64,000 bases of DNA. Origin: Struthio camelus (taxonomy: Eukaryota > Chordata > Aves > Struthioniformes > Struthionidae). This document shows positions 1 through 64,000 of the stretch, piece after piece. Location of the stretch: the NCBI RefSeq assembly GCF_040807025.1, contig NC_090982.1, forward strand, positions 89,653,463 to 89,717,462. The letters are read 5' to 3'. The position numbers and the translations under genes are program-made. The first letter of the stretch is position 1, and every line of letters begins with the position of its first letter. The notes under the pieces were generated by a model. It saw only the letters and a program-made list of their open reading frames with translations. It was not told where the DNA came from and made no database searches.

Positions 1-1684
1 TAATCAAGACGCTCCACAAATTAAGCAGTGGAAAATGCGCAAGCAGGGTCGTGGTCAGACTTCGGGGCTTCCATGCAGACCTCAATATTCAGCAAACTCT
101 TGACCTCCCAAATGATTCCAGCCTTCTTCTTTTCAGTAGTTTTGTTAAGGAATCGCTGTTAATGGTATTCCACAGAGATGGAAACAAGTGCTTTTCACTG
201 TGCAGAAAGCTTTATGCTCATATTTGCTTCAATTCCCACAAGAAATCACTAATTAGTTAACTGAGTGACCTAAGTATGAGAAAAAGGCAAGATACCTGCT
301 TCTTGGCCAGTAGTTCAGGGAAGTCATCGCAGTTAATTTTTTTTTTTTTTTAGGAAACACAATTTGCTAATTATTATTTCCAGAGCAAGACTAAAGCTAA
401 GACATAATGCCTAGTCATTAATTAATAAAAGGCATCAGTCCTTCTATAGCCTACTTAGTATAGGACACTAGATTTGCAAAAAGATGCATGAATTAGATAG
501 CCAAATCCACAGGTACCTGAATAAATGAGCTGCTGAGAGCTTAGCATGTTTGAAAAATCAAACAACAATCTAAATTTGGATTCAGGCAGCTGAGGCCCAA
601 CGGTAGTGATCCGTATATTGGTAATTTTACCCTTCATAAACATCCACTGGAAATTGCTGGGAAAATATCACCATGCAAGAAGTCTTTTTGATCCTCACGG
701 GGCAAGCAGAGTTGCATGGCAGCTCAGGCCCCGTCTCGGCCTTACCTCCCCTTTTGGCGCCTTAGGCGAGTCTAGGGCTGCAAAGTGACAACATTCAGTC
801 AGTTCTTCACAGATTTTGCAGAACAGTTTAAACGCTGAACAGCCTTACTTTCCTCCGTCACTCCTTAACACCCTCTTCTGTGGCTCCGGCTGAGCGTGCT
901 TGAGCTGAATTCTGTTAAAATGAACAATTGACCCCTTTACGTTTATTGCAAGCAGGGACGAGCTAAAATGATTTTAAAACATCTGAACCTCTTTGAACAG
1001 TAGAAGCTGCAGAATTTAGACTCTTTTAAAGCAAATGACCTGGAAGTGAACCATGAAAAACATGGACGCATCCCAGGCTTTGAACTTTGGCCTCTTGAAC
1101 GCAGCCTCCGGGGAAGCTGCTCATGTGATCCTGAGCGCTGCCCAACTCGAACTGCCCAATTTTCTCATTGCTACCTTTCTTCTCTCTCCGTGATAAGTCC
1201 TTTTCACTTGTCAGATGTCTGTCCCCCATACTCAGAGCCTCACCTCTGCTTCGCTCCTCTTCTCCCACTGTTTTCCTCTCCTCCCTCCTTGCTCTTGCTT
1301 TCTTTCTCCGTTATGTTCACCTGGCAACAAGCCTTTCCCCAGAAGCTGGGCATGCTTTCAGATACTTCAGATTTCTTCTCTGATGCAATACAGCCGCCTC
1401 AACGCGTAGGACGACGTAAGGAAGGATCCCCAAAGCGTCAGCTGAATTAGTTGGAACAGCCCCTTTAAATGTCAATGCTTTTCTCCCTTTTCATTCAAGG
1501 AAACAAGACCTCAAACGGCACTAAATGCTAAAACGCAGAGGATTTTGTGTGCATTACACGAGCGCTCACTGAATCAGGAACTAGGCCTTTAAATGCAAAT
1601 TCCCTCAGATTTGCTCAGGAATTCCCTTCTGTGGGGAGGGAAAAAAAAAATCTGTGATATAGAAGGGACCTTGCTGAAGGTGAC
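1..1684. other. Non-coding sequence, nothing recognised
   Basis: No open frame here resembles a known protein and none is bounded by convincing splice signals. A run of about 15 T at 337-351 and a pyrimidine-rich stretch near 1,140-1,320 are the only compositional features. I see no mobile element, RNA gene or tandem repeat. Confidence 0.6.
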
Positions 1685-2270
1685 GCCGATGCCGCCCATT
1701 TTCTAGGGCTTCTTGGCAGCAGTTTCTCTTAGCCTGCAGAGGGGTGGCGCAGCGGACGTCCTCCTGCCTTGGCTTCCTCAGCACGCCGGGACGTTTTTGG
1801 GCAGATCAGACCCTTCTAAGGAGGCTCTCTCTCTCTCTTACGTCCTGCCGGCTCTCCTCTCCTCCCTGGGCCAGCTCTCAGCGCGGCCGGCCCTGCCCTA
1901 ACAAGCCGCGTTGCCGGCGTACCTTGCCCGGCCGCCTGCTCGCTGCCAGGGACATCAGCACCCCCGGCCGCCCGGCTGCATGGCCTGCCTGAACGCCCCA
2001 GCTGGGAGCTGGGAGCTGAGCCACGAGGGCAGGGGGCCAGCTTAGGGCCGTCCTATCGCTGCAGAGAAAGGTCAAGGTAGCACGTGCCAGCGCACCTACA
2101 GGAGCGCCACGCTCGCTCAGCCGGACGGACGTGCCGGCGTGGACAGCAGGCTGTGAGCAGATACGCACCGGCTCCTCTTCTTGCGGCGCTGTCGTCACCC
2201 TGTCTGACATCGCCGGCATAGCTGTGCACCCTCCTCACACCTCACCCCCTGCAGGAGTTCCCCTCCACTG
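1685..2270. other. GC-rich segment, possible small CpG island
   Basis: Base composition changes sharply from AT-rich flanks to GC-rich, with many CpG pairs between about 1,860 and 2,220. No TATA box, clear initiator, or ATG followed by a good splice donor could be picked out, so promoter activity is only a possibility. Overlapping short frames on both strands are what GC-rich DNA gives by chance. Confidence 0.35.
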
Positions 2271-5200
2271 CCCAGTCCCACCACCCCAATGAAATGTCTG
2301 CAGCCCCACGAGACAGAACAGGGCTGGCGCTGGTCCCCTGCCTCAGGCCTTTTATTTCTGCAGCAATAGAGCTTGGTCCTACAGCGTCTGTATGGCAGCT
2401 AAATATGGAGAAATAGCCCTGCCTAGGTCAAGCTTTTGAGGCCTCTCACAGGAAAAATGACCCAAGACCTGGTATGAGACAGGCACTTCAAATGCCAAAG
2501 TTCACTGCTTCGCATCAGCAGAGACTCTGCTGCAATCCTAGACAAGTCATGGTGAGGACATGTCCATGCTACAGTTTTGGGCAGCATGAAACACAGTTTC
2601 AGCCAGTGCTAAATTAGTAGGTTAATGGGGGCAGGAGATGTGAGTAAGCACCCAGCCTGCTTCCCCACAATGCCATCCTGGAGCGTCGGGCTGGGTCACA
2701 AAGCTCCATCACCTCTGGAGCCTCCTGCGCCTGCAGTGCTGAACAAAACTGGCACGGTGAGGTTCCGGGTTGGTTTGCTTTTCCCTAAGCAGGCAGTTCT
2801 ACCGCAGCTCTAAAATGTATGTGTCCACCAGCAAATCACTGCAGGCATATCGCAGTTACCCTCTGAACACACAGATGCGCACAGCCCGTTAATGCATTTG
2901 TATTCTGCTGCCCACTGAGCCGCTCTGCAGATGCAGCTCAGATTCCCACTCCCTTCCTCCTGTCTCAACACAGTTTATGAGGTTCAGCCTCACTCTTCAA
3001 GAGGACAGCAGGCAGCAGCTGCCAGGCACATGGGATACCCTCTGCCGCTAAAGCATTTTGAAAGGAGATTGCTTCCAGTTCACTGTTCATTTTGTTTGTG
3101 CTCCATCTTACTCACACCTTGCTCCAGTGTTATTTTCATATATTAAATGATAGATATATTTTCATGCATCTCTTAAGGGGGCGAGAGCAGCACAAGGGCT
3201 GGAGCAGGTTAGACAGCAAAATCTTGTATTTTTTGCAGGGAAAGTTCTTTCCGCAATCGGAAAGCACAGTTCTACCATCCTAGCTACAAAGGCGGAATCT
3301 TTCACTTGTTTTCTATGCTGAAAATATACCTGTTGCATTCACATGTTAGAAAAAAATCCCTGCCTCCAGGATCAGTTTCCGTAAAAAGTAGAGTATAGTA
3401 AGCATTTAGGCTACACAATTGCTGATGTTGCTTCTGGACGACAACAAGAAATTCTCCAGTTTTTCAAAGAAACGTTCTTGTTTTTCTGGTTGTGCCTGTA
3501 GGTGTGTCAAGAAGAGAATTCACTCACTGAAAAAAATCATTCACACTGCAGTCCTGATAACTTGTGAGATATATGCTCATTAACTTGACTGCCTATTACA
3601 ACAAGAACAGTTCTGAAAGGAATAGAAAATTGTCTGCAGCTTAAATCTTAAAACTTTGAAATTAACAATCCCAATTCAAGAACAGGGAATTCAGTAAAGA
3701 TACCTTATCTTTCTTGCTGTGCTCTTTTCCGGGCATTTGTAAGTGGGGCTAATTATTGTCTTTTCCAGTATAAAGAGGTGCTGTGTTTCTTCAGTTATCA
3801 CATTCTTCTGTGTTTGTTTTATACTCAAGTCATTCTACAAACAGTAAGTAATTCATATCCCAGGAACTCCGTTAAACACTTACTAGCCAGGGGAAGAGCT
3901 TCAGAGCTCATGCTTCTGTTGTAATGCTTTTGGCATCAAAGAAGGGATTACAGTTTATACCAGCTGAAAGTCCGGCCATCAACTTCAGGCATGTGGGGAC
4001 CGGCCAGTTTGGCTTGGCAGCTCGATAGGTGCACAGGCGATACCTGTAAAACAGTGCCAGGAAAGAGGGAAGGAAGTTTGAGCCCGTCCCTGTCCAGAAA
4101 GTGAAAATGGCACCTTGAGAAGTTCAGTCTAGAAGGTCAGACTTCATTTTTTTTGACAAGATGGTGTGCTCATCGAATTAAGCTTTGCTGAGACCAGCTC
4201 TCTGAAACAGGAGGAGGAAACGTGCAGAATCTGGGGGGAAACACACACTCATACACACAGAAGAGTATCCCAGGGAATCAGATCCCCGAGCTGCCAGGGG
4301 TATTCCTCATTCCTCATTAGTTTCCAACTGTCACAAATAAAGGATGACTCCGACAGCACTGCCTGATGCTGTAGTTAACCTCCAAGAAAGGCAGGTAGCG
4401 CTAAGGGAGCGCTCCACCAGCCTGCGTGAATGGGAAGTACTGCCTCCGTGGCCATAGATGACAGATACAGAAAGGAGCTGGATCCTGAAAACCAAGCGCT
4501 TTTTGCCTTGCGTACTTTATTGCCACTACACTGTTTCTTTTGCTCTTCGTCTATTTAGGTTTGAGGCAGTCCACATTCATATGCCTTCCTTTGAAGCCAG
4601 TCAGTCCAGCTCTCTGCGTTATCGTGACCATCAGTCCTGTAGCTCTGCCAATTGCTCACTGTGCCTGTGATGTCTCAGGACGCAGCAAGCACCCTGCACA
4701 CAGCTTGTGGGCCTAGCTCCCCAGCAGTCTCTGTCTTGGGCAACCTACACAGAAGAGGAGTTTGAAGGGGCAGGAGTAAAAACTTGCTCAGTCTTCCCTA
4801 GGAATGATTCCTTCCAAACCTGTAGTATTTCCTGAGGCTCCTGTGGTACCTTTGAGGTATTTCCATTGGCAACTGGGAGCTGTCACCCCCTGTGCCTTTT
4901 CCTTTCACATGAACTTTGAAAACAAGCTTTACTTCCATTTGTGAGAGCGTAATTATTTAACATTAGTCTAAGTGAATTTGTGCTGAACTAACATTTCCTG
5001 AGGGATCAGCATGAGGAGAGCCAGTTTCAGACTCCAAGGGACAGAGGGGCAGGAAGAAGGACAGAGGGGAAAGGCAGGGAGGATGCGCTCACCTCTCTCT
5101 CCTCTGCTGCTTGCTTTCCCTGTGAACGGTAATGATGGCAGCAGCGGTAGGCAAGCAGCTTTGACGGTCATCTTCCCACACACGACTGCCCTACTGCACT

Positions 5201-6240
5201 GGGGATATGCTGTCATCTGCTGCCTCTCATGCAGAGACGGCTAGCAGACTCCCTCCCAGGTCAGAGAAAAGAGCCTCTCCACTGATAGCAGGAGTCGCTG
5301 GCCCAGGTGAGGTGGTCTGAGACTGAGCTTAGGAACAAGTCCCAGCAAGAACTGAAAGATGCTTCTGTTCTGACAGGTGCAACACTAAACACAGATATGA
5401 TTTTGCCTTTGCTATGTGGCATCTACTCCCTGCGCTTTGCAACCACTAAGCTACTCATGTCTTCTGCAGGGAGGGATGGCTCTCAGGCCCAAACCTCCCA
5501 ACAAGGTAGGAGGTGATTTAAAGCACCTTCAGTCCTCCCATTAGCAGCAGCCGATGAGATATGCCACCTCATGGGCTCAGCTGAGTGCTTCCTCCCTTTC
5601 CTGCCTTGCCAGGTGCAGTAGGGCTGCATTCATCCTCTGTGCATGCCCCCAAGCTCCAGCTGACGAAACAGCAGCCAGAGCAGGGAAGCCACCACCCAGC
5701 AGGACAGGGAACACGGGGAGCTGGGGAAGAGTCCCAGAGGTCCTCTTGCCTCTTTGTGCCTCAAGCACAGCATCGCTTTCCCTTTCAAAAAATGATGGTC
5801 ATTCCTGTTTAAACTGGTTCCTAACTGACCATGCTCATTACAAAGTGGGGAGGGGGGCTGGGAAGCACCTTCCCCAACAGCAGCAGGACAAGAAGCAAAA
5901 GGGGAGCAAATGGGAAGACGCTAGAACGTGTTTAACATCTCGGCCATGGGAAACGTACAGTGGTGCGCTAGCACCACAGCATGCGATTTTACACCCCATG
6001 TCACATTGGCTTGTGGAAAACCAGAAGGTATTAATCCCACGGGAAACAAAGGAAACCCGAGGGACAACCTCCCGCAAGCATCCTGTGAGAACAGAGCAAG
6101 TTAGCAGGCAGCAGTGACGAGAGCGCAGATCTCTGCAGGCGCGATCATACCTGTCTTGAAAAGCACAGTAATACGTTAAGTGTATACATCATTAAAAAAC
6201 TGATAATTGCTCAGTTAGCACTAAAGGGAATCTAGCTTTT
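2271..6240. other. Non-coding sequence, nothing recognised
   Basis: Nearly 4 kb without a recognisable gene. Short open frames, the longest about 187 codons at 5,554-6,117, are low in stops but have no family resemblance. No tandem repeat or identifiable mobile element was seen. Confidence 0.55.
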
Positions 6241-6267
6241 GCAGATTTGCAGAAGATGCAAATCTGC
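6241..6267. promoter_or_regulatory. Perfect inverted repeat with an octamer motif
   Basis: GCAGATTTGC at 6,241-6,250 is the exact reverse complement of GCAAATCTGC at 6,258-6,267, with a 7-base loop. The right arm and loop contain ATGCAAAT (6,256-6,263), the POU/Oct octamer. This could be a regulatory site or a small DNA/RNA hairpin. A 10-bp perfect stem can also arise by chance in several kilobases. Confidence 0.3.
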
Positions 6268-6738
6268 ATCTTTTGGGACTGTTTAAAACAAAGATGTCTG
6301 CTTCGGTGTTTATTTTATAGGCGCATGGCTCTAGGAACACATTTTGAGGAATTAATTGTATCTTTGTCCATTAGGAAGTCTCTGCCAGCCAGCCAGCAAG
6401 AAATCCCTCGTTTTCATGACAACCAAGAGAAAAGCAAGTGCCTATGCATAAGAGTGAAAGGAATCCTGTTTCGAATGTGAATAGAGGAACAAATTACCAG
6501 GAATAAACACATACCAAGTAACTGGCTGTTTGCAAACTAACTGTTTTTTTCTAACTGTGGTTACATATAGGCAAAGAAGGAAAAAGAATAAAAGTAGGGA
6601 AAGGGGGGCCTTGATTGGTAATTTCTCTTCAACATAAATAAATACTCGGAATTGTCTTAATAAAAGATGCCTTGTCTTCCCGAGCTGATCATTGTATGTT
6701 TTATAGTTAAAACTCCTTCATCGTCTCCCTTTTTCCAG

Positions 6739-6858
6739 TGTGAAACTGTTCAGCAGAGGAGCGGTGAAGGAATTAGAGCATCACCTGGTGGCACTGAGCC
6801 CCTGACATTGCTGACACATTTGTCACTATTCGCCATCATTTTCCCCGGAGCCCCAAAG
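6739..6858 (+). other. Exon-like interval with both splice signals
   Basis: A strong acceptor (pyrimidine run ending TTTTTCCAG at 6,738) and a donor (CAAAG then GTAAAA at 6,859) bound 120 nt, exactly 40 codons open from phase 0 to phase 0. The translation begins CETVQQRSGEG and matches no family I know. Neighbouring exons were not found. Such acceptor/donor pairs occur by chance, so this is an exon candidate only. Confidence 0.2.
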
Positions 6859-7169
6859 GTAAAACGTGCTTGTAAAAAAAATGCAAATTACAGCTACTAA
6901 ATGATCGTTCTGTGCCTCCAGGTCTGTGTGCACCATATACAATAAAGAAATTCAGATAGGGCAGAAGACTGTATTTAGCACAGGCGTTTGCAGCGTCCTT
7001 TCAAAAACCTTGCAGAATTAGTTGTGCCAACAGACCACGCGCTCTCTGTCCTTCAGGGCTCAGCGTACTCTCAGGAGCAGGAAACTTCAGAACTGGTCTA
7101 GAAAGGCCCCAGGCAGTATCAGCCCGTCTGTAAAGCAGGTGTAAGATACAGAGTCCCTAACGTTACTCA
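6859..7169. other. Non-coding spacer
   Basis: Mixed-composition sequence between the exon-like interval and the CpG island. Nothing recognised. Confidence 0.5.
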
Positions 7170-7505
7170 AGCCCGTGCTATGAAATACATATGGGCCTTG
7201 AGCCGGCGCTGCCGTGGCGCCGGCCGAGGCCGCGAGCCGCTGCAGCCCGCGCGGCGGCCGGTCCAGCGGGCAGGGCCTGGGGCGGCGAGGGAGCTGGCTC
7301 CGGTGGCCGGCCGTCGCCCAGGTCACTTCCCGGGCCCCTCTTGGGTGCCCTTGGACAAGCCGGGGAGAGCGGGGCAGGCGGCGCGGGCAGGCGGCGCTCA
7401 CCCAGCCGGCTGCAGGCAGCCGCCTCGGCCTGCCGGGAGCCCAAGCCCTTCTCCTGCCGAGGGACGAGGGCCTGCGCTGCAGGTCGCAGCAGCTGAGTGG
7501 GACAC
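7170..7505. promoter_or_regulatory. CpG island
   Basis: A GC-rich block with dense CpGs starts abruptly after AT-balanced sequence and ends near 7,505. Long frames are open on both strands, which argues against coding and for composition alone. It borders the tandem-repeat cluster, so it may be a promoter or simply part of a GC-rich repeat neighbourhood. No transcription start can be fixed from sequence. Confidence 0.45.
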
Positions 7506-7659
7506 AGGAGCCCGGCATAAGTCTCTCTAGAGACTTAAAAGCAAAGAAATGCAATTACTTTCAACTAGAAACATTTCCAGCCTAGTCTTAGCTACCAGTC
7601 TAACGCACGAGGCTGTGATTGCACAGCATGTGGTCGGCAGGGGTGAAGCGGGAGCGCGG

Positions 7660-7815
7660 CAGGGCCACCTGGGCCACATGCCCAGCCACCACACATGGCA
7701 GGGCCACCGGGGCCACATGCCCAGCCACCCCACGCAGCAGGGCCACCTGGGCCACCTGCCTGACCACCACACATGGCAGGGCCATCAGGGCCACCTGCCT
7801 GGCCACCCCGCGCGG
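7660..7815 (+). repeat. 39-bp minisatellite, class 1 (4 copies)
   Basis: Four head-to-tail units of 39 bp begin CAGGGCCACC and end in CACACATGG, CCCACGCAG or CCCGCGCGG. The even units differ from the odd ones at their 3' ends, suggesting an older 78-bp dimer. The last unit grades directly into the class 2 repeat, which has almost the same period. Confidence 0.85.
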
Positions 7816-8340
7816 CAGCAGTCCTCCAGAGCACCCCGGCCCACCCCGCGCGGCAGCAGTCCTCCAGAGCACCCCGCCCCACCCCGCGCGGCAGCAGTCC
7901 TCCAGAGCACCCCCGGCCCACCCCGCGCGGCAGCAGTCCTCCAGAGCACCCCGCCCCACCCCGCGCGGCAGCAGTCCTCCAGAGCACCCCCGGCCCACCC
8001 CGCGCGGCAGCAGTCCTCCAGAGCACCCCCGGCCCACCCCGTGTGGCAGCAGTCCTCCAGAGCACCCCCAGCCCACCCCGCGCGGCAGCAGTCCTCCAGA
8101 GTACCCCCAGCCCACCCCGCGCGGCAGCAGTCCTCCAGAGCACCCCCGGCCCACCCCGTGTGGCAGCAGTCCTCCAGAGCACCCCCAGCCCACCCCGCGC
8201 GGCAGCAGTCCTCCAGAGTACCCCCAGCCCACCCCGTGTGGCAGCAGTCCTCCAGAGCACCCCCAGCCCACCCCGCGCGGCAGCAGTCCTCCAGAGCACC
8301 CTGGCCCACCCCGCGCAGCAGCAGTCCTCCAGAGCACCCC
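7803..8340 (+). repeat. 39-bp minisatellite, class 2 (14 copies)
   Basis: Fourteen copies of a 37-39 bp unit contain the constant core CAGCAGTCCTCCAGAGCACC, followed by a variable CCC(C)GGCC or CCAGCC junction and CACCCCGCGCGG or CACCCCGTGTGG. The first two spacings are 37-39 bp, the rest 39. Because 39 is a multiple of three and the unit lacks stops, several frames remain open on both strands; I read this as a repeat by-product, not a gene. CGCG-to-TGTG variants look like CpG decay. Confidence 0.95.
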
Positions 8341-8789
8341 AGGCCTCGCTCCCCGGATCTCCCGCCCCCCTCAGTGCCGCCCGCACGTGAACGGTGCGGT
8401 GTGCGGTGAGGCAAACCCACCCTCCGGGCCGTTGGCCTGTTTCTGCGGGAGGTGCCCACCTCGCCCCCACCGCCGCCAGCGGCACCGACCACCCGCGCTG
8501 GGCTGCAGCTGCTCGGAGCCGCGTCTTGCCGCGCCACTCCGCAGCCCGGCTGGCGGCGCTGACCTGAGCCCGGGCCAGCAGCAGCCGGTGCCCAGCAGGT
8601 GCCGGCTGCCGCCCTGGCCGTGGCGGGGCTGACCCCTGCGGCGGGGCCGACCCCGGCAGCGGGGCTCGCACGGCGGCAGGCCGGGGTGCCGCGCTGGCAG
8701 CCCACAGGTGGCCTTGCCCTGTCAGCTGGCGCGCGGGGCCGGCCTGCGCAGCACGGGGCCGGGCCACCGCGGGGCGCCGTGTGGCACGG
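8341..8789. other. GC-rich single-copy spacer
   Basis: Very GC-rich sequence with many CpGs between two tandem repeats. It contains short GCCGGG and GGCGGGGC runs but no clear tandem unit. It could belong to the same CpG island as 7,170-7,505, interrupted by the minisatellite. Confidence 0.4.
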
Positions 8790-10060
8790 CACGGTGTAGT
8801 GTAATGTAGCCACACCGCACAGCACAGCATGGCACAGTGTGGTGCGGTGTGCTGCTGCGTGGTGTGACACAATGTGGTGTGGCATGGTGTGGTGTAGTGT
8901 AGTGTGGCACAGTGTGGGGCGGTGCAGTGTCGCATGGCACGGTGTGGTGCGGTGCGGTGTGGCGTGGCGCAGTGTGGTGTGGCATGGCGCGGTGCGGTGT
9001 GGCGCGGTGCGGTGTGGCGTGGTGTGGTGTGGCACGGTGTGGTGCGGTGCGGTGTGGTGCGGTGTGGCATGGCGTAGTGTGGCGTAGCGCGGTGTAGTGC
9101 AGTGTGGTGCAGTGTGGTGCAGTGTGGTGCGGTGCGGTGTGGTGCGGTGTGGCATGGCGTAGTGTGGCGTAGCGCGGTGTAGTGCAGTGTGGTGCAGTGT
9201 GGTGCAGTGTGGTGCGGTGCGGTGTGGTGCGGTGTGGCATGGCGTAGTGTGGCGTGGCGCGGTGTAGTGCAGTGTGGTGTCGTGTGGTGCAGTGTGGTGC
9301 GGTGCGGTGTGGTGTGGTGCGGTGTGGCGTGGCGCGGTGTGGTGTGGCATGGCGTGGTGTGGTGCAGTGTGGTGCGGTGTAGTGCAGTGTGGTGTCATGT
9401 GGCGCAGTGTGGTGCGGTGCGGTGTGGTGTGGTGTGGCGTGGCGCGGTGTGGTGTGGCGTGGCGCGGTGTGGTGTGGCATGGCGTGGTGTGGTGTGGCGT
9501 GGCGTGGTGTAGTGCAGTGTGGTGCGGTGTAGTGCAGTGTGGTGTCGTGTGGCGCAGTGTGGTGCGGTGTGGTGTGGCATGGCGTGGTGTGGTGTGGCGT
9601 GGCGTGGCGTGGCGTGGCGTGGCGTGGTGTGGTGTGGTGTGGTGTGGTGCGGTGTAGTGCAGTGTGGTGTCATGTGGCGCAGTGTGGTGCGGTGCGGTGC
9701 GGTGTGGTGTGGTGTGGTGCGGTGTGGTGTGGTGTGGTGCGGTGTGGCGTGGTGTGGTGTGGCGTGGCGTGGCGTGGCGTGGCGTGGCGTGGCGTGGCGT
9801 GGTGCGGTGCGGTGCGGCGTGGCGTGGCGTGGCGTGGCGTGGTGTGGTGCGGTGTGGTGCGGTGTAGTGCAGTGTGGTGTCATGTGGCGCAGTGTGGTGC
9901 GGTGCGGTGTGGTGTGGTGTGGTGCGGTGTGGCGTGGTGCGGTGCGGTGCGGCGTGGCGTGGCGTGGCGTGGTGCGGTGTGGTGCGGCGTGGTGCAGTGT
10001 GGTGCGGTGTAGTGCAGTGTGGTGCGGTGTGGTGCGGCACAGCATGGCGTGGCACGGCGC
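8790..10060 (+). repeat. GTGYG pentanucleotide array
   Basis: About 1.27 kb is built from 5-bp words of the type GTGTG, GTGCG, GCGTG and GTGCA/GTGTA, with the G-rich strand as the plus strand. A higher-order unit of 85 bp (17 pentamers) is visible between about 9,040 and 9,240: the word GGCATGGCGTAGTG recurs at 9,066, 9,151 and 9,236. The rest is a mosaic of shorter local duplications. Extended GC/AT skew with stop-free frames on both strands gives long spurious ORFs rich in His/Thr/Pro (minus) or Cys/Gly/Val/Trp (plus). Confidence 0.95.
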
Positions 10061-10214
10061 GGGGGTTCATAGGTGACGGCGGCAGTGGGCTCCCACGCGA
10101 CCGAGGGCGCCTGGCGTTTGTCTGTTCCTGACTCTGCCCCGGCTCACAAAACGCTGCTCCTCAGAGCCCTGCACCTCAGCGCAAACATTGCTTCGGGGGC
10201 GGCTGTGCTACCGC
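10061..10214. other. Spacer between tandem repeats
   Basis: GC-rich unique sequence between the pentamer and dinucleotide arrays. Nothing recognised. Confidence 0.5.
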
Positions 10215-10430
10215 GTGTGTGTGTGCCTGTGTGGGGGGGTGTGTGTGTCTGTGCGCATGTGTGTGTCTGTGCGTGTGTGTGTGTGTGTGTGCACGCGTGT
10301 GTGCGTGCGTGTGTACGTGTGCGCACGTGTGTGTATGTGTGTGTGCGCGTGCGTGTGTGGGTGTCTGCGTGTGCGCGCGTGTGTACGTGTGGGTGTACGT
10401 GTGGGTGTGTGGGTGTGCACACGCATAGGG
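10215..10430 (+). repeat. GT/GC dinucleotide microsatellite
   Basis: About 215 bp of alternating purine-pyrimidine DNA, mainly GTGTGT interspersed with GCGT, GTACGT and GCGCGT. Long alternating GT/GC tracts are known to favour left-handed Z-DNA under negative supercoiling. Confidence 0.9.
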
Positions 10431-10626
10431 CGGTGGGGTTTTTCTTTGCTAAACCCTCATTAACTCCACTCATGCTGTCTCACTCTGTTTGCCAGCGCTT
10501 AAGCAGCGCTTTGTGAAGAACGCGACCAATTAGCACCTCATCAGCTCCAATTAGAGGAGACAAAAGCCGTGTAAAGATAACCGCCGGAGCGGGCTGGCGC
10601 AGCAGCGGGTGGTCGCGGAAGGCGCC

Positions 10627-10782
10627 GGGGCCGGGGCCGGGGCCGGGGCCGGGGCCGGGGCCGGGGCCGGGGCCGGGGCCGGGGCCGGGGCCGGGGCCGG
10701 GGCCGGGGCCGGGGCCCGGGGCCCGGCCGGGGCCGGGGCCGGGGCCGGGGCCGGGGCCCGGGGCCCGGGGCCCGGGGCCGCC
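10627..10782 (+). repeat. GGGGCC hexanucleotide array
   Basis: Fifteen uninterrupted GGGGCC units run from 10,627 to 10,716. They are followed by interrupted units with an extra C (GGGGCCC) to about 10,782, some 23 units in all. This is the same motif as the human C9orf72 repeat. The G-rich strand can form G-quadruplexes and R-loops (established for the motif). Homology to C9orf72 itself is not implied; the flanks show no such evidence. Confidence 0.95.
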
Positions 10783-10815
10783 CGGAGGCCGGAGCCGGGC
10801 AGCCCGTTCGGCACT

Positions 10816-10831
10816 CCCCCCCCCCCCCCCC
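10816..10831 (+). repeat. Poly-C tract (16 C)
   Basis: A run of 16 cytosines directly follows the hexanucleotide array and adds another G4/i-motif-prone segment. Confidence 0.85.
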
Positions 10832-11040
10832 GGCCCCCGCCGCCCCCCGGCCGCCGCTGCGGCGGGTTTCGCTGGGAAGCCGGGCCCCCCGCGAGTCTCA
10901 GGGTCTCATTCAGGGCTCCCTGTTTACAGCTCAGCGAACAGAAGGACCTAAACAATCCTATATTGTACGCCTGGTGCTTCCTTAAACTTAGGCCTCCACA
11001 ATAGCGTGTTTTCAGAGGCTGGGCAGAATAAGTTAAAGGC

Positions 11041-11620
11041 CGGCTTTATACTCATTAAGTGTTCTGCTTGTACTGTCTTCTAATTACATGGCAGGGCAAC
11101 AATGTATTTTTTTTTCAATGGAGTTCTTTGGAGCAGTTAATTTGGTGCCTGTACTAAATGCCCCAAAACATTAATTAGTGTGGAAGGAACCCTAATTTCC
11201 TCAGCAGCTTTCCTCTCCATTTACTTCCCTTGTTTTCACATAGGCTTGGATGAGCCTCTATAATGAAATTACCTCATTAATGCCTTTATTCTTGCAGAGT
11301 AACTCATTCAAGATCTACCATTTAGTTTTAATTTAATGCTGTCAAAAGCAAAAGGTGCATTCATGTCTTTGATTAGTGCTTTTTTTTCTCTGTAAAGAGT
11401 GGACAGATTTAAATTATTAAGATGGCAAGTAGTGAGTTATAATTGGATACAAGCAGCACTTCAGTGAATATTAAATGCTTTCAAAGCCTGGCCTATGTAG
11501 TCTACTGACTATTAACTGTGTCCAGCGAGTTATTCTGTGGGTTTTGAATTAACGGCACCTTAGCTACTGTGAAGCAAATTAAGTTTAATTTTGTTTATAA
11601 AAACCAGCGGTGTTGCATTT
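11041..11620. promoter_or_regulatory. Candidate conserved non-coding element
   Basis: About 580 bp of AT-rich, non-repetitive sequence contains more than a dozen ATTA/TAAT cores, including CATTAATTAGTG, CTAATTACATGG and GAAATTACCTCATTAATG. Dense homeodomain-type sites in unique sequence are typical of vertebrate developmental enhancers and ultraconserved elements. Conservation cannot be measured here, so this rests on composition and motif style only. Confidence 0.3.
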
Positions 11621-13028
11621 ATCAACATGACGTTTAGTTGTAGCAGAGTTCAGGTTTTCCCATTATCCTGTACTGACCTCATCATTTGGCTACTACTGCT
11701 AACACAGGGTCTCATCCTGTATTTCGCAGTCACACAAAGCCTAGCTGGAGACTTGGCTATGTACGGCAAACAGGATACGGCCTTTCTTTGCAAGAACCGC
11801 TCAGTTCTTAATAGCCAAGAGGAAACTCTGCATTTGCCCACGCTTCCACCCTCCTCCACGCTTGTGCAGTGCTTTCCGGGCACGGATTTCACAGCCTTTT
11901 CCAGAAATGGGGACAATTTCACGCAGAACAAAATTACATACAAATTGCAAAAGAAAAGCAAAGACATATCGAAAAGTTCTCCTCTGTGGCAATACGGAAA
12001 AATGAACGTATTTTCACAGCAATGCTTTTCTGTGCACAAAATGGAGTGGGATCCCAGACTCTTCGCATTGCTTTGCTTCATTCGGAAGTTCTTCTCTGCA
12101 AACACAGTGGTCAGGCAAGCCTGGAAGCGGCTGTTCTCGGTCTGGATGGGAAATCTGTAGCCCGGGTGGCTGCAATGCAACTTGCTCTCCCCATGTGCAT
12201 CAATCCCGGCCCAAAGGGGTCATTTCTATGGGCAAAAGTGTGGCAACGCTAATGTTTCCTCTGCTGTTCTGTGTCATGGAGAAGCTTGATCCCTGGCTAC
12301 TGAGAACTTCCATTAGCTTCAGTAGATTCTGAATTAAGCCCTTGTTCATTATTTTACTATTACTTGTTTAATGCTGGTACACTGGTAAACTGATGTAAAG
12401 TGCTATGTTTCTGTAAGGATGAGGATTACTGGCTTGTTTCATCCCAGGAAAGAACATAACAGAAACTTCAGGTAAACGGAAATCTCTGGGTTTTATTCTT
12501 CAGAAATACTTTCTGAGAACTAGGGCCCGCCTTCTGAACACATAGAAGGAAGTATGCAAAGGACACATCTTTCGGGGACATATTGTTAATAAGGATTTTT
12601 GTGTAAAATTTCAGTCTGGCTTTAACTATTGCTTTGCGTTAAGGCTTAAATAAAGCAGTAATTGCATTCACATTTTTACAGATACAAGCATTTCCTGCTG
12701 CAGGTTTTTGGTTCACTTGCAGGCACAATTAGGCTCAGTTAGAAGACTGATTGCTTGCAGAGTACAGTGGCACAAAGTATGCCTAGTATTAGTGGTGAAT
12801 GCACACTTATAAACACTTTCGATACCAGCATCTGACAGAGCAGAATTTAAAATCTGGCCCTTGATCTTTACTTCCCTCCCTTCATCCTCCTTCTACTTAC
12901 AGGTCACAAAATATCTGAAATGCATTGGAAAAACATGTATATCAGAAGACTTAAGCAATCTCCGGCCTGCCTGGCAGGTGCATATTATATAGGTCACTGT
13001 GTGGCTGCGGTGCTCCCAGAGGTCAAGA
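11621..13028. other. Non-coding sequence
   Basis: Overlapping frames of 189 codons (11,591-12,160, plus) and 176 codons (11,650-12,180, minus) are open but match no family. Being open on both strands over the same bases, they are most likely chance. No repeat was identified. Confidence 0.5.
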
Positions 13029-13219
13029 ATCACAGACTCAGGTGGGACAGGACCTCTGGAGGGCTCTGGTGTAACCCTCTGCTCAAAGTAAGTACAATCA
13101 GCTTGCTTAGGGCCTTGTCCAGTCACATTTTGAATGTCTCCAAGGATGGACATCCCACAACCTCTCTGGGCCCCTGCTGCAGCATTTACCCACCAGCATG
13201 GTGTAAAGTTTTCCTTATA
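13029..13219 (-). mobile_element. CR1 LINE, 3'-end fragment
   Basis: Read on the plus strand, the segment matches the antisense of the avian CR1 3' region in order: AATCACAGA, GGACCTCTGGAG, TGCTCAAAG, TTGTCCAGTCACATTTTGAA, TCTCCAAGGATGGA, CCACAACCTCTCTGGGC and TTTTCCTTAT. The element therefore lies on the minus strand and is a 5'-truncated copy, as is usual for CR1. Many differences from the remembered consensus suggest an old insertion. It is the best lineage marker in the window. Confidence 0.85.
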
Positions 13220-13385
13220 TGATTATAAGGAAATTATATCATGAATTATCATATTATATTATAATTCATTATACTATACTATATAATGCATTCTAGCACA
13301 TAATATATTACACAATTGTTATATGATTATTGCATTCCTATTTAATTTAAACAATATAATACAATTATATAAAGTATGTAATGTT
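13220..13385. repeat. AT-rich, palindrome-prone tract
   Basis: Almost pure A/T with recurrent ATTATA and AATTAT words. GAATTAT and ATAATTC flank an 11-bp centre near 13,240, forming one inverted repeat. It abuts the outer end of the CR1 fragment and may be a decayed microsatellite. Confidence 0.6.
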
Positions 13386-16300
13386 CTAACTTGTTCCCAT
13401 CGCCTCTCATCCGGTCACTACGCACCTCTGAGAAGAGTCTTCTCAGGTTACCATTTCCCATGGAGTGTGAATATTCAGGTCTTGCCTTGTGTGGCGCGAG
13501 GACATAGCTGGGATGGTTGGACATGGCTGAGATGAGATGAAGGGGAACTGACAGGTATGACCCCCACATTGCCAGCCAGAAAATCCCTTCTGCTAGTACC
13601 CACCCTTTGCGGCACTTTGGCATCAGTCTATTTGGCCTTTTGGTACAGAAAGAGTGTAGGCTACATCCATACTTCAAATGAAACAGTGCTATGGACTGCT
13701 TTCTGCCCTGAGACCCAGTGGCGCAGATCAGACGTGTCCCCATGATCTGACTCTCAGCTGAAGATTTCCACTGGGCCCATGTGAGAGCCCTGGAGTCCTA
13801 AGACATAGGGGTTTTTGGTTGGTTGGTTTGGTTTGGGTTTTCTTTATGTGTTCTTTTCTAGTTTGGAGTGCGTTAGAGTGAGGGCTGTGGTGCAGCCGGA
13901 CAGAGCCATACTTTCATAGGTGAGCTTGGAGAGTGTGCATTGCCTGCTGGGCAGTGTGGCATCCGGATTTAAATGCTATTTGAGGGCAGAAAACATGCAG
14001 AAGAAGGCTGCAAAGAGTGCAGGGAAAAAGTTCTGATGCAGTCTCATCTGCCTTGTCCGTTGTCAGTGATCCCCAGTGTGCACTGTTCCCCTGTGGTGCA
14101 AATTGCTACTGAGCAGGGGCCAGAACTGTGCTAGCAGCTATACCAGCAGTTAAGCAGTATCGGTGACAGGGGTCCAACAGCTGACCTAGCTCTCTGGCTT
14201 TGTCTTATTTTGCAGTAAGAACATGCCTTAAAGTCCTGTTTCTGTTCTAGCTCAGCAAAGAACAGTGTGGATGGCTTATACAGAGCTAGCCTGAGTCCAA
14301 ACAGTGAGTGTTTCTCTAAGTCACAGGAGGGCCCCAGTCCAGAAAGTCTTCTCAGCATAATGTTTGCTGCCAAACTCGGGCTCCTCCTAACATCCAGCAG
14401 CATTCTCCACCAGCTCCACATTAGTCTAGTGACTGAAGCATATGCTCAGGAAGTGAGAGAGCTGGTCCAGTTCTCTCCTCCCCTCTACAAGGTATGCATA
14501 TATCAAATCATCACTCCACATCTTTCTAGGAGAAGAGCGAAGGAATGGTTATCAGCACTCCCATCTTTCCTTTTGAAAAAGGGCATTATGCAGAAAAGAG
14601 GCAGAAAGAACAGACAAGACCCTCAGGCTGTGATCTGGAGCTATATTTGGTCTCTGCTCCAAGAACTTTCCCTGAAATCAGCAACTAGGAGTCCTCTCTC
14701 CCAGGTGAGCGTTCTTGCTTCAGGTTACCATGATTATAGGAGTCACCTAAAGAGCTTGGCTTCTGCTCCCTCTAGTCCAGGAGGGTATCAGACCCAGAAA
14801 GCAGTCAGGAAACTTGTTCACCAAAAGAGCAAGTTACATGTGGTGAACCCAGGGGTAAAACTGAGTGGCTACCGATAGTGGCTCAGTAAAGAACTGAGCT
14901 TAGTATGACTGCTGATCCCACGCCTTACTGCCTTACTTGCCACAGTCTGAGGACACTGTAGGACACACACACGTAACCTTTAAGGGATGCCTGTTCCTAT
15001 GCTCAGGCAGAAGCTTAAGCAGATGAAAGGAAACACTAGGTATAAGCAGCAGGAATCACAGCCAAAAAAACACAATGAAAAACTGCAGTGATGGTTTGAG
15101 CACATTCATTCCTCAGCAAGTATGGGGATGAAAAGAAACAGCAGAATCGTGGCGTACAGGGCAGACGCAAGGAGAAAGCGCGTGTCCAAAGCGAGGGAAA
15201 GGTGGGTGTAGCGTAACAGGCTGGCAGAGCTCCCAGGCAATGGGCTGGGCCCAGGGGTCTCGGGGAAATCCTATGCTGCCCAGAAGAGACGACAGCAGTC
15301 AGGGTGCCAGCACACATTTTGAGGGAACAATGCAGCCGGTGCTTCGCTGTGCAGAGGTGCTGTGTTCAGGTAGCTACTGCGCACTCCTTGACAGCTTCCA
15401 CCTTTGTGCTATTCAACTGATTGTGGGGCCAAGCAACGAACTAGATGGAGGAACCGAGCTATGTTAAAAATATTGCCCGCTCCTGTTAGTTTAATTTGGA
15501 GTTTCTTGATCGAGTTCACTGCATAGTTCCCCTGTGCATGTACCAGCCTTGCTGGGTAGGAGGAAACAGAAAGAACAGTGGGGAAGGATGAGACAGGCTG
15601 AAAGTGTCTTAACCATTGAGGGAAATGCTTGTCTATCCTTGAGCAGGAGAGACTTTCAAGCAGTTTTAAGGAAGGACACACACCTGAGGAGCACATCTTT
15701 GCCATCTATTTTACAAGGTTTCTTAATATAAGCAGTCAGCTGCAAACTGGAAAATGTAAGTACACGGTGATAAATGCAGACTGGAGAGAGCTCTTATATT
15801 CCAGGCTGTGAGAGTATTTATGAAGCTAATGTAGCCCATACAGACAAGACGGCAGTGCATGAGTGCCCCCTTTTGCTCCAACGAGTCTTTAAGAGCTGTA
15901 AAGGAATCGTATACAGAAGAAAGGCTTCACAGCATTGAAAGGTGACTTTTACAATGGAAAAAGTGGCATGTACAGGGGACGTTGAGGAAGCTGAGCAGGT
16001 CTGTTACGAAGCACTAATACTGGAAGAATAGAGTAAGGAAAATCAAGAGATATATGCAACAATAGGGCAGAAAGGGGAGCAGGCAGAAGTTCTTGGTGTG
16101 CTAGTCTGGCCCAAAAAATGGTGGGAAGTATAGTAGCAGCAGGATCTAGGGTTATGTATTGCTCAGGCATAGCAAAGAGACTGAAAAGAAATGACATATC
16201 TCAGCCACATACCATAAGAACACGGGAAATACCGCTTGGCCTAACCAAGCTGGGTGCTCTGTCTGATGGGACAATAGGCAGTTCTGCCTACGGGAGCACA

Positions 16301-18600
16301 TGGGCCCAGCTGGTGTCTACTGCCTCATCCTCCACGTTCCCCAGCCTCCACAGCTTCTGGATTAGGGTGCCAGGGAGTGTCAAGGGCAGCTGCTCCCTAT
16401 GGGAAGGAGACCCAGGAGCTGCAAGGACAGTGAGGCTGACAGGGCACTGGGAATCCTGCCACTGAGCTGTCCCATCACTGAGGTGGGTGATGGGAGTTAA
16501 ATACAACACCCCTTTTCTCTACAGTCCTCCCTAGGAAAGCAGACAAAACTGAGCATTCAGAATGATGAGTAACGTGTCTGTGTGCAGCGTGCACTTCATT
16601 CTCTGGATCACAAGAATCTTTTTACTTGGATGCACTTAGCTACCTCTCTCTGCCTTAGGCTTTAGGGCTTCTAAAGGCAGATAAAGTCCTGCCCTGGCAG
16701 AATCTTTCCTTCTGCCCACTGGAACCCTAGAAGTCATCTATGCTTGATACTTCAGAAGAAATTTTATTACTGCATGTGGTCCCTGCACTGGTGAATTCCT
16801 ATGTATGACCTGGGGCTATAGAGAATACCTGGTCAAGCCTTCTATTCAGTTTGATCAAAAGAGTCCTGACACAACAAAGCATTTAGCTGAATGAGCATTT
16901 CACTATGAATAGCACAAATATTTGGATTCAATGTACGTCAGCAGCAATCAGTGGAAATCTTAATAATGAAGGCCTGTGGGAACTAAATGGAGATGAAAAG
17001 AAGAGGAAAAGATTCTTTGCAGGGATAAGTCAGGACATAAAGACATGCCTGCTCTATGTAAGCAGGGCAGCTGTGTTCTGCACAGAGCCAGAAATGTGCA
17101 GAAACTGTAGTATTCTGCCTAGCCCCTGCAGACCAACAATAAGGTGGTTATGGTGAAAGCAGATTGTAAATTTGCACCTACTGATAAAAGAATATAATAT
17201 AACCTGCCCAGAACTGGTGGGCTGAGTGATTGCAGTAGAAGAAAGCTAGTGATTAATGCAGTGCTTTGGTCTGTGGTTTATGTATTTACATGTGAAATAA
17301 CACATGGGGGCTAACAGAGGCAGCAAGTGATAGAGCTGGAAACGCACCAAACAGCTGTTATCCCAAAGGAGAGCAACAGCTGTGACCTTAGAGGAAACTA
17401 GATAGCTATAGGGTGATGGTCCCTGTTTTAAAAAGACTCAGCGCATATTGCTTTGAAGAACGTCATTGGGGAGCCAGAGCAACACCTATAAAGGAAAGAA
17501 AATGAGCAGAGAAAATCTACATGATTAAGCTGTCACAGGGCTTATCACACTGAGATAAAAAGGTCTTCTTTCAAGAACCAAATGCCTTAAAGAAACAGAG
17601 AGGAAACAGTACCAGAAAATATATTAGCTCTAAGGTAGAAAAGGTAAATATATATGAAAAAAAAGACTATGTACATAAGACACCTTTCCCTCACACACAC
17701 ATAAGTTATGATTCAGTGATGGAAGAAGGCACATTTTTAACAAATCGCCTGCATAGAGGTACCTCTCATTTAGGATGCTATTAGACAGGTGTCTGTTGGG
17801 GGATTTATCTGTTTGTTGTACTCTTCTTTATTATATTGTTATTTTAAACGCTGAGAGACGTTGAAAATAGCAAGATGCAAAATCTAACTAATTTGCGGCA
17901 TTTGGAGCCACAAGAGGTGTATCCAGCACTTAAATGTGAAGGTATCCCTAGTGTCCAAGAGCAACGCATTAAACTGAAACAGTCAGCTATCCCTACTGCC
18001 TGCACAACAGGGTAACAGGCCGGGGCAGGGGCAACACCAAAACCAGTGGGTGTTACAACAAAGACTGCTCAGTACCTGCAAATGCTTCTCCACACATTTA
18101 GAAACTTAACTGTGTTCACACGTTTGTTCCTTAAGGACCAGGCCTTCATTTTTGACTCAGTCAGAATGTAAGCAATATTGACATCTTGAGCAAACACCCC
18201 CAAGAATACCTTTAAGTGGCTTAACTAGCACAAAAACCTGAGACTTCCTATATAGCCTCTTCTCCGCTCCCCATTCAGCCTGGAAATATCTCACTAAGTT
18301 GCCAGTTGCCTGCTTTCACCAGCACAGCACTGGGCAAAATGTCTGTGGGCAAAATGGTGATCCCAATGAGGTCAATGACTTCAGTGGTCTAGGAACTTCT
18401 GCCCAGCAGCTCATACAAATCTTCTCTTTCCTGAGTAATCCCTTCGGTAGCCTGACAGCCCTTCCTACATCAGATTATGGCATGGGGTGCAAAGGGCAAA
18501 CCTTCTGGAGAGAGTCATAAACAGCTAGGTTAATTCCCTGGTGTCAGATGTTGAGGAGTTGCCAAATCTGGCAGAGACGAGGCTGCTGCAGCCCCACGCC
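13386..18600. other. Non-coding sequence, nothing recognised
   Basis: More than 5 kb without a recognisable gene. A 203-codon plus-strand frame (14,267-14,878) has no family resemblance. A short GGTTGGTTTGG-type repeat lies near 13,812-13,845. No mobile element could be named with confidence. Confidence 0.5.
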
Positions 18601-18639
18601 CCCAGGTCCCACCAGCTGCGAGGCCGAGCATGTGTCCCC

Positions 18640-18745
18640 AGTAGGCACACACACAAACACACACATACAACGCACACATAGACACGTGGCCAGGCACACA
18701 GACCAGCACAGACAGACACACTCAGCACTCACACAAACACCACCA
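18640..18745. repeat. CA-rich simple repeat
   Basis: ACACAC runs interrupted by other bases (ACACACAAACACACACAT and similar), in a stretch rich in CAC trinucleotides. Confidence 0.7.
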
Positions 18746-18799
18746 ACGGCCTCGTCCTGTTCCCCTCTGGCCAATCAGGACCAAGGCTCGTTAGTGGGA

Positions 18800-19400
18800 A
18801 ATACTCATACGTGCAATGTGGATCCCCCAGTGGCTGGCCTCAGACGTTCTCCCCGTCCAGTAGCTGCCCTGGATCCCTGGTCTCCCCAGCTGCTGGCACA
18901 TGGACTTATGAGCCCCCGAGGCCTGCAGCCCCATGCCAGCTGCTGGAACAGACTCTCCCCCCCCCCCCCCAACACATACAGACCGTGGATCCCTCCAGCA
19001 ACTGGGCATAGACATGCAGTCCCTCTAGCAGCTGGTCCTAGGTCCTCGCTCTCCCCAGTTGCCTCCTGCAGAGGCACACAGATACAGACAGGTCTCTCAG
19101 TTGACCCCCCAAAGCTTATGGTCTCTCCAGCAGTTGGCCTGGACCTCCTGGTCCCTCCGGTCGCCAACTCGTCCTGGTGTCTCGCCCTCAGACACACAAA
19201 CACACACACACACACACGTCTGGTTTCCAAGCCACTTGACCTCTTTGCCAGTTAGTCCAGCTTGATATTTGCCAGCAACCACGCACTGACTTACGCACCC
19301 TCGCTTGCTCCAGTTGCTGGCACCTGCTGACAGAGGCCCCTGTGACCCATGGGCCCACTCCAGTTCTTGGTGCTCAGACCTCCGTACACACACACAGACA
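18800..19400. repeat. Degenerate low-complexity repeat, CCAGCTGCTGG family
   Basis: The words CCCCAGCTGCTGG, CCAGCTGCTGGA, CTCCAGCAACTGG, CTCTAGCAGCTGG, CTCCAGCAGTTGG and CTCCAGTTGCTGG recur at irregular intervals of about 50-110 bp, with CA runs at 19,195-19,216 and 19,385-19,400 and a 14-16 C tract near 18,959-18,972. It looks like a strongly diverged tandem array. The unit cannot be fixed by eye. Confidence 0.5.
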
Positions 19401-19760
19401 CAAGAATAGAGAACCCCTCACCCAAGAAAACAGTCAGAAATGGAGTTTACTGAGAAGACAGGACAGAACGATCAAGCGCAGGGCATGGCCAGACAAGCGT
19501 ACCGACCAGCAGCCTGTTTGCAGGCAACCAGCCCCTTTTATCTCCTCCTCCTTCTCTTTTCCCACGCTTGTGCCTCCCCAAACCGCCGCGATCCCTCCCT
19601 TTCCCCTTTCCTTTGGTTCTGCCCTCAACATCCCACAGCAAGGCTCGCGCGGTCCCCAAACGCTCGTCCCCTGCGTCCCGTAACGCGCCCCACACCCTCG
19701 GCCGTCATCCCCTCAGCGTGTGAGGTGATCCGGAGGCCTCTCCCGGGACTCCTCGCGGGG
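19400..19760 (-). mobile_element. LTR-like fossil (family unknown)
   Basis: On the minus strand the order is a GC/purine-rich U3-like part, AGATAAAAGGGGC (TATA-like), a pyrimidine-rich start-site-like stretch and CAGTAAACTCC (poly-A-signal-like), then a U5-like tail. This order is characteristic of a retroviral LTR. No terminal repeats or internal genes were found, so it may be a solo LTR. The ends are approximate. Confidence 0.3.
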
Positions 19761-20039
19761 GTGTCCCCCGGCCCGTGGGGCTGCTGGTCTCCTGGGACAG
19801 CCCGGGGGGCCGGGGCTGCGGTTCATTTCTCTGACCAGCTCGTTGGGGCTCCCCTGCCTGGCACTGTGCTGCCCCGCACCTCCATGTGTGTGGAGCCTTT
19901 TATGGGTTGATCTCTCTCCTGTGATAGCTCTGCGATAGGTATTATTCCAGTTCCCTCACCTGCAATTGTTCCTGTGCACTCCTTGCTCCTTTGTGTGAGT
20001 GAAGATAAGCTTTTTATAATATAATCTAACACAGAACCA

Positions 20040-20480
20040 CACTTCAAGCTTTGGAAAAATGCTCTAAAATTAGAATTGCACAATGACTTTGGTAGCTTGA
20101 TTTGTCTCCAGGATAATCCCGAGGGCCAGCAACTTGAAGAAAAGCAGCTTGACCCATTCTGTTGATTTCAGTGATGTTGTTTTAAGGAAGCATGTAAATA
20201 CAGAAGGGGCCTGGGATGGGTAGCAAACAAAAAAGGAAAGAGCAAGGAAGGTTTGAGAGAGAGGAAAAAGTAAGTGCCGAGAGTGACTGAAGTTGCTAAG
20301 GGCTGAGAGATCTGGGGGTTAAGCATGTGCATATGAGAGTCTGAGCGGGGATAATGCACAACAACAGTAACATACAGTGACTGATTTGCTTTCCAGTCTG
20401 GACTGATGCATGTGCCCTCGTTCTTGCAAGCGCAGACACTCTGGAGCTGTGCAGAGGCAAGCAGGTAGGCGCACAAGCAG
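20040..20480 (+). repeat. Dispersed low-copy repeat R1, copy 1
   Basis: About 440 bp containing GGCCAGCAACTTGAAG, GTTTTAAGGAAGCATGTAA, GGGCTGAGAGA, GGTTAAGCATGTGCATATG and a closing GCAGACACTCTGGAG. Related copies lie at 24,800-25,290, 29,345-29,770, 55,745-55,950 and 61,105-61,535, with shorter relatives near 22,960, 32,510 and 53,735. The family is not recognised. An ERV or LTR origin is possible because it clusters with retroviral fragments. Confidence 0.65.
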
Positions 20481-21064
20481 CTTTTGGGCATGGGGTGCCT
20501 GGACTGAGCAGGTGCATGCCGGGGTGGGGGGAGCCCTGTGTGACAGGCAGGTGGGGAGTGAGCGGGGCTGGAGCAGGGTGAGGGCTGTTCTGGGACGTCT
20601 CGTCTTGGGCAAACACGGGCAGAGCGCATAGAGAGGAGAGCAGGAAGGAATACGGGGCACAAGCTCTTCATCCCCAGCAAGGTCACTGAGAACTGCTCCT
20701 CCTCAAGGGTTCCCCATGGGAACCAGCACCCCACCGGGACAGGACCACCCTGACCCCCCTGCCTGCAAACCCTTCCATCCGTGGCCATGCAGGTGCCCCC
20801 TAAACCAGCCCTCCCCAAAGCCCCTAGCCCCATAAGCCTGCTCAAACAGCATCACCGACCTCTAAAGCCCCCAGACCTCACAACCATGCCAAAACCCAGC
20901 CTCAGCAGCCCCCAGTCACCCCCAGCTCCTGCCCCCGCAGCACCACACCACTCTCCTCCCAAGAACTCCCACGGACCCCAAACACCCCAAGCCTTTCCCC
21001 GAAGCTCGCATCGGCCCCCCAGGCACCCACCAACCCTGGCCCCCAAGGGTGCCCCAAAACCTGT
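20481..21064. other. C-rich sequence before the duplicated block
   Basis: The last 280 bp are rich in CCC and CCA words (CCCCCAGACC, CAGCCCCCAG) without a fixed period. This segment has no counterpart before the second block and so marks the left limit of the duplication. Confidence 0.45.
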
Positions 21065-21165
21065 CCCAGGAGGCGGAGGTGTGGGGCGAAGGGTGGGGAG
21101 GGGGCTTGGGCGCGGTCTGCCGGCAGCGCGGGTCTGACCGTCCCTTTCCCCTGTGTCGCCCCCAG

Positions 21166-21284
21166 GGCCCCGGTTCCTCCCCGGCACGGCCGGGGTGGCA
21201 CTCGCCCCCGCAGAGGCAGCCGGAGGAGCGGGGAGGCTGGCGGCCCCCGGAGCTCCTGCTGTGCGGGCCTGCCCGAGGGTGCTG
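21166..21284 (+). pseudogene. Paralogue of candidate exon 2 (left block)
   Basis: This matches 51,941-52,079 from the acceptor (CGCCCCCAG) through GGCCCCGGTTCCTCC to GCCTGCCCGAGGGTGCTG. It is 119 nt against 139 nt in the right copy, so the frame is not conserved. Its donor is GTATGC rather than GTAAGT. The upstream exon 1 and NRF1 promoter of the right copy are absent here, because homology starts only about 100 bp upstream. A non-functional relict is the simplest reading. Confidence 0.4.
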
Positions 21285-21329
21285 GTATGCTGCAAGGAGG
21301 TTTAAAGCCGCTGGACCGAACAGACTGAA

Positions 21330-21660
21330 GGCCAGTTTGAGTCAGGAACAGCAAGTGCAGTCCCAAGTTATTTACTTGAGAATTGTAGCTAGGTGATGGA
21401 TAGAAGAAAAATATTCCCGGACACCCAGAGGCCTCCCCCAGTCACAGACTGTGGGCACCAGCTAACCTGGGTGCCAGCTGGTCGAACCCCCCCCCACTGT
21501 GCCCTCCTATATAGCTGCCCCAAAGCCGTGGGGTTCCCTAGTCCAGTACGCGTCAATCAGTCCTCTGTTGTGTCTGACATCCACTCCGCAGGCACACGTA
21601 CGCTGCACAGGGCTGTCGATATTTCCAGCAGTGACACAGCAGCCTGATGCCTCTTCTTGT
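21330..21660 (-). mobile_element. LTR-like fossil (family unknown)
   Basis: On the minus strand a CTATATAGG box is followed by a C/G-rich leader and CAAGTAAATAACTTGG, the order seen in LTR promoters and R regions. A diverged counterpart lies at about 52,150-52,480. Ends and family cannot be defined from sequence alone. Confidence 0.25.
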
Positions 21661-21754
21661 CTGGGACGTGGGGTCCTTCACAGCTCTTCTGGGATATGGG
21701 GCCCTTGATGAACTCCCTGCTGCCTCTTCTGGCGTTCTCTACAAGCTCATAGAT

Positions 21755-21792
21755 CCCTCCTCTTCCTCCTCCTCCTCCTCCTCCTCCTCCCC
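21755..21792 (+). repeat. TCC trinucleotide microsatellite
   Basis: An uninterrupted run of TCC/CTC triplets. It is absent from the corresponding place in the right block (near 52,570), so it expanded or contracted after duplication. Confidence 0.85.
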
Positions 21793-22077
21793 TGTGGTGG
21801 GGTGCAGACCAGTGGCTCTTCCTGCAAAGCTGACAGCCACATGCAGCACTACTACGCACTCAGTACTCATCTGGGATGGCACCCCCGCCCTGAGGGCCCT
21901 GCAGATTCCCACCCTTCCTGCAACCAGGCCCCCTAAAGCTGTGAAACTACTCAGAAGTCCTGCCCCGACACTCTCACAGACCCCAAAATGCCTCCAAACC
22001 CTGCTGCAACATTGTCGCTGACTCCAGACCTTCCCCTAAACTCTGTCCCCAAGCCCCAAACAATCCTAAAACCACTC

Positions 22078-24300
22078 CTAGACCCTGTCCCCACAGCAGC
22101 GAGGTGTCCTAATTAGAGGGTGTGATCTGTGTCCCCCTTGACTCAGTCCTGCTTTGGAGAAAAGAGAATTTGCAGCACTTCTTGGTGAAGAATGTTGGCA
22201 GGTGGGTGCACAGATGACAAACCGATTTTTCTCTCTTCTTCTGAGCCACCTCTCGGGACCCTCTGTGCCTGCAAGAGAACTCTCTAAATGCGGCTGGTCT
22301 AGGATAATTGTGCTCTGTGCAATGCTTAAGGAGAACATTAACATACAATTGCAGGCTAAGGAATAACCTAAACAAATAAAAGGCTCAGGAAAAGCCTAAG
22401 GGAACGCTGAAGGGCTATGGGAAGCCCCCAACCATACTGTAGAAAAAAGCGTGGGTCTTAGGCACGTCCTCAGAGAAGGAGAGATATGTTACTGCAACCC
22501 ATAGACAATGGGTGCTATTAATTACCACCTTTAATTACCAAAAGTGTTGTGAAAGCAGAAGGGGCTAGAGATGATGCATAGCAGATTATTGACTATCGGC
22601 AAAGTTGAAACAAACAACCCCCTCTTAAAATAGAAATGGGTTAGTCCTAAGTAGCAGATGAACTTTGAGTTCATCTTTGAGTAATGTGAAGAGCAGCGGT
22701 TATGTCAATCACCCTGAAAGCCTTAGAGAAGCAGTACAAAAATCTGATACCCTCATGGCCTCATCAGTCTTTTGGGTTTGTTTGGCAGGGCAATCCACCG
22801 ACGGAGGACATCTTGAAGAGAAGCAGCCTAGACCTCATGATCCAGGTGTTCACTTTGGTCATCACCTCTGAGACAAGCATCCACTTATAGGAGGAATCTA
22901 GGAGATGTATCAAAAAGGTAATAGATTCAAAACAGAGGCAAGCAAATTAAATGCTATCATTCTTCCACGCAGTTAAAGACTGAGAGAATTGTGCACTAAG
23001 CATGTGTATACAAGGGTTTGAGAAAGGATACTGGACAGTACGATAATACTGTACCAGAATAAACGTAATGTTTCATGGAAGATCGTGTAGGTAACTATTA
23101 GGTAATGTGCCTGCCTGTCTCATAACCTAGCTTTAACTGCTATATGTAATGTTTCCAGACAGTTTACCCTGTAATGTATGATGGCAAGTGCTGTGCTAAG
23201 ACCTTTCCTTTAAGGAAAAGAAAAGGAAAAAGAAAAAAGAAAAAGAATATGGTAAAGAGAAAAAGAACGTGCATAAATCTAGAGCCTTTCATTGAAAGGA
23301 AAATGCAAGTTTATCTGTTTGTTATAGAGATGGAAGCAACGACAGCAAATGCTGACAAAGAGAAAAGATGGATGAGCAGTTTTTTGTGATTAATATGTAA
23401 GGGACTGCATGAAACAAGGAAGCAAAAATGCAGTGGACCCTTGATATCACCAGAAACTGCTACAGCAGGATGTGTTCTGGCATGCGTAATTAGGGTAAGT
23501 ATTGATAATGACTGTTTGTTATTTCAGCCTCCCAGGGGCAAGACTGAGGACCAAGTAACCCATTCCCAGTGTGGATGTTGTTAACTGTATCTGGCTTAGC
23601 TTAGTTTTGCTTTGGTCATTTCTATTTTGTTTTGTTATCATATCTGCATATATAAAAAGGGAACGACATAATACTTACTTTTTAGATTAATTGCTATGGT
23701 TGAAGTTGAAGAGACCAGAAAAACGTAAGCAAGCTGAAGTAATAAAATCAAATGGATCCAAATGAAAGCTGTCTCCATCTCCCAACAAGAGAAACTCCAT
23801 TCCTTCTGTAGAGGAAGTATCCCTATGAATAGCGATCAGGATAATAGATCACCAACATATAACAGAAGGTCTGTAAGCGTTATGAAAAGTACACTGCATA
23901 CATACATTTCTCTGCATGTGACTTTATGTATCTAGGAAGGATCATATTTTATGAGCTTCAAGACAGCAAATTATTATCTTAGGTGAATGATAGTCAAGTG
24001 ACCAGAGTTACCAAAGAGGAAGTGGCAGACACAAGTGTCTGAATTGTAAAATTAAGAGGTGAATTTCAGGAAGGCTCAATTGGTTGCAACCCCTTGTTAA
24101 TTACATGGGAATTGTGTTTGGGAAAACGGGAAGACAGGTAGATGAAAGAAAGGTTAAAGCTTTGCGGAATCAAGGCTCCTTCTCATCAGTTCCAACTTAA
24201 AGCAATTTCAGGAGGACTTAAATTCTTACAGCAGTGTTAATGTAGCTTTGGTGGTATCAGCAGACTGTGGTGGGAATTATGGGAAAGGAGTCAGAACTGT
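22078..24300 (+). repeat. Left-block subsegment with mosaic identity
   Basis: Paired with 52,845-54,470. Its first 400 bp are almost identical between copies, the rest visibly more diverged. A polypurine tract (AAGGAAAAGAAAAGG and similar, 23,211-23,270) lies in a ~570-bp piece that the right copy lacks. The segment is AT-rich with short frames; its 3' part carries GGTGGTATCAGCAGACTGTGG, which in the right block continues into a retroviral pol fossil. Confidence 0.75.
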
Positions 24301-24309
24301 GTGCTGTCA

Positions 24310-24500
24310 TGAGCTACAGGCTACCACCCTCAGACCTTGGTTACCACGTATCAAGAGCAGCCAGGAGAACCCAAATGGCTCTGGAGAGGTTCTCTGACAG
24401 GTCCTGATGAGGATCCCTCAGCTGTAGGAAGGTTGGCAGTGTCCTTACCGGACTTGTGAGCAATAAGCCACAATTCATGGATCAGCAAAGGAGAGCGGGA
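24310..24500 (+). repeat. Module M, copy 1
   Basis: A ~190-bp low-copy module with core CAGCCAGGAGAACCCAAATG and end GCTGTAGGAAGGTTGGCAG. It has counterparts at 28,770-28,985, 55,540-55,745 and 60,532-60,747. This copy pairs best with 55,540-55,745. See copy 3 for what the other copies can encode. Confidence 0.75.
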
Positions 24501-24799
24501 GTAGCAACTGGCAGCCTCGTGAATATGGCATTGCTATTGATAGCAGCACCACAGGCTCTGTCTGTAGCCTCACCTGCCTGTTTGCAGCTTTACTTTGGCC
24601 TGTTTATCTGGAATACCCAGTAAGGTCTAAAACGCAAATTTTCGTGGCTAGATGGGTAACCTGTGACCCCACCTGTCTTTGCCTTGCTTTGCTGCTTAAC
24701 GCAATAACAGTAACTTGGGACCCCAGAATAAAAACTGTTACAATGCTTAAGGGAGGATCTGCATTTGCCCAGGTTAGGGAACCAAAATTAAAGTTTTTT

Positions 24800-25290
24800 G
24801 GGAAAAAAAAGCTCTAAAACGAGAATCTCCCAGTGACCTTGGTGGTCTGATTCATTTGCAGGATAATGTTCTGAGGGCCGGCAACTTGAAGATAAGCAGC
24901 TCAACCCGTTTTGTTGATTTTTGGTGATACTGTTTTAAGGAAGCATGTAAGTACCGGAGGGTCTGGGAGGGTTTTCAAACAAGACAGGGAAGAGCAAGGA
25001 AGATTTGAGAGTGTGGAAAAACTAGGTGCTATAGGTACTGAAGCTGTTAAGGGCTGAGAGAATTTGGGGTTAAGCATGTGCATATGAAAGTCTGAAAGGG
25101 GCTAATGCATGAGGAATAGTAAAATACTGTGACTGAACACAAGGATCCTCCCCAGTCTGGGCCTGTGGGTGCACCCTCGCTCTTGCAGACACAGACGCTC
25201 TGGAGGTGTAGGATACAGGCAAGCAGGCCCACAAGCGGACTTTGGGCACAGCAGCATGCAGAGAGCTCTGCATGCTCAGCAGGTGAGCAG
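24800..25290 (+). repeat. Dispersed repeat R1, copy 2
   Basis: Contains GGCCGGCAACTTGAAG, GTTTTAAGGAAGCATGTAAG, GGGCTGAGAGAATTTGGGG and TTAAGCATGTGCATATG in the same order as copy 1. It follows module M and leads into the polypyrimidine minisatellite. Confidence 0.75.
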
Positions 25291-25334
25291 AAGTGGAGTG
25301 TGTTGAAGGCTGTTCCGGGTTGTCTGGATCCATC

Positions 25335-26095
25335 CAGTTCCATTCCCTGTCCCTCTGTCCAGTTCTCCAGCTTTCTGTTTCTTTTCCCGTAGCTCTGTCC
25401 AGCACCCCGTCCCTTTGTTTAGCTACTCATTCCTCTGCCCAGCTCCCCATTCCTCTTGTACTCTTTCCATCCCTCTGTCAATATTTACATCCCTCTGACT
25501 GGCTCCCTATCACTCTATCCAGCTCTTGATCATCCTTTTCCCCTCTCTGTCCCACTACCTGCCCGCTGTCCATCTGTCCAGCTCCCCCTCCCACTGCCAC
25601 TCTCTGCCGCTCTTGTCTGTCTCTTTGTACCTTTCCAGCCTTCTGTCCCCCTCTCCAGCCTTCTCTTTCTCTTTCCATCCCTCTGTTCAGCTCCCCATCC
25701 ATTTGTCTCCTTATCCCTCTTTCTCCCTGTTCTATCTCATCTCTCTGACTTCCCCTCCCTCTTTTTCTCTCTCCACCTTTCGAGCTGGCTCTTCATCCTT
25801 CTCATTCTCTTCCCATTGCTCTGACTGGCTCCCTTTCCCTCTCTTCCAGTCCCCGTTCCTCTGTCTGGTTCTCCACCCTTCTCTTTTGCTTCCCGTCCCT
25901 CTGTCTGCTTCCCCTTCCCTCCTTTCCTCTCTTTATTCTTCTGTCCACTTCTACATCCCTCTTTTTCTCTCTTCTGCTCCCTGGTCCTCTGTCCAGCCCT
26001 CTATCCATTTGTCTGGCTCTCCATGCCTCTCTTTCTCTTCCTTTGTCCAGGGCCTTGACCCTGGGGCTAGGTCTCTATCCTTCTCTTTCTTTTTC
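25335..26095 (+). repeat. 20-bp polypyrimidine minisatellite, array 1
   Basis: Degenerate tandem units of about 20 bp with consensus CTCTGTCCAGCTCCCCATCC, almost pure C/T on the plus strand. Frames on both strands are partly open and low in complexity. The tract at about 25,815-25,993 is identical to 56,465-56,643 while flanks differ more, a sign of conversion. Mirror-like polypyrimidine tracts can form triplex (H) DNA. Confidence 0.85.
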
Positions 26096-26106
26096 CAATC
26101 ATAATT

Positions 26107-26445
26107 GTGGGAATAGTTACGGGCCTTGGACTAGGGAGTAGTGCTAGGAGGGCTGTGCAGTTGCCTGGCCTCTCAGTAACTGTTCTGGCCTCTTTGCAGG
26201 TGCTGAAGCGTAGTCTAGCTGTGACAACGCTCCTTCGACTGCTAGCAGCTCTGCAGAGATCTGCGGCTGGCCGTGGAGGACAAGCTGTGACTTGCAGCAT
26301 GGATACAGCTAAGTCCTGGGGCTGCGTTGTATGTGAGCAGGGCTGGGAGGTGGAAGGTGGTTGTCCCCTAGGTGGTTACTGGAGTCACTGGCTGTGGATG
26401 TTTGCCCATGGAGCTGAGGGGACCAAAAATATTAGTTGTCTGTAA
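26107..26445 (+). other. Paired 112-codon open frame, left copy
   Basis: The frame has the same length as 57,702-58,040 in the diverged right copy and ends in the shared HGAEGTKNISCL (right: INCL). It contains SKSWG-like TAKSWGC and GGCPLGGYWSHWLWMFAHG. It has no ATG start (GTG only), but an acceptor-like TTCTGGCCTCTTTGCAG lies inside it at about 26,185-26,201. Differences cluster in the middle third. It may be an exon or chance. Confidence 0.2.
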
Positions 26446-27199
26446 TGGAGATGAGTTAGTGCTTGCAGTGTTTCAGGTAGGTTCAGTGGAAGTGCAGCGT
26501 AGTGCGCTCTGCGGAGCAATGCTTGCACGTGCTCATGTTTGGTGGCTAAAGCCAAGCCTATAAACAGCAACTGTAACATGATTCTGATGCGCATCTTCCT
26601 GTTCTGCTGCACTTCTAAATGAATTATTACTTTATTTTGTGGGGTTGTCTTTATCAGTCAGGGTTTACAGTTTGCTGACTTAGCAATCAGGGTGCAGGAT
26701 TTAAAATTTTAAAGCCTCTGCAACCATTTGGGTTCCAAGACTTGCAGTTTTTCACTTCAGGGTTTATGCCTTACTGATAAACGACAAGGGCTAAATCCTT
26801 AGGCTTCAGGGCTTACAGCTTATTACCTAAGCAGCAGGGTGCAAACCCTTCTCTGGGGTTCCTAACCTTCCCCTGTTCCCAGCGTTCAGCTTTGTGCACT
26901 GACCTGAGGTCTGGATTTGATAAGGCGCAGGCCCATCGCACTGAGAGTGGTGATGTGACAGGTGAGGTGAGAGCTGTGAAAGTGTCTTGCAGGGCTCTAG
27001 TCTGGGGTAGGGCAGTAGTGCAGACAGGCAGGATCAGAGATCAAAGATCTTCTCACCTGTCAGAGCTGAATCCTATCCCTGAAGGAAAAAGTAGAGGGGA
27101 TAGGCTGTCAGCTACTCAGACGCCTGCCGCGTCAAGGGCAGCAGCAGGAGCTGACCCTTCCCCAAAGGACCGACGAACGCTGGTGCAGAGATGACTCTT

Positions 27200-27370
27200 C
27201 GGGTGTCACAGGGTAAGGGGAAGCATGCTGGCACTGAGCTCCATGGCAAACTCCCTCCCAGGTGTTGCTTCTGCGCAGTAAAACAATAAACAGTTGCTTT
27301 ATTCTTTGCACTCGTGTCTGTGGTTCCTGCCGTCGCTTTGCCTGAAGATGATGCCCAGGGGAGGAGGTTA
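27200..27370 (+). mobile_element. LTR R/U5-like fossil
   Basis: AATAAACAGTTGCTTTATTC followed by TTTGCACTCGTGTCTGTGG resembles the poly-A signal and U5 of a retroviral LTR on the plus strand. Its twin is at about 58,962-59,132. Family and limits are unknown. Confidence 0.25.
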
Positions 27371-27839
27371 CACATTGTGTCTGGGATTGGGAGCTGGTCC
27401 CCACATCCTTTGTTCTTGGGGGTCCCTGCGGTTCCCAGGGACCCCAGTGCTGTTCACAGGGCTCTGGGTAACTTCCCTTGCATTGCCTCGACCCTTGGGG
27501 CTCTTGGTGGAGTTTCCCATTATCCTGGGGGCAGCCAGGGCTCCGCAGGGCAGTGTGAGGGCCCCAGACTGCTCCCAGATTTGCTTTCAGCACTCTGCAA
27601 CGTCTCTCATGTGTCGGTGGCGGGGGCCTGTGCGCCTGGGGCTGGGAGACACTTTCCCTGGGGACAGGGGGAGCCTGCAGGCACCGTCCCGTCAGCCGCG
27701 CTGAGCCCTGTGACATGTCCTGCTGCCCCTTCGGTGTGCACTGAGACCCTGCACTCGTACTTTGCTTTGCCCCACAGCCCTGCGTTTGCCCTCCGACGCC
27801 CTCAGGACCCCTCCGTTCACGTTCTGAGGTGCCCCCGAT

Positions 27840-28700
27840 CCCTCTGTGTGCCCCGGGGCCCAGTGCTGGTTTTGCAGCACGCCACAAAGTTCTCTGCTGA
27901 GCTTTCTCCCCTGCCCAGGAGCTGTCCGGGTGCCTTCTGGCGCCTCCGGGCCCCGCAGAGTCCCTCCGTCTGCGCTGTCGTCGCCCGGTAACTTCCTTTT
28001 TTCCACTGTTCCTTTACGGCGGGGCTGGGAGTGGTGTCGGGAGGGCGGAGGGGTCCCAGGGGAGCCCTGCGGAGGGTCGCGGCGGTGCCGGGGATCGCGG
28101 GGCCGGGGGGCTCCGGGCTCCACGGCGGCTGCCGGGGACGGGACGGGATCGCCGCTGGGTCCAACCTCACGGAGCGCTGCTGCCCGCGGCATCCTGGGAG
28201 ATGTAGTCTTCCGGCGCCGGGCGGCCATGCTGGTTTGGGAGTGCGGCATGCCGGGAGCAGTAGTCTTCCGGCACCGGGCTGCCGGGCGGCCAGGCTGTCT
28301 GCGGGGCGCGGCATGCCGGGAGCAGTAGTCTTCCGGCGCCGGGCTTCCGGGCGGCCATTTTAGTCTGCAGAGCATTCTGGGAGATGTATTCTTCCGGTAC
28401 CGAGCTTCCGGGCGGCCATGTTGTTTTGGGGGCGCGGCATGCCGGGAGCAGTAGTCTTCCGGCGCCGGGCTGCCGGGCGGCCATTTTCATCTGCGGAGCA
28501 TTCTGGGAGATGTAGTGTCCCAGCACCGAGCTTCCGGGCGGCCATTTTAATCTGTTAGGCATGCCGGGAGGCGTTGGCTTCCCTTGCTGGGTTTCTGGGA
28601 GATCATGTTGTGCCTGTCGAGGTGGCAGGAGGTGCAGCTGTCAACAGGGTTCCCACCCGCTGGCCACGTCGTGCTCTGTGGCAGCCAGGAGCTGCCGTTC
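27840..28700. promoter_or_regulatory. CpG island with promoter-type tandem repeat (left)
   Basis: A GC-rich, CpG-dense block precedes and includes the 57-65 bp repeat at 28,189-28,610. The combination of island, ZNF143/THAP11-like, ETS-like and YY1-like motifs is typical of TATA-less, often bidirectional housekeeping promoters. No confident first exon could be attached. The YY1-like GGCCAT words could also include an initiation region. Confidence 0.45.
28189..28610 (-). repeat. ZNF143/ETS/YY1 promoter minisatellite (left)
   Basis: Six to seven units of 57-65 bp; GTAGTC/GTATTC/GTAGTG marks occur at 28,203, 28,260, 28,325, 28,386, 28,451 and 28,512. On the minus strand several units read ACTACATCTCCCAGnATGC, the ZNF143/THAP11 (SBS) motif; others have ACTACTGCTCCCGGCATGC. 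Most units also carry CTTCCGG (ETS/GABPA class), and many end in GCGGCCATTTT or GCGGCCATGTT (YY1 class). Two unit subtypes alternate in the middle, suggesting a dimeric higher-order unit of about 126 bp. The orientation given is that of the ZNF143 motif. Confidence 0.85.
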
Positions 28701-28769
28701 CAGGTGCCTGTGCCTCCTCAGCACTGCAGCAGTGGGCCAGTGTGTCTGTTCCTTACTTGTCATGTCATG

Positions 28770-28985
28770 GGGGAAGGACTATATGCTGCCGTGAAGAACT
28801 ACGGGCTGCTGCCCTCAGACCTCTGTCAGTTATCGCGTGTCAGGAGCGGCCAGGAGAATCCAAATGCCAGCGGAAAGGTTCTCTGCCCGGTCCCGAAGAG
28901 GAGCCTTCGGCCGTAGGAAGGTTGGCAGCGTCCTTACCGTGACCCGTGAGCCACGCTTCGTGGACCAGCAAAGGAGAGGGGGGAG
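28770..28985 (+). repeat. Module M, copy 2
   Basis: Same core as copy 1 (GCCAGGAGAATCCAAATGCC; CGTAGGAAGGTTGGCAGCG) located just after the promoter minisatellite. It is practically identical to 60,532-60,747. It is followed by R1 copy 3 and a second polypyrimidine array, so the order M-R1-polypyrimidine occurs twice in each block. Confidence 0.75.
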
Positions 28986-29199
28986 TAGCGCCTGGTAGCC
29001 CAGTCGCTATGGCATCGCTGGCGCTAGCAGGCCCGCGAGGTCTGTGTGAAGCCTCACCTGCCTGTCTGGAGCTTTATTTTGGTCTGTTTACCCGGAGTAA
29101 CCGGCGAGGCCTAAAATGAGAATTTAGGATGGCTAGATGGGTTACCTGTGACCCGACCTGTCCTCGCCTTGCTTTGCTGCCTAGCAGCAAGCAATAACG

Positions 29200-29300
29200 G
29201 GAACTTGGGACCCCAGAATAAAAACTGTTGCAGTGCTTAAGGGAGGACCTGCGTTTGCCCAGGTTAGGGAACCGTAATGAAAGCTTGGGGGGGGGGGGAG
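29200..29300 (+). repeat. Poly-A-signal-like word and poly-G tract
   Basis: GACCCCAGAATAAAAACTGT (also at 24,720 and 60,972) is followed by a 12-G run at about 29,285-29,296. The run is a base or two shorter in the right copy. The first word may belong to an LTR-derived end; this is weak. Confidence 0.4.
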
Positions 29301-29344
29301 CGGGAGGGGGGAGAGGAAGCTCCAAAACAGGAACCTCCCGGTGA

Positions 29345-29770
29345 CCTTGGTGGTTTGATTCATTTGCAGAATAGTGTTCCGAGGGCCAGCAACCTGAGGA
29401 GGAGCCGCTCGACCCGTTTTGTTGATTTCGGTGATGCTGTTTTAAGGAAGCACGTAAGTACAGAAGAGCTCTGGGAGGGTTTTCAAACAAGACGGGGAAG
29501 AGCGTGGGAAAGCTAGGTGCCGTGAGTACGGAAGTTGTTAAGGGCTGAGAGAATTTGGGGGGTTAAGCGTGCGCACGTGACGGTCTGAAAGGGGCTGATG
29601 CACAAGCAGTAGTAAAAGGGCGTGACGGAGTGCAAGGTTCCTCCCCGGTGTGGGCCCGTGCGTGCGCCCTCGCTCTCGCGGACGCAGGCGCTCTGGAGGC
29701 GCAGGGATTCGGGCAAGCAGGCCCACAGGCGGACTTGGGGAAAACGGTGTGCAGAGCGCTCGGCGGGTGA
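29345..29770 (+). repeat. Dispersed repeat R1, copy 3
   Basis: GGCCAGCAACCTGAGGAGG, GTTTTAAGGAAGCACGTAAG, GGGCTGAGAGAATTTGGGG and GTTAAGCGTGCGCACGTGA occur in the family order. CpG replaces TpG/CpA at several sites compared with copies 1-2, so this copy is younger, less methylated or converted. Confidence 0.75.
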
Positions 29771-29829
29771 GCGGGGCTGGAGCGGGTCGAGGGCTGTCCC
29801 GGGCGGGCTGCCTGGGTCCATCCGGTTCT

Positions 29830-30295
29830 GCTCCCTGTCCCTCTGTCCAGCTCTCCATCTTTCTCTTTCTTTCCCCATAGCTCTGTCCGGTGCCCCATCC
29901 CTTTGTTTAACTACTCGTTGCTCTGCCCAGCTCCCCATCCCTCTTGTACTCTTCCCGTCCCTCTGTCAATACCTGCTTCCCTCTGTCTGCTTCTCCATCC
30001 CTCTGACTGGCTCCCTATCGCTCTGTCCAGCTCTTCGTCGTCCTCTTTCTCTCCCGATCCCACTACCTGCCTGCTGTCCCTCTGCCTGGCTCCCCATCCC
30101 TCCACCCCCCCCCCCCAACTGCTCTGTCTATCTGCCTCTTCGTACCTCTCTTTGCCCCTTCAGCCCTCCATCCACCTCTCCAGTCTTCTCTGTTTCCATC
30201 CCTCTGTTCAGCTCCTCATCCATCTATTTGCCGCCTCCTTATCCCTCTTTTCCCCTGTACCATCCCATCTCTCTGTCCGACTTCCCCTCTCTCTT
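29830..30295 (+). repeat. 20-bp polypyrimidine minisatellite, array 2
   Basis: Same 20-bp unit as array 1, about 23 units, including several exact 20-bp steps around 29,930-30,040. It carries a 14-C run near 30,104-30,117 that differs in length and sequence from the right copy. Confidence 0.85.
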
Positions 30296-30299
30296 TTGG

Positions 30300-33054
30300 G
30301 GGGTTTAGTACCTGTTTTAGCAGACAATCGCGTGTCCCTTTAGGCCCCAGGAAGCAGAAAGTTCTGACCTGACAGCAAAGTATTTGGTCTTTTTAACGCT
30401 CTTGCGGCTGAAGGTGACTCCTAATGAAAAGCAATGAGAATTCTGAGGATTCACTGGAAACGTAAGAGACAGTATCTGCCCTTTTTAAAAGGCTGTGTGC
30501 TTCCGCTAATAATACCTGTAGTAATCAAGCCACTAGATTTTTCTGACAATAAGAGCCTTTAAGCTGCGATCGCTACTCGAAAAGTCCAGATATTTTAGAA
30601 ACTGAACGAGCCTTCTGAGCTTGCTGACTGCAGTACCTCGAAAGATGATCAGAGTGCTGATGTTTTCATGCTTTAGTGTGGTAGAGATGCTCTGTGCAAA
30701 CATCCCTTGTGTTTAATCTTCAAAACTGCGCAGACTGTCACGGAGCTCTCTTTTGACTATCTACTTTGCGTAACAAACAGAAAGGCAGGAGGTTGACAGT
30801 GCTAAATGAGTAAGGTCATTGCTTGTTTAGGGGTTGCAAATTTTATGGAATTTTGTCCTTTTAAATCTCATCTAGAATATGCTTGCAAAAAATCCCTGGG
30901 AAGAAAACAAGGAGTATAAGCAGCTTTTGAATATTATTAGCAATACTTACACGTTCTGGATGGGTTCTTAGGGTCCCCCATGGTCTTCTGCCCTCCCCAT
31001 TACCCCCAAATTTACCCATTTTGCAGTGTTTTGGCACTTATTTTGCTCTTTCTTGTCCCGAAGCAGGTCAGGGTTTGGTGTGGACAGAGGGGGGAAGGAG
31101 CCAGCTGTGGGTAAATGGGCCCTGGATGGCATCGCGGGGACACGGCGAATCCTGGCACAGCCCATCTTCAGCACGGGGAGAGGCCGGAGTGCTGCCGTGA
31201 TGAGTGCTGAGAAAGGTACCTCTCTTTGGATTATGTGCACCCCAGAGCCCACCTTCTGGCCTTTCATTCTCCCCCGATCCCTCCTGTCAAGTATTTGTGC
31301 TCTGCGGATGCCTGAGTTTGGCTTTTTGTGACTTGTAGGTTCCTCCGCTGAGGTTCTTTTTGCCCCTGAGGTCCTCCCTTTCACCATCTTGTCCCCACAG
31401 AACCCTGAATTGTTTCTTCTCCCTCGCCCAGCCCACAACATCCCTTCCTTTTCCTTTTCTTTTTTGCTGCCCCTCGATCCTTCCTTTTGCAATTTTGCAC
31501 CACCAGTTCACTCTGTTAAGCTCTTCTCTCTTTTGGGCTTTTTGCACCCCCCACCCCCCACCCCCTTTGTAAAGCTTTTTTTGTGCCGCTTACAAGCTTC
31601 TGGCTTTTTTTCCCCTGAGAAGCCTTCCTTCTGGCTTTGTGTGTCAGCACCCTCCCCTTTTTGAATAAAGCAGAGATTAAAGGCAAACTCGGTATCTCTT
31701 TATGCAGCTGCAACCCTTTGGAGGGGAAGCAAATACGTTATTGTGGTTTGTAGTATTTCTGGGCTAACTCTGGGGAAATCCTCATCACAGTTTGGATTTT
31801 TTGTTGTTGTTTCTATAAGTTCGTTGCTTTGAAAGTTTGAAACTAGTATTCGTTTGGCTTACTGCCTTACTGTCATAACTGAGCGTAAAGCAGAGATTGT
31901 GTTGCCATTGCATATGACCTCCCTCATATGGTGCTTGCGTTCATATACGTGTGTTCTCCCCAGGAGTACTCTTGCCTTTTCCTTTCCTTTAGTAAACAAA
32001 CGCCTTTCTGAGCCAATACCGAGCAACACGGTGGATGTGCTTCTAGCGCTAACGTCGCGTCGCAGGAGGCAGCTGAGAGCAGTCGATAAGCCGGTGCTCT
32101 AGACATGCAAAGGCAGGAAGAAGCGGACTAGCTATTGAGCTTCCCTCGAGAGCAGAGGAAGAGGAGAAGAAACCCAGGGGGCGGTCATACGCCCGCTGAC
32201 GATTCCGGAGGCTTTGCCTTGCAATGCGTTTCTCCTGGTAGGCGGCAGCACTCATTGCCCGTGGCGGGTAAGGGCCGGAACCACCTTGCGCTGAGGGCTC
32301 AGCAGAACCAGAGAGGCGAGGGTGTCCCTGGGGTGGCTGCGGGTGCCTGGATTTCTCCGGCCCACCTCAAGGCATGCGTTGCGGGGAGAAAAGGGTGCGG
32401 GCTTTCAGGGGCCTGGCAGTGCTCTGCTCCGTGCGGGCACAGGGCAGGGTCTGCCCTGAACACATGTTTGCCTCTCCCTGTCTTTGTTTTAATTCCTGCC
32501 TTTAGGGCTGAGGTTCCTCCCCAGAGCAGACTTGTACGTGTGCCCTCGCTCGTGTAGATGCAGATGGCCTGGAGGTGTGGGGAGGCAGGCTGTCCCGCGA
32601 GAAGGACTTTTGCGCGGCGTCCCGGGGAGGATAGCTGCGATGTACCTCGTGCACCCAAGGGTGTTGGTAAGCGACAAGATAACAAGTGGCTGTTTCCTGG
32701 TCACTCCCCTCACTAGAGAAAAATCGATTTACAGATTGGCTTTCACATGGAGAGAGAAACAGTACACCTTTCCTCAGGTCTGGTTGGGGTTTCACAGTGT
32801 GCCTGCACTAACACGTGGTCGTTGTCAGAGACGGTTTAGACGGGTTGCCTGCAGAGAGGTAGGAAAGGCATTACCTTTCGTGGACAGTGCTGTGGTGGGC
32901 AGAGCTACGGACGAAGAGGTGTGAGAGCGAGGTGCCTGAGCCTTAAAACTGACTGGAAGGGACAGGATTCAAGGCCGGTTGGTGCACAGCACACAGCGCA
33001 ACGCCAGGCTCATTACAAAGGTACTGTAATTGGGGAAACGGCCCGCTGACAGAA
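30300..33054. other. Non-coding part of left block and arm to the satellite
   Basis: AT-balanced to 32,100, then increasingly GC-rich. AATAAAGCAGAGATTAAAGG at about 31,665 is a possible poly-A signal or LTR end. At 32,510-32,600 a fragment resembles the 3' end of repeat R1 (TGTGCCCTCGCTCGTGTAG). No gene is recognised. The part after 32,241 has no partner inside the window. Confidence 0.5.
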
Positions 33055-33180
33055 GAAGAAAGGTTAAAGCTCTGTGTGAAATAAAGGGTCCTTCCCATCA
33101 GTGCTGAGGAAGAGGGTCGCGTTTCTTAGAGCAGCATATCCGTCGTTTTTCTGGTAGCAGCAGAGCACCGCAGTGGGAGG
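33055..33180 (+). repeat. Fragment related to the block's AAAGGTTAAAGC segment
   Basis: GAAAGGTTAAAGCTCTGTG and GGTCCTTCCCATCAGTGC resemble 24,145-24,200 and 54,335-54,390. A piece of block sequence therefore lies right against the GC-rich satellite flank. Confidence 0.45.
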
Positions 33181-33239
33181 TTCTGGAAGAGTCAGGAGCA
33201 GAACTGGCAGGAGGCTCTTTTCCCTGTCCGGATGGAAAA

Positions 33240-33559
33240 ACGGCTGTAAGCACGCTTGCCAGAAACCGAGGAGGCCGAGGACGAGGCCCGGCTGGGGCCC
33301 TTGCCTTGGGCCCTGACTGCGGGCACCCGGCGCGCCCTGCCACCCGAGGCCTGCTCGCCCCAGGCGCGACTGCCACCGCCACCACCCCTCGGCGCTGCTG
33401 CGCCCCGGTGCTGCACCGCCGCCGAGACACGGGGTGCTCGTGAGGTCCCCGCCACCGTCTCCTCCTGCAGGACACAGGTGCCCGGGGGGAGGGTACGAAA
33501 GGGTCGGGGCGGCCCGACCGGAGGGTGCGGGGAGCGGCGGCGGCCGCTGCCGGCCTAGG
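33240..33559. promoter_or_regulatory. GC-rich flank of the satellite
   Basis: A CpG-dense, GC-rich stretch leads directly into the first degraded satellite units. It continues the satellite as one CpG-rich domain of more than 18 kb. No exon signals convinced me on either strand. Confidence 0.35.
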
Positions 33560-33944
33560 CCAGCGGGGTCGCGCATGCGCACTGGATCAGACCGGCTCGC
33601 GGCTGCGGCAAGCGGAGTGGCGCATGCGCATTGGGGGGCGACCCGCTTACTCCCTGCTGCCCTCAAGTGACTACGAACCGGTACTGCAGGCAGGGGATTA
33701 ACGCATGCGCACTGCTCCAGATGTGCTCCATGCTGCCCTCGGGTGATGCCACCCCAATAGTGCAGCCAGCCGACGAACGCATGCGTCCTGGACGCATCGG
33801 TTCCTTGGTGCCCCTCGAGCGATGAAAGCCTGCCAGCCAACCAGCCGCCTCGCGCATGCGCGCCGCCCCGACACTGCTCCCTGCGGCCCTCAGCTACGAA
33901 CAGCGTAGTACTGCAGGCAGCCGCAGCGCGCAGGCGCACTTGCT
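33560..33944 (+). repeat. Degenerate left edge of the NRF1 satellite
   Basis: NRF1-type cores occur at 33,571, 33,620, 33,702, 33,777, 33,852 and 33,927, mostly spaced 75-81 bp like the array unit, while the sequence between them is strongly diverged. The last edge unit has GCGCAGGCGCACTTGCTCGG, a CACTTGCTCG form otherwise seen only at the right edge. Decayed edge units are expected when unequal exchange homogenises only the interior. Confidence 0.8.
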
Positions 33945-36900
33945 CGGCGTGGCTCGCTGGTGCCCTCGGCTGGCCAGAAATCGGTACTGCAGCCCGAAAA
34001 ATCAGTACTGCAGCCGAAGCGGGGCGCAGGCGCAGTGGTTTCGGCGTGGCTCGTTGGTGCCCTCGGCTGGCCAAAAATCGGTACTGCAGCCCGAAATATC
34101 GGTCCTGCAGGCGAAGCGGGGCGCATGCGCAGTGGTTTCGGCGTGGCTCGTGGGGGCCCTCGGCTGGCCAGAAATCGGTACTGCAGGCGAAGCGGGGCGC
34201 AGGCGCAGTGGTTTCGGCGTGGCTCGTTGGTGCCCTCGGCTGGCCAGAAATCGGTACTGCAGGCGAAGCGGGGCGCATGCGCAGTGGTTTCGGCGTGGCT
34301 CGTTGGTGCCCTCGGCTGGCCAGAAATCGGTACTGCAGGCGAAGCGGGGCGCAGGCGCAGTGGTTTCGGCGTGGCTCGTTGGTGCCCTCGGCTGGCCAGA
34401 AATCGGTACTGCAGGCGAAGCGGGGCGCAGGCGCAGTGGTTTCGGCGTGGCTCGTTGGTGCCCTCGGCTGGCCAGAAATCGGTACTGCAGCGCGAAAAAT
34501 CGGTACTGCAGGCGAAGCGGGGCGCATGCGCACTGGGTTTCGGTGTGGCTCGTTGGTGCCCTCGGCTGGCGAAAAATCGGTACTGCAGGCGAAGCGGGGC
34601 GCAGGCGCAGTGGTTTCGGCGTGGCTCGTTGGTGCCCTCGGCTGACCAGAAATCGGTACTGCAGGCGAAGCGGGGTGCATGCGCAGTGGTTTCGGCGTGG
34701 CTCGTTGGTGCCCTCGGCTGGCCAGAAATCGGTACTGCAGGCGAAGCGGGGCGCATGCGCAGTGGTTTCGGCGTGGCTCGTTGGTGCCCTCGGCTGGCCA
34801 GAAATCGGTACTGCAGGCGAAGCGGGGCGCATGCGCAGTGGTTTCGGCGTGGCTCGTTGGTGCCCTCGGCTGGCCAGAAATCGGTACTGCAGGCGAAGCG
34901 GGGCGCATGCGCAGTGGTTTCGGCGTGGCTCGTTGGTGCCCTCGGCTGGCGAAAAATCGGTACTGCAGGCGAAGCGGGGCGCATGCGCACTGGGTTTCGG
35001 CGTGGCTCGTTGGTGCCCTCGGCTGGCCAGAAATCGGTACTGCAGGCGAAGCGGGGCGCAGGCGCACTGGGTTTCGGCGTGGCTCGTTGGTGCCCTCGGC
35101 TGGCCAGAAATCGGTACTGCAGGCGAAGCGGGGCGCAGGCGCACTGGGTTTCGGCGTGGCTCGTTGGTGCCCTCGGCTGGCGAAAAATCGGTACTGCAGG
35201 CGAAGCGGGGCGCATGCGCACTGGGTTTCGGCGTGGCTCGTTGGTGCCCTCGGCTGGCCAGAAATCGGTACTGCAGGCGAAGCGGGGCGCAGGCGCAGTG
35301 GTTTCGGCGTGGCTCGTGGGTGCCCTCGGCTGGCGAAAAATCGGTACTGCAGGCGAAGCGGGACGCATGCGCACTGGGTTTCGGCGTGGCTCGTTGGTGC
35401 CCTCGGCTGGCCAGAAATCGGTACTGCAGGCGAAGCGGGGCGCATGCGCAGTGGTTTCGGCGTGGCTCGTTGGTGCCCTCGGCTGGCCAAAAATCGGTAC
35501 TGCAGCCCGAAAAATCAGTACTGCAGGCGAAGCGGGGCGCAGGCGCACTGGGTTTCGGCGTGGCTCGTTGGTGCCCTCGGCTGGCCAGAAATCGGTACTG
35601 CAGGCGAAGCGGGGCGCATGCGCAGTGGTTTCGGCGTGGCTCGTTGGTGCCCTCGGCTGGCCAGAAATCGGTACTGCAGGCGAAGCGGGGCGCAGGCGCA
35701 GTGGTTTCGGCGTGGCTCGTTGGTGCCCTCGGCTGGCCAGAAATCGGTACTGCAGGCGAAGCGGGGCGCATGCGCAGTGGTTTCGGCGTGGCTCGTTGGT
35801 GCCCTCGGCTGGCCAGAAATCGGTACTGCAGGCGAAGCGGGGCGCATGCGCAGTGGTTTCGGCGTGGCTCGTTGGTGCCCTCGGCTGACCAGAAATCGGT
35901 ACTGCAGCCCGAAAAATCGGTACTGCAGGCGAAGCGGGGCGCAGGCGCAGTGGTTTCGGCGTGGCTCGTTGGTGCCCTCGGCTGGCCAGAAATCGGTACT
36001 GCAGGCGAAGCGGGGCGCATGCGCAGTGGTTTCGGCGTGGCTCGTTGGTGCCCTCGGCTGGCCAGAAATCGGTACTGCAGGCGAAGCGGGGCGCATGCGC
36101 ACTGGGTTTCGGCGTGGCTCGTGGGTGCCCTCGGCTGGCCAGAAATCGGTACTGCAGGCGAAGCGGGGCGCATGCGCAGTGGTTTCGGCGTGGCTCGTTG
36201 GTGCCCTCGGCTGGCCAGAAATCGGTACTGCAGCCCGAAAAATCGGTCCTGCGGGCGAAGCGGGGCGCATGCGCAGTGGTTTCGGCGTGGCTCGTTGGTG
36301 CCCTCGGCTGACCAGAAATCGGTACTGCAGCCCGAAAAATCGGTACTGCAGGCGAAGCGGGGCGCAGGCGCAGTGGTTTCGGCGTGGCTCGTTGGTGCCC
36401 TCGGCTGGCCAGAAATCGGTACTGCAGCCCGAAAAATCGGTACTGCAGGCGAAGCGGGGCGCATGCGCAGTGGTTTCGGCGTGGCTCGTTGGTGCCCTCG
36501 GCTGGCCAGAAATCGGTACTGCAGGCGAAGCGGGGCGCAGGCGCAGTGGTTTCGGCGTGGCTCGTTGGTGCCCTCGGCTGGCCAGAAATCGGTACTGCAG
36601 GCGAAGCGGGGCGCATGCGCAGTGGTTTCGGCGTGGCTCGTTGGTGCCCTCGGCTGGCCAGAAATCGGTACTGCAGGCGAAGCGGGGCGCATGCGCACTG
36701 GGTTTCGGCGTGGCTCGTGGGTGCCCTCGGCTGGCCAGAAATCGGTACTGCAGGCGAAGCGGGGCGCAGGCGCAGTGGTTTCGGCGTGGCTCGTTGGTGC
36801 CCTCGGCTGGCCAGAAATCGGTACTGCAGGCGAAGCGGGGCGCATGCGCACTGGGTTTCGGCGTGGCTCGTTGGTGCCCTCGGCTGGCCAGAAATCGGTA

Positions 36901-39900
36901 CTGCAGCGCGAAAAATCGGTACTGCAGGCGAAGCGGGGCGCATGCGCAGTGGTTTCGGCGTGGCTCGTGGGTGCCCTCGGCTGGCCAGAAATCGGTACTG
37001 CAGCGCGAAAAATCGGTACTGCAGGCGAAGCGGGGCGCATGCGCACTGGGTTTCGGCGTGGCTCGTGGGTGCCCTCGGCTGGCCAGAAATCGGTACTACA
37101 GCCCGAAAAATCGGTACTGCAGGCGAAGCGGGGCGCAGGCGCAGTGGTTTCGGCGTGGCTCGTTGGTGCCCTCGGCTGGCCAGAAATCGGTACTGCAGGC
37201 GAAGCGGGGCGCATGCGCACTGGGTTTCGGTGTGGCTCGTTGGTGCCCTCGGCTGGCGAAAAATCGGTACTGCAGGCGAAGCGGGGCGCATGCGCAGTGG
37301 TTTCGGCGTGGCTCGTTGGTGCCCTCGGCTGGCCAAAAATCGGTACTGCAGGCGAAGCGGGGCGCATGCGCAGTGGTTTCGGCGTGGCTCGTTGGTGCCC
37401 TCGGCTGGCCAGAAATCGGTACTGCAGGCGAAGCGGGGCGCATGCGCAGTGGTTTCGGCGTGGCTCGTTGGTGCCCTCGGCTGGCCAGAAATCGGTACTG
37501 CAGGCGAAGCGGGGCGCATGCGCAGTGGTTTCGGCGTGGCTCGTTGGTGCCCTCGGCTGGCCAGAAATCGGTACTGCAGGCGAAGCGGGGCGCAGGCGCA
37601 GTGGTTTCGGCGTGGCTCGTTGGTGCCCTCGGCTGGCGAAAAATCGGTACTGCAGGCGAAGCGGGGCGCATGCGCACTGGGTTTCGGCGTGGCTCGTTGG
37701 TGCCCTCGGCTGGCCAGAAATCGGTACTGCAGGCGAAGCGGGGCGCATGCGCACTGGGTTTCGGCGTGGCTCGTTGGTGCCCTCGGCTGGCGAGAAATCG
37801 GTACTGCAGGCGAAGCGGGGCGCATGCGCACTGGGTTTCGGCGTGGCTCGTTGGTGCCCTCGGCTGGCCAGAAATCGGTACTGCAGGCGAAGCGGGGCGC
37901 AGGCGCAGTGGTTTCGGCGTGGCTCGTGGGTGCCCTCGGCTGGCGAAAAATCGGTACTGCAGGCGAAGCGGGGCGCATGCGCACTGGGTTTCGGCGTGGC
38001 TCGTTGGTGCCCTCGGCTGGCCAGAAATCGGTACTGCAGGCGAAGCGGGGCGCATGCGGAGTGGTTTCGGCGTGGGTCGTTGGTGCCCTCGGCTGGCCAG
38101 AAATCGGTACTGCAGCCCGAAAAATCAGTACTGCAGGCGAAGCGGGGCGCAGGCGCACTGGGTTTCGGCGTGGCTCGTTGGTGCCCTCGGCTGGCCAGAA
38201 ATCGGTACTGCAGGCGAAGCGGGGCGCATGCGGAGTGGTTTCGGCGTGGCTCGTTGGTGCCCTCGGCTGGCCAGAAATCGGTACTGCAGGCGAAGCGGGG
38301 CGCATGCGCAGTGGTTTCGGCGTGGCTCGTTGGTGCCCTCGGCTGGCCAGAAATCGGTACTGCAGGCGAAGCGGGGCGCATGCGCAGTGGTTTCGGCGTG
38401 GCTCGTGGGTGCCCTCGGCTGGCCAGAAATCGGTACTGCATTCGAAGCGGGGCGCATGCGCAGTGGTTTCGGCGTGGCTTGTTGGTGCCCTCGGCTGGCC
38501 AGAAATCGGTACTGCAGGCGAAGCGGGGCGCAGGCGCAGTGGTTTCGGCGTGGCTCGTTGGTGCCCTCGGCTGGCCAGAAATCGGTACTGCAGGCGAAGC
38601 GGGGCGCAGGCGCAGTGGTTTCGGCGTGGCTCGTTGGTGCCCTCGGCTGGCCAGAAATCGGTACTGCAGGCGAAGCGGGGCGCATGCGCACTGGGTTTCG
38701 GCGTGGCTCGTGGGTGCCCTCGGCTGGCCAGAAATCGGTACTGCAGGCGAAGCGGGGCGCATGCGCAGTGGTTTCGGCGTGGCTCGTTGGTGCCCTCGGC
38801 TGGCCAGAAATCGGTACTGCAGGCGAAGCGGGGCGCATGCGCAGTGGTTTCGGCGTGGCTCGTTGGTGCCCTCGGCTGGCCAGAAATCGGTACTGCAGGC
38901 GAAGCGGGGCGCATGCGCACTGAGTTTCGGCGTGGCTCGTGGGTGCCCTCGGCTGGCCAGAAATCGGTCCTGCAGGCGAAGCGGGGCGCATGCGCACTGG
39001 GTTTCGGCGTGGATCGTGGGTGCCCTCGGCTGGCCAGAAATCGGTACTGCAGCCCGAAAAAACGGTCCTGCAGGCGAAGCGGGGCGCAGGCGCAGTGGTT
39101 TCGGCGTGGCTCGTTGGTGCCCTCGGCTGGCCAGAAATCGGTACTGCAGGCGAAGCGGGGCGCATGCGCAGTGGTTTCGGCGTGGCTCGTTGGTGCCCTC
39201 GGCTGGCCAGAAATCGGTACTGCAGCCCGAAAAATCGGTACTGCAGGCGAAGCGGGGCGCATGCGCAGTGGTTTCGGCGTGGCTCGTTGGTGCCCTCGGC
39301 TGGCCAGAAATCGGTACTGCAGGCGAAGCGGGGCGCATGCGCACTGGGTTTCGGCGTGGCTCGTTGGTGCCCTCGGCTGGCCAGAAATCGGTACTGCAGG
39401 CGAAGCGGGGCGCAGGCGCAGTGGTTTCGGCGTGGCTCGTGGGTGCCCTCGGCTGGCCAGAAATCGGTACTGCAGGCGAAGCGGGGCGCATGCGCAGTGG
39501 TTTCGGCGTGGGTCGTTGGTGCCCTCGGCTGGCCAGAAATCGGTACTGCAGCCCGAAAAATCGGTACTGCGGGCGAAGCGGGGCGCATGCGCAGTGGTTT
39601 CGGCGTGGCTCGTTGGTGCCCTCGGCTGACCAGAAATCGGTACTGCAGCCCGAAAAATCGGTACTGCAGGCGAAGCGGGGCGCAGGCGCAGTGGTTTCGG
39701 CGTGGCTCGTTGGTGCCCTCGGCTGGCCAGAAATCGGTACTGCAAGCGAAGCGGGGCGCATGCGCACTGGGTTTCGGCGTGGCTCGTGGGTGCCCTCGGC
39801 TGGCGAGAAATCGGTACTGCAGGCGAAGCGGGGCGCATGCGCACTGGGTTTCGGCGTGGCTCGTGGGTGCCCTCGGCTGGCGAGAAATCGGTACTGCAGG

Positions 39901-42900
39901 CGAAGCGGGGCGCATGCGCACTGGGTTTCGGCGTGGCTCGTTGGTGCCCTCGGCTGGCGAGAAATCGGTACTGCAGGCGAAGCGGGGCGCATGCGCAGTG
40001 GTTTCGGCGTGGCTCGTTGGTGCCCTCGGCTGGCCAGAAATCGGTACTGCAGGCGAAGCGGGGCGCATGCGCACTGGGTTTCGGCGTGGCTCGTTGGTGC
40101 CCTCGGCTGGCCAGAAATCGGTACTGCAGGCGAAGCGGGGCGCAGGCGCAGTGGTTTCGGCGTGGCTCGTGGGTGCCCTCGGCTGGCCAGAAATCGGTAC
40201 TGCAGGCGAAGCGGGGCGCAGGCGCAGTGGTTTCGGCGTGGCTCGTTGGTGCCCTCGGCTGGCCAGAAATCGGTACTGCAGGCGAAGCGGGGCGCAGGCG
40301 CAGTGGTTTCGGCGTGGCTCGTGGGTGCCCTCGGCTGGCCAGAAATCGGTACTGCAGGCGAAGCGGGGCGCAGGCGCAGTGGTTTCGGCGTGGCTCGTTG
40401 GTGCCCTCGGCTGGCCAGAAATCGGTACTGCAGGCGAAGCGGGGCGCATGCGCAGTGGTTTCAGCGTGGCTCGTTGGTGCCCTCGGCTGGCCAGAAATCG
40501 GTACTGCAGGCGAAGCGGGGCGCAGGCGCAGTGGTTTCGGCGTGGCTCGTTGGTGCCCTCGGCTGGCCAGAAATCGGTACTGCAGGCGAAGCGGGGCGCA
40601 TGCGCACTGGGTTTCGGCGTGGCTCGTGGGTGCCCTCGGCTGGCCAGAAATCGGTACTGCAGGCGAAGCGGGGCGCAGGCGCAGTGGTTTCGGCGTGACC
40701 CGTGGGTGCCCTCGGCTGGCCAGAAATCGGTACTGCAGGCGAAGCGGGGCGCAGGCGCAGTGGTTTCGGCGTGGCTCGTTGGTGCCCTCGGCTGGCCAGA
40801 AATCGGTACTGCAGGCGAAGCGGGGCGCATGCGCAGTGGTTTCGGCGTGGCTCGTTGGTGCCCTCGGCTGGCCAGAAATCGGTACTGCAGGCGAAGCGGG
40901 GCGCATGCGCACTGGGTTTCGGCGTGGCTCGTTGGTGCCCTCGGCTGGCCAGAAATCGGTACTGCAGGCGAAGCGGGGCGCAGGCGCAGTGGTTTCGGCG
41001 TGGCTCGTTGGTGCCCTCGGCTGGCCAGAAATCGGTACTGCAGGCGAAGCGGGGCGCAGGCGCAGTGGTTTCGGCGTGACTCGTGGGTGCCCTCGGCTGG
41101 CCAGAAATCGGTACTGCAGGCGAAGCGGGGCGCATGCGCAGTGGTTTCGGCGTGGCTCGTGGGTGCCCTCGGCTGGCCAGAAATCGGTACTGCAGGCGAA
41201 GCGGGGCGCAGGCGCAGTGGTTTCGGCGTGGCTCGTTGGTGCCCTCGGCTGGCCAGAAATCGGTACTGCAGGCGAAGCGGGGCGCATGCGCAGTGGTTTC
41301 GGCGTGGCTCGTTGGTGCCCTCGGCTGGCCAGAAATCGGTACTGCAGGCGAAGCGGGGCGCAGGCGCAGTGGTTTCGGCGTGGCTCGTTGGTGCCCTCGG
41401 CTGGCCAGAAATCGGTACTGCAGGCGAAGCGGGGCGCATGCGCACTGGGTTTCGGCGTGGCTCGTGGGTGCCCTCGGCTGGCCAGAAATCGGTACTGCAG
41501 GCGAAGCGGGGCGCATGCGCAGTGGTTTCGGCGTGGCTCGTTGGTGCCCTCGGCTGGCCAGAAATCGGTCCTGCAGGCGAAGCGGGGCGCATGCGCAGTG
41601 GTTTCGGCGTGGCTCGTGGGGGCCCTCGGCTGGCCAGAAATCGGTACTGCAGGCGAAGCGGGGCGCATGCGCAGTGGTTTCGGCGTGGCTCGTTGGTGCC
41701 CTCGGCTGGCCAGAAATCGGTACTGCAGGCGAAGCGGGGCGCATGCGCAGTGGTTTCGGCGTGGCTCGTTGGTGCCCTCGGCTGGCCAGAAATCGGTACT
41801 GCAGGCGAAGCGGGGCGCAGGCGCAGTGGTTTCGGCGTGGCTCGTTGGTGCCCTCGGCTGGCCAGAAATCGGTACTGCAGGCGAAGCGGGGCGCATGCGC
41901 AGTGGTTTCGGCGTGGCTCGTTGGTGCCCTCGGCTGGCGAAAAATCGGTACTGCAGGCGAAGCGGGGCGCAGGCGCAGTGGTTTCGGCGTGGCTCGTGGG
42001 GGCCCTCGGCTGGCCAGAAATCGGTACTGCAGGCGAAGCGGGGCGCATGCGCAGTGGTTTCGGCGTGGCTCGTTGGTGCCCTCGGCTGGCCAGAAATCGG
42101 TACTGCAGCACGAAAAATCGGTACTGCAGGCGAAGCGGGGCGCATGCGCACTGGGTTTCGGCGTGGGTCGTTGGTGCCCTCGGCTGGCCAGAAATCGGTA
42201 CTGCAGCCCGAAAAATCGGTACTGCAGGCGAAGCGGGGCGCATGCGCAGTGGTTTCGGCGTGGCTCGTTGGTGCCCTCGGCTGGCGAAAAATCGGTACTG
42301 CAGGCGAAGCGGGGCGCATGCGCAGTGGTTTCGGCGTGGCTCGTTGGTGCCCTCGGCTGGCCAAAAATCGGTACTGCAGGCGAAGCGGGGTGCATGCGCA
42401 GTGGTTTCGGCGTGGCTCGTTGGTGCCCTCGGCTGGCCAGAAATCGGTACTGCAGGCGAAGCGGGGCGCAGGCGCAGTGGTTTCGGCGTGGCTCGTTGGT
42501 GCCCTCGGCTGGCCAGAAATCGGTACTGCAGGCGAAGCGGGGCGCAGGCGCAGTGGTTTCGGCGTGGCTCGTTGGTGCCCTCGGCTGGCCAGAAATCGGT
42601 ACTGCAGGCGAAGCGGGGCGCATGCGCAGTAGTTTCGGCGTGGCTCGTTGGTGCCCTCGGCTGGCCAGAAATCGGTACTGCAGCGCGAAAAATCGGTACT
42701 GCAGGCGAAGCGGGGCGCATGCGCACTGGGTTTCGGCGTGGCTCGTTGGTGCCCTCGGCTGGCCAGAAATCGGTACTGCAGCCCGAAAAATCGGTACTGC
42801 AGGCGAAGCGGGGCGCATGCGCACTGGGTTTCGGCGTGGCTCGTTGGTGCCCTCGGCTGGCCAGAAATCGGTACTGCAGGCGAAGCGGGGCGCATGCGCA

Positions 42901-45900
42901 GTGGTTTCGGCGTGGCTCGTTGGTGCCCTCGGCTGGCCAGAAATCGGTACTGCAGGCGAAGCGGGGCGCAGGCGCAGTGGTTTCGGCGTGGCTCGTTGGT
43001 GCCCTCGGCTGGCCAGAAATCGGTACTGCAGGCGAAGCGGGGCGCAGGCGCACTGGGTTTCGGCGTGGCTCGTTGGTGCCCTCGGCTGGCCAGAAATCGG
43101 TACTGCAGGCGAAGCGGGGCGCATGCGCACTGGGTTTCGGCGTGGCTCGTGGGTGCCCTCGGCTGGCCAGAAATCGGTACTGCAGCCCGAAAAAACGGTC
43201 CTGCAGGCGAAGCGGGGCGCATGCGCACTGGGTTTCGGCGTGGGTCGTTGGTGCCCTCGGCTGGCCAGAAATCGGTACTGCAGGCGAAGCGGGGCGCATG
43301 CGCAGTGGTTTCGGCGTGGCTCGTTGGTGCCCTCGGCTGGCCAGAAATCGGTACTGCAGGCGAAGCGGGGCGCAGGCGCAGTGGTTTCGGCGTGGCTCGT
43401 TGGTGCCCTCGGCTGGCCAGAAATCGGTACTGCAGCGCGAAAAATCGGTACTGCAGGCGAAGCGGGGCGCATGCGCACTGGGTTTCGGTGTGGGTCGTTG
43501 GTGCCCTCGGCTGGCGAAAAATCGGTACTGCAGGCGAAGCGGGGCGCATGCGCAGTGGTTTCGGCGTGGCTCGTTGGTGCCCTCGGCTGGCCAAAAATCG
43601 GTACTGCAGGCGAAGCGGGGTGCATGCGCAGTGGTTTCGGCGTGGCTCGTTGGTGCCCTCGGCTGGCCAGAAATCGGTACTGCAGGCGAAGCGGGGCGCA
43701 GGCGCAGTGGTTTCGGCGTGGCTCGTTGGTGCCCTCGGCTGGCCAGAAATCGGTACTGCAGGCGAAGCGGGGCGCATGCGCAGTGGTTTCGGCGTGGCTC
43801 GTTGGTGCCCTCGGCTGGCCAGAAATCGGTACTGCAGGCGAAGCGGGGCGCAGGCGCAGTGGTTTCGGCGTGGCTCGTTGGTGCCCTCGGCTGGCCAGAA
43901 ATCGGTACTGCAGGCGAAGCGGGGCGCATGCGCAGTAGTTTCGGCGTGGCTCGTGGGTGCCCTCGGCTGGCCAGAAATCGGTACTGCAGCGCGAAAAATC
44001 GGTACTGCAGGCGAAGCGGGGCGCATGCGCACTGGGTTTCGGCGTGGCTCGTGGGTGCCCTCGGCTGGCCAGAAATCGGTACTGCAGCCCGAAAAATCGG
44101 TACTGCAGGGGAAGCGGGGCGCATGCGCACTGGGTTTCGGCGTGGCTCGTGGGTGCCCTCGGCTGGCCAGAAATCGGTACTGCAGGCGAAGCGGGGCGCA
44201 TGCGCAGTGGTTTCGGCGTGGCTCGTTGGTGCCCTCGGCTGGCCAGAAATTGGTACTGCAGGCGAAGCGGGGCGCAGGCGCAGTGGTTTCGGCGTGGCTC
44301 GTTGGTGCCCTCGGCTGGCCAGAAATCGGTACTGCAGGCGAAGCGGGGCGCATGCGCACTGGGTTTCGGCGTGACTCGTGGGTGCCCTCGGCTGGCCAGA
44401 AATCGGTACTGCAGGCGAAGCGGGGCGCATGCGCACTGGGTTTCGGCGTGGCTCGTTGGTGCCCTCGGCTGGCCAGAAATCGGTACTGCAGGCGAAGCGG
44501 GGCGCAGGCGCAGTGGTTTCGGCGTGGCTCGTTGGTGCCCTCGGCTGGCCAGAAATCGGTACTGCAGGCGAAGCGGGGCGCAGGCGCAGTGGTTTCGGCG
44601 TGACTCGTGGGTGCCCTCGGCTGGCCAGAAATCGGTACTGCAGGCGAAGCGGGGCGCATGCGCAGTGGTTTCGGCGTGGCTCGTGGGTGCCCTCGGCTGG
44701 CCAGAAATCGGTACTGCAGGCGAAGCGGGGCGCAGGCGCACTGGGTTTCGGCGTGGCTCGTGGGTGCCCTCGGCTGGCCAGAAATCGGTACTGCAGCGCG
44801 AAAAATCGGTACTGCAGGCGAAGCGGGGCGCATGCGCACTGGGTTTCGGCGTGGCTCGTGGGTGCCCTCGGCTGGCCAGAAATCGGTACTGCAGGCGAAG
44901 CGGGGCGCAGGCGCACTGGGTTTCGGCGTGGCTCGTGGGTGCCCTCGGCTGGCCAGAAATCGGTACTGCAGCCCGAAAAAACGGTCCTGCAGGCGAAGCG
45001 GGGCGCATGCGCACTGGGTTTCGGCGTGGGTCGTTGGTGCCCTCGGCTGGCCAGAAATCGGTACTGCAGGCGAAGCGGGGCGCATGCGCAGTGGTTTCGG
45101 CGTGGCTCGTTGGTGCCCTCGGCTGGCCAGAAATCGGTACTGCAGGCGAAGCGGGGCGCAGGCGCAGTGGTTTCGGCGTGGCTCGTTGGTGCCCTCGGCT
45201 GGCCAGAAATCGGTACTGCAGGCGAAGCGGGGCGCATGCGCACTGGGTTTCGGCGTGGCTCGTTGGTGCCCTCGGCTGGCCAGAAATCGGTACTGCAGGC
45301 GAAGCGGGGCGCAGGCGCAGTAGTTTCGGCGTGGCTCGTGGGTGCCCTCGGCTGGCCAGAAATCGGTACTGCAGCGCGAAAAATCGGTACTGCAGGCGAA
45401 GCGGGGCGCATGCGCACTGGGTTTCGGCGTGGCTCGTTGGTGCCCTCGGCTGGCCAGAAATCGGTACTGCAGGCGAAGCGGGGCGCAGGCGCAGTGGTTT
45501 CGGCGTGGCTCGTTGGTGTCCTCGGCTGGCCAGAAATCGGTACTGCAGGCGAAGCGGGGCGCAGGCGCACTGGGTTTCGGCGTGGCTCGTTGGTGCCCTC
45601 GGCTGGCCAGAAATCGGTACTGCAGGCGAAGCGGGGCGCATGCGCACTGGGTTTCGGCGTGGCTCGTGGGTGCCCTCGGCTGGCCAGAAATCGGTACTGC
45701 AGCCCGAAAAAACGGTCCTGCAGGCGAAGCGGGGCGCATGCGCACTGGGTTTCGGCGTGGGTCGTTGGTGCCCTCGGCTGGCCAGAAATCGGTACTGCAG
45801 GCGAAGCGGGGCGCAGGCGCAGTGGTTTCGGCGTGGCTCGTTGGTGCCCTCGGCTGGCCAGAAATCGGTACTGCAGGCGAAGCGGGGCGCATGCGCACTG

Positions 45901-46182
45901 GGTTTCGGCGTGGCTCGTTGGTGCCCTCGGCTGGCCAGAAATCGGTACTGCAGCGCGAAAAATCGGTACTGCAGGCGAAGCGGGGCGCAGGCGCAGTGGT
46001 TTCGGCGTGGCTCGTGGGTGCCCTCGGCTGGCCAGAAATCGGTACTGCAGGCGAAGCGGGGCGCATGCGCAGTGGTTTCGGCGTGGCTCGTTGGTGCCCT
46101 CGGCTGGCCAGAAATCGGTCCTGCAGCGCGAAAAATCGGTACTGCAGGCGAAGCGGGGCGCATGCGCACTGGGTTTCGGCGT

Positions 46183-48259
46183 GACTCGTGGGTGCCCTCG
46201 GCTGGCCAGAAATCGGTACTACAGCCCGAAAAATCGGTACTGCAGGCGAAGCGGGGCGCATGCGCACTGGGTTTCGGCGTGGCTCGTTGGTGCCCTCGGC
46301 TGGCCAGAAATCGGTACTGCAGCGCGAAAAATCCGTACTGCAGGCGAAGCGGGGCGCATGCGCACTGGGTTTCGGTGTGGCTCGTTGGTGCCCTCGGCTG
46401 GCGAAAAATCGGTACTGCAGGCGAAGCGGGGCGCATGCGCAGTGGTTTCGGCGTGGCTCGTTGGTGCCCTCGGCTGGCCAAAAATCGGTACTGCAGGCGA
46501 AGCGGGGTGCATGCGCAGTGGTTTCGGCGTGGCTCGTTGGTGCCCTCGGCTGGCCAGAAATCGGTACTGCAGGCGAAGCGGGGCGCAGGCGCAGTGGTTT
46601 CGGCGTGGCTCGTTGGTGCCCTCGGCTGGCCAGAAATCGGTACTGCAGGCGAAGCGGGGCGCATGCGCAGTGGTTTCGGCGTGGCTCGTTGGTGCCCTCG
46701 GCTGGCCAGAAATCGGTACTGCAGGCGAAGCGGGGCGCAGGCGCAGTGGTTTCGGCGTGGCTCGTTGGTGCCCTCGGCTGGCCAGAAATCGGTACTGCAG
46801 GCGAAGCGGGGCGCATGCGCAGTAGTTTCGGCGTGGCTCGTGGGTGCCCTCGGCTGGCCAGAAATCGGTACTGCAGCGCGAAAAATCGGTACTGCAGGCG
46901 AAGCGGGGCGCATGCGCACTGGGTTTCGGCGTGGGTCGTTGGTGCCCTCGGCTGGCCAGAAATCGGTACTGCAGCCCGAAAAATCGGTACTGCAGGCGAA
47001 GCGGGGCGCATGCGCACTGGGTTTCGGCGTGGCTCGTGGGTGCCCTCGGCTGGCCAGAAATCGGTACTGCAGGCGAAGTGGGGCGCATGCGCAGTGGTTT
47101 CGGCGTGGCTCGTTGGTGCCCTCGGCTGGCCAGAAATCGGTACTGCAGGCGAAGCGGGGCGCAGGCGCGGTGGTTTCGGCGTGGCTCGTTGGTGCCCTCG
47201 GCTGGCCAGAAATCGGTACTGCAGGCGAAGCGGGGCGCAGGCGCACTGGGTTTCGGCGTGGCTCGTTGGTGCCCTCGGCTGGCCAGAAATCGGTACTGCA
47301 GGCGAAGCGGGGCGCATGCGCACTGGGTTTCGGCGTGGCTCGTGGGTGCCCTCGGCTGGCCAGAAATCGGTCCTGCAGCCCGAAAAAACGGTCCTGCAGG
47401 CGAAGCGGGGCGCATGCGCACTGGGTTTCGGCGTGGGTCGTTGGTGCCCTCGGCTGGCCAGAAATCGGTACTGCAGGCGAAGCGGGGCGCATGCGCAGTG
47501 GTTTCGGCGTGGCTCGTTGGTGCCCTCGGCTGGCCAGAAATCGGTACTGCAGGCGAAGCGGGGCGCAGGCGCAGTGGTTTCGGCGTGGCTCGTTGGTGCC
47601 CTCGGCTGGCCAGAAATCGGTACTGCAGGCGAAGCGGGGCGCATGCGCACTGGGTTTCGGCGTGGCTCGTTGGTGCCCTCGGCTGGCCAGAAATCGGTAC
47701 TGCAGTGCGAAAAATCGGTACTGCAGGCGAAGCGGGGCGCAGGCGCAGTGGTTTCGGCGTGGCTCGTGGGTGCCCTCGGCTGGCCAGAAATCGGTACTGC
47801 AGGCGAAGCGGGGCGCATGCGCAGTGGTTTCGGCGTGGCTCGTTGGTGCCCTCGGCTGGCCAGAAATCGGTCCTGCAGCGCGAAAAATCGGTACTGCAGG
47901 CGAAGCGGGGCGCATGCGCACTGGGTTTCGGCGTGACTCGTGGGTGCCCTCGGCTGGCCAGAAATCGGTACTACAGCCCGAAAAATCGGTACTGCAGGCG
48001 AAGCGGGGCGCAGGCGCAGTGGTTTCGGCGTGGCTCGTTGGTGCCCTCGGCTGGCCAGAAATCGGTACTGCAGCGCGAAAAATCCGTACTGCAGGCGAAG
48101 CGGGGCACATGCGCACTGGGTTTCGGTGTGGCTCGTTGGTGCCCTCGGCTGGCGAAAAATCGGTACTGCAGGCGAAGCGGGGCGCATGCGCAGTGGTTTC
48201 GGCGTGGCTCGTTGGTGCCCTCGGCTGGCCAAAAATCGGTACTGCAGGCGAAGCGGGGT
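46183..48259 (+). repeat. Higher-order repeat inside the satellite (~1.75 kb)
   Basis: Diagnostic variants recur about 1.75 kb apart: GCGTGACTCGTGGG at about 46,182 and 47,935, GGTACTACAGCCC at about 46,213 and 47,970, and GGGGTGCATGCGCAG at 46,508 and 48,259. This shows block duplication of about 22-23 units. Related variant strings also occur near 42,390 and 43,620. Confidence 0.75.
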
Positions 48260-48839
48260 GCATGCGCAGTGGTTTCGGCGTGGCTCGTTGGTGCCCTCGG
48301 CTGGCCAGAAATCGGTACTGCAGGCGAAGCGGGGCGCAGGCGCAGTGGTTTCGGCGTGGCTCGTTGGTGCCCTCGGCTGGCCAGAAATCGGTACTGCAGG
48401 CGAAGCGGGGCGCATGCGCAGTGGTTTCGGCGTGGCTCGTTGGTGCCCTCGGCTGGCCAGAAATCGGTACTGCAGGCGAAGCGGGGCGCAGGCGCAGTGG
48501 TTTCGGCGTGGCTCGTTGGTGCCCTCGGCTGGCCAGAAATCGGTACTGCAGGCGAAGCGGGGCGCAGGCGCAGTGGTTTCGGCGTGGCTCGTTGGTGCCC
48601 TCGGCTGGCGAAAAATCGGTACTGCAGGCGAAGCGGGGCGCATGCGCACTGGGTTTCGGCGTGGCTCGTTGGTGCCCTCGGCTGGCCAGAAATCGGTACT
48701 GCAGGCGAAGCGGGGCGCATGCGCAGTGGTTTCGGCGTGGCTCGTGGGTGCCCTCGGCTGGCCAGAAATCGGTACTGCAGGCGAAGCGGGGCGCAGGCGC
48801 AGTGGTTTCGGCGTGGCTCGTTGGTGCCCTCGGCTGGCC

Positions 48840-50960
48840 AGAAATCGGTACTGCAGCGCGAAAAATCGGTCCTGCAGGCGAAGCGGGGCGCATGCGCAGT
48901 GGTTTCGGCGTGGCTCGTTGGTGCCCTCGGCTAGCCAGAAATCGGTACTGCAGGCGAAGCGGGGCGCAGGCGCAGTGGTTTCGGCGTGGCTCGTTGGTGC
49001 CCTCGGCTGGCCAGAAATCGGTACTGCAGGCGAAGCGGGGCGCATGCGCAGTGGTTTCGGCGTGGCTCGTTGGTGCCCTCGGCTGGCCAGAAATCGGTAC
49101 TGCAGGCGAAGCGGGGCGCAGGCGCAGTGGTTTCGGCGTGGCTCGTTGGTGCCCTCGGCTGGCCAGAAATCGGTCCTGCAGGCGAAGCGGGGCGCATGCG
49201 CAGTGGTTTCGGCGTGGCTCGTGGGGGCCCTCGGCTGGCCAGAAATCGGTACTGCAGGCGAAGCGGGGCGCAGGCGCAGTGGTTTCGGCGTGGCTCGTTG
49301 GTGCCCTCGGCTGGCCAGAAATCGGTACTGCAGGCGAAGCGGGGCGCAGGCGCAGTGGTTTCGGCGTGGCTCGTTGGTGCCCTCGGCTGGCCAGAAATCG
49401 GTACTGCAGGCGAAGCGGGGCGCAGGCGCAGTGGTTTCGGCGTGGCTCGTGGGTGCCCTCGGCTGGCCAGAAATCGGTACTGCAGGCGAAGCGGGGCGCA
49501 GGCGCAGTGGTTTCGGCGTGGCTCGTTGGTGCCCTCGGCTGGCGAAAAATCGGTACTGCAGGCGAAGCGGGGCGCATGCGCACTGGGTTTCGGCGTGGCT
49601 CGTTGGTGCCCTCGGCTGGCCAGAAATCGGTACTGCAGGCGAAGCGGGGCGCATGCGCAGTGGTTTCGGCGTGGCTCGTGGGTGCCCTCGGCTGGCCAGA
49701 AATCGGTACTGCAGGCGAAGCGGGGCGCAGGCGCACTGGGTTTCGGCGTGGCTCGTTGGTGCCCTCGGCTGGCCAGAAATCGGTACTGCAGCGCGAAAAA
49801 TCGGTCCTGCAGGCGAAGCGGGGCGCATGCGCAGTGGTTTCGGCGTGGCTCGTTGGTGCCCTCGGCTAGCCAGAAATCGGTACTGCAGGCGAAGCGGGGC
49901 GCAGGCGCAGTGGTTTCGGCGTGGCTCGTTGGTGCCCTCGGCTGGCCAGAAATCGGTACTGCAGGCGAAGCGGGGCGCATGCGCAGTGGTTTCGGCGTGG
50001 CTCGTTGGTGCCCTCGGCTGGCCAGAAATCGGTACTGCAGGCGAAGCGGGGCGCAGGCGCAGTGGTTTCGGCGTGGCTCGTTGGTGCCCTCGGCTGGCCA
50101 GAAATCGGTCCTGCAGGCGAAGCGGGGCGCATGCGCAGTGGTTTCGGCGTGGCTCGTTGGTGCCCTCGGCTGGCCAGAAATCGGTACTGCAGGCGAAGCG
50201 GGGCGCATGCGCAGTGGTTTCGGCGTGGCTCGTTGGTGCCCTCGGCTGGCCAAAAATCGGTACTGCAGGCGAAGCGGGGCGCAGGCGCAGTGGTTTCGGC
50301 GTGGCTCGTTGGTGCCCTCGGCTGGCCAGAAATCGGTACTGCAGGCGAAGCGGGGCGCAGGCGCAGTGGTTTCGGCGTGGCTCGTTGGTGCCCTCGGCTG
50401 GCCAGAAATCGGTACTGCAGGCGAAGCGGGGCGCAGGCGCAGTGGTTTCGGCGTGGCTCGTGGGTGCCCTCGGCTGGCCAGAAATCGGTACTGCAGGCGA
50501 AGCGGGGCGCAGGCGCAGTGGTTTCGGCGTGGCTCGTTGGTGCCCTCGGCTGGCGAAAAATCGGTACTGCAGGCGAAGCGGGGCGCATGCGCACTGGGTT
50601 TCGGCGTGGCTCGTTGGTGCCCTCGGCTGGCCAGAAATCGGTACTGCAGGCGAAGCGGGGCGCATGCGCAGTGGTTTCGGCGTGGCTCGTGGGTGCCCTC
50701 GGCTGGCCAGAAATCGGTACTGCAGGCGAAGCGGGGCGCAGGCGCACTGGGTTTCGGCGTGGCTCGTTGGTGCCCTCGGCTGGCCAGAAATCGGTACTGC
50801 AGCGCGAAAAATCGGTCTTGCAGGCGAAGCGGGGCGCATGCGCAGTGGTTTCGGCGTGGCTCGTTGGTGCCCTCGGCTAGCCAGAAATCGGTACTGCAGG
50901 CGAAGCGGGGCGCAGGCGCAGTGGTTTCGGCGTGGCTCGTTGGTGCCCTCGGCTGGCCAG
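48840..50960 (+). repeat. Higher-order repeat at the right end (~0.94-1.01 kb)
   Basis: The rare word CGGCTAGCC occurs at about 48,931, 49,866 and 50,877, each time just after a unit with the GCGCGAAAAATCGGTC extension. Spacings are 935 and 1,011 bp and differ by one 76-bp unit. Three successive 12- or 13-unit blocks have therefore duplicated in tandem. Confidence 0.8.
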
Positions 50961-51470
50961 AAATCGGTACTGCAGGCGAAGCGGGGCGCATGCGCAGTGG
51001 TTTCGGCGTGGCTCGTTGGTGCCCTCGGCTGGCCAGAAATCGGTACTGCAGGCGAAGCGGGGCGCAGGCGCAGTGGTTTCGGCGTGGCTCGTTGGTGCCC
51101 TCGGCTGGCCAGAAATCGGTACTGCAGGCGAAGCGGGGCGCATGCGCAGTGGTTTCGGCGTGGCTCGTGGGGGCCCTCGGCTGGCCAGAAATCGGTACTG
51201 CAGGCGAAGCGGGGCGCAGGCGCAGTGGTTTCGGCGTGGCTCGTTGGTGCCCTCGGCTGGCCAGAAATCGGTACTGCAGGCGAAGCGGGGCGCAGGCGCA
51301 GTGGTTTCGGCGTGGCTCGTTGGTGCCCTCGGCTGGCCAGAAATCGGTACTGCAGGCGAAGCGGGGCGCAGGCGCAGTGGTTTCGGCGTGGCTCGTTGGT
51401 GCCCTCGGCTGGCCAGAAATCGGTACTGCAGGCGAAGCGGGGCGCAGGCGCAGTGGTTTCGGCGTGGCGA

Positions 51471-51600
51471 AGCGGGGCGCAGGTGCACTTGCTCGTCGGC
51501 GCTCGTTCGTGCCCTCGGCTGGCGAAAAGTGGGTACTGCAGGCGAAGCGGGGCGCATGCGCGGTGCTCGAGAGCCGGGCCCCCCGCGCTCCCGCGCCCCG
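51471..51600 (+). repeat. Degenerate right edge of the NRF1 satellite
   Basis: Two diverged units. The first has GCAGGTGCACTTGCTCGTCG, sharing CACTTGCTCG with the left edge; the second has GCGAAAAGTGGGTACTGCAG and GCGCATGCGCGGTGCTCGAG. After this the periodic sequence stops and promoter-like sequence begins. Confidence 0.85.
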
Positions 51601-51654
51601 TTCGCGATCGGCGCATGCGCGGAGGGCGGCGCATGCGCGGCGGCGGGCAGCAGC
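51601..51654 (+). promoter_or_regulatory. Promoter-like segment with two NRF1 motifs
   Basis: GGCGCATGCGCGG at about 51,611 and 51,630 are NRF1 palindromes 19 bp apart, 25-45 bp upstream of an ATG in strong Kozak context (AGCATGG). There is no TATA box, which fits an NRF1-driven CpG-island promoter. The satellite units resemble this segment in their NRF1 core, suggesting that the array grew from such a promoter. Confidence 0.45.
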
Positions 51655-51740
51655 ATGGCGGCGCGCGGGGACGGAGTTTTCGCTGGGGCGGCGGCGGGTG
51701 CGGGCCGAGGCCGCCCGGAGTCGGAGATCTGGGGGCCCCG
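51655..51740 (+). CDS. Candidate first coding exon, unknown protein
   Basis: ATG in strong Kozak context (A at -3, G at +4) opens 28 codons plus 2 nt, beginning MAARGDGVFAGAAAGAGRG and rich in Ala, Gly and Arg. It ends at CCCCG followed by GTGAGG, an acceptable donor; a second GTGAGC lies five bases on. Joined to 51,941-52,079 across a 200-bp intron, the frame stays open. I do not recognise the protein. Ala/Gly/Arg runs are also what random GC-rich DNA encodes, so the splice signals, NRF1 promoter and start context are the main support. It could equally be a non-coding first exon. Confidence 0.35.
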
Positions 51741-51940
51741 GTGAGGTGAGCGCGTCCCCTCGGGCGGCCGCGGGCGTCGGGCGGTTTCTGCCCGCGGGGG
51801 CCGTCGCTGCGTGGAGGCGGAGGTGCGGGGCGAGATTTGGGGAGGGGGCTCGTGCCTGGCGCCGCGCCGCGCCGGCAGCGCGGCCCAGGGTCTGCCGGGA
51901 GCGCGGGTTTGACCGTCCGTTTGCCGTGTGTCGCCCTCAG
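51741..51940 (+). other. Candidate first intron (200 bp)
   Basis: GTGAGG...CCCTCAG with a pyrimidine-rich end (GTTTGCCGTGTGTCGCCCTCAG read in pieces: TTTGCC, TGTGTCGCCCTCAG). GC-rich throughout. Homology with the left block starts within it, at about 51,815. Confidence 0.35.
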
Positions 51941-52079
51941 GGCCCCGGTTCCTCCCTGGCGCGGCCGGGGCGGGCGCTCGCCCCTGCGGAGGCGGCCGGG
52001 AGGAGCGGCGAGGCTGGCGGGCCCCGGAGCGGCGCTGGGCGGACGGCTCCCGTCGCGGCAGGCCTGCCCGAGGGTGCTG
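51941..52079 (+). CDS. Candidate second exon, unknown protein
   Basis: A good acceptor (CGCCCTCAG) and a perfect donor (GTAAGT at 52,080) enclose 139 nt. Taken after exon 1, one base completes an Arg codon and 46 codons follow without a stop, starting APVPPWRGRGGRSPLRRRPG and ending RQACPRVL, so the next intron would be phase 0. The paralogue at 21,166-21,284 keeps the acceptor but has a different length and a weaker donor. The basic, low-complexity translation matches no family I know. No third exon was identified downstream. Confidence 0.35.
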
Positions 52080-52844
52080 GTAAGTCGCAAGGAAGCTTAA
52101 AGCTACCGGACCAAACCGACTTAAGGTCACTTTGAGCCAGGTGCAGTTAGCGCAGCGCCGAGAACGTTTACTTGAGAGTTGTAGCTAGGGAAACGAGAAG
52201 GTGGACAGGGGAAAAATACGCCCAGGCGCCCTGAGGCCTCCCCCAGTCGCAGGCACAGACTGTGGGCCCCAGCCAACCCGGGTACCAACTGACTGTAACC
52301 CCTGCTGAGCCTCGCTGAGCCCCGCGCCCTCCTGCACAGCTGCCCCACAGCTGTGGGGTTCCCCAGTCCAGTGTGTGTCGATGGGTCCTCCGTTGCCTCT
52401 TACATCTCCCCAGGCACGCGTATGCTGCACAGGAGTGTGGGTGTCTCCAGCAGTGGCACAGCAGCCTGATGCCTCTTGTCTGGAAGGTGGGGTCCTTCAC
52501 AGCTCTTCTGGGCTCTTGGTGAGTTCCCTGCTGCCTCTTCTGGCATTCTGTACAAGCTCGTAGATCCTTCCTCCTCTTCCAGTGGCTTCTCCTGCAAAGC
52601 TGACAGCCACATGCAGCACTGCTGTGCACTCAGTACGCATCTGGGGTGGCACCCCTGCCGTTGAGGGCCCTGCAGATTCCCACCCTTCCTGCTTCCAGCT
52701 CCCCCAAAAGCCAAGAAACCACCCACAGATCCTGTCCTAACACCCCTACAGACCCCAAAATGCCTCCAAACCCTGCCACAACATTGTCACTGACTCCAGA
52801 CTTTCCCCCTCCAAGCCCCATACAGTCCTAAAACCACTCCTAGA
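52080..52844 (+). other. Right-block non-coding sequence with LTR-like part
   Basis: Counterpart of 21,285-22,077, moderately diverged. The part around 52,150-52,480 corresponds to the LTR-like segment at 21,330-21,660. Short frames on both strands are not conserved between copies. Confidence 0.5.
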
Positions 52845-54470
52845 CCCTGTCCCCACAGCAGCGAGGTGTCCTAATTAGAGGGTGTGATCTGTGTCCCCCT
52901 TGACTCAGTCCTGCTTTGGAGAAAAGAGAATTTGCAGCACTTCTTGGTGAAGAATGTTGGCAGGTGGGTGCACAGATGACAAACCGATTTTTCTCTCTCT
53001 TTTTCTGAGCCACCTCTCGGGACCCTCTGTGCCTGCAAGAGGACTTTCTAAATGCGGCTGGTCTAGGATAATTGTGCTCTGTGCAATGCTTAAGGAGAAC
53101 ATTAACATACAATTGCAGGCTAAGGAATAACCTAAACAAATAAAAGGCTCAGGAAAAGCCTAAGGGAACGCTGAAGGGCTATGGGAAGCCCCCAACCATA
53201 CTGTAGAAAAAAGTGTGGGTCTTAGGCACGTCCTCAGAGAAGGAGAGATGTGTTACTCCAATCCATGGGACAATGGGTGCTATTAATTACCACCTGTAAT
53301 TACCAAAAGTTCTGTAAAAGCAGAAGGGGCTAGAGATGATGCATAGCAGATTATGGACTATACGTAAAGTTGAAACAAACAACAACCCCCTCTTAAAATA
53401 GAAACAGGTTAGTCCTAGGCAGTAGATGAATGTAGCTTTGAGTAATGTGAAGAGCAGGGGTTATGTCAATCACCCTGAAAGCCCTGGAGAAGTGGTGCAA
53501 AAAATCTATACCCTTGTGGCCTCATCAGTCTTTTGGGTTTGTTTGGCAGGGTAGTCCACTGAAGGAGAACGTTTTGAAGAGAAGCAGCTAGACCTAGTGA
53601 TCCAGTTGTTCACCTTTGGTCATTGCCTCTAAGGCAAGCATCCACGTATAGGAGGAATAATCTAGGAGATGTATCAAAAAGGTAACAGGTTTGAAACAGA
53701 GGCAGGCAAATTAAGTGCTGTCATTCTTCCATGTAGTTAAAGACTGAGAGAATTGTTGGTTAAGCATGTGTATACAAGGGTTTGAGAAAGGATATTGAAT
53801 GGTACAATAACACTGAACCAGACTAAGGTTTCATGGAAGATGGCATAGGTGTGTATTAGGTGATGTGCCTGCCTGTCTAATAACCTAGCCCTAGTTGCTG
53901 TATGTTTTGTTACCAAACTGTTTACCTGTAACGTATGATGCCGAGTGCTGTTATAACTGCTGTCTCCATCTCCCCAAAAGGGAAACCCCATTCCTCCTGT
54001 TGAGGAAGGATCCCTAGGAATAGTGATCAGGATAACAGATCACCAACATATAACAGAAGGTCTGCACGTGTTACAAAAAGTATGCTGCATACATATTTCT
54101 TTGCATGTGACTTTATGTATCTATGAAGCATCATATTTTAAGAGCTACAAGACAGCAACTTATTATCATAGGGGAATGATAGTCAAGTGACCAGAGTTCC
54201 CGAAGAGGAAGTGAGAGTGAGAGAGAAGTATCTGAATTGTAAAATTAAGAGGTGAATTTCAGGAAGGCTCAATTGGTGCAACCCCAGGTTCCTGATATGG
54301 CAATGGTATTTGGGGAAACAGGAATATAGTAGCTAGAAAAAAGGTTAAAGCCTTATGAAATTAAGACTCTTTCTTGTCAGTTCCAACTTTAGGGCAATTT
54401 TAGGAGGATTTAATTTCCTCCGGCAGTGTTAATATAACTTGCGTGGTATCGGCAGACCACGGTGGGAATT
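52845..54470 (+). repeat. Right-block subsegment with mosaic identity
   Basis: Pairs with 22,078-24,300. About 400 bp at the start are almost identical between the two copies (for example GCAGCGAGGTGTCCTAATTA); then identity falls and the right copy lacks about 570 bp near 53,950. Short words (GAGAATTGTTGGTTAAGCAT) relate to repeat R1. Confidence 0.75.
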
Positions 54471-54479
54471 ACGGGAAAG

Positions 54480-54950
54480 GAGTCAGGAATGGAGCTGGAA
54501 CAAGGAACATGATGCTGCTTTCACTCAACTGAAAGAAGCGGCTGTAAAATCTCCTGCCCTCAAATTCCCAGGACAAGGCAAGCCTTTTTCAGTAAGGATT
54601 CCCACATCTACTGATTCCATGGGAGCAGCGCTGCTGCAAAAGAGCAGTAGAGGGAAAGTGGGTGCCAGTGGCATCATCCTTACATCCCCTTTGAGGCCCG
54701 AACAGAAACTCTCTGGCTGTGAGAAAGACTGTTTAGAAGCAATCTGGGCTGTAACTGTCTTTGAGACTTTTACCTTTTATCAGCCCAGATGCAGCCCAAT
54801 CTGCTCAATTCCCTCTAAACTAGCTCATGTCAGGGAAATAAATAGGCAGCAGAGTATCCTCTGTCTAAGTGGGACAGTGGGCACTGATCTTAACAAGGGG
54901 GGAGTTACAGTGCAAGTGTACCAAGAAGCGGATCATCTTCTGTGCATCTG
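54480..54950 (+). mobile_element. Retroviral pol fossil (RT connection/RNase H region)
   Basis: The translation carries the order of the RT-RNase H junction of gamma/epsilon-type retroviruses: WSWNKEHDAAFTQLKEA, SPALKFPGQGKPF, GAALLQ, then LSGCEKDCLEAIWAV. It is a partial, broken copy with no other recognisable gene beside it. It lies in a ~1.05-kb piece found only in the right block. The element is old, judging from its state. Class I-like assignment is tentative. Confidence 0.75.
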
Positions 54951-55539
54951 AATTGAATGAGGGGTAGAGCGTGGTTGTGCCAAAAATGTGGACACAGAAG
55001 GCTTCTGAAAGATTAAGCTCTAGGAGCTACTTAGTCTAACTTCCCTTTCACAGCAACCCAAGTGTCTTCATGGCTTCCAAAAGGGGAGTTGGGGGAAGCG
55101 GTATTTGTGGCTTGCCTGTGCTCGTTTGCTTTGCTTGTGTGTATATTAGATCTGCTTTTGTGCATATAAACGGGTTTGTCTTATGATTTTCTGCAGAGCT
55201 CTGATTTTTTTTTTTTTTTTGCTTTGCTTTATACTTTCGGAGGATGATGGATTTTACCGTGCCTCCATCAACAAGCGCTGGCTGACAAAGTTATAACGTC
55301 CCAGCGGAGACTCTTAGGCAAGACGGAGGAGTTCAGACACGCAGCCTGCCAGAAGAACGTCACCTGGGAGGGGTTGCTAGCCTTGAGCTATAGGCGCTGA
55401 TGCATATGGCTCATTCTGGCAGACACGGAGGGGTTTTCTTTGGTGGCAGAAATTGTAGCTTGACTGTACACCCTATAGCGGCAGTATTTTTGTGTTTATA
55501 AATTGTGTTAATCTTAGGTATTCAGAACATCGGGGATCG
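54951..55539. other. Right-only sequence between pol fossil and module M
   Basis: AT-rich, with a run of 16-17 T near 55,207-55,223. There is no partner in the left block. It may belong to the same element as the pol fossil, or be target sequence lost on the left. Nothing else is recognised. Confidence 0.45.
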
Positions 55540-55745
55540 ACTACATGCTGCCATGAAGAACTACAGGCTACCGCGCTCAGACCTTTGTAAGTTACAGCGT
55601 GTCAAGAGCGGCCAGGAGAATCCAAATGCCAGTGGAAAGATTCTCTGCGTGGTCCTGCTGAAGAACTTCGGCTGTAGGAAGGTTGGCTGCATCCTCACTG
55701 GACTTGTGAGTAATAAGCCACAATTCATGGACCAGCCAAGGAGAG
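55540..55745 (+). repeat. Module M, copy 3 (possible decayed gag-like piece)
   Basis: An open stretch in this copy encodes SDLCKLQRVKSGQENPNASG, shared with small differences by copies 2 and 4. The spacing of hydrophobic, Gly-Glu-Pro residues faintly recalls the major homology region of retroviral capsid, and a pol fossil lies 0.6 kb upstream. This is weak; the module may equally be non-viral. It is treated as a fossil fragment. Confidence 0.35.
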
Positions 55746-55950
55746 AGGGGAATAGTGGGCCCGTGGGTGCACCCTCGCTCTTGCAGACACAGACACTCTG
55801 GAGGTATAGGGATACAGGCAAGCAGGCCCACAAGTGGCCTCCACGTGCCTTTCGGTGTGGCTGCGGGTCCTCCACACAGCAGTGCCCAAGTGGACTTTGG
55901 GCCCAGCGGTACACAGAGAGCTCTGCAGCTCAGCAGGTGAGTGGAACTGG
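55745..55950 (+). repeat. Dispersed repeat R1, copy 4 (partial)
   Basis: Only the 3' part of R1 is present (GGGTGCACCCTCGCTCTTGC; GCAGACACAGACACTCTGGAG read in parts), directly after module M. The intermediate ~640 bp seen at 24,505-25,155 is missing here. Confidence 0.65.
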
Positions 55951-55984
55951 AGCGTGTTGAGGGCTGTTCCGGGCTGTCTGGATC

Positions 55985-56815
55985 CATCTGGTTCCATTCG
56001 CTGTCCCTCTGTCCAGCGCTCCATCTTTTTCTTTCTTTCCCCGTAGCTCTGTCCGATACCCCGTCCCTTTGTTTAGCTACTCAGTGCCCTGCCCAGTTCC
56101 CCATCCCTCTGGTACTCTTTGCATCCCTCTGTCAATATCTTCCTCCCTCCGACTGGCTCCCTATCGCTCTATCCAGCTCTCCATCATCCTTTTCCCCTCT
56201 CTGTCCCACTACCTGCCCGCTGTTCCTCTGTCCAGCTCCCCATCCCTCTGCTGCTCTTGTCTGTCTCTTTGTACCTTTCCAGCCTTCTCTCCCCCTCTCC
56301 AGCCTTCTCTTTCTATTTCTGTCCCTCTGTTCAGCTCCCCATCCATCTATTTGTCTCCCTATCCCTCTTTTCCCCTGCTCTATCTCATCTCTCTGTCTGA
56401 CTTCCCCTCCCTCTTTTTTTTCTCTCCACCTTTCTGGTTGGCTCTTCGTCCTTCTCACTCTCTTCCCATTGCTCTGACTGGCTCCCTTTCCCTCTCTTCC
56501 AGTCCCCGTTCCTCTGTCTGGTTCTCCACCCTTCTCTTTTGCTTCCCGTCCCTCTGTCTGCTTCCCCTTCCCTCCTTTCCTCTCTTTATTCTTCTGTCCA
56601 CTTCTACATCCCTCTTTTTCTCTCTTCTGCTCCCTGGTCCTCTCTTCAGCCCTCCACCTGTCTGGCCCTCTGTCCTCTTTTTCTCTTCCTTTGTCCAGGG
56701 CCCTGACCCTGGGGCTAGGTCTCTATCCTTCTCTTTCTTTTTCCATCTGTCAGCCAAGCTCTCTATCCCTCTTTCCTTCTGTTCTGCTCCCTGTCCCTCT
56801 GTCCAGCTGAAGGTT
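55985..56815 (+). repeat. 20-bp polypyrimidine minisatellite, array 3
   Basis: Same 20-bp unit as array 1 and its positional partner. The interval 56,465-56,643 is identical to the left copy. The last ~70 bp (CAGCCAAGCTCTCTATCCC and beyond) are right-only. Confidence 0.85.
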
Positions 56816-57690
56816 CATCATTCCTTTGTGTTTTGTCTGGTGTGGAAGGTGTCAAGAGGCAATTGGTGCTCGGCAGAGACGATCAGTAGCAACCAGAGGG
56901 TCCCATCAATCTGCCTGGTTCAGGTCATGTCAGATACCCCTGCAGTGACTCTGTGCAGAGGCATGGGGCTGCGGATGTGCAGTGGGGGAGCACTAATGGG
57001 CCAAAGATGCTGTGGGGGGATGTGGTAGACATTAGCATGTGGTAGAGATTAGCAGAGGCTCTGAGTATTCGGGTGTTAGGACAGGTGCAGGTAGGGCAGG
57101 GTGTGCTAGGGCAGTCTGGAGCTGCTGTTGTCCGTCTTACACGTCAGCGCAGTCTGCAGTTACTGTGTCTTGTCTGCCTGTGCGCAGACAGGGCTGCTGC
57201 GCGGTGCAGTTGGAGTCGTGATTGTGTCGCTGGCATTGAGCCCTGTTTTCTGACTTTATGCAAACTGTTGTCTTCCCTACATCAGCCTTACTCTGCTCCT
57301 CTTCCAGGAGCCTGTGCTCAGCTCTGCTTTCCAACACGCTGTCACGTCACAGGGATTTCCAGCACGGTCTGTCTAACTTGGGCCACATGCTAGGCAGCCT
57401 GAACGAGTGAAGCAAAATCCTTCTTCTGTCATTGTCCAGGCCAGAGTCAGTTTCCCATCAGCTCAGTCTCCAGAGTTTGGAGTTTTTGGAGGCCTTAGTT
57501 TTTATCCTGCCTTGGCTGGACAGTGCTTTCTGAGAGTGTCCGTCAGCGGCACAGTTTCCCTGAGGAGGACCATCTACCGAAGGCTGGAGGTGGCCGAGTG
57601 CCTGAGCGAGCCTGACTGTATGTGAGGGCTGCCGTGACATCCTTGCGATAAAACGGAGCCTGAGAGAGTGACTGGAGCAGTGTAGAGGGT
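56816..57690 (+). other. Right-only segment, unrecognised
   Basis: About 0.9 kb absent from the left block, which passes directly from the polypyrimidine array to ATAATTGTGGGAATAGTTAC. No mobile element signature was seen at its ends. Short frames match nothing. Confidence 0.5.
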
Positions 57691-57701
57691 CAGTCATAAT
57701 T

Positions 57702-58040
57702 GTGGGAACAGTTACGGGCCTTGGACAAGGGAGTAGTTCTAGGAGGGCTGCGCAGTTGCCTGGCCTCTCAGTAACTGTTCTGGCTTCTTTGCAGGTGCTG
57801 AAGCATAGTCTGGCAGTCGAAGGAGCGGTGTCACAGCTGGGAGCTCTGCGGAGATCTGTGGTTGGCCATGAAGGTCGAGCTCTGACTTGCAGCGTGGACG
57901 CAGCTAAGTCTTGGGGCTGCACTGTGTGTGTGCAGGGCTGGGAGGTGGAAGGTGGTTGTCCCCTAGGTGGTTGCTGGAGTCACTGGCTGTGGATGTTTGC
58001 CCATGGAGCTGAGGGGACCAAAAATATTAATTGTCTGTAA
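57702..58040 (+). other. Paired 112-codon open frame, right copy
   Basis: Partner of 26,107-26,445 with equal length and an open frame. Shared runs are GLSVTVLASLQVLK, GWEVEGGCPLGG and WSHWLWMFAHGAEGTKNI. The middle third differs at many residues without length change. It lacks an ATG start. The function is unknown and coding status is doubtful. Confidence 0.2.
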
Positions 58041-58961
58041 TGGAGTTGAATAAGCGCTTGCAATGTTTCAGGTAGGTTCAGTGGAAGTGCAGCTTACTGC
58101 AGTCCTGTGGAGCGATTCTTGCATGTGCTCACATTTGAATGGTGGCTAAGACCAAGCTTATAAACAGCAACTGTAACGTGATTCTGATGCATATCTTCCT
58201 GTTCTGCTGTACTTCTAAATGAAGGGGAAACTTCTTAAGCTGTGGGCAAAACTTGCAAGCTCATGTGTACTTTGGTGTGTCTTGCTTAAAGCTGAGGGTT
58301 TGGAGTTTTTCACTTGAGGTTTATTGTTTAGTTTGTTGTTGAGGGTCTGTCACTCAGGGGCTATGGTTTATTACTTTATTTTGTGGGGCTGTCTTTATCA
58401 GTCAGGGTTTACAGTTTGCTGACTTAGCGATCAGGGCGCAGGATTTAAAATCCAACCTCATCCGTAAATTTTAAAGCAACCACTTGGGTTCCAAGATTTG
58501 CAATTTGTCACATAGGGTTCAGGGCTTACGCCTTACTGATAAATGACAAGGGCTGAATCCTTAGATAATAAACTGTAAGCCCCGAAGCCTAAGCAGCAGG
58601 GTGCAAACCCTTCTCTGGGGTTCCTAACCTTCCCCTGTTCCCAGCGTTCAGCTTTGTGCACTGACCTGAGGTCTGGATTTGATAAGGCGCAGGCCCATCG
58701 CACTGAGAGTGGTGATGTGACAGGTGAGGTGAGAGCTGTGAAAGTGTCTTGCAGGGCTCTAGTCTGGGGTAGGGCAGTAGTGCAGACAGGCAGGATCAGA
58801 GATCAAAGATCTTCTCACCTGTCAGAGCTGAATCCTATCCCTGAAGGAAAAAGTAGAGGGGATAGGCTGTCAGCTACTCAGACGCCTGCCGCGTCAAGGG
58901 CAGCAGCAGGAGCTGACCCTTCCCCAAAGGACCGACGAACGCTGGTGCGGAGATGACTCTT

Positions 58962-59132
58962 CAGGTGTCACAGGGTAAGGGGAAGCATGCTGGCACTGAG
59001 CTCCATGGCAAACTCCCTCCCAGGTGTTGCTTCTGCGCAGTAAAACAATAAACAGTTGCTTTACTCTTTGCACTCGTGTCTGTGGTTCCTGCCGTCGCTT
59101 TGCCTGAAGATGATGCCCAGGGGAGGAGGTTA
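58962..59132 (+). mobile_element. LTR R/U5-like fossil (right twin)
   Basis: Same segment as 27,200-27,370: AATAAACAGTTGCTTTA followed by TTTGCACTCGTGTCTGTGG. Family and ends are undefined. Confidence 0.25.
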
Positions 59133-59601
59133 CACATTGTGTCTGGGATTGGGAGCTGGTCCCCACATCCTTTGTTCTTGGGGGTCCCTGCGGTTCCCAG
59201 GGACCCCAGTGCTGTTCACAGGGCTCGGGGTAACTTCCCTTGCATTGCCTCGACCCTTGGGGCTCTTGGTGGAGTTTCCCATTATCCTGGGGGCAGCCAG
59301 GGCTCCGCAGGGCAGTGTGAGGGCCCCAGACTGCTCCCAGATTTGCTTTCAGCACTCTGCAACGTCTCTCATGTGTCGGTGGCGGGGGCCTGTGCGCCTG
59401 GGGCTGGGAGACACTTTCCCTGGGGACAGGGGGAGCCTGCAGGCACCGTCCCGTCAGCCGCGCTGAGCCCTGTGACATGTCCTGCTGCCCCTTCGGTGTG
59501 CACTGAGACCCTGCACTCGTACTTTGCTTTGCCCCACAGCCCTGCGTTTGCCCTCCGACGCCCTCAGGACCCCTCCGTTCACGTTCTGAGGTGCCCCCGA
59601 T

Positions 59602-60462
59602 CCCTCTGTGTGCCCCGGGGCCCAGTGCTGGTTTTGCAGCACGCCACAAAGTTCTCTGCTGAGCTTTCTCCCCTGCCCAGGAGCTGTCCGGGTGCCTTCT
59701 GGCGCCTCCGGGCCCCGCAGAGTCCCTCCGTCTGCGCTGTCGTCGCCCGGTAACTTCCTTTTTTCCACTGTTCCTTTACGGCGGGGCTGGGAGTGGTGTC
59801 GGGAGGGCGGAGGGGTCCCAGGGGAGCCCTGCGGAGGGTCGCGGCGGTGCCGGGGATCGCGGGGCCGGGGGGCTCCGGGCTCCACGGCGGCTGCCGGGGA
59901 CGGGACGGGATCGCCGCTGGGTCCAACCTCACGGAGCGCTGCTGCCCGCGGCATCCTGGGAGATGTAGTCTTCCGGCGCCGGGCGGCCATGCTGGTTTGG
60001 GAGTGCGGCATGCCGGGAGCAGTAGTCTTCCGGCACCGGGCTGCCGGGCGGCCAGGCTGTCTGCGGGGCGCGGCATGCCGGGAGCAGTAGTCTTCCGGCG
60101 CCGGGCTTCCGGGCGGCCATTTTAGTCTGCAGAGCATTCTGGGAGATGTATTCTTCCGGTACCGAGCTTCCGGGCGGCCATGTTGTTTTGGGGGCGCGGC
60201 ATGCCGGGAGCAGTAGTCTTCCGGCGCCGGGCTGCCGGGCGGCCATTTTCATCTGCGGAGCATTCTGGGAGATGTAGTGTCCCAGCACCGAGCTTCCGGG
60301 CGGCCATTTTAATCTGTTAGGCATGCCGGGAGGCGTTGGCTTCCCTTGCTGGGTTTCTGGGAGATCATGTTGTGCCTGTCGAGGTGGCAGGAGGTGCAGC
60401 TGTCAACAGGGTTCCCACCCGCTGGCCACGTCGTGCTCTGTGGCAGCCAGGAGCTGCCGTTC
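59602..60462. promoter_or_regulatory. CpG island with promoter-type tandem repeat (right)
   Basis: Twin of 27,840-28,700 with no motif differences that I noticed. Two intact copies of the same island 31.76 kb apart would give the locus two identical candidate promoters. Confidence 0.45.
59951..60372 (-). repeat. ZNF143/ETS/YY1 promoter minisatellite (right)
   Basis: Exact-looking twin of 28,189-28,610: six to seven units of 57-65 bp with ACTACATCTCCCAG (minus strand), CTTCCGG and GCGGCCAT words. Confidence 0.85.
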
Positions 60463-60531
60463 CAGGTGCCTGTGCCTCCTCAGCACTGCAGCAGTGGGCC
60501 AGTGTGTCTGTTCCTTACTTGTCATGTCATG

Positions 60532-60747
60532 GGGGAAGGACTATATGCTGCCGTGAAGAACTACGGGCTGCTGCCCTCAGACCTCTGTCAGTTATCGCGT
60601 GTCAGGAGCGGCCAGGAGAATCCAAATGCCAGCGGAAAGGTTCTCTGCCCGGTCCCGAAGAGGAGCCTTCGGCCGTAGGAAGGTTGGCAGCGTCCTTACC
60701 GTGACCCGTGAGCCACGCTTCGTGGACCAGCAAAGGAGAGGGGGGAG
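60532..60747 (+). repeat. Module M, copy 4
   Basis: Practically identical to copy 2 (28,770-28,985) and diverged from copies 1 and 3. This confirms that M duplicated inside the block before the block itself was duplicated. Confidence 0.75.
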
Positions 60748-61104
60748 TAGCGCCTGGTAGCCCAGTCGCTATGGCATCGCTGGCGCTAGCAGGCCCGCGA
60801 GGTCTGTGTGAAGCCTCACCTGCCTGTCTGGAGCTTTATTTTGGTCTGTTTACCCGGAGTAACCGGCGAGGCCTAAAATGAGAATTTAGGATGGCTAGAT
60901 GGGTTACCTGTGACCCGACCTGTCCTCGCCTTGCTTTGCTGCCTAGCAGCAAGCAATAACGGGAACTTGGGACCCCAGAATAAAAACTGTTGCAGTGCTT
61001 AAGGGAGGACCTGCGTTTGCCCAGGTTAGGGAACCGTAATGAAAGCTTGGGGGGGGGGGGCGGGAGGGGGGAGAGGAAGCTCCAAAACAGGAACCTCCCG
61101 GTGA

Positions 61105-61535
61105 CCTTGGTGGTTTGATTCATTTGCAGAATAGTGTTCCGAGGGCCAGCAACCTGAGGAGGAGCCGCTCGACCCGTTTTGTTGATTTCGGTGATGCTGT
61201 TTTAAGGAAGCACGTAAGTACAGAAGAGCTCTGGGAGGGTTTTCAAACAAGACGGGGAAGAGCGTGGGAAAGCTAGGTGCCGTGAGTACGGAAGTTGTTA
61301 AGGGCTGAGAGAATTTGGGGGGTTAAGCGTGCGCACGTGACGGTCTGAAAGGGGCTGATGCACAAGCAGTAGTAAAAGGGCGTGACGGAGTGCAAGGTTC
61401 CTCCCCGGTGTGGGCCCGTGCGTGCGCCCTCGCTCTCGCGGACGCAGGCGCTCTGGAGGCGCAGGGATTCGGGCAAGCAGGCCCACAGGCGGACTTGGGG
61501 AAAACGGTGTGCAGAGCGCTCGGCGGGTGAGCGGG
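61105..61535 (+). repeat. Dispersed repeat R1, copy 5
   Basis: Twin of 29,345-29,770 with the same ordered words (GGCCAGCAACCTGAGGAGG to GGCGCTCTGGAGG-type end). Confidence 0.75.
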
Positions 61536-61589
61536 GCTGGAGCGGGTCGAGGGCTGTCCCGGGCGGGCTGCCTGGGTCCATCCGGTTCT

Positions 61590-62060
61590 GCTCCCTGTCC
61601 CTCTGTCCAGCTCTCCATCTTTCTCTTTCTTTCCCCATAGCTCTGTCCGGTGCCCCATCCCTTTGTTTAACTACTCGTTGCTCTGCCCAGCTCCCCATCC
61701 CTCTTGTACTCTTCCCATCCCTCTGTCAATACCTGCTTCCCTCTGTCTGCTTCTCCATCCCTCTGACTGGCTCCCTATCGCTCTGTCCAGCTCTTCGTCG
61801 TCCTCTTTCTCTCCCGATCCCACTACCTGCCTGCTGTCCCTCTGCCTGGCTCCCCATCCCTCCACCACCCCCCCCAACTGCTCTGTCTATCTGCCTCTTC
61901 GTACCTCTCTTTGCCCCTTCAGCCCTCCATCCACCTCTCCAGTCTTCTCTGTTTCCATCCCTCTGTTCAGCTCCTCATCCATCTATTTGCCGCCTCCTTA
62001 TCCCTCTTTTCCCCTGTACCATCCCATCTCTCTGTCCGACTTCCCCTCTCTCTTTTGGGG
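61590..62060 (+). repeat. 20-bp polypyrimidine minisatellite, array 4
   Basis: Twin of array 2. It differs at CTTCCCATCC (left CTTCCCGTCC) and in the C-run near 61,862-61,876. Confidence 0.85.
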
Positions 62061-64000
62061 GGTTTAGTACCTTTTTTGGCAGACAATCGCGTGTCCCTTT
62101 AGGCCCCAGGAAGCAGAAAGTTCTGACCTGACAGCAAAGTATTTGGTCTTTTTAACGCTCTTGCGGCTGAAGGTGACTCCTAATGAAAAGCAATGAGAAT
62201 TCTGAGGATTCACTGGAAACGTAAAAGACAGTATCTGCCCTTTTTAAAAGGCTGTGTGCTTCCGCTAATAATACCTGTAGTAATCAAGCCACTAGATTTT
62301 TCTGACAATAAGAGCCTTTAAGCTGCGATCGCTACTCGAAAAGTCCAGATATTTTAGAAACTGAACGAGCCTTCTGAGCTTGCTGACTGCAGTACCTCGA
62401 AAGATGATCAGAGTGCTGATGTTTTCATGCTTTAGTGTGGTAGAGATGCTCTGTGCAAACATCCCTTGTGTTTAATCTTCAAAACTGCGCAGACTGTCAC
62501 GGAGCTCTCTTTTGACTATCTACTTTGCGTAACAAACAGAAAGGCAGGAGGTTGACAGTGCTAAATGAGTAAGGTCATTGCTTGTTTAGGGGTTGCAAAT
62601 TTTATGGAATTTTGTCCTTTTAAATCTCATCTAGAATATGCTTGCAAAAAATCCCTGGGAAGAAAACAAGGAGTATAAGCAGCTTTTGAATATTATTAGC
62701 AATACTTACACGTTCTGGATGGGTTCTTAGGGTCCCCCATGGTCTTCTGCCCTCCCCATTACCCCCAAATTTACCCATTTTGCAGTGTTTTGGCACTTAT
62801 TTTGCTCTTTCTTGTCCCGAAGCAGGTCAGGGTTTGGTGTGGACAGAGGGGGGAAGGAGCCAGCTGTGGGTAAATGGGCCCTGGATGGCATCGCGGGGAC
62901 ACGGCGAATCCTGGCACAGCCCATCTTCAGCACGGGGAGAGGCCGGAGTGCTGCCGTGATGAGTGCTGAGAAAGGTACCTCTCTTTGGATTATGTGCACC
63001 CCAGAGCCCACCTTCTGGCCTTTCATTCTCCCCCGATCCCTCCTGTCAAGTATTTGTGCTCTGCGGATGCCTGAGTTTGGCTTTTTGTGACTTGTAGGTT
63101 CCTCCGCTGAGGTTCTTTTTGCCCCTGAGGTCCTCCCTTTCACCATCTTGTCCCCACAGAACCCTGAATTGTTTCTTCTCCCTCGCCCAGCCCACAACAT
63201 CCCTTCCTTTTCCTTTTCTTTTTTGCTGCCCCTCGATCCTTCCTTTTGCAATTTTGCACCACCAGTTCACTCTGTTAAGCTCTTCTCTCTTTTGGGCTTT
63301 TTGCACCCCCCACCCCCCACCCCCTTTGTAAAGCTTTTTTTGTGCCGCTTACAAGCTTCTGGCTTTTTTTCCCCTGAGAAGCCTTCCTTCTGGCTTTGTG
63401 TGTCAGCACCCTCCCCTTTTTGAATAAAGCAGAGATTAAAGGCAAACTCGGTATCTCTTTATGCAGCTGCAACCCTTTGGAGGGGAAGCAAATACGTTAT
63501 TGTGGTTTGTAGTATTTCTGGGCTAACTCTGGGGAAATCCTCATCACAGTTTGGATTTTTTGTTGTTGTTTCTATAAGTTCGTTGCTTTGAAAGTTTGAA
63601 ACTAGTATTCGTTTGGCTTACTGCCTTACTGTCATAACTGAGCGTAAAGCAGAGATTGTGTTGCCATTGCATATGACCTCCCTCATATGGTGCTTGCGTT
63701 CATATACGTGTGTTCTCCCCAGGAGTACTCTTGCCTTTTCCTTTCCTTTAGTAAACAAACGCCTTTCTGAGCCAATACCGAGCAACACGGTGGATGTGCT
63801 TCTAGCGCTAACGTCGCGTCGCAGGAGGCAGCTGAGAGCAGTCGATAAGCCGGTGCTCTAGACATGCAAAGGCAGGAAGAAGCGGACTAGCTATTGAGCT
63901 TCCCTCGAGAGCAGAGGAAGAGGAGAAGAAACCCAGGGGGCGGTCATACGCCCGCTGACGATTCCGGAGGCTTTGCCTTGCAATGCGTTTCTCCTGGTAG
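62061..64000. other. Non-coding end of right block
   Basis: Near-identical to 30,300-32,241. No gene is recognised. The left counterpart continues about 1.3 kb further before the satellite edge. Confidence 0.6.

What the first reader, a model, noticed from the sequence alone, without database searches (positions are those of the whole stretch)
33560..51650. An ~18-kb satellite in which every unit carries an NRF1-type palindrome
About 220 units of 76/77 bp each hold GCGCATGCGCA or the related GCGCAGGCGCAG next to eight or nine CpGs. NRF1 recognises YGCGCAYGCGCR (established). Well over a hundred regularly phased core-promoter sites make a structure unlike centromeric satellites. It could be a transcription-factor sink, a multi-promoter domain producing repeat RNA, an open-chromatin or replication-origin cluster, or an insulator-like body.
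Basis: partly seen in the sequence, partly recalled or inferred. Interest (0 to 1): 0.92.

Follow-up and report, generated by a model that had tools for sequence, protein, structure and literature searches.

The report
Telomere-facing NRF1-site satellite at chromosome ends
The repeat is real and not a one-off: in this bird-like genome about thirty chromosome ends carry the same block, a satellite of predicted binding sites for the energy-metabolism regulator NRF1 lying directly upstream of a promoter-like sequence that faces the telomere, a layout resembling the promoters of human telomere RNA.

Summary
The array is confirmed: 33,560-51,650 holds 130 GCGCATGCGC and 86 GCGCAGGCGC, all fitting the published NRF1 core GCGCNTGCGC, none elsewhere in the window. 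Context changes its meaning. The window lies 213-277 kb from the end of a probable bird Z. The array runs into a CpG-rich promoter-like block with three more NRF1 cores. That block was found at 40 scored places and the array's left flank at 40; all 80 point to the nearer contig end, 79 within 500 kb, on 31 ends. A unit-plus-core pattern occurs 2,835 times. Over 16 diverged arrays the NRF1 core is the most conserved 10-column window. Best reading: an amplified upstream activating region of a multicopy, telomere-facing subtelomeric transcription unit. It resembles human TERRA promoters, but lies at least 20 kb from the contig end and has a predicted poly(A) signal 7.4 kb downstream, so I do not file it as one. 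NRF1 binding, transcription and methylation are untested. The main rival is a passive satellite spread by subtelomeric exchange.

The parts
33001..33560 (+). Left flank of the array, a block repeated at chromosome ends
   Evidence: 40 matches from 40 scored of 46 candidates, all pointing to the nearer contig end
33560..33907 (+). Degenerate left-edge units that still hold CGCATGCGC cores
   Evidence: Sequence. In the cyclic alignment of 33,541-33,990 (which also takes in about 80 bp of the homogeneous part) the core columns are 0.93 and the rest 0.67 identical to the unit consensus (source winLeft)
33908..51468 (+). Homogeneous 76/77-bp satellite, about 231 unit equivalents, mostly one NRF1 core per unit; some units carry a 21-bp partial duplication (97/98 bp)
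51469..51550 (+). Degenerate right-edge unit(s)
   Evidence: Sequence
51552..51654 (+). CpG-rich promoter-like block with NRF1 cores at 51552-51561, 51611-51620 and 51629-51638
   Evidence: 40 places genome-wide; all three cores in 24 of 30 fetched loci, two in 6 of 30
51655..51740 (+). Predicted first exon (from ATG 51655), consensus-like donor at 51741
   Evidence: prediction by eye, not scored
51941..52079 (+). Predicted exon 2, acceptor CCCTCAG, donor GTAAGT
   Evidence: prediction by eye, not scored
58645..59065 (+). Predicted last exon, 103 codons open in the phase left by exons 1+2; AATAAA at 59047; 3' end is a guess
   Evidence: prediction only
59951..60278 (-). Cluster of six ZNF143/SBS-type motifs downstream (consensus recalled)
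28189..28516 (-). The same six-motif cluster in the preceding copy
21114..27290 (+). Older copy of the downstream part; homology begins at 51,889, so no NRF1 promoter or array (last-exon acceptor 26883, AATAAA 27285)

Best explanation
The satellite is the amplified upstream part of a CpG-rich promoter-like block that belongs to a multicopy subtelomeric unit found on 31 chromosome ends (30 with a copy within 500 kb) and always facing the nearer end in the places scored. Shown: position, orientation, architecture (left flank, NRF1 array, promoter-like block, conserved splice-like signals, downstream AATAAA) and preferential retention of the NRF1 core. Inferred: when its CpGs are unmethylated, NRF1 dimers bind the array and the promoter-proximal cores and start Pol II transcription toward the telomere, giving a spliced RNA that ends about 7.4 kb downstream; unequal exchange and conversion between chromosome ends spread and homogenise the unit, and the Z/W copies have expanded most.
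For: Promoter-like block: 40 places, 40 of 40 pointing to the nearer contig end, 39 of 40 within 500 kb; left flank: 40 of 40 and 40 of 40; 31 ends together. Telomeric repeats cap 15 of these ends in the assembly, C40R in degenerate form. All 30 fetched promoter loci have at least one NRF1 core in the 1.5 kb upstream, 29 of 30 at least five, and two or three cores in the block. Over 16 diverged arrays aligned without anchoring on the motif, the core is the first of 76 10-column windows (0.924 against a mean of 0.695). Between the two 76-bp unit families, which differ at 23 of 78 columns, the core is the only unchanged 10-column window (P 0.023; the second family's consensus had been cut around the core, so this comparison is anchored). 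CpG o/e is 1.10 and CpG-base transitions in the array (16 of 3,936) do not exceed other G/C transitions (38 of 7,214). NRF1 binds GCGCNTGCGC; the TFAM reporter motif GCGCCTGCGC is the complement of this array's second form (PMC10810270, passages).
Against: No transcript, ChIP or methylation data. Orientation would be kept by subtelomeric exchange without any function. Two other unit blocks are about as conserved over 8 columns (GTACTGCA 0.939, TGCCCTCG 0.929, core 0.938). One of 30 loci has a single upstream core. CpG persistence can also reflect recent amplification, and substitution counts are small. The 16 arrays are related, not independent. The 56.2-59.2 kb stretch is 97-100% identical to C25R across introns too, so last-exon conservation is largely homogenisation, not proof of a functional RNA.
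Confidence: 0.55

Rival explanations
1. Passive subtelomeric satellite: an NRF1-regulated promoter fragment was captured in a subtelomeric duplicon, its upstream repeat expanded by unequal exchange, and both were spread between ends; copy number has no function.
For: Array length varies from 1.0 to 18.0 kb between copies; exact internal repeats of 419-564 bp at offsets of 935, 1,011, 1,751 and 2,887 bp show block-wise unequal exchange; several Z and W copies and one C7 copy are 100% identical over the promoter-like block, and the downstream block is 97-100% alike at 40 places; an older copy in the window lacks promoter and array.
Against: Core ranks first in the unanchored conservation profile; all three promoter-proximal cores are kept in 24 of 30 fetched loci and two in the other 6.
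Confidence: 0.27
2. Avian counterpart of the human TERRA promoter: NRF1 (possibly CTCF) on a subtelomeric tandem-repeat CpG island drives RNA that reads into TTAGGG.
For: CpG-rich tandem repeats with NRF1 cores on many ends, facing the telomere. In human, 37 of 46 ends have 61-29-37 repeats (PMC12242772, section and passages), each 29-bp repeat has two putative NRF1 sites and NRF1 is a positive regulator (PMC6600276, sections). Z-type units carry a site one mismatch from the recalled CTCF consensus; 7 of 5,000 shuffled units do; CTCF sites start TERRA on some human ends (PMC5727389, abstract).
Against: The most distal promoter-like block per end is 20.8 to 440 kb from the contig end, and 3.46 Mb on C6R; on C27R, telomere-like repeats begin 30-32 kb beyond it. 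AATAAA lies 7.4 kb downstream in the window. The CTCF-like match falls to 2-3 mismatches in the other unit family.
Confidence: 0.1
3. Promoter of a multicopy protein-coding subtelomeric gene.
For: Exons 1+2 have 225 nt without indel in 16 of 16 copies examined, and the last exon is open for 103 codons in exactly the phase they leave; 10 of 2,000 mononucleotide shuffles are open in that phase.
Against: Variable columns by codon position 10/6/12, one copy with a stop and one without the ATG; no third-position bias in the last exon; no Pfam match for the exon-1 piece or the last-exon frame; none of 70 candidates scored E up to 0.01 for residues 70-178 of the predicted protein.
Confidence: 0.06
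4. NRF1 sink, insulator or replication-origin cluster with no promoter role.
For: 2,835 unit-linked cores genome-wide could hold a sizeable NRF1 pool; CTCF-like site in Z-type units.
Against: Nothing specific; the fixed placement directly upstream of a promoter-like block is left unexplained.
Confidence: 0.02

Closest known systems
Human Type I TERRA promoters (61-29-37 bp repeats)
   Same: Subtelomeric, tandemly repeated CpG islands with NRF1 sites, on many chromosome ends, facing the telomere (PMC6600276, PMC12242772)
   Different: One 76/77-bp unit instead of 61/29/37; arrays of about 1-18 kb; intact NRF1 palindromes; 20 kb or more from the contig end; predicted splicing and poly(A) signal
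Ordinary NRF1-type CpG-island promoters
   Same: CpG-rich, GCGCATGCGC cores just upstream of a predicted first exon with a consensus-like donor
   Different: Upstream region is a satellite of up to about 231 units, and the promoter-like block is multicopy and subtelomeric
Chicken/quail subtelomeric PO41 repeat and Z macrosatellite
   Same: Bird subtelomeric tandem repeats; PO41 is transcribed from both strands (PMC4301066, abstract and passages)
   Different: PO41 has a 41-bp unit; no NRF1 promoter block in the passages seen; sequences not compared

Membership tests
Human-type TERRA promoter | Subtelomeric, on many chromosome ends | tested here: met
   31 ends; 79 of 80 places within 500 kb of the contig end
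Human-type TERRA promoter | Faces the telomere | tested here: met
   80 of 80 places point to the nearer contig end; 15 of the 31 ends show telomeric repeats in the assembly, C40R degenerate
Human-type TERRA promoter | Tandem-repeat CpG island with NRF1 sites | tested here: met
Human-type TERRA promoter | 61/29/37-bp repeat units | tested here: not met
   Units of 76/77 and 97/98 bp; human sequence itself not compared
Human-type TERRA promoter | Start site close to the telomeric tract | tested here: not met
   20.8 kb or more to the contig end; 30-32 kb on C27R
Human-type TERRA promoter | CTCF site at the repeat | tested here: inconclusive
   1 mismatch in the Z-type unit, 2-3 in the other family; consensus recalled
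Human-type TERRA promoter | RNA containing UUAGGG | not testable with these tools
   No RNA data
NRF1-type CpG-island promoter | CpG-rich block with intact GCGCNTGCGC cores | tested here: met
NRF1-type CpG-island promoter | NRF1 occupancy and transcription | not testable with these tools
   No ChIP, CAGE or RNA data
Centromeric satellite | Centromeric position | tested here: inconclusive
   Window is 213-277 kb from the end of an 89.9-Mb contig and the unit recurs at chromosome ends on both arms of C1, C2, C3 and C4, which speaks against it; centromeres were not mapped
PO41 bird subtelomeric repeat | 41-bp period | tested here: not met
   Period 76

The most novel reading that the evidence does not exclude
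A bird has its own chromosome-end promoter system: about thirty or more chromosome ends carry a telomere-facing promoter fed by a rapidly length-changing satellite of NRF1 sites, so that subtelomeric transcription is set by NRF1, by CpG methylation and by local array length. This would be a convergent counterpart of human NRF1-driven TERRA promoters with the regulator sites amplified tens- to hundred-fold.
Probability: 0.3. Interest if true: 0.88.

Novelty: new variant of a known kind. Interest (0 to 1): 0.72.

Why it matters
NRF1 links energy metabolism to human telomere RNA; whether such a link exists outside mammals is open as far as the papers seen here go. A bird in which about thirty chromosome ends carry telomere-facing NRF1-site CpG arrays of variable length would allow direct tests of whether array length or methylation sets subtelomeric transcription. 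It would also be a case of a satellite whose unit is built around a transcription-factor site that is retained while much of the unit drifts.

Tried and rejected
Known RNA family, ribosomal spacer included: 0 Rfam matches at gathering thresholds. The unit in virus or prokaryote collections: 0 exact matches for a 21-mer. Coding satellite: the 6,068-aa minus-strand open frame through the array is put down to a G+C-rich unit whose length is not a multiple of 3; this was not tested by shuffling. TERRA proper: weakened by distance and the predicted poly(A) signal. Protein-coding gene: see rivals. Last-exon conservation as proof of selection: withdrawn. CTCF: kept as tentative only. Papers: searches returned no paper; the titles and starts of abstracts listed show no bird NRF1 satellite. 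Nothing wider is claimed.

Rows dropped before a count: of 42 rows, two short fragments adjoining larger hits were left out, giving 40 places (17 of 57 candidates were never scored). One search used 20 rows from 30 loci (one per end plus two extra copies). One search dropped four of those 20 (three near-identical Z/W/C7 copies, and C19L, which loses homology). In one search the C7L row is partial.

Full report
OBSERVATION. It holds 130 GCGCATGCGC and 86 GCGCAGGCGC, with none elsewhere in the window. All 216 fit GCGCNTGCGC on one strand, which PMC10810270 gives as the NRF1 consensus; its TFAM reporter motif GCGCCTGCGC is the complement of the second form (passages). Of 217 intervals between sites, 120 are 76 bp, 43 are 77 and 39 are 97 or 98; the longer units carry a 21-bp partial duplication. 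The homogeneous part is 33,908-51,468, about 231 unit equivalents.

WHERE IT IS. The window is C41:89,653,463-89,717,462 of a 1.45-Gb assembly; C41 is 89,930,962 bases long. Of 14 scored candidates, both DMRT1-family matches lie on C41, so C41 is taken as a bird Z (Z-linkage of DMRT1 is recalled). A 1-kb probe from C41 at 80 Mb has one other match, near-identical, on C40 at 60.5 Mb, so C40 is probably a W that still recombines there; this is inference. The last bases of C41 are a CTTTACTCTTTCCCTCT satellite whose complement lies just inside the telomere on C14.

WHAT SURROUNDS IT. The right edge runs into a CpG-rich block with three more NRF1 cores (51,552, 51,611, 51,629), an ATG at 51,655, a donor at 51,741, an acceptor before 51,941 and a donor at 52,080; the splice signals were judged by eye. 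Searching the genome with 51,540-51,780 gave 42 rows from 40 scored of 57 candidates. Without two fragments there are 40 places, all pointing to the nearer contig end, 39 within 500 kb; the exception is C6, 3.46 Mb in. The left flank 33,001-33,560 gave 40 rows from 40 scored of 46 candidates, all pointing to the nearer end and all within 500 kb. Together they mark 31 ends, 30 with a copy within 500 kb. Fifteen (C3L, C7L, C14L, C10L, C12L, C13L, C20L, C1R, C3R, C4R, C5R, C9R, C16R, C27R and, in degenerate form, C40R) show telomeric repeats at the contig end. Of the others, C1L, C2L, C4L, C19L, C21L and C22L begin with N; C6R, C11R, C18R, C24R, C25R, C2R, C15L and C41R end in other sequence; C8R and C26R were not looked at. 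Both searches are lower bounds. The pattern TACTGCAG-N9..12-GCGCAKGCGC occurs 2,556 + 279 times, and 0 times read backwards; only the first places are listed, all on C1 and C2, and these are subtelomeric and face the nearer end.

ARRAYS ELSEWHERE. All 30 fetched promoter loci have NRF1 cores upstream, mostly at 76-bp steps; 29 of 30 have at least five in 1.5 kb, one (C3L 450 kb) has one. On Z there are nine blocks in tandem with arrays of 18.0, 1.0, 11.8, 3.2, 11.9, 16.2, 15.7, 15.8 and 6.5 kb; the window has the longest. Autosomal arrays measured in the same way, from left flank to next promoter-like block, are 1.1-9.0 kb, plus one C14 value of 14.8 kb; C40 gives 6.3-15.1 kb. The 14.8 and 15.1 kb values belong to flanks that have another flank before the block and are uncertain.

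CONSERVATION. Two unit families exist, a Z/W type and a type on many large chromosomes, both 76 bp, differing at 23 of 78 aligned columns; the NRF1 core has 0 of 10 differences (P 0.023) and is the only unchanged 10-column window. The second family's consensus came from units cut around the core, so that comparison is anchored. The unanchored cyclic alignment of 16 diverged arrays ranks the core first of 76 windows (0.924 against a mean of 0.695), but two other blocks, GTACTGCA and TGCCCTCG, are about as conserved over 8 columns, and the arrays are related to one another. In the window's array, CpG-base transitions are 16 of 3,936 and other G/C transitions 38 of 7,214: no CpG decay, though counts are small and the array may be young. 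Exact internal repeats of 419-564 bp at offsets of 935-2,887 bp point to block-wise unequal exchange.

DOWNSTREAM. A block matching 58,380-59,080 occurs at 40 places (40 scored of 74 candidates) at 97-100% identity. Where an end has both, it lies about 6-8 kb on the telomere side of the promoter-like block (my subtraction); one copy on C5 lies 2.9 Mb in. It contains an acceptor before 58,645, a 103-codon frame open in the phase left by exons 1+2 (10 of 2,000 mononucleotide shuffles are open there) and AATAAA at 59,047. Changes do not favour third positions, one of 16 copies has a stop and one lacks the ATG, and no homologue was found for residues 70-178. Against C25R, 56.2-59.2 kb is 97-100% identical across introns too, so conversion between ends is the simplest reason for that conservation. 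On C27R, telomere-like repeats begin 30-32 kb beyond the promoter-like block, from 151-base probes every 2 kb.

MECHANISM. Shown: site content, position, orientation, architecture and preferential core retention. Inferred: NRF1 binding when unmethylated, initiation at the CpG block, telomere-ward spliced RNA, length change by unequal exchange. The closest known design is the human TERRA promoter, where subtelomeric tandem-repeat CpG islands with NRF1 sites drive transcription toward telomeres and methylation hinders NRF1 (PMC6600276: abstract, introduction, section 2.5, passages; PMC12242772: one section and passages). Unit length and distance to the telomere do not fit, so it works like one in layout but is not filed as one. 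The original NRF1-TERRA paper was not held and is known here only through PMC6600276.

VERDICT. The strongest claims are positional and structural; function rests on inference. A passive satellite remains a serious rival.

Noticed in passing
28189-28516 and 59951-60278: Two clusters of six ZNF143/SBS-type motifs each (consensus recalled): 12 matches in the window against a shuffled mean of 0.04. By eye, ETS- and YY1-like sequence lies between them. A second promoter-like repeat in the same subtelomeric unit.
   Followed up: partly
26624-32241 and 58368-64000: 98.8% identical segments, part of a tandem macrosatellite whose promoter-like blocks are 15-30 kb apart at the Z end.
   Followed up: partly
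33890-52096 (-): A 6,068-aa stop-free frame through the array, probably a by-product of a G+C-rich unit of 76/77 bp that rotates through frames; not tested by shuffling.
   Followed up: no
54433-54951 (+): Relic reverse-transcriptase/RNase H domain (PF17919, E 1.7e-13) inside the predicted intron.
   Followed up: no
array units, GTACTGCA and TGCCCTCG blocks: Two unit blocks about as conserved as the NRF1 core with no identified factor; the second overlaps the near-CTCF match.
   Followed up: partly
G000:C6:46843442 and G000:C5:2906640: Copies about 3 Mb from the contig end, each still facing the nearer end; possible old rearrangement.
   Followed up: no
L087, C25 8270000-8276370: The C25 end is about 90% G+C and not telomeric; by eye similar sequence starts C16.
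   Followed up: no
8873-10417: Long TGTGG and GT-rich simple repeats.
   Followed up: no
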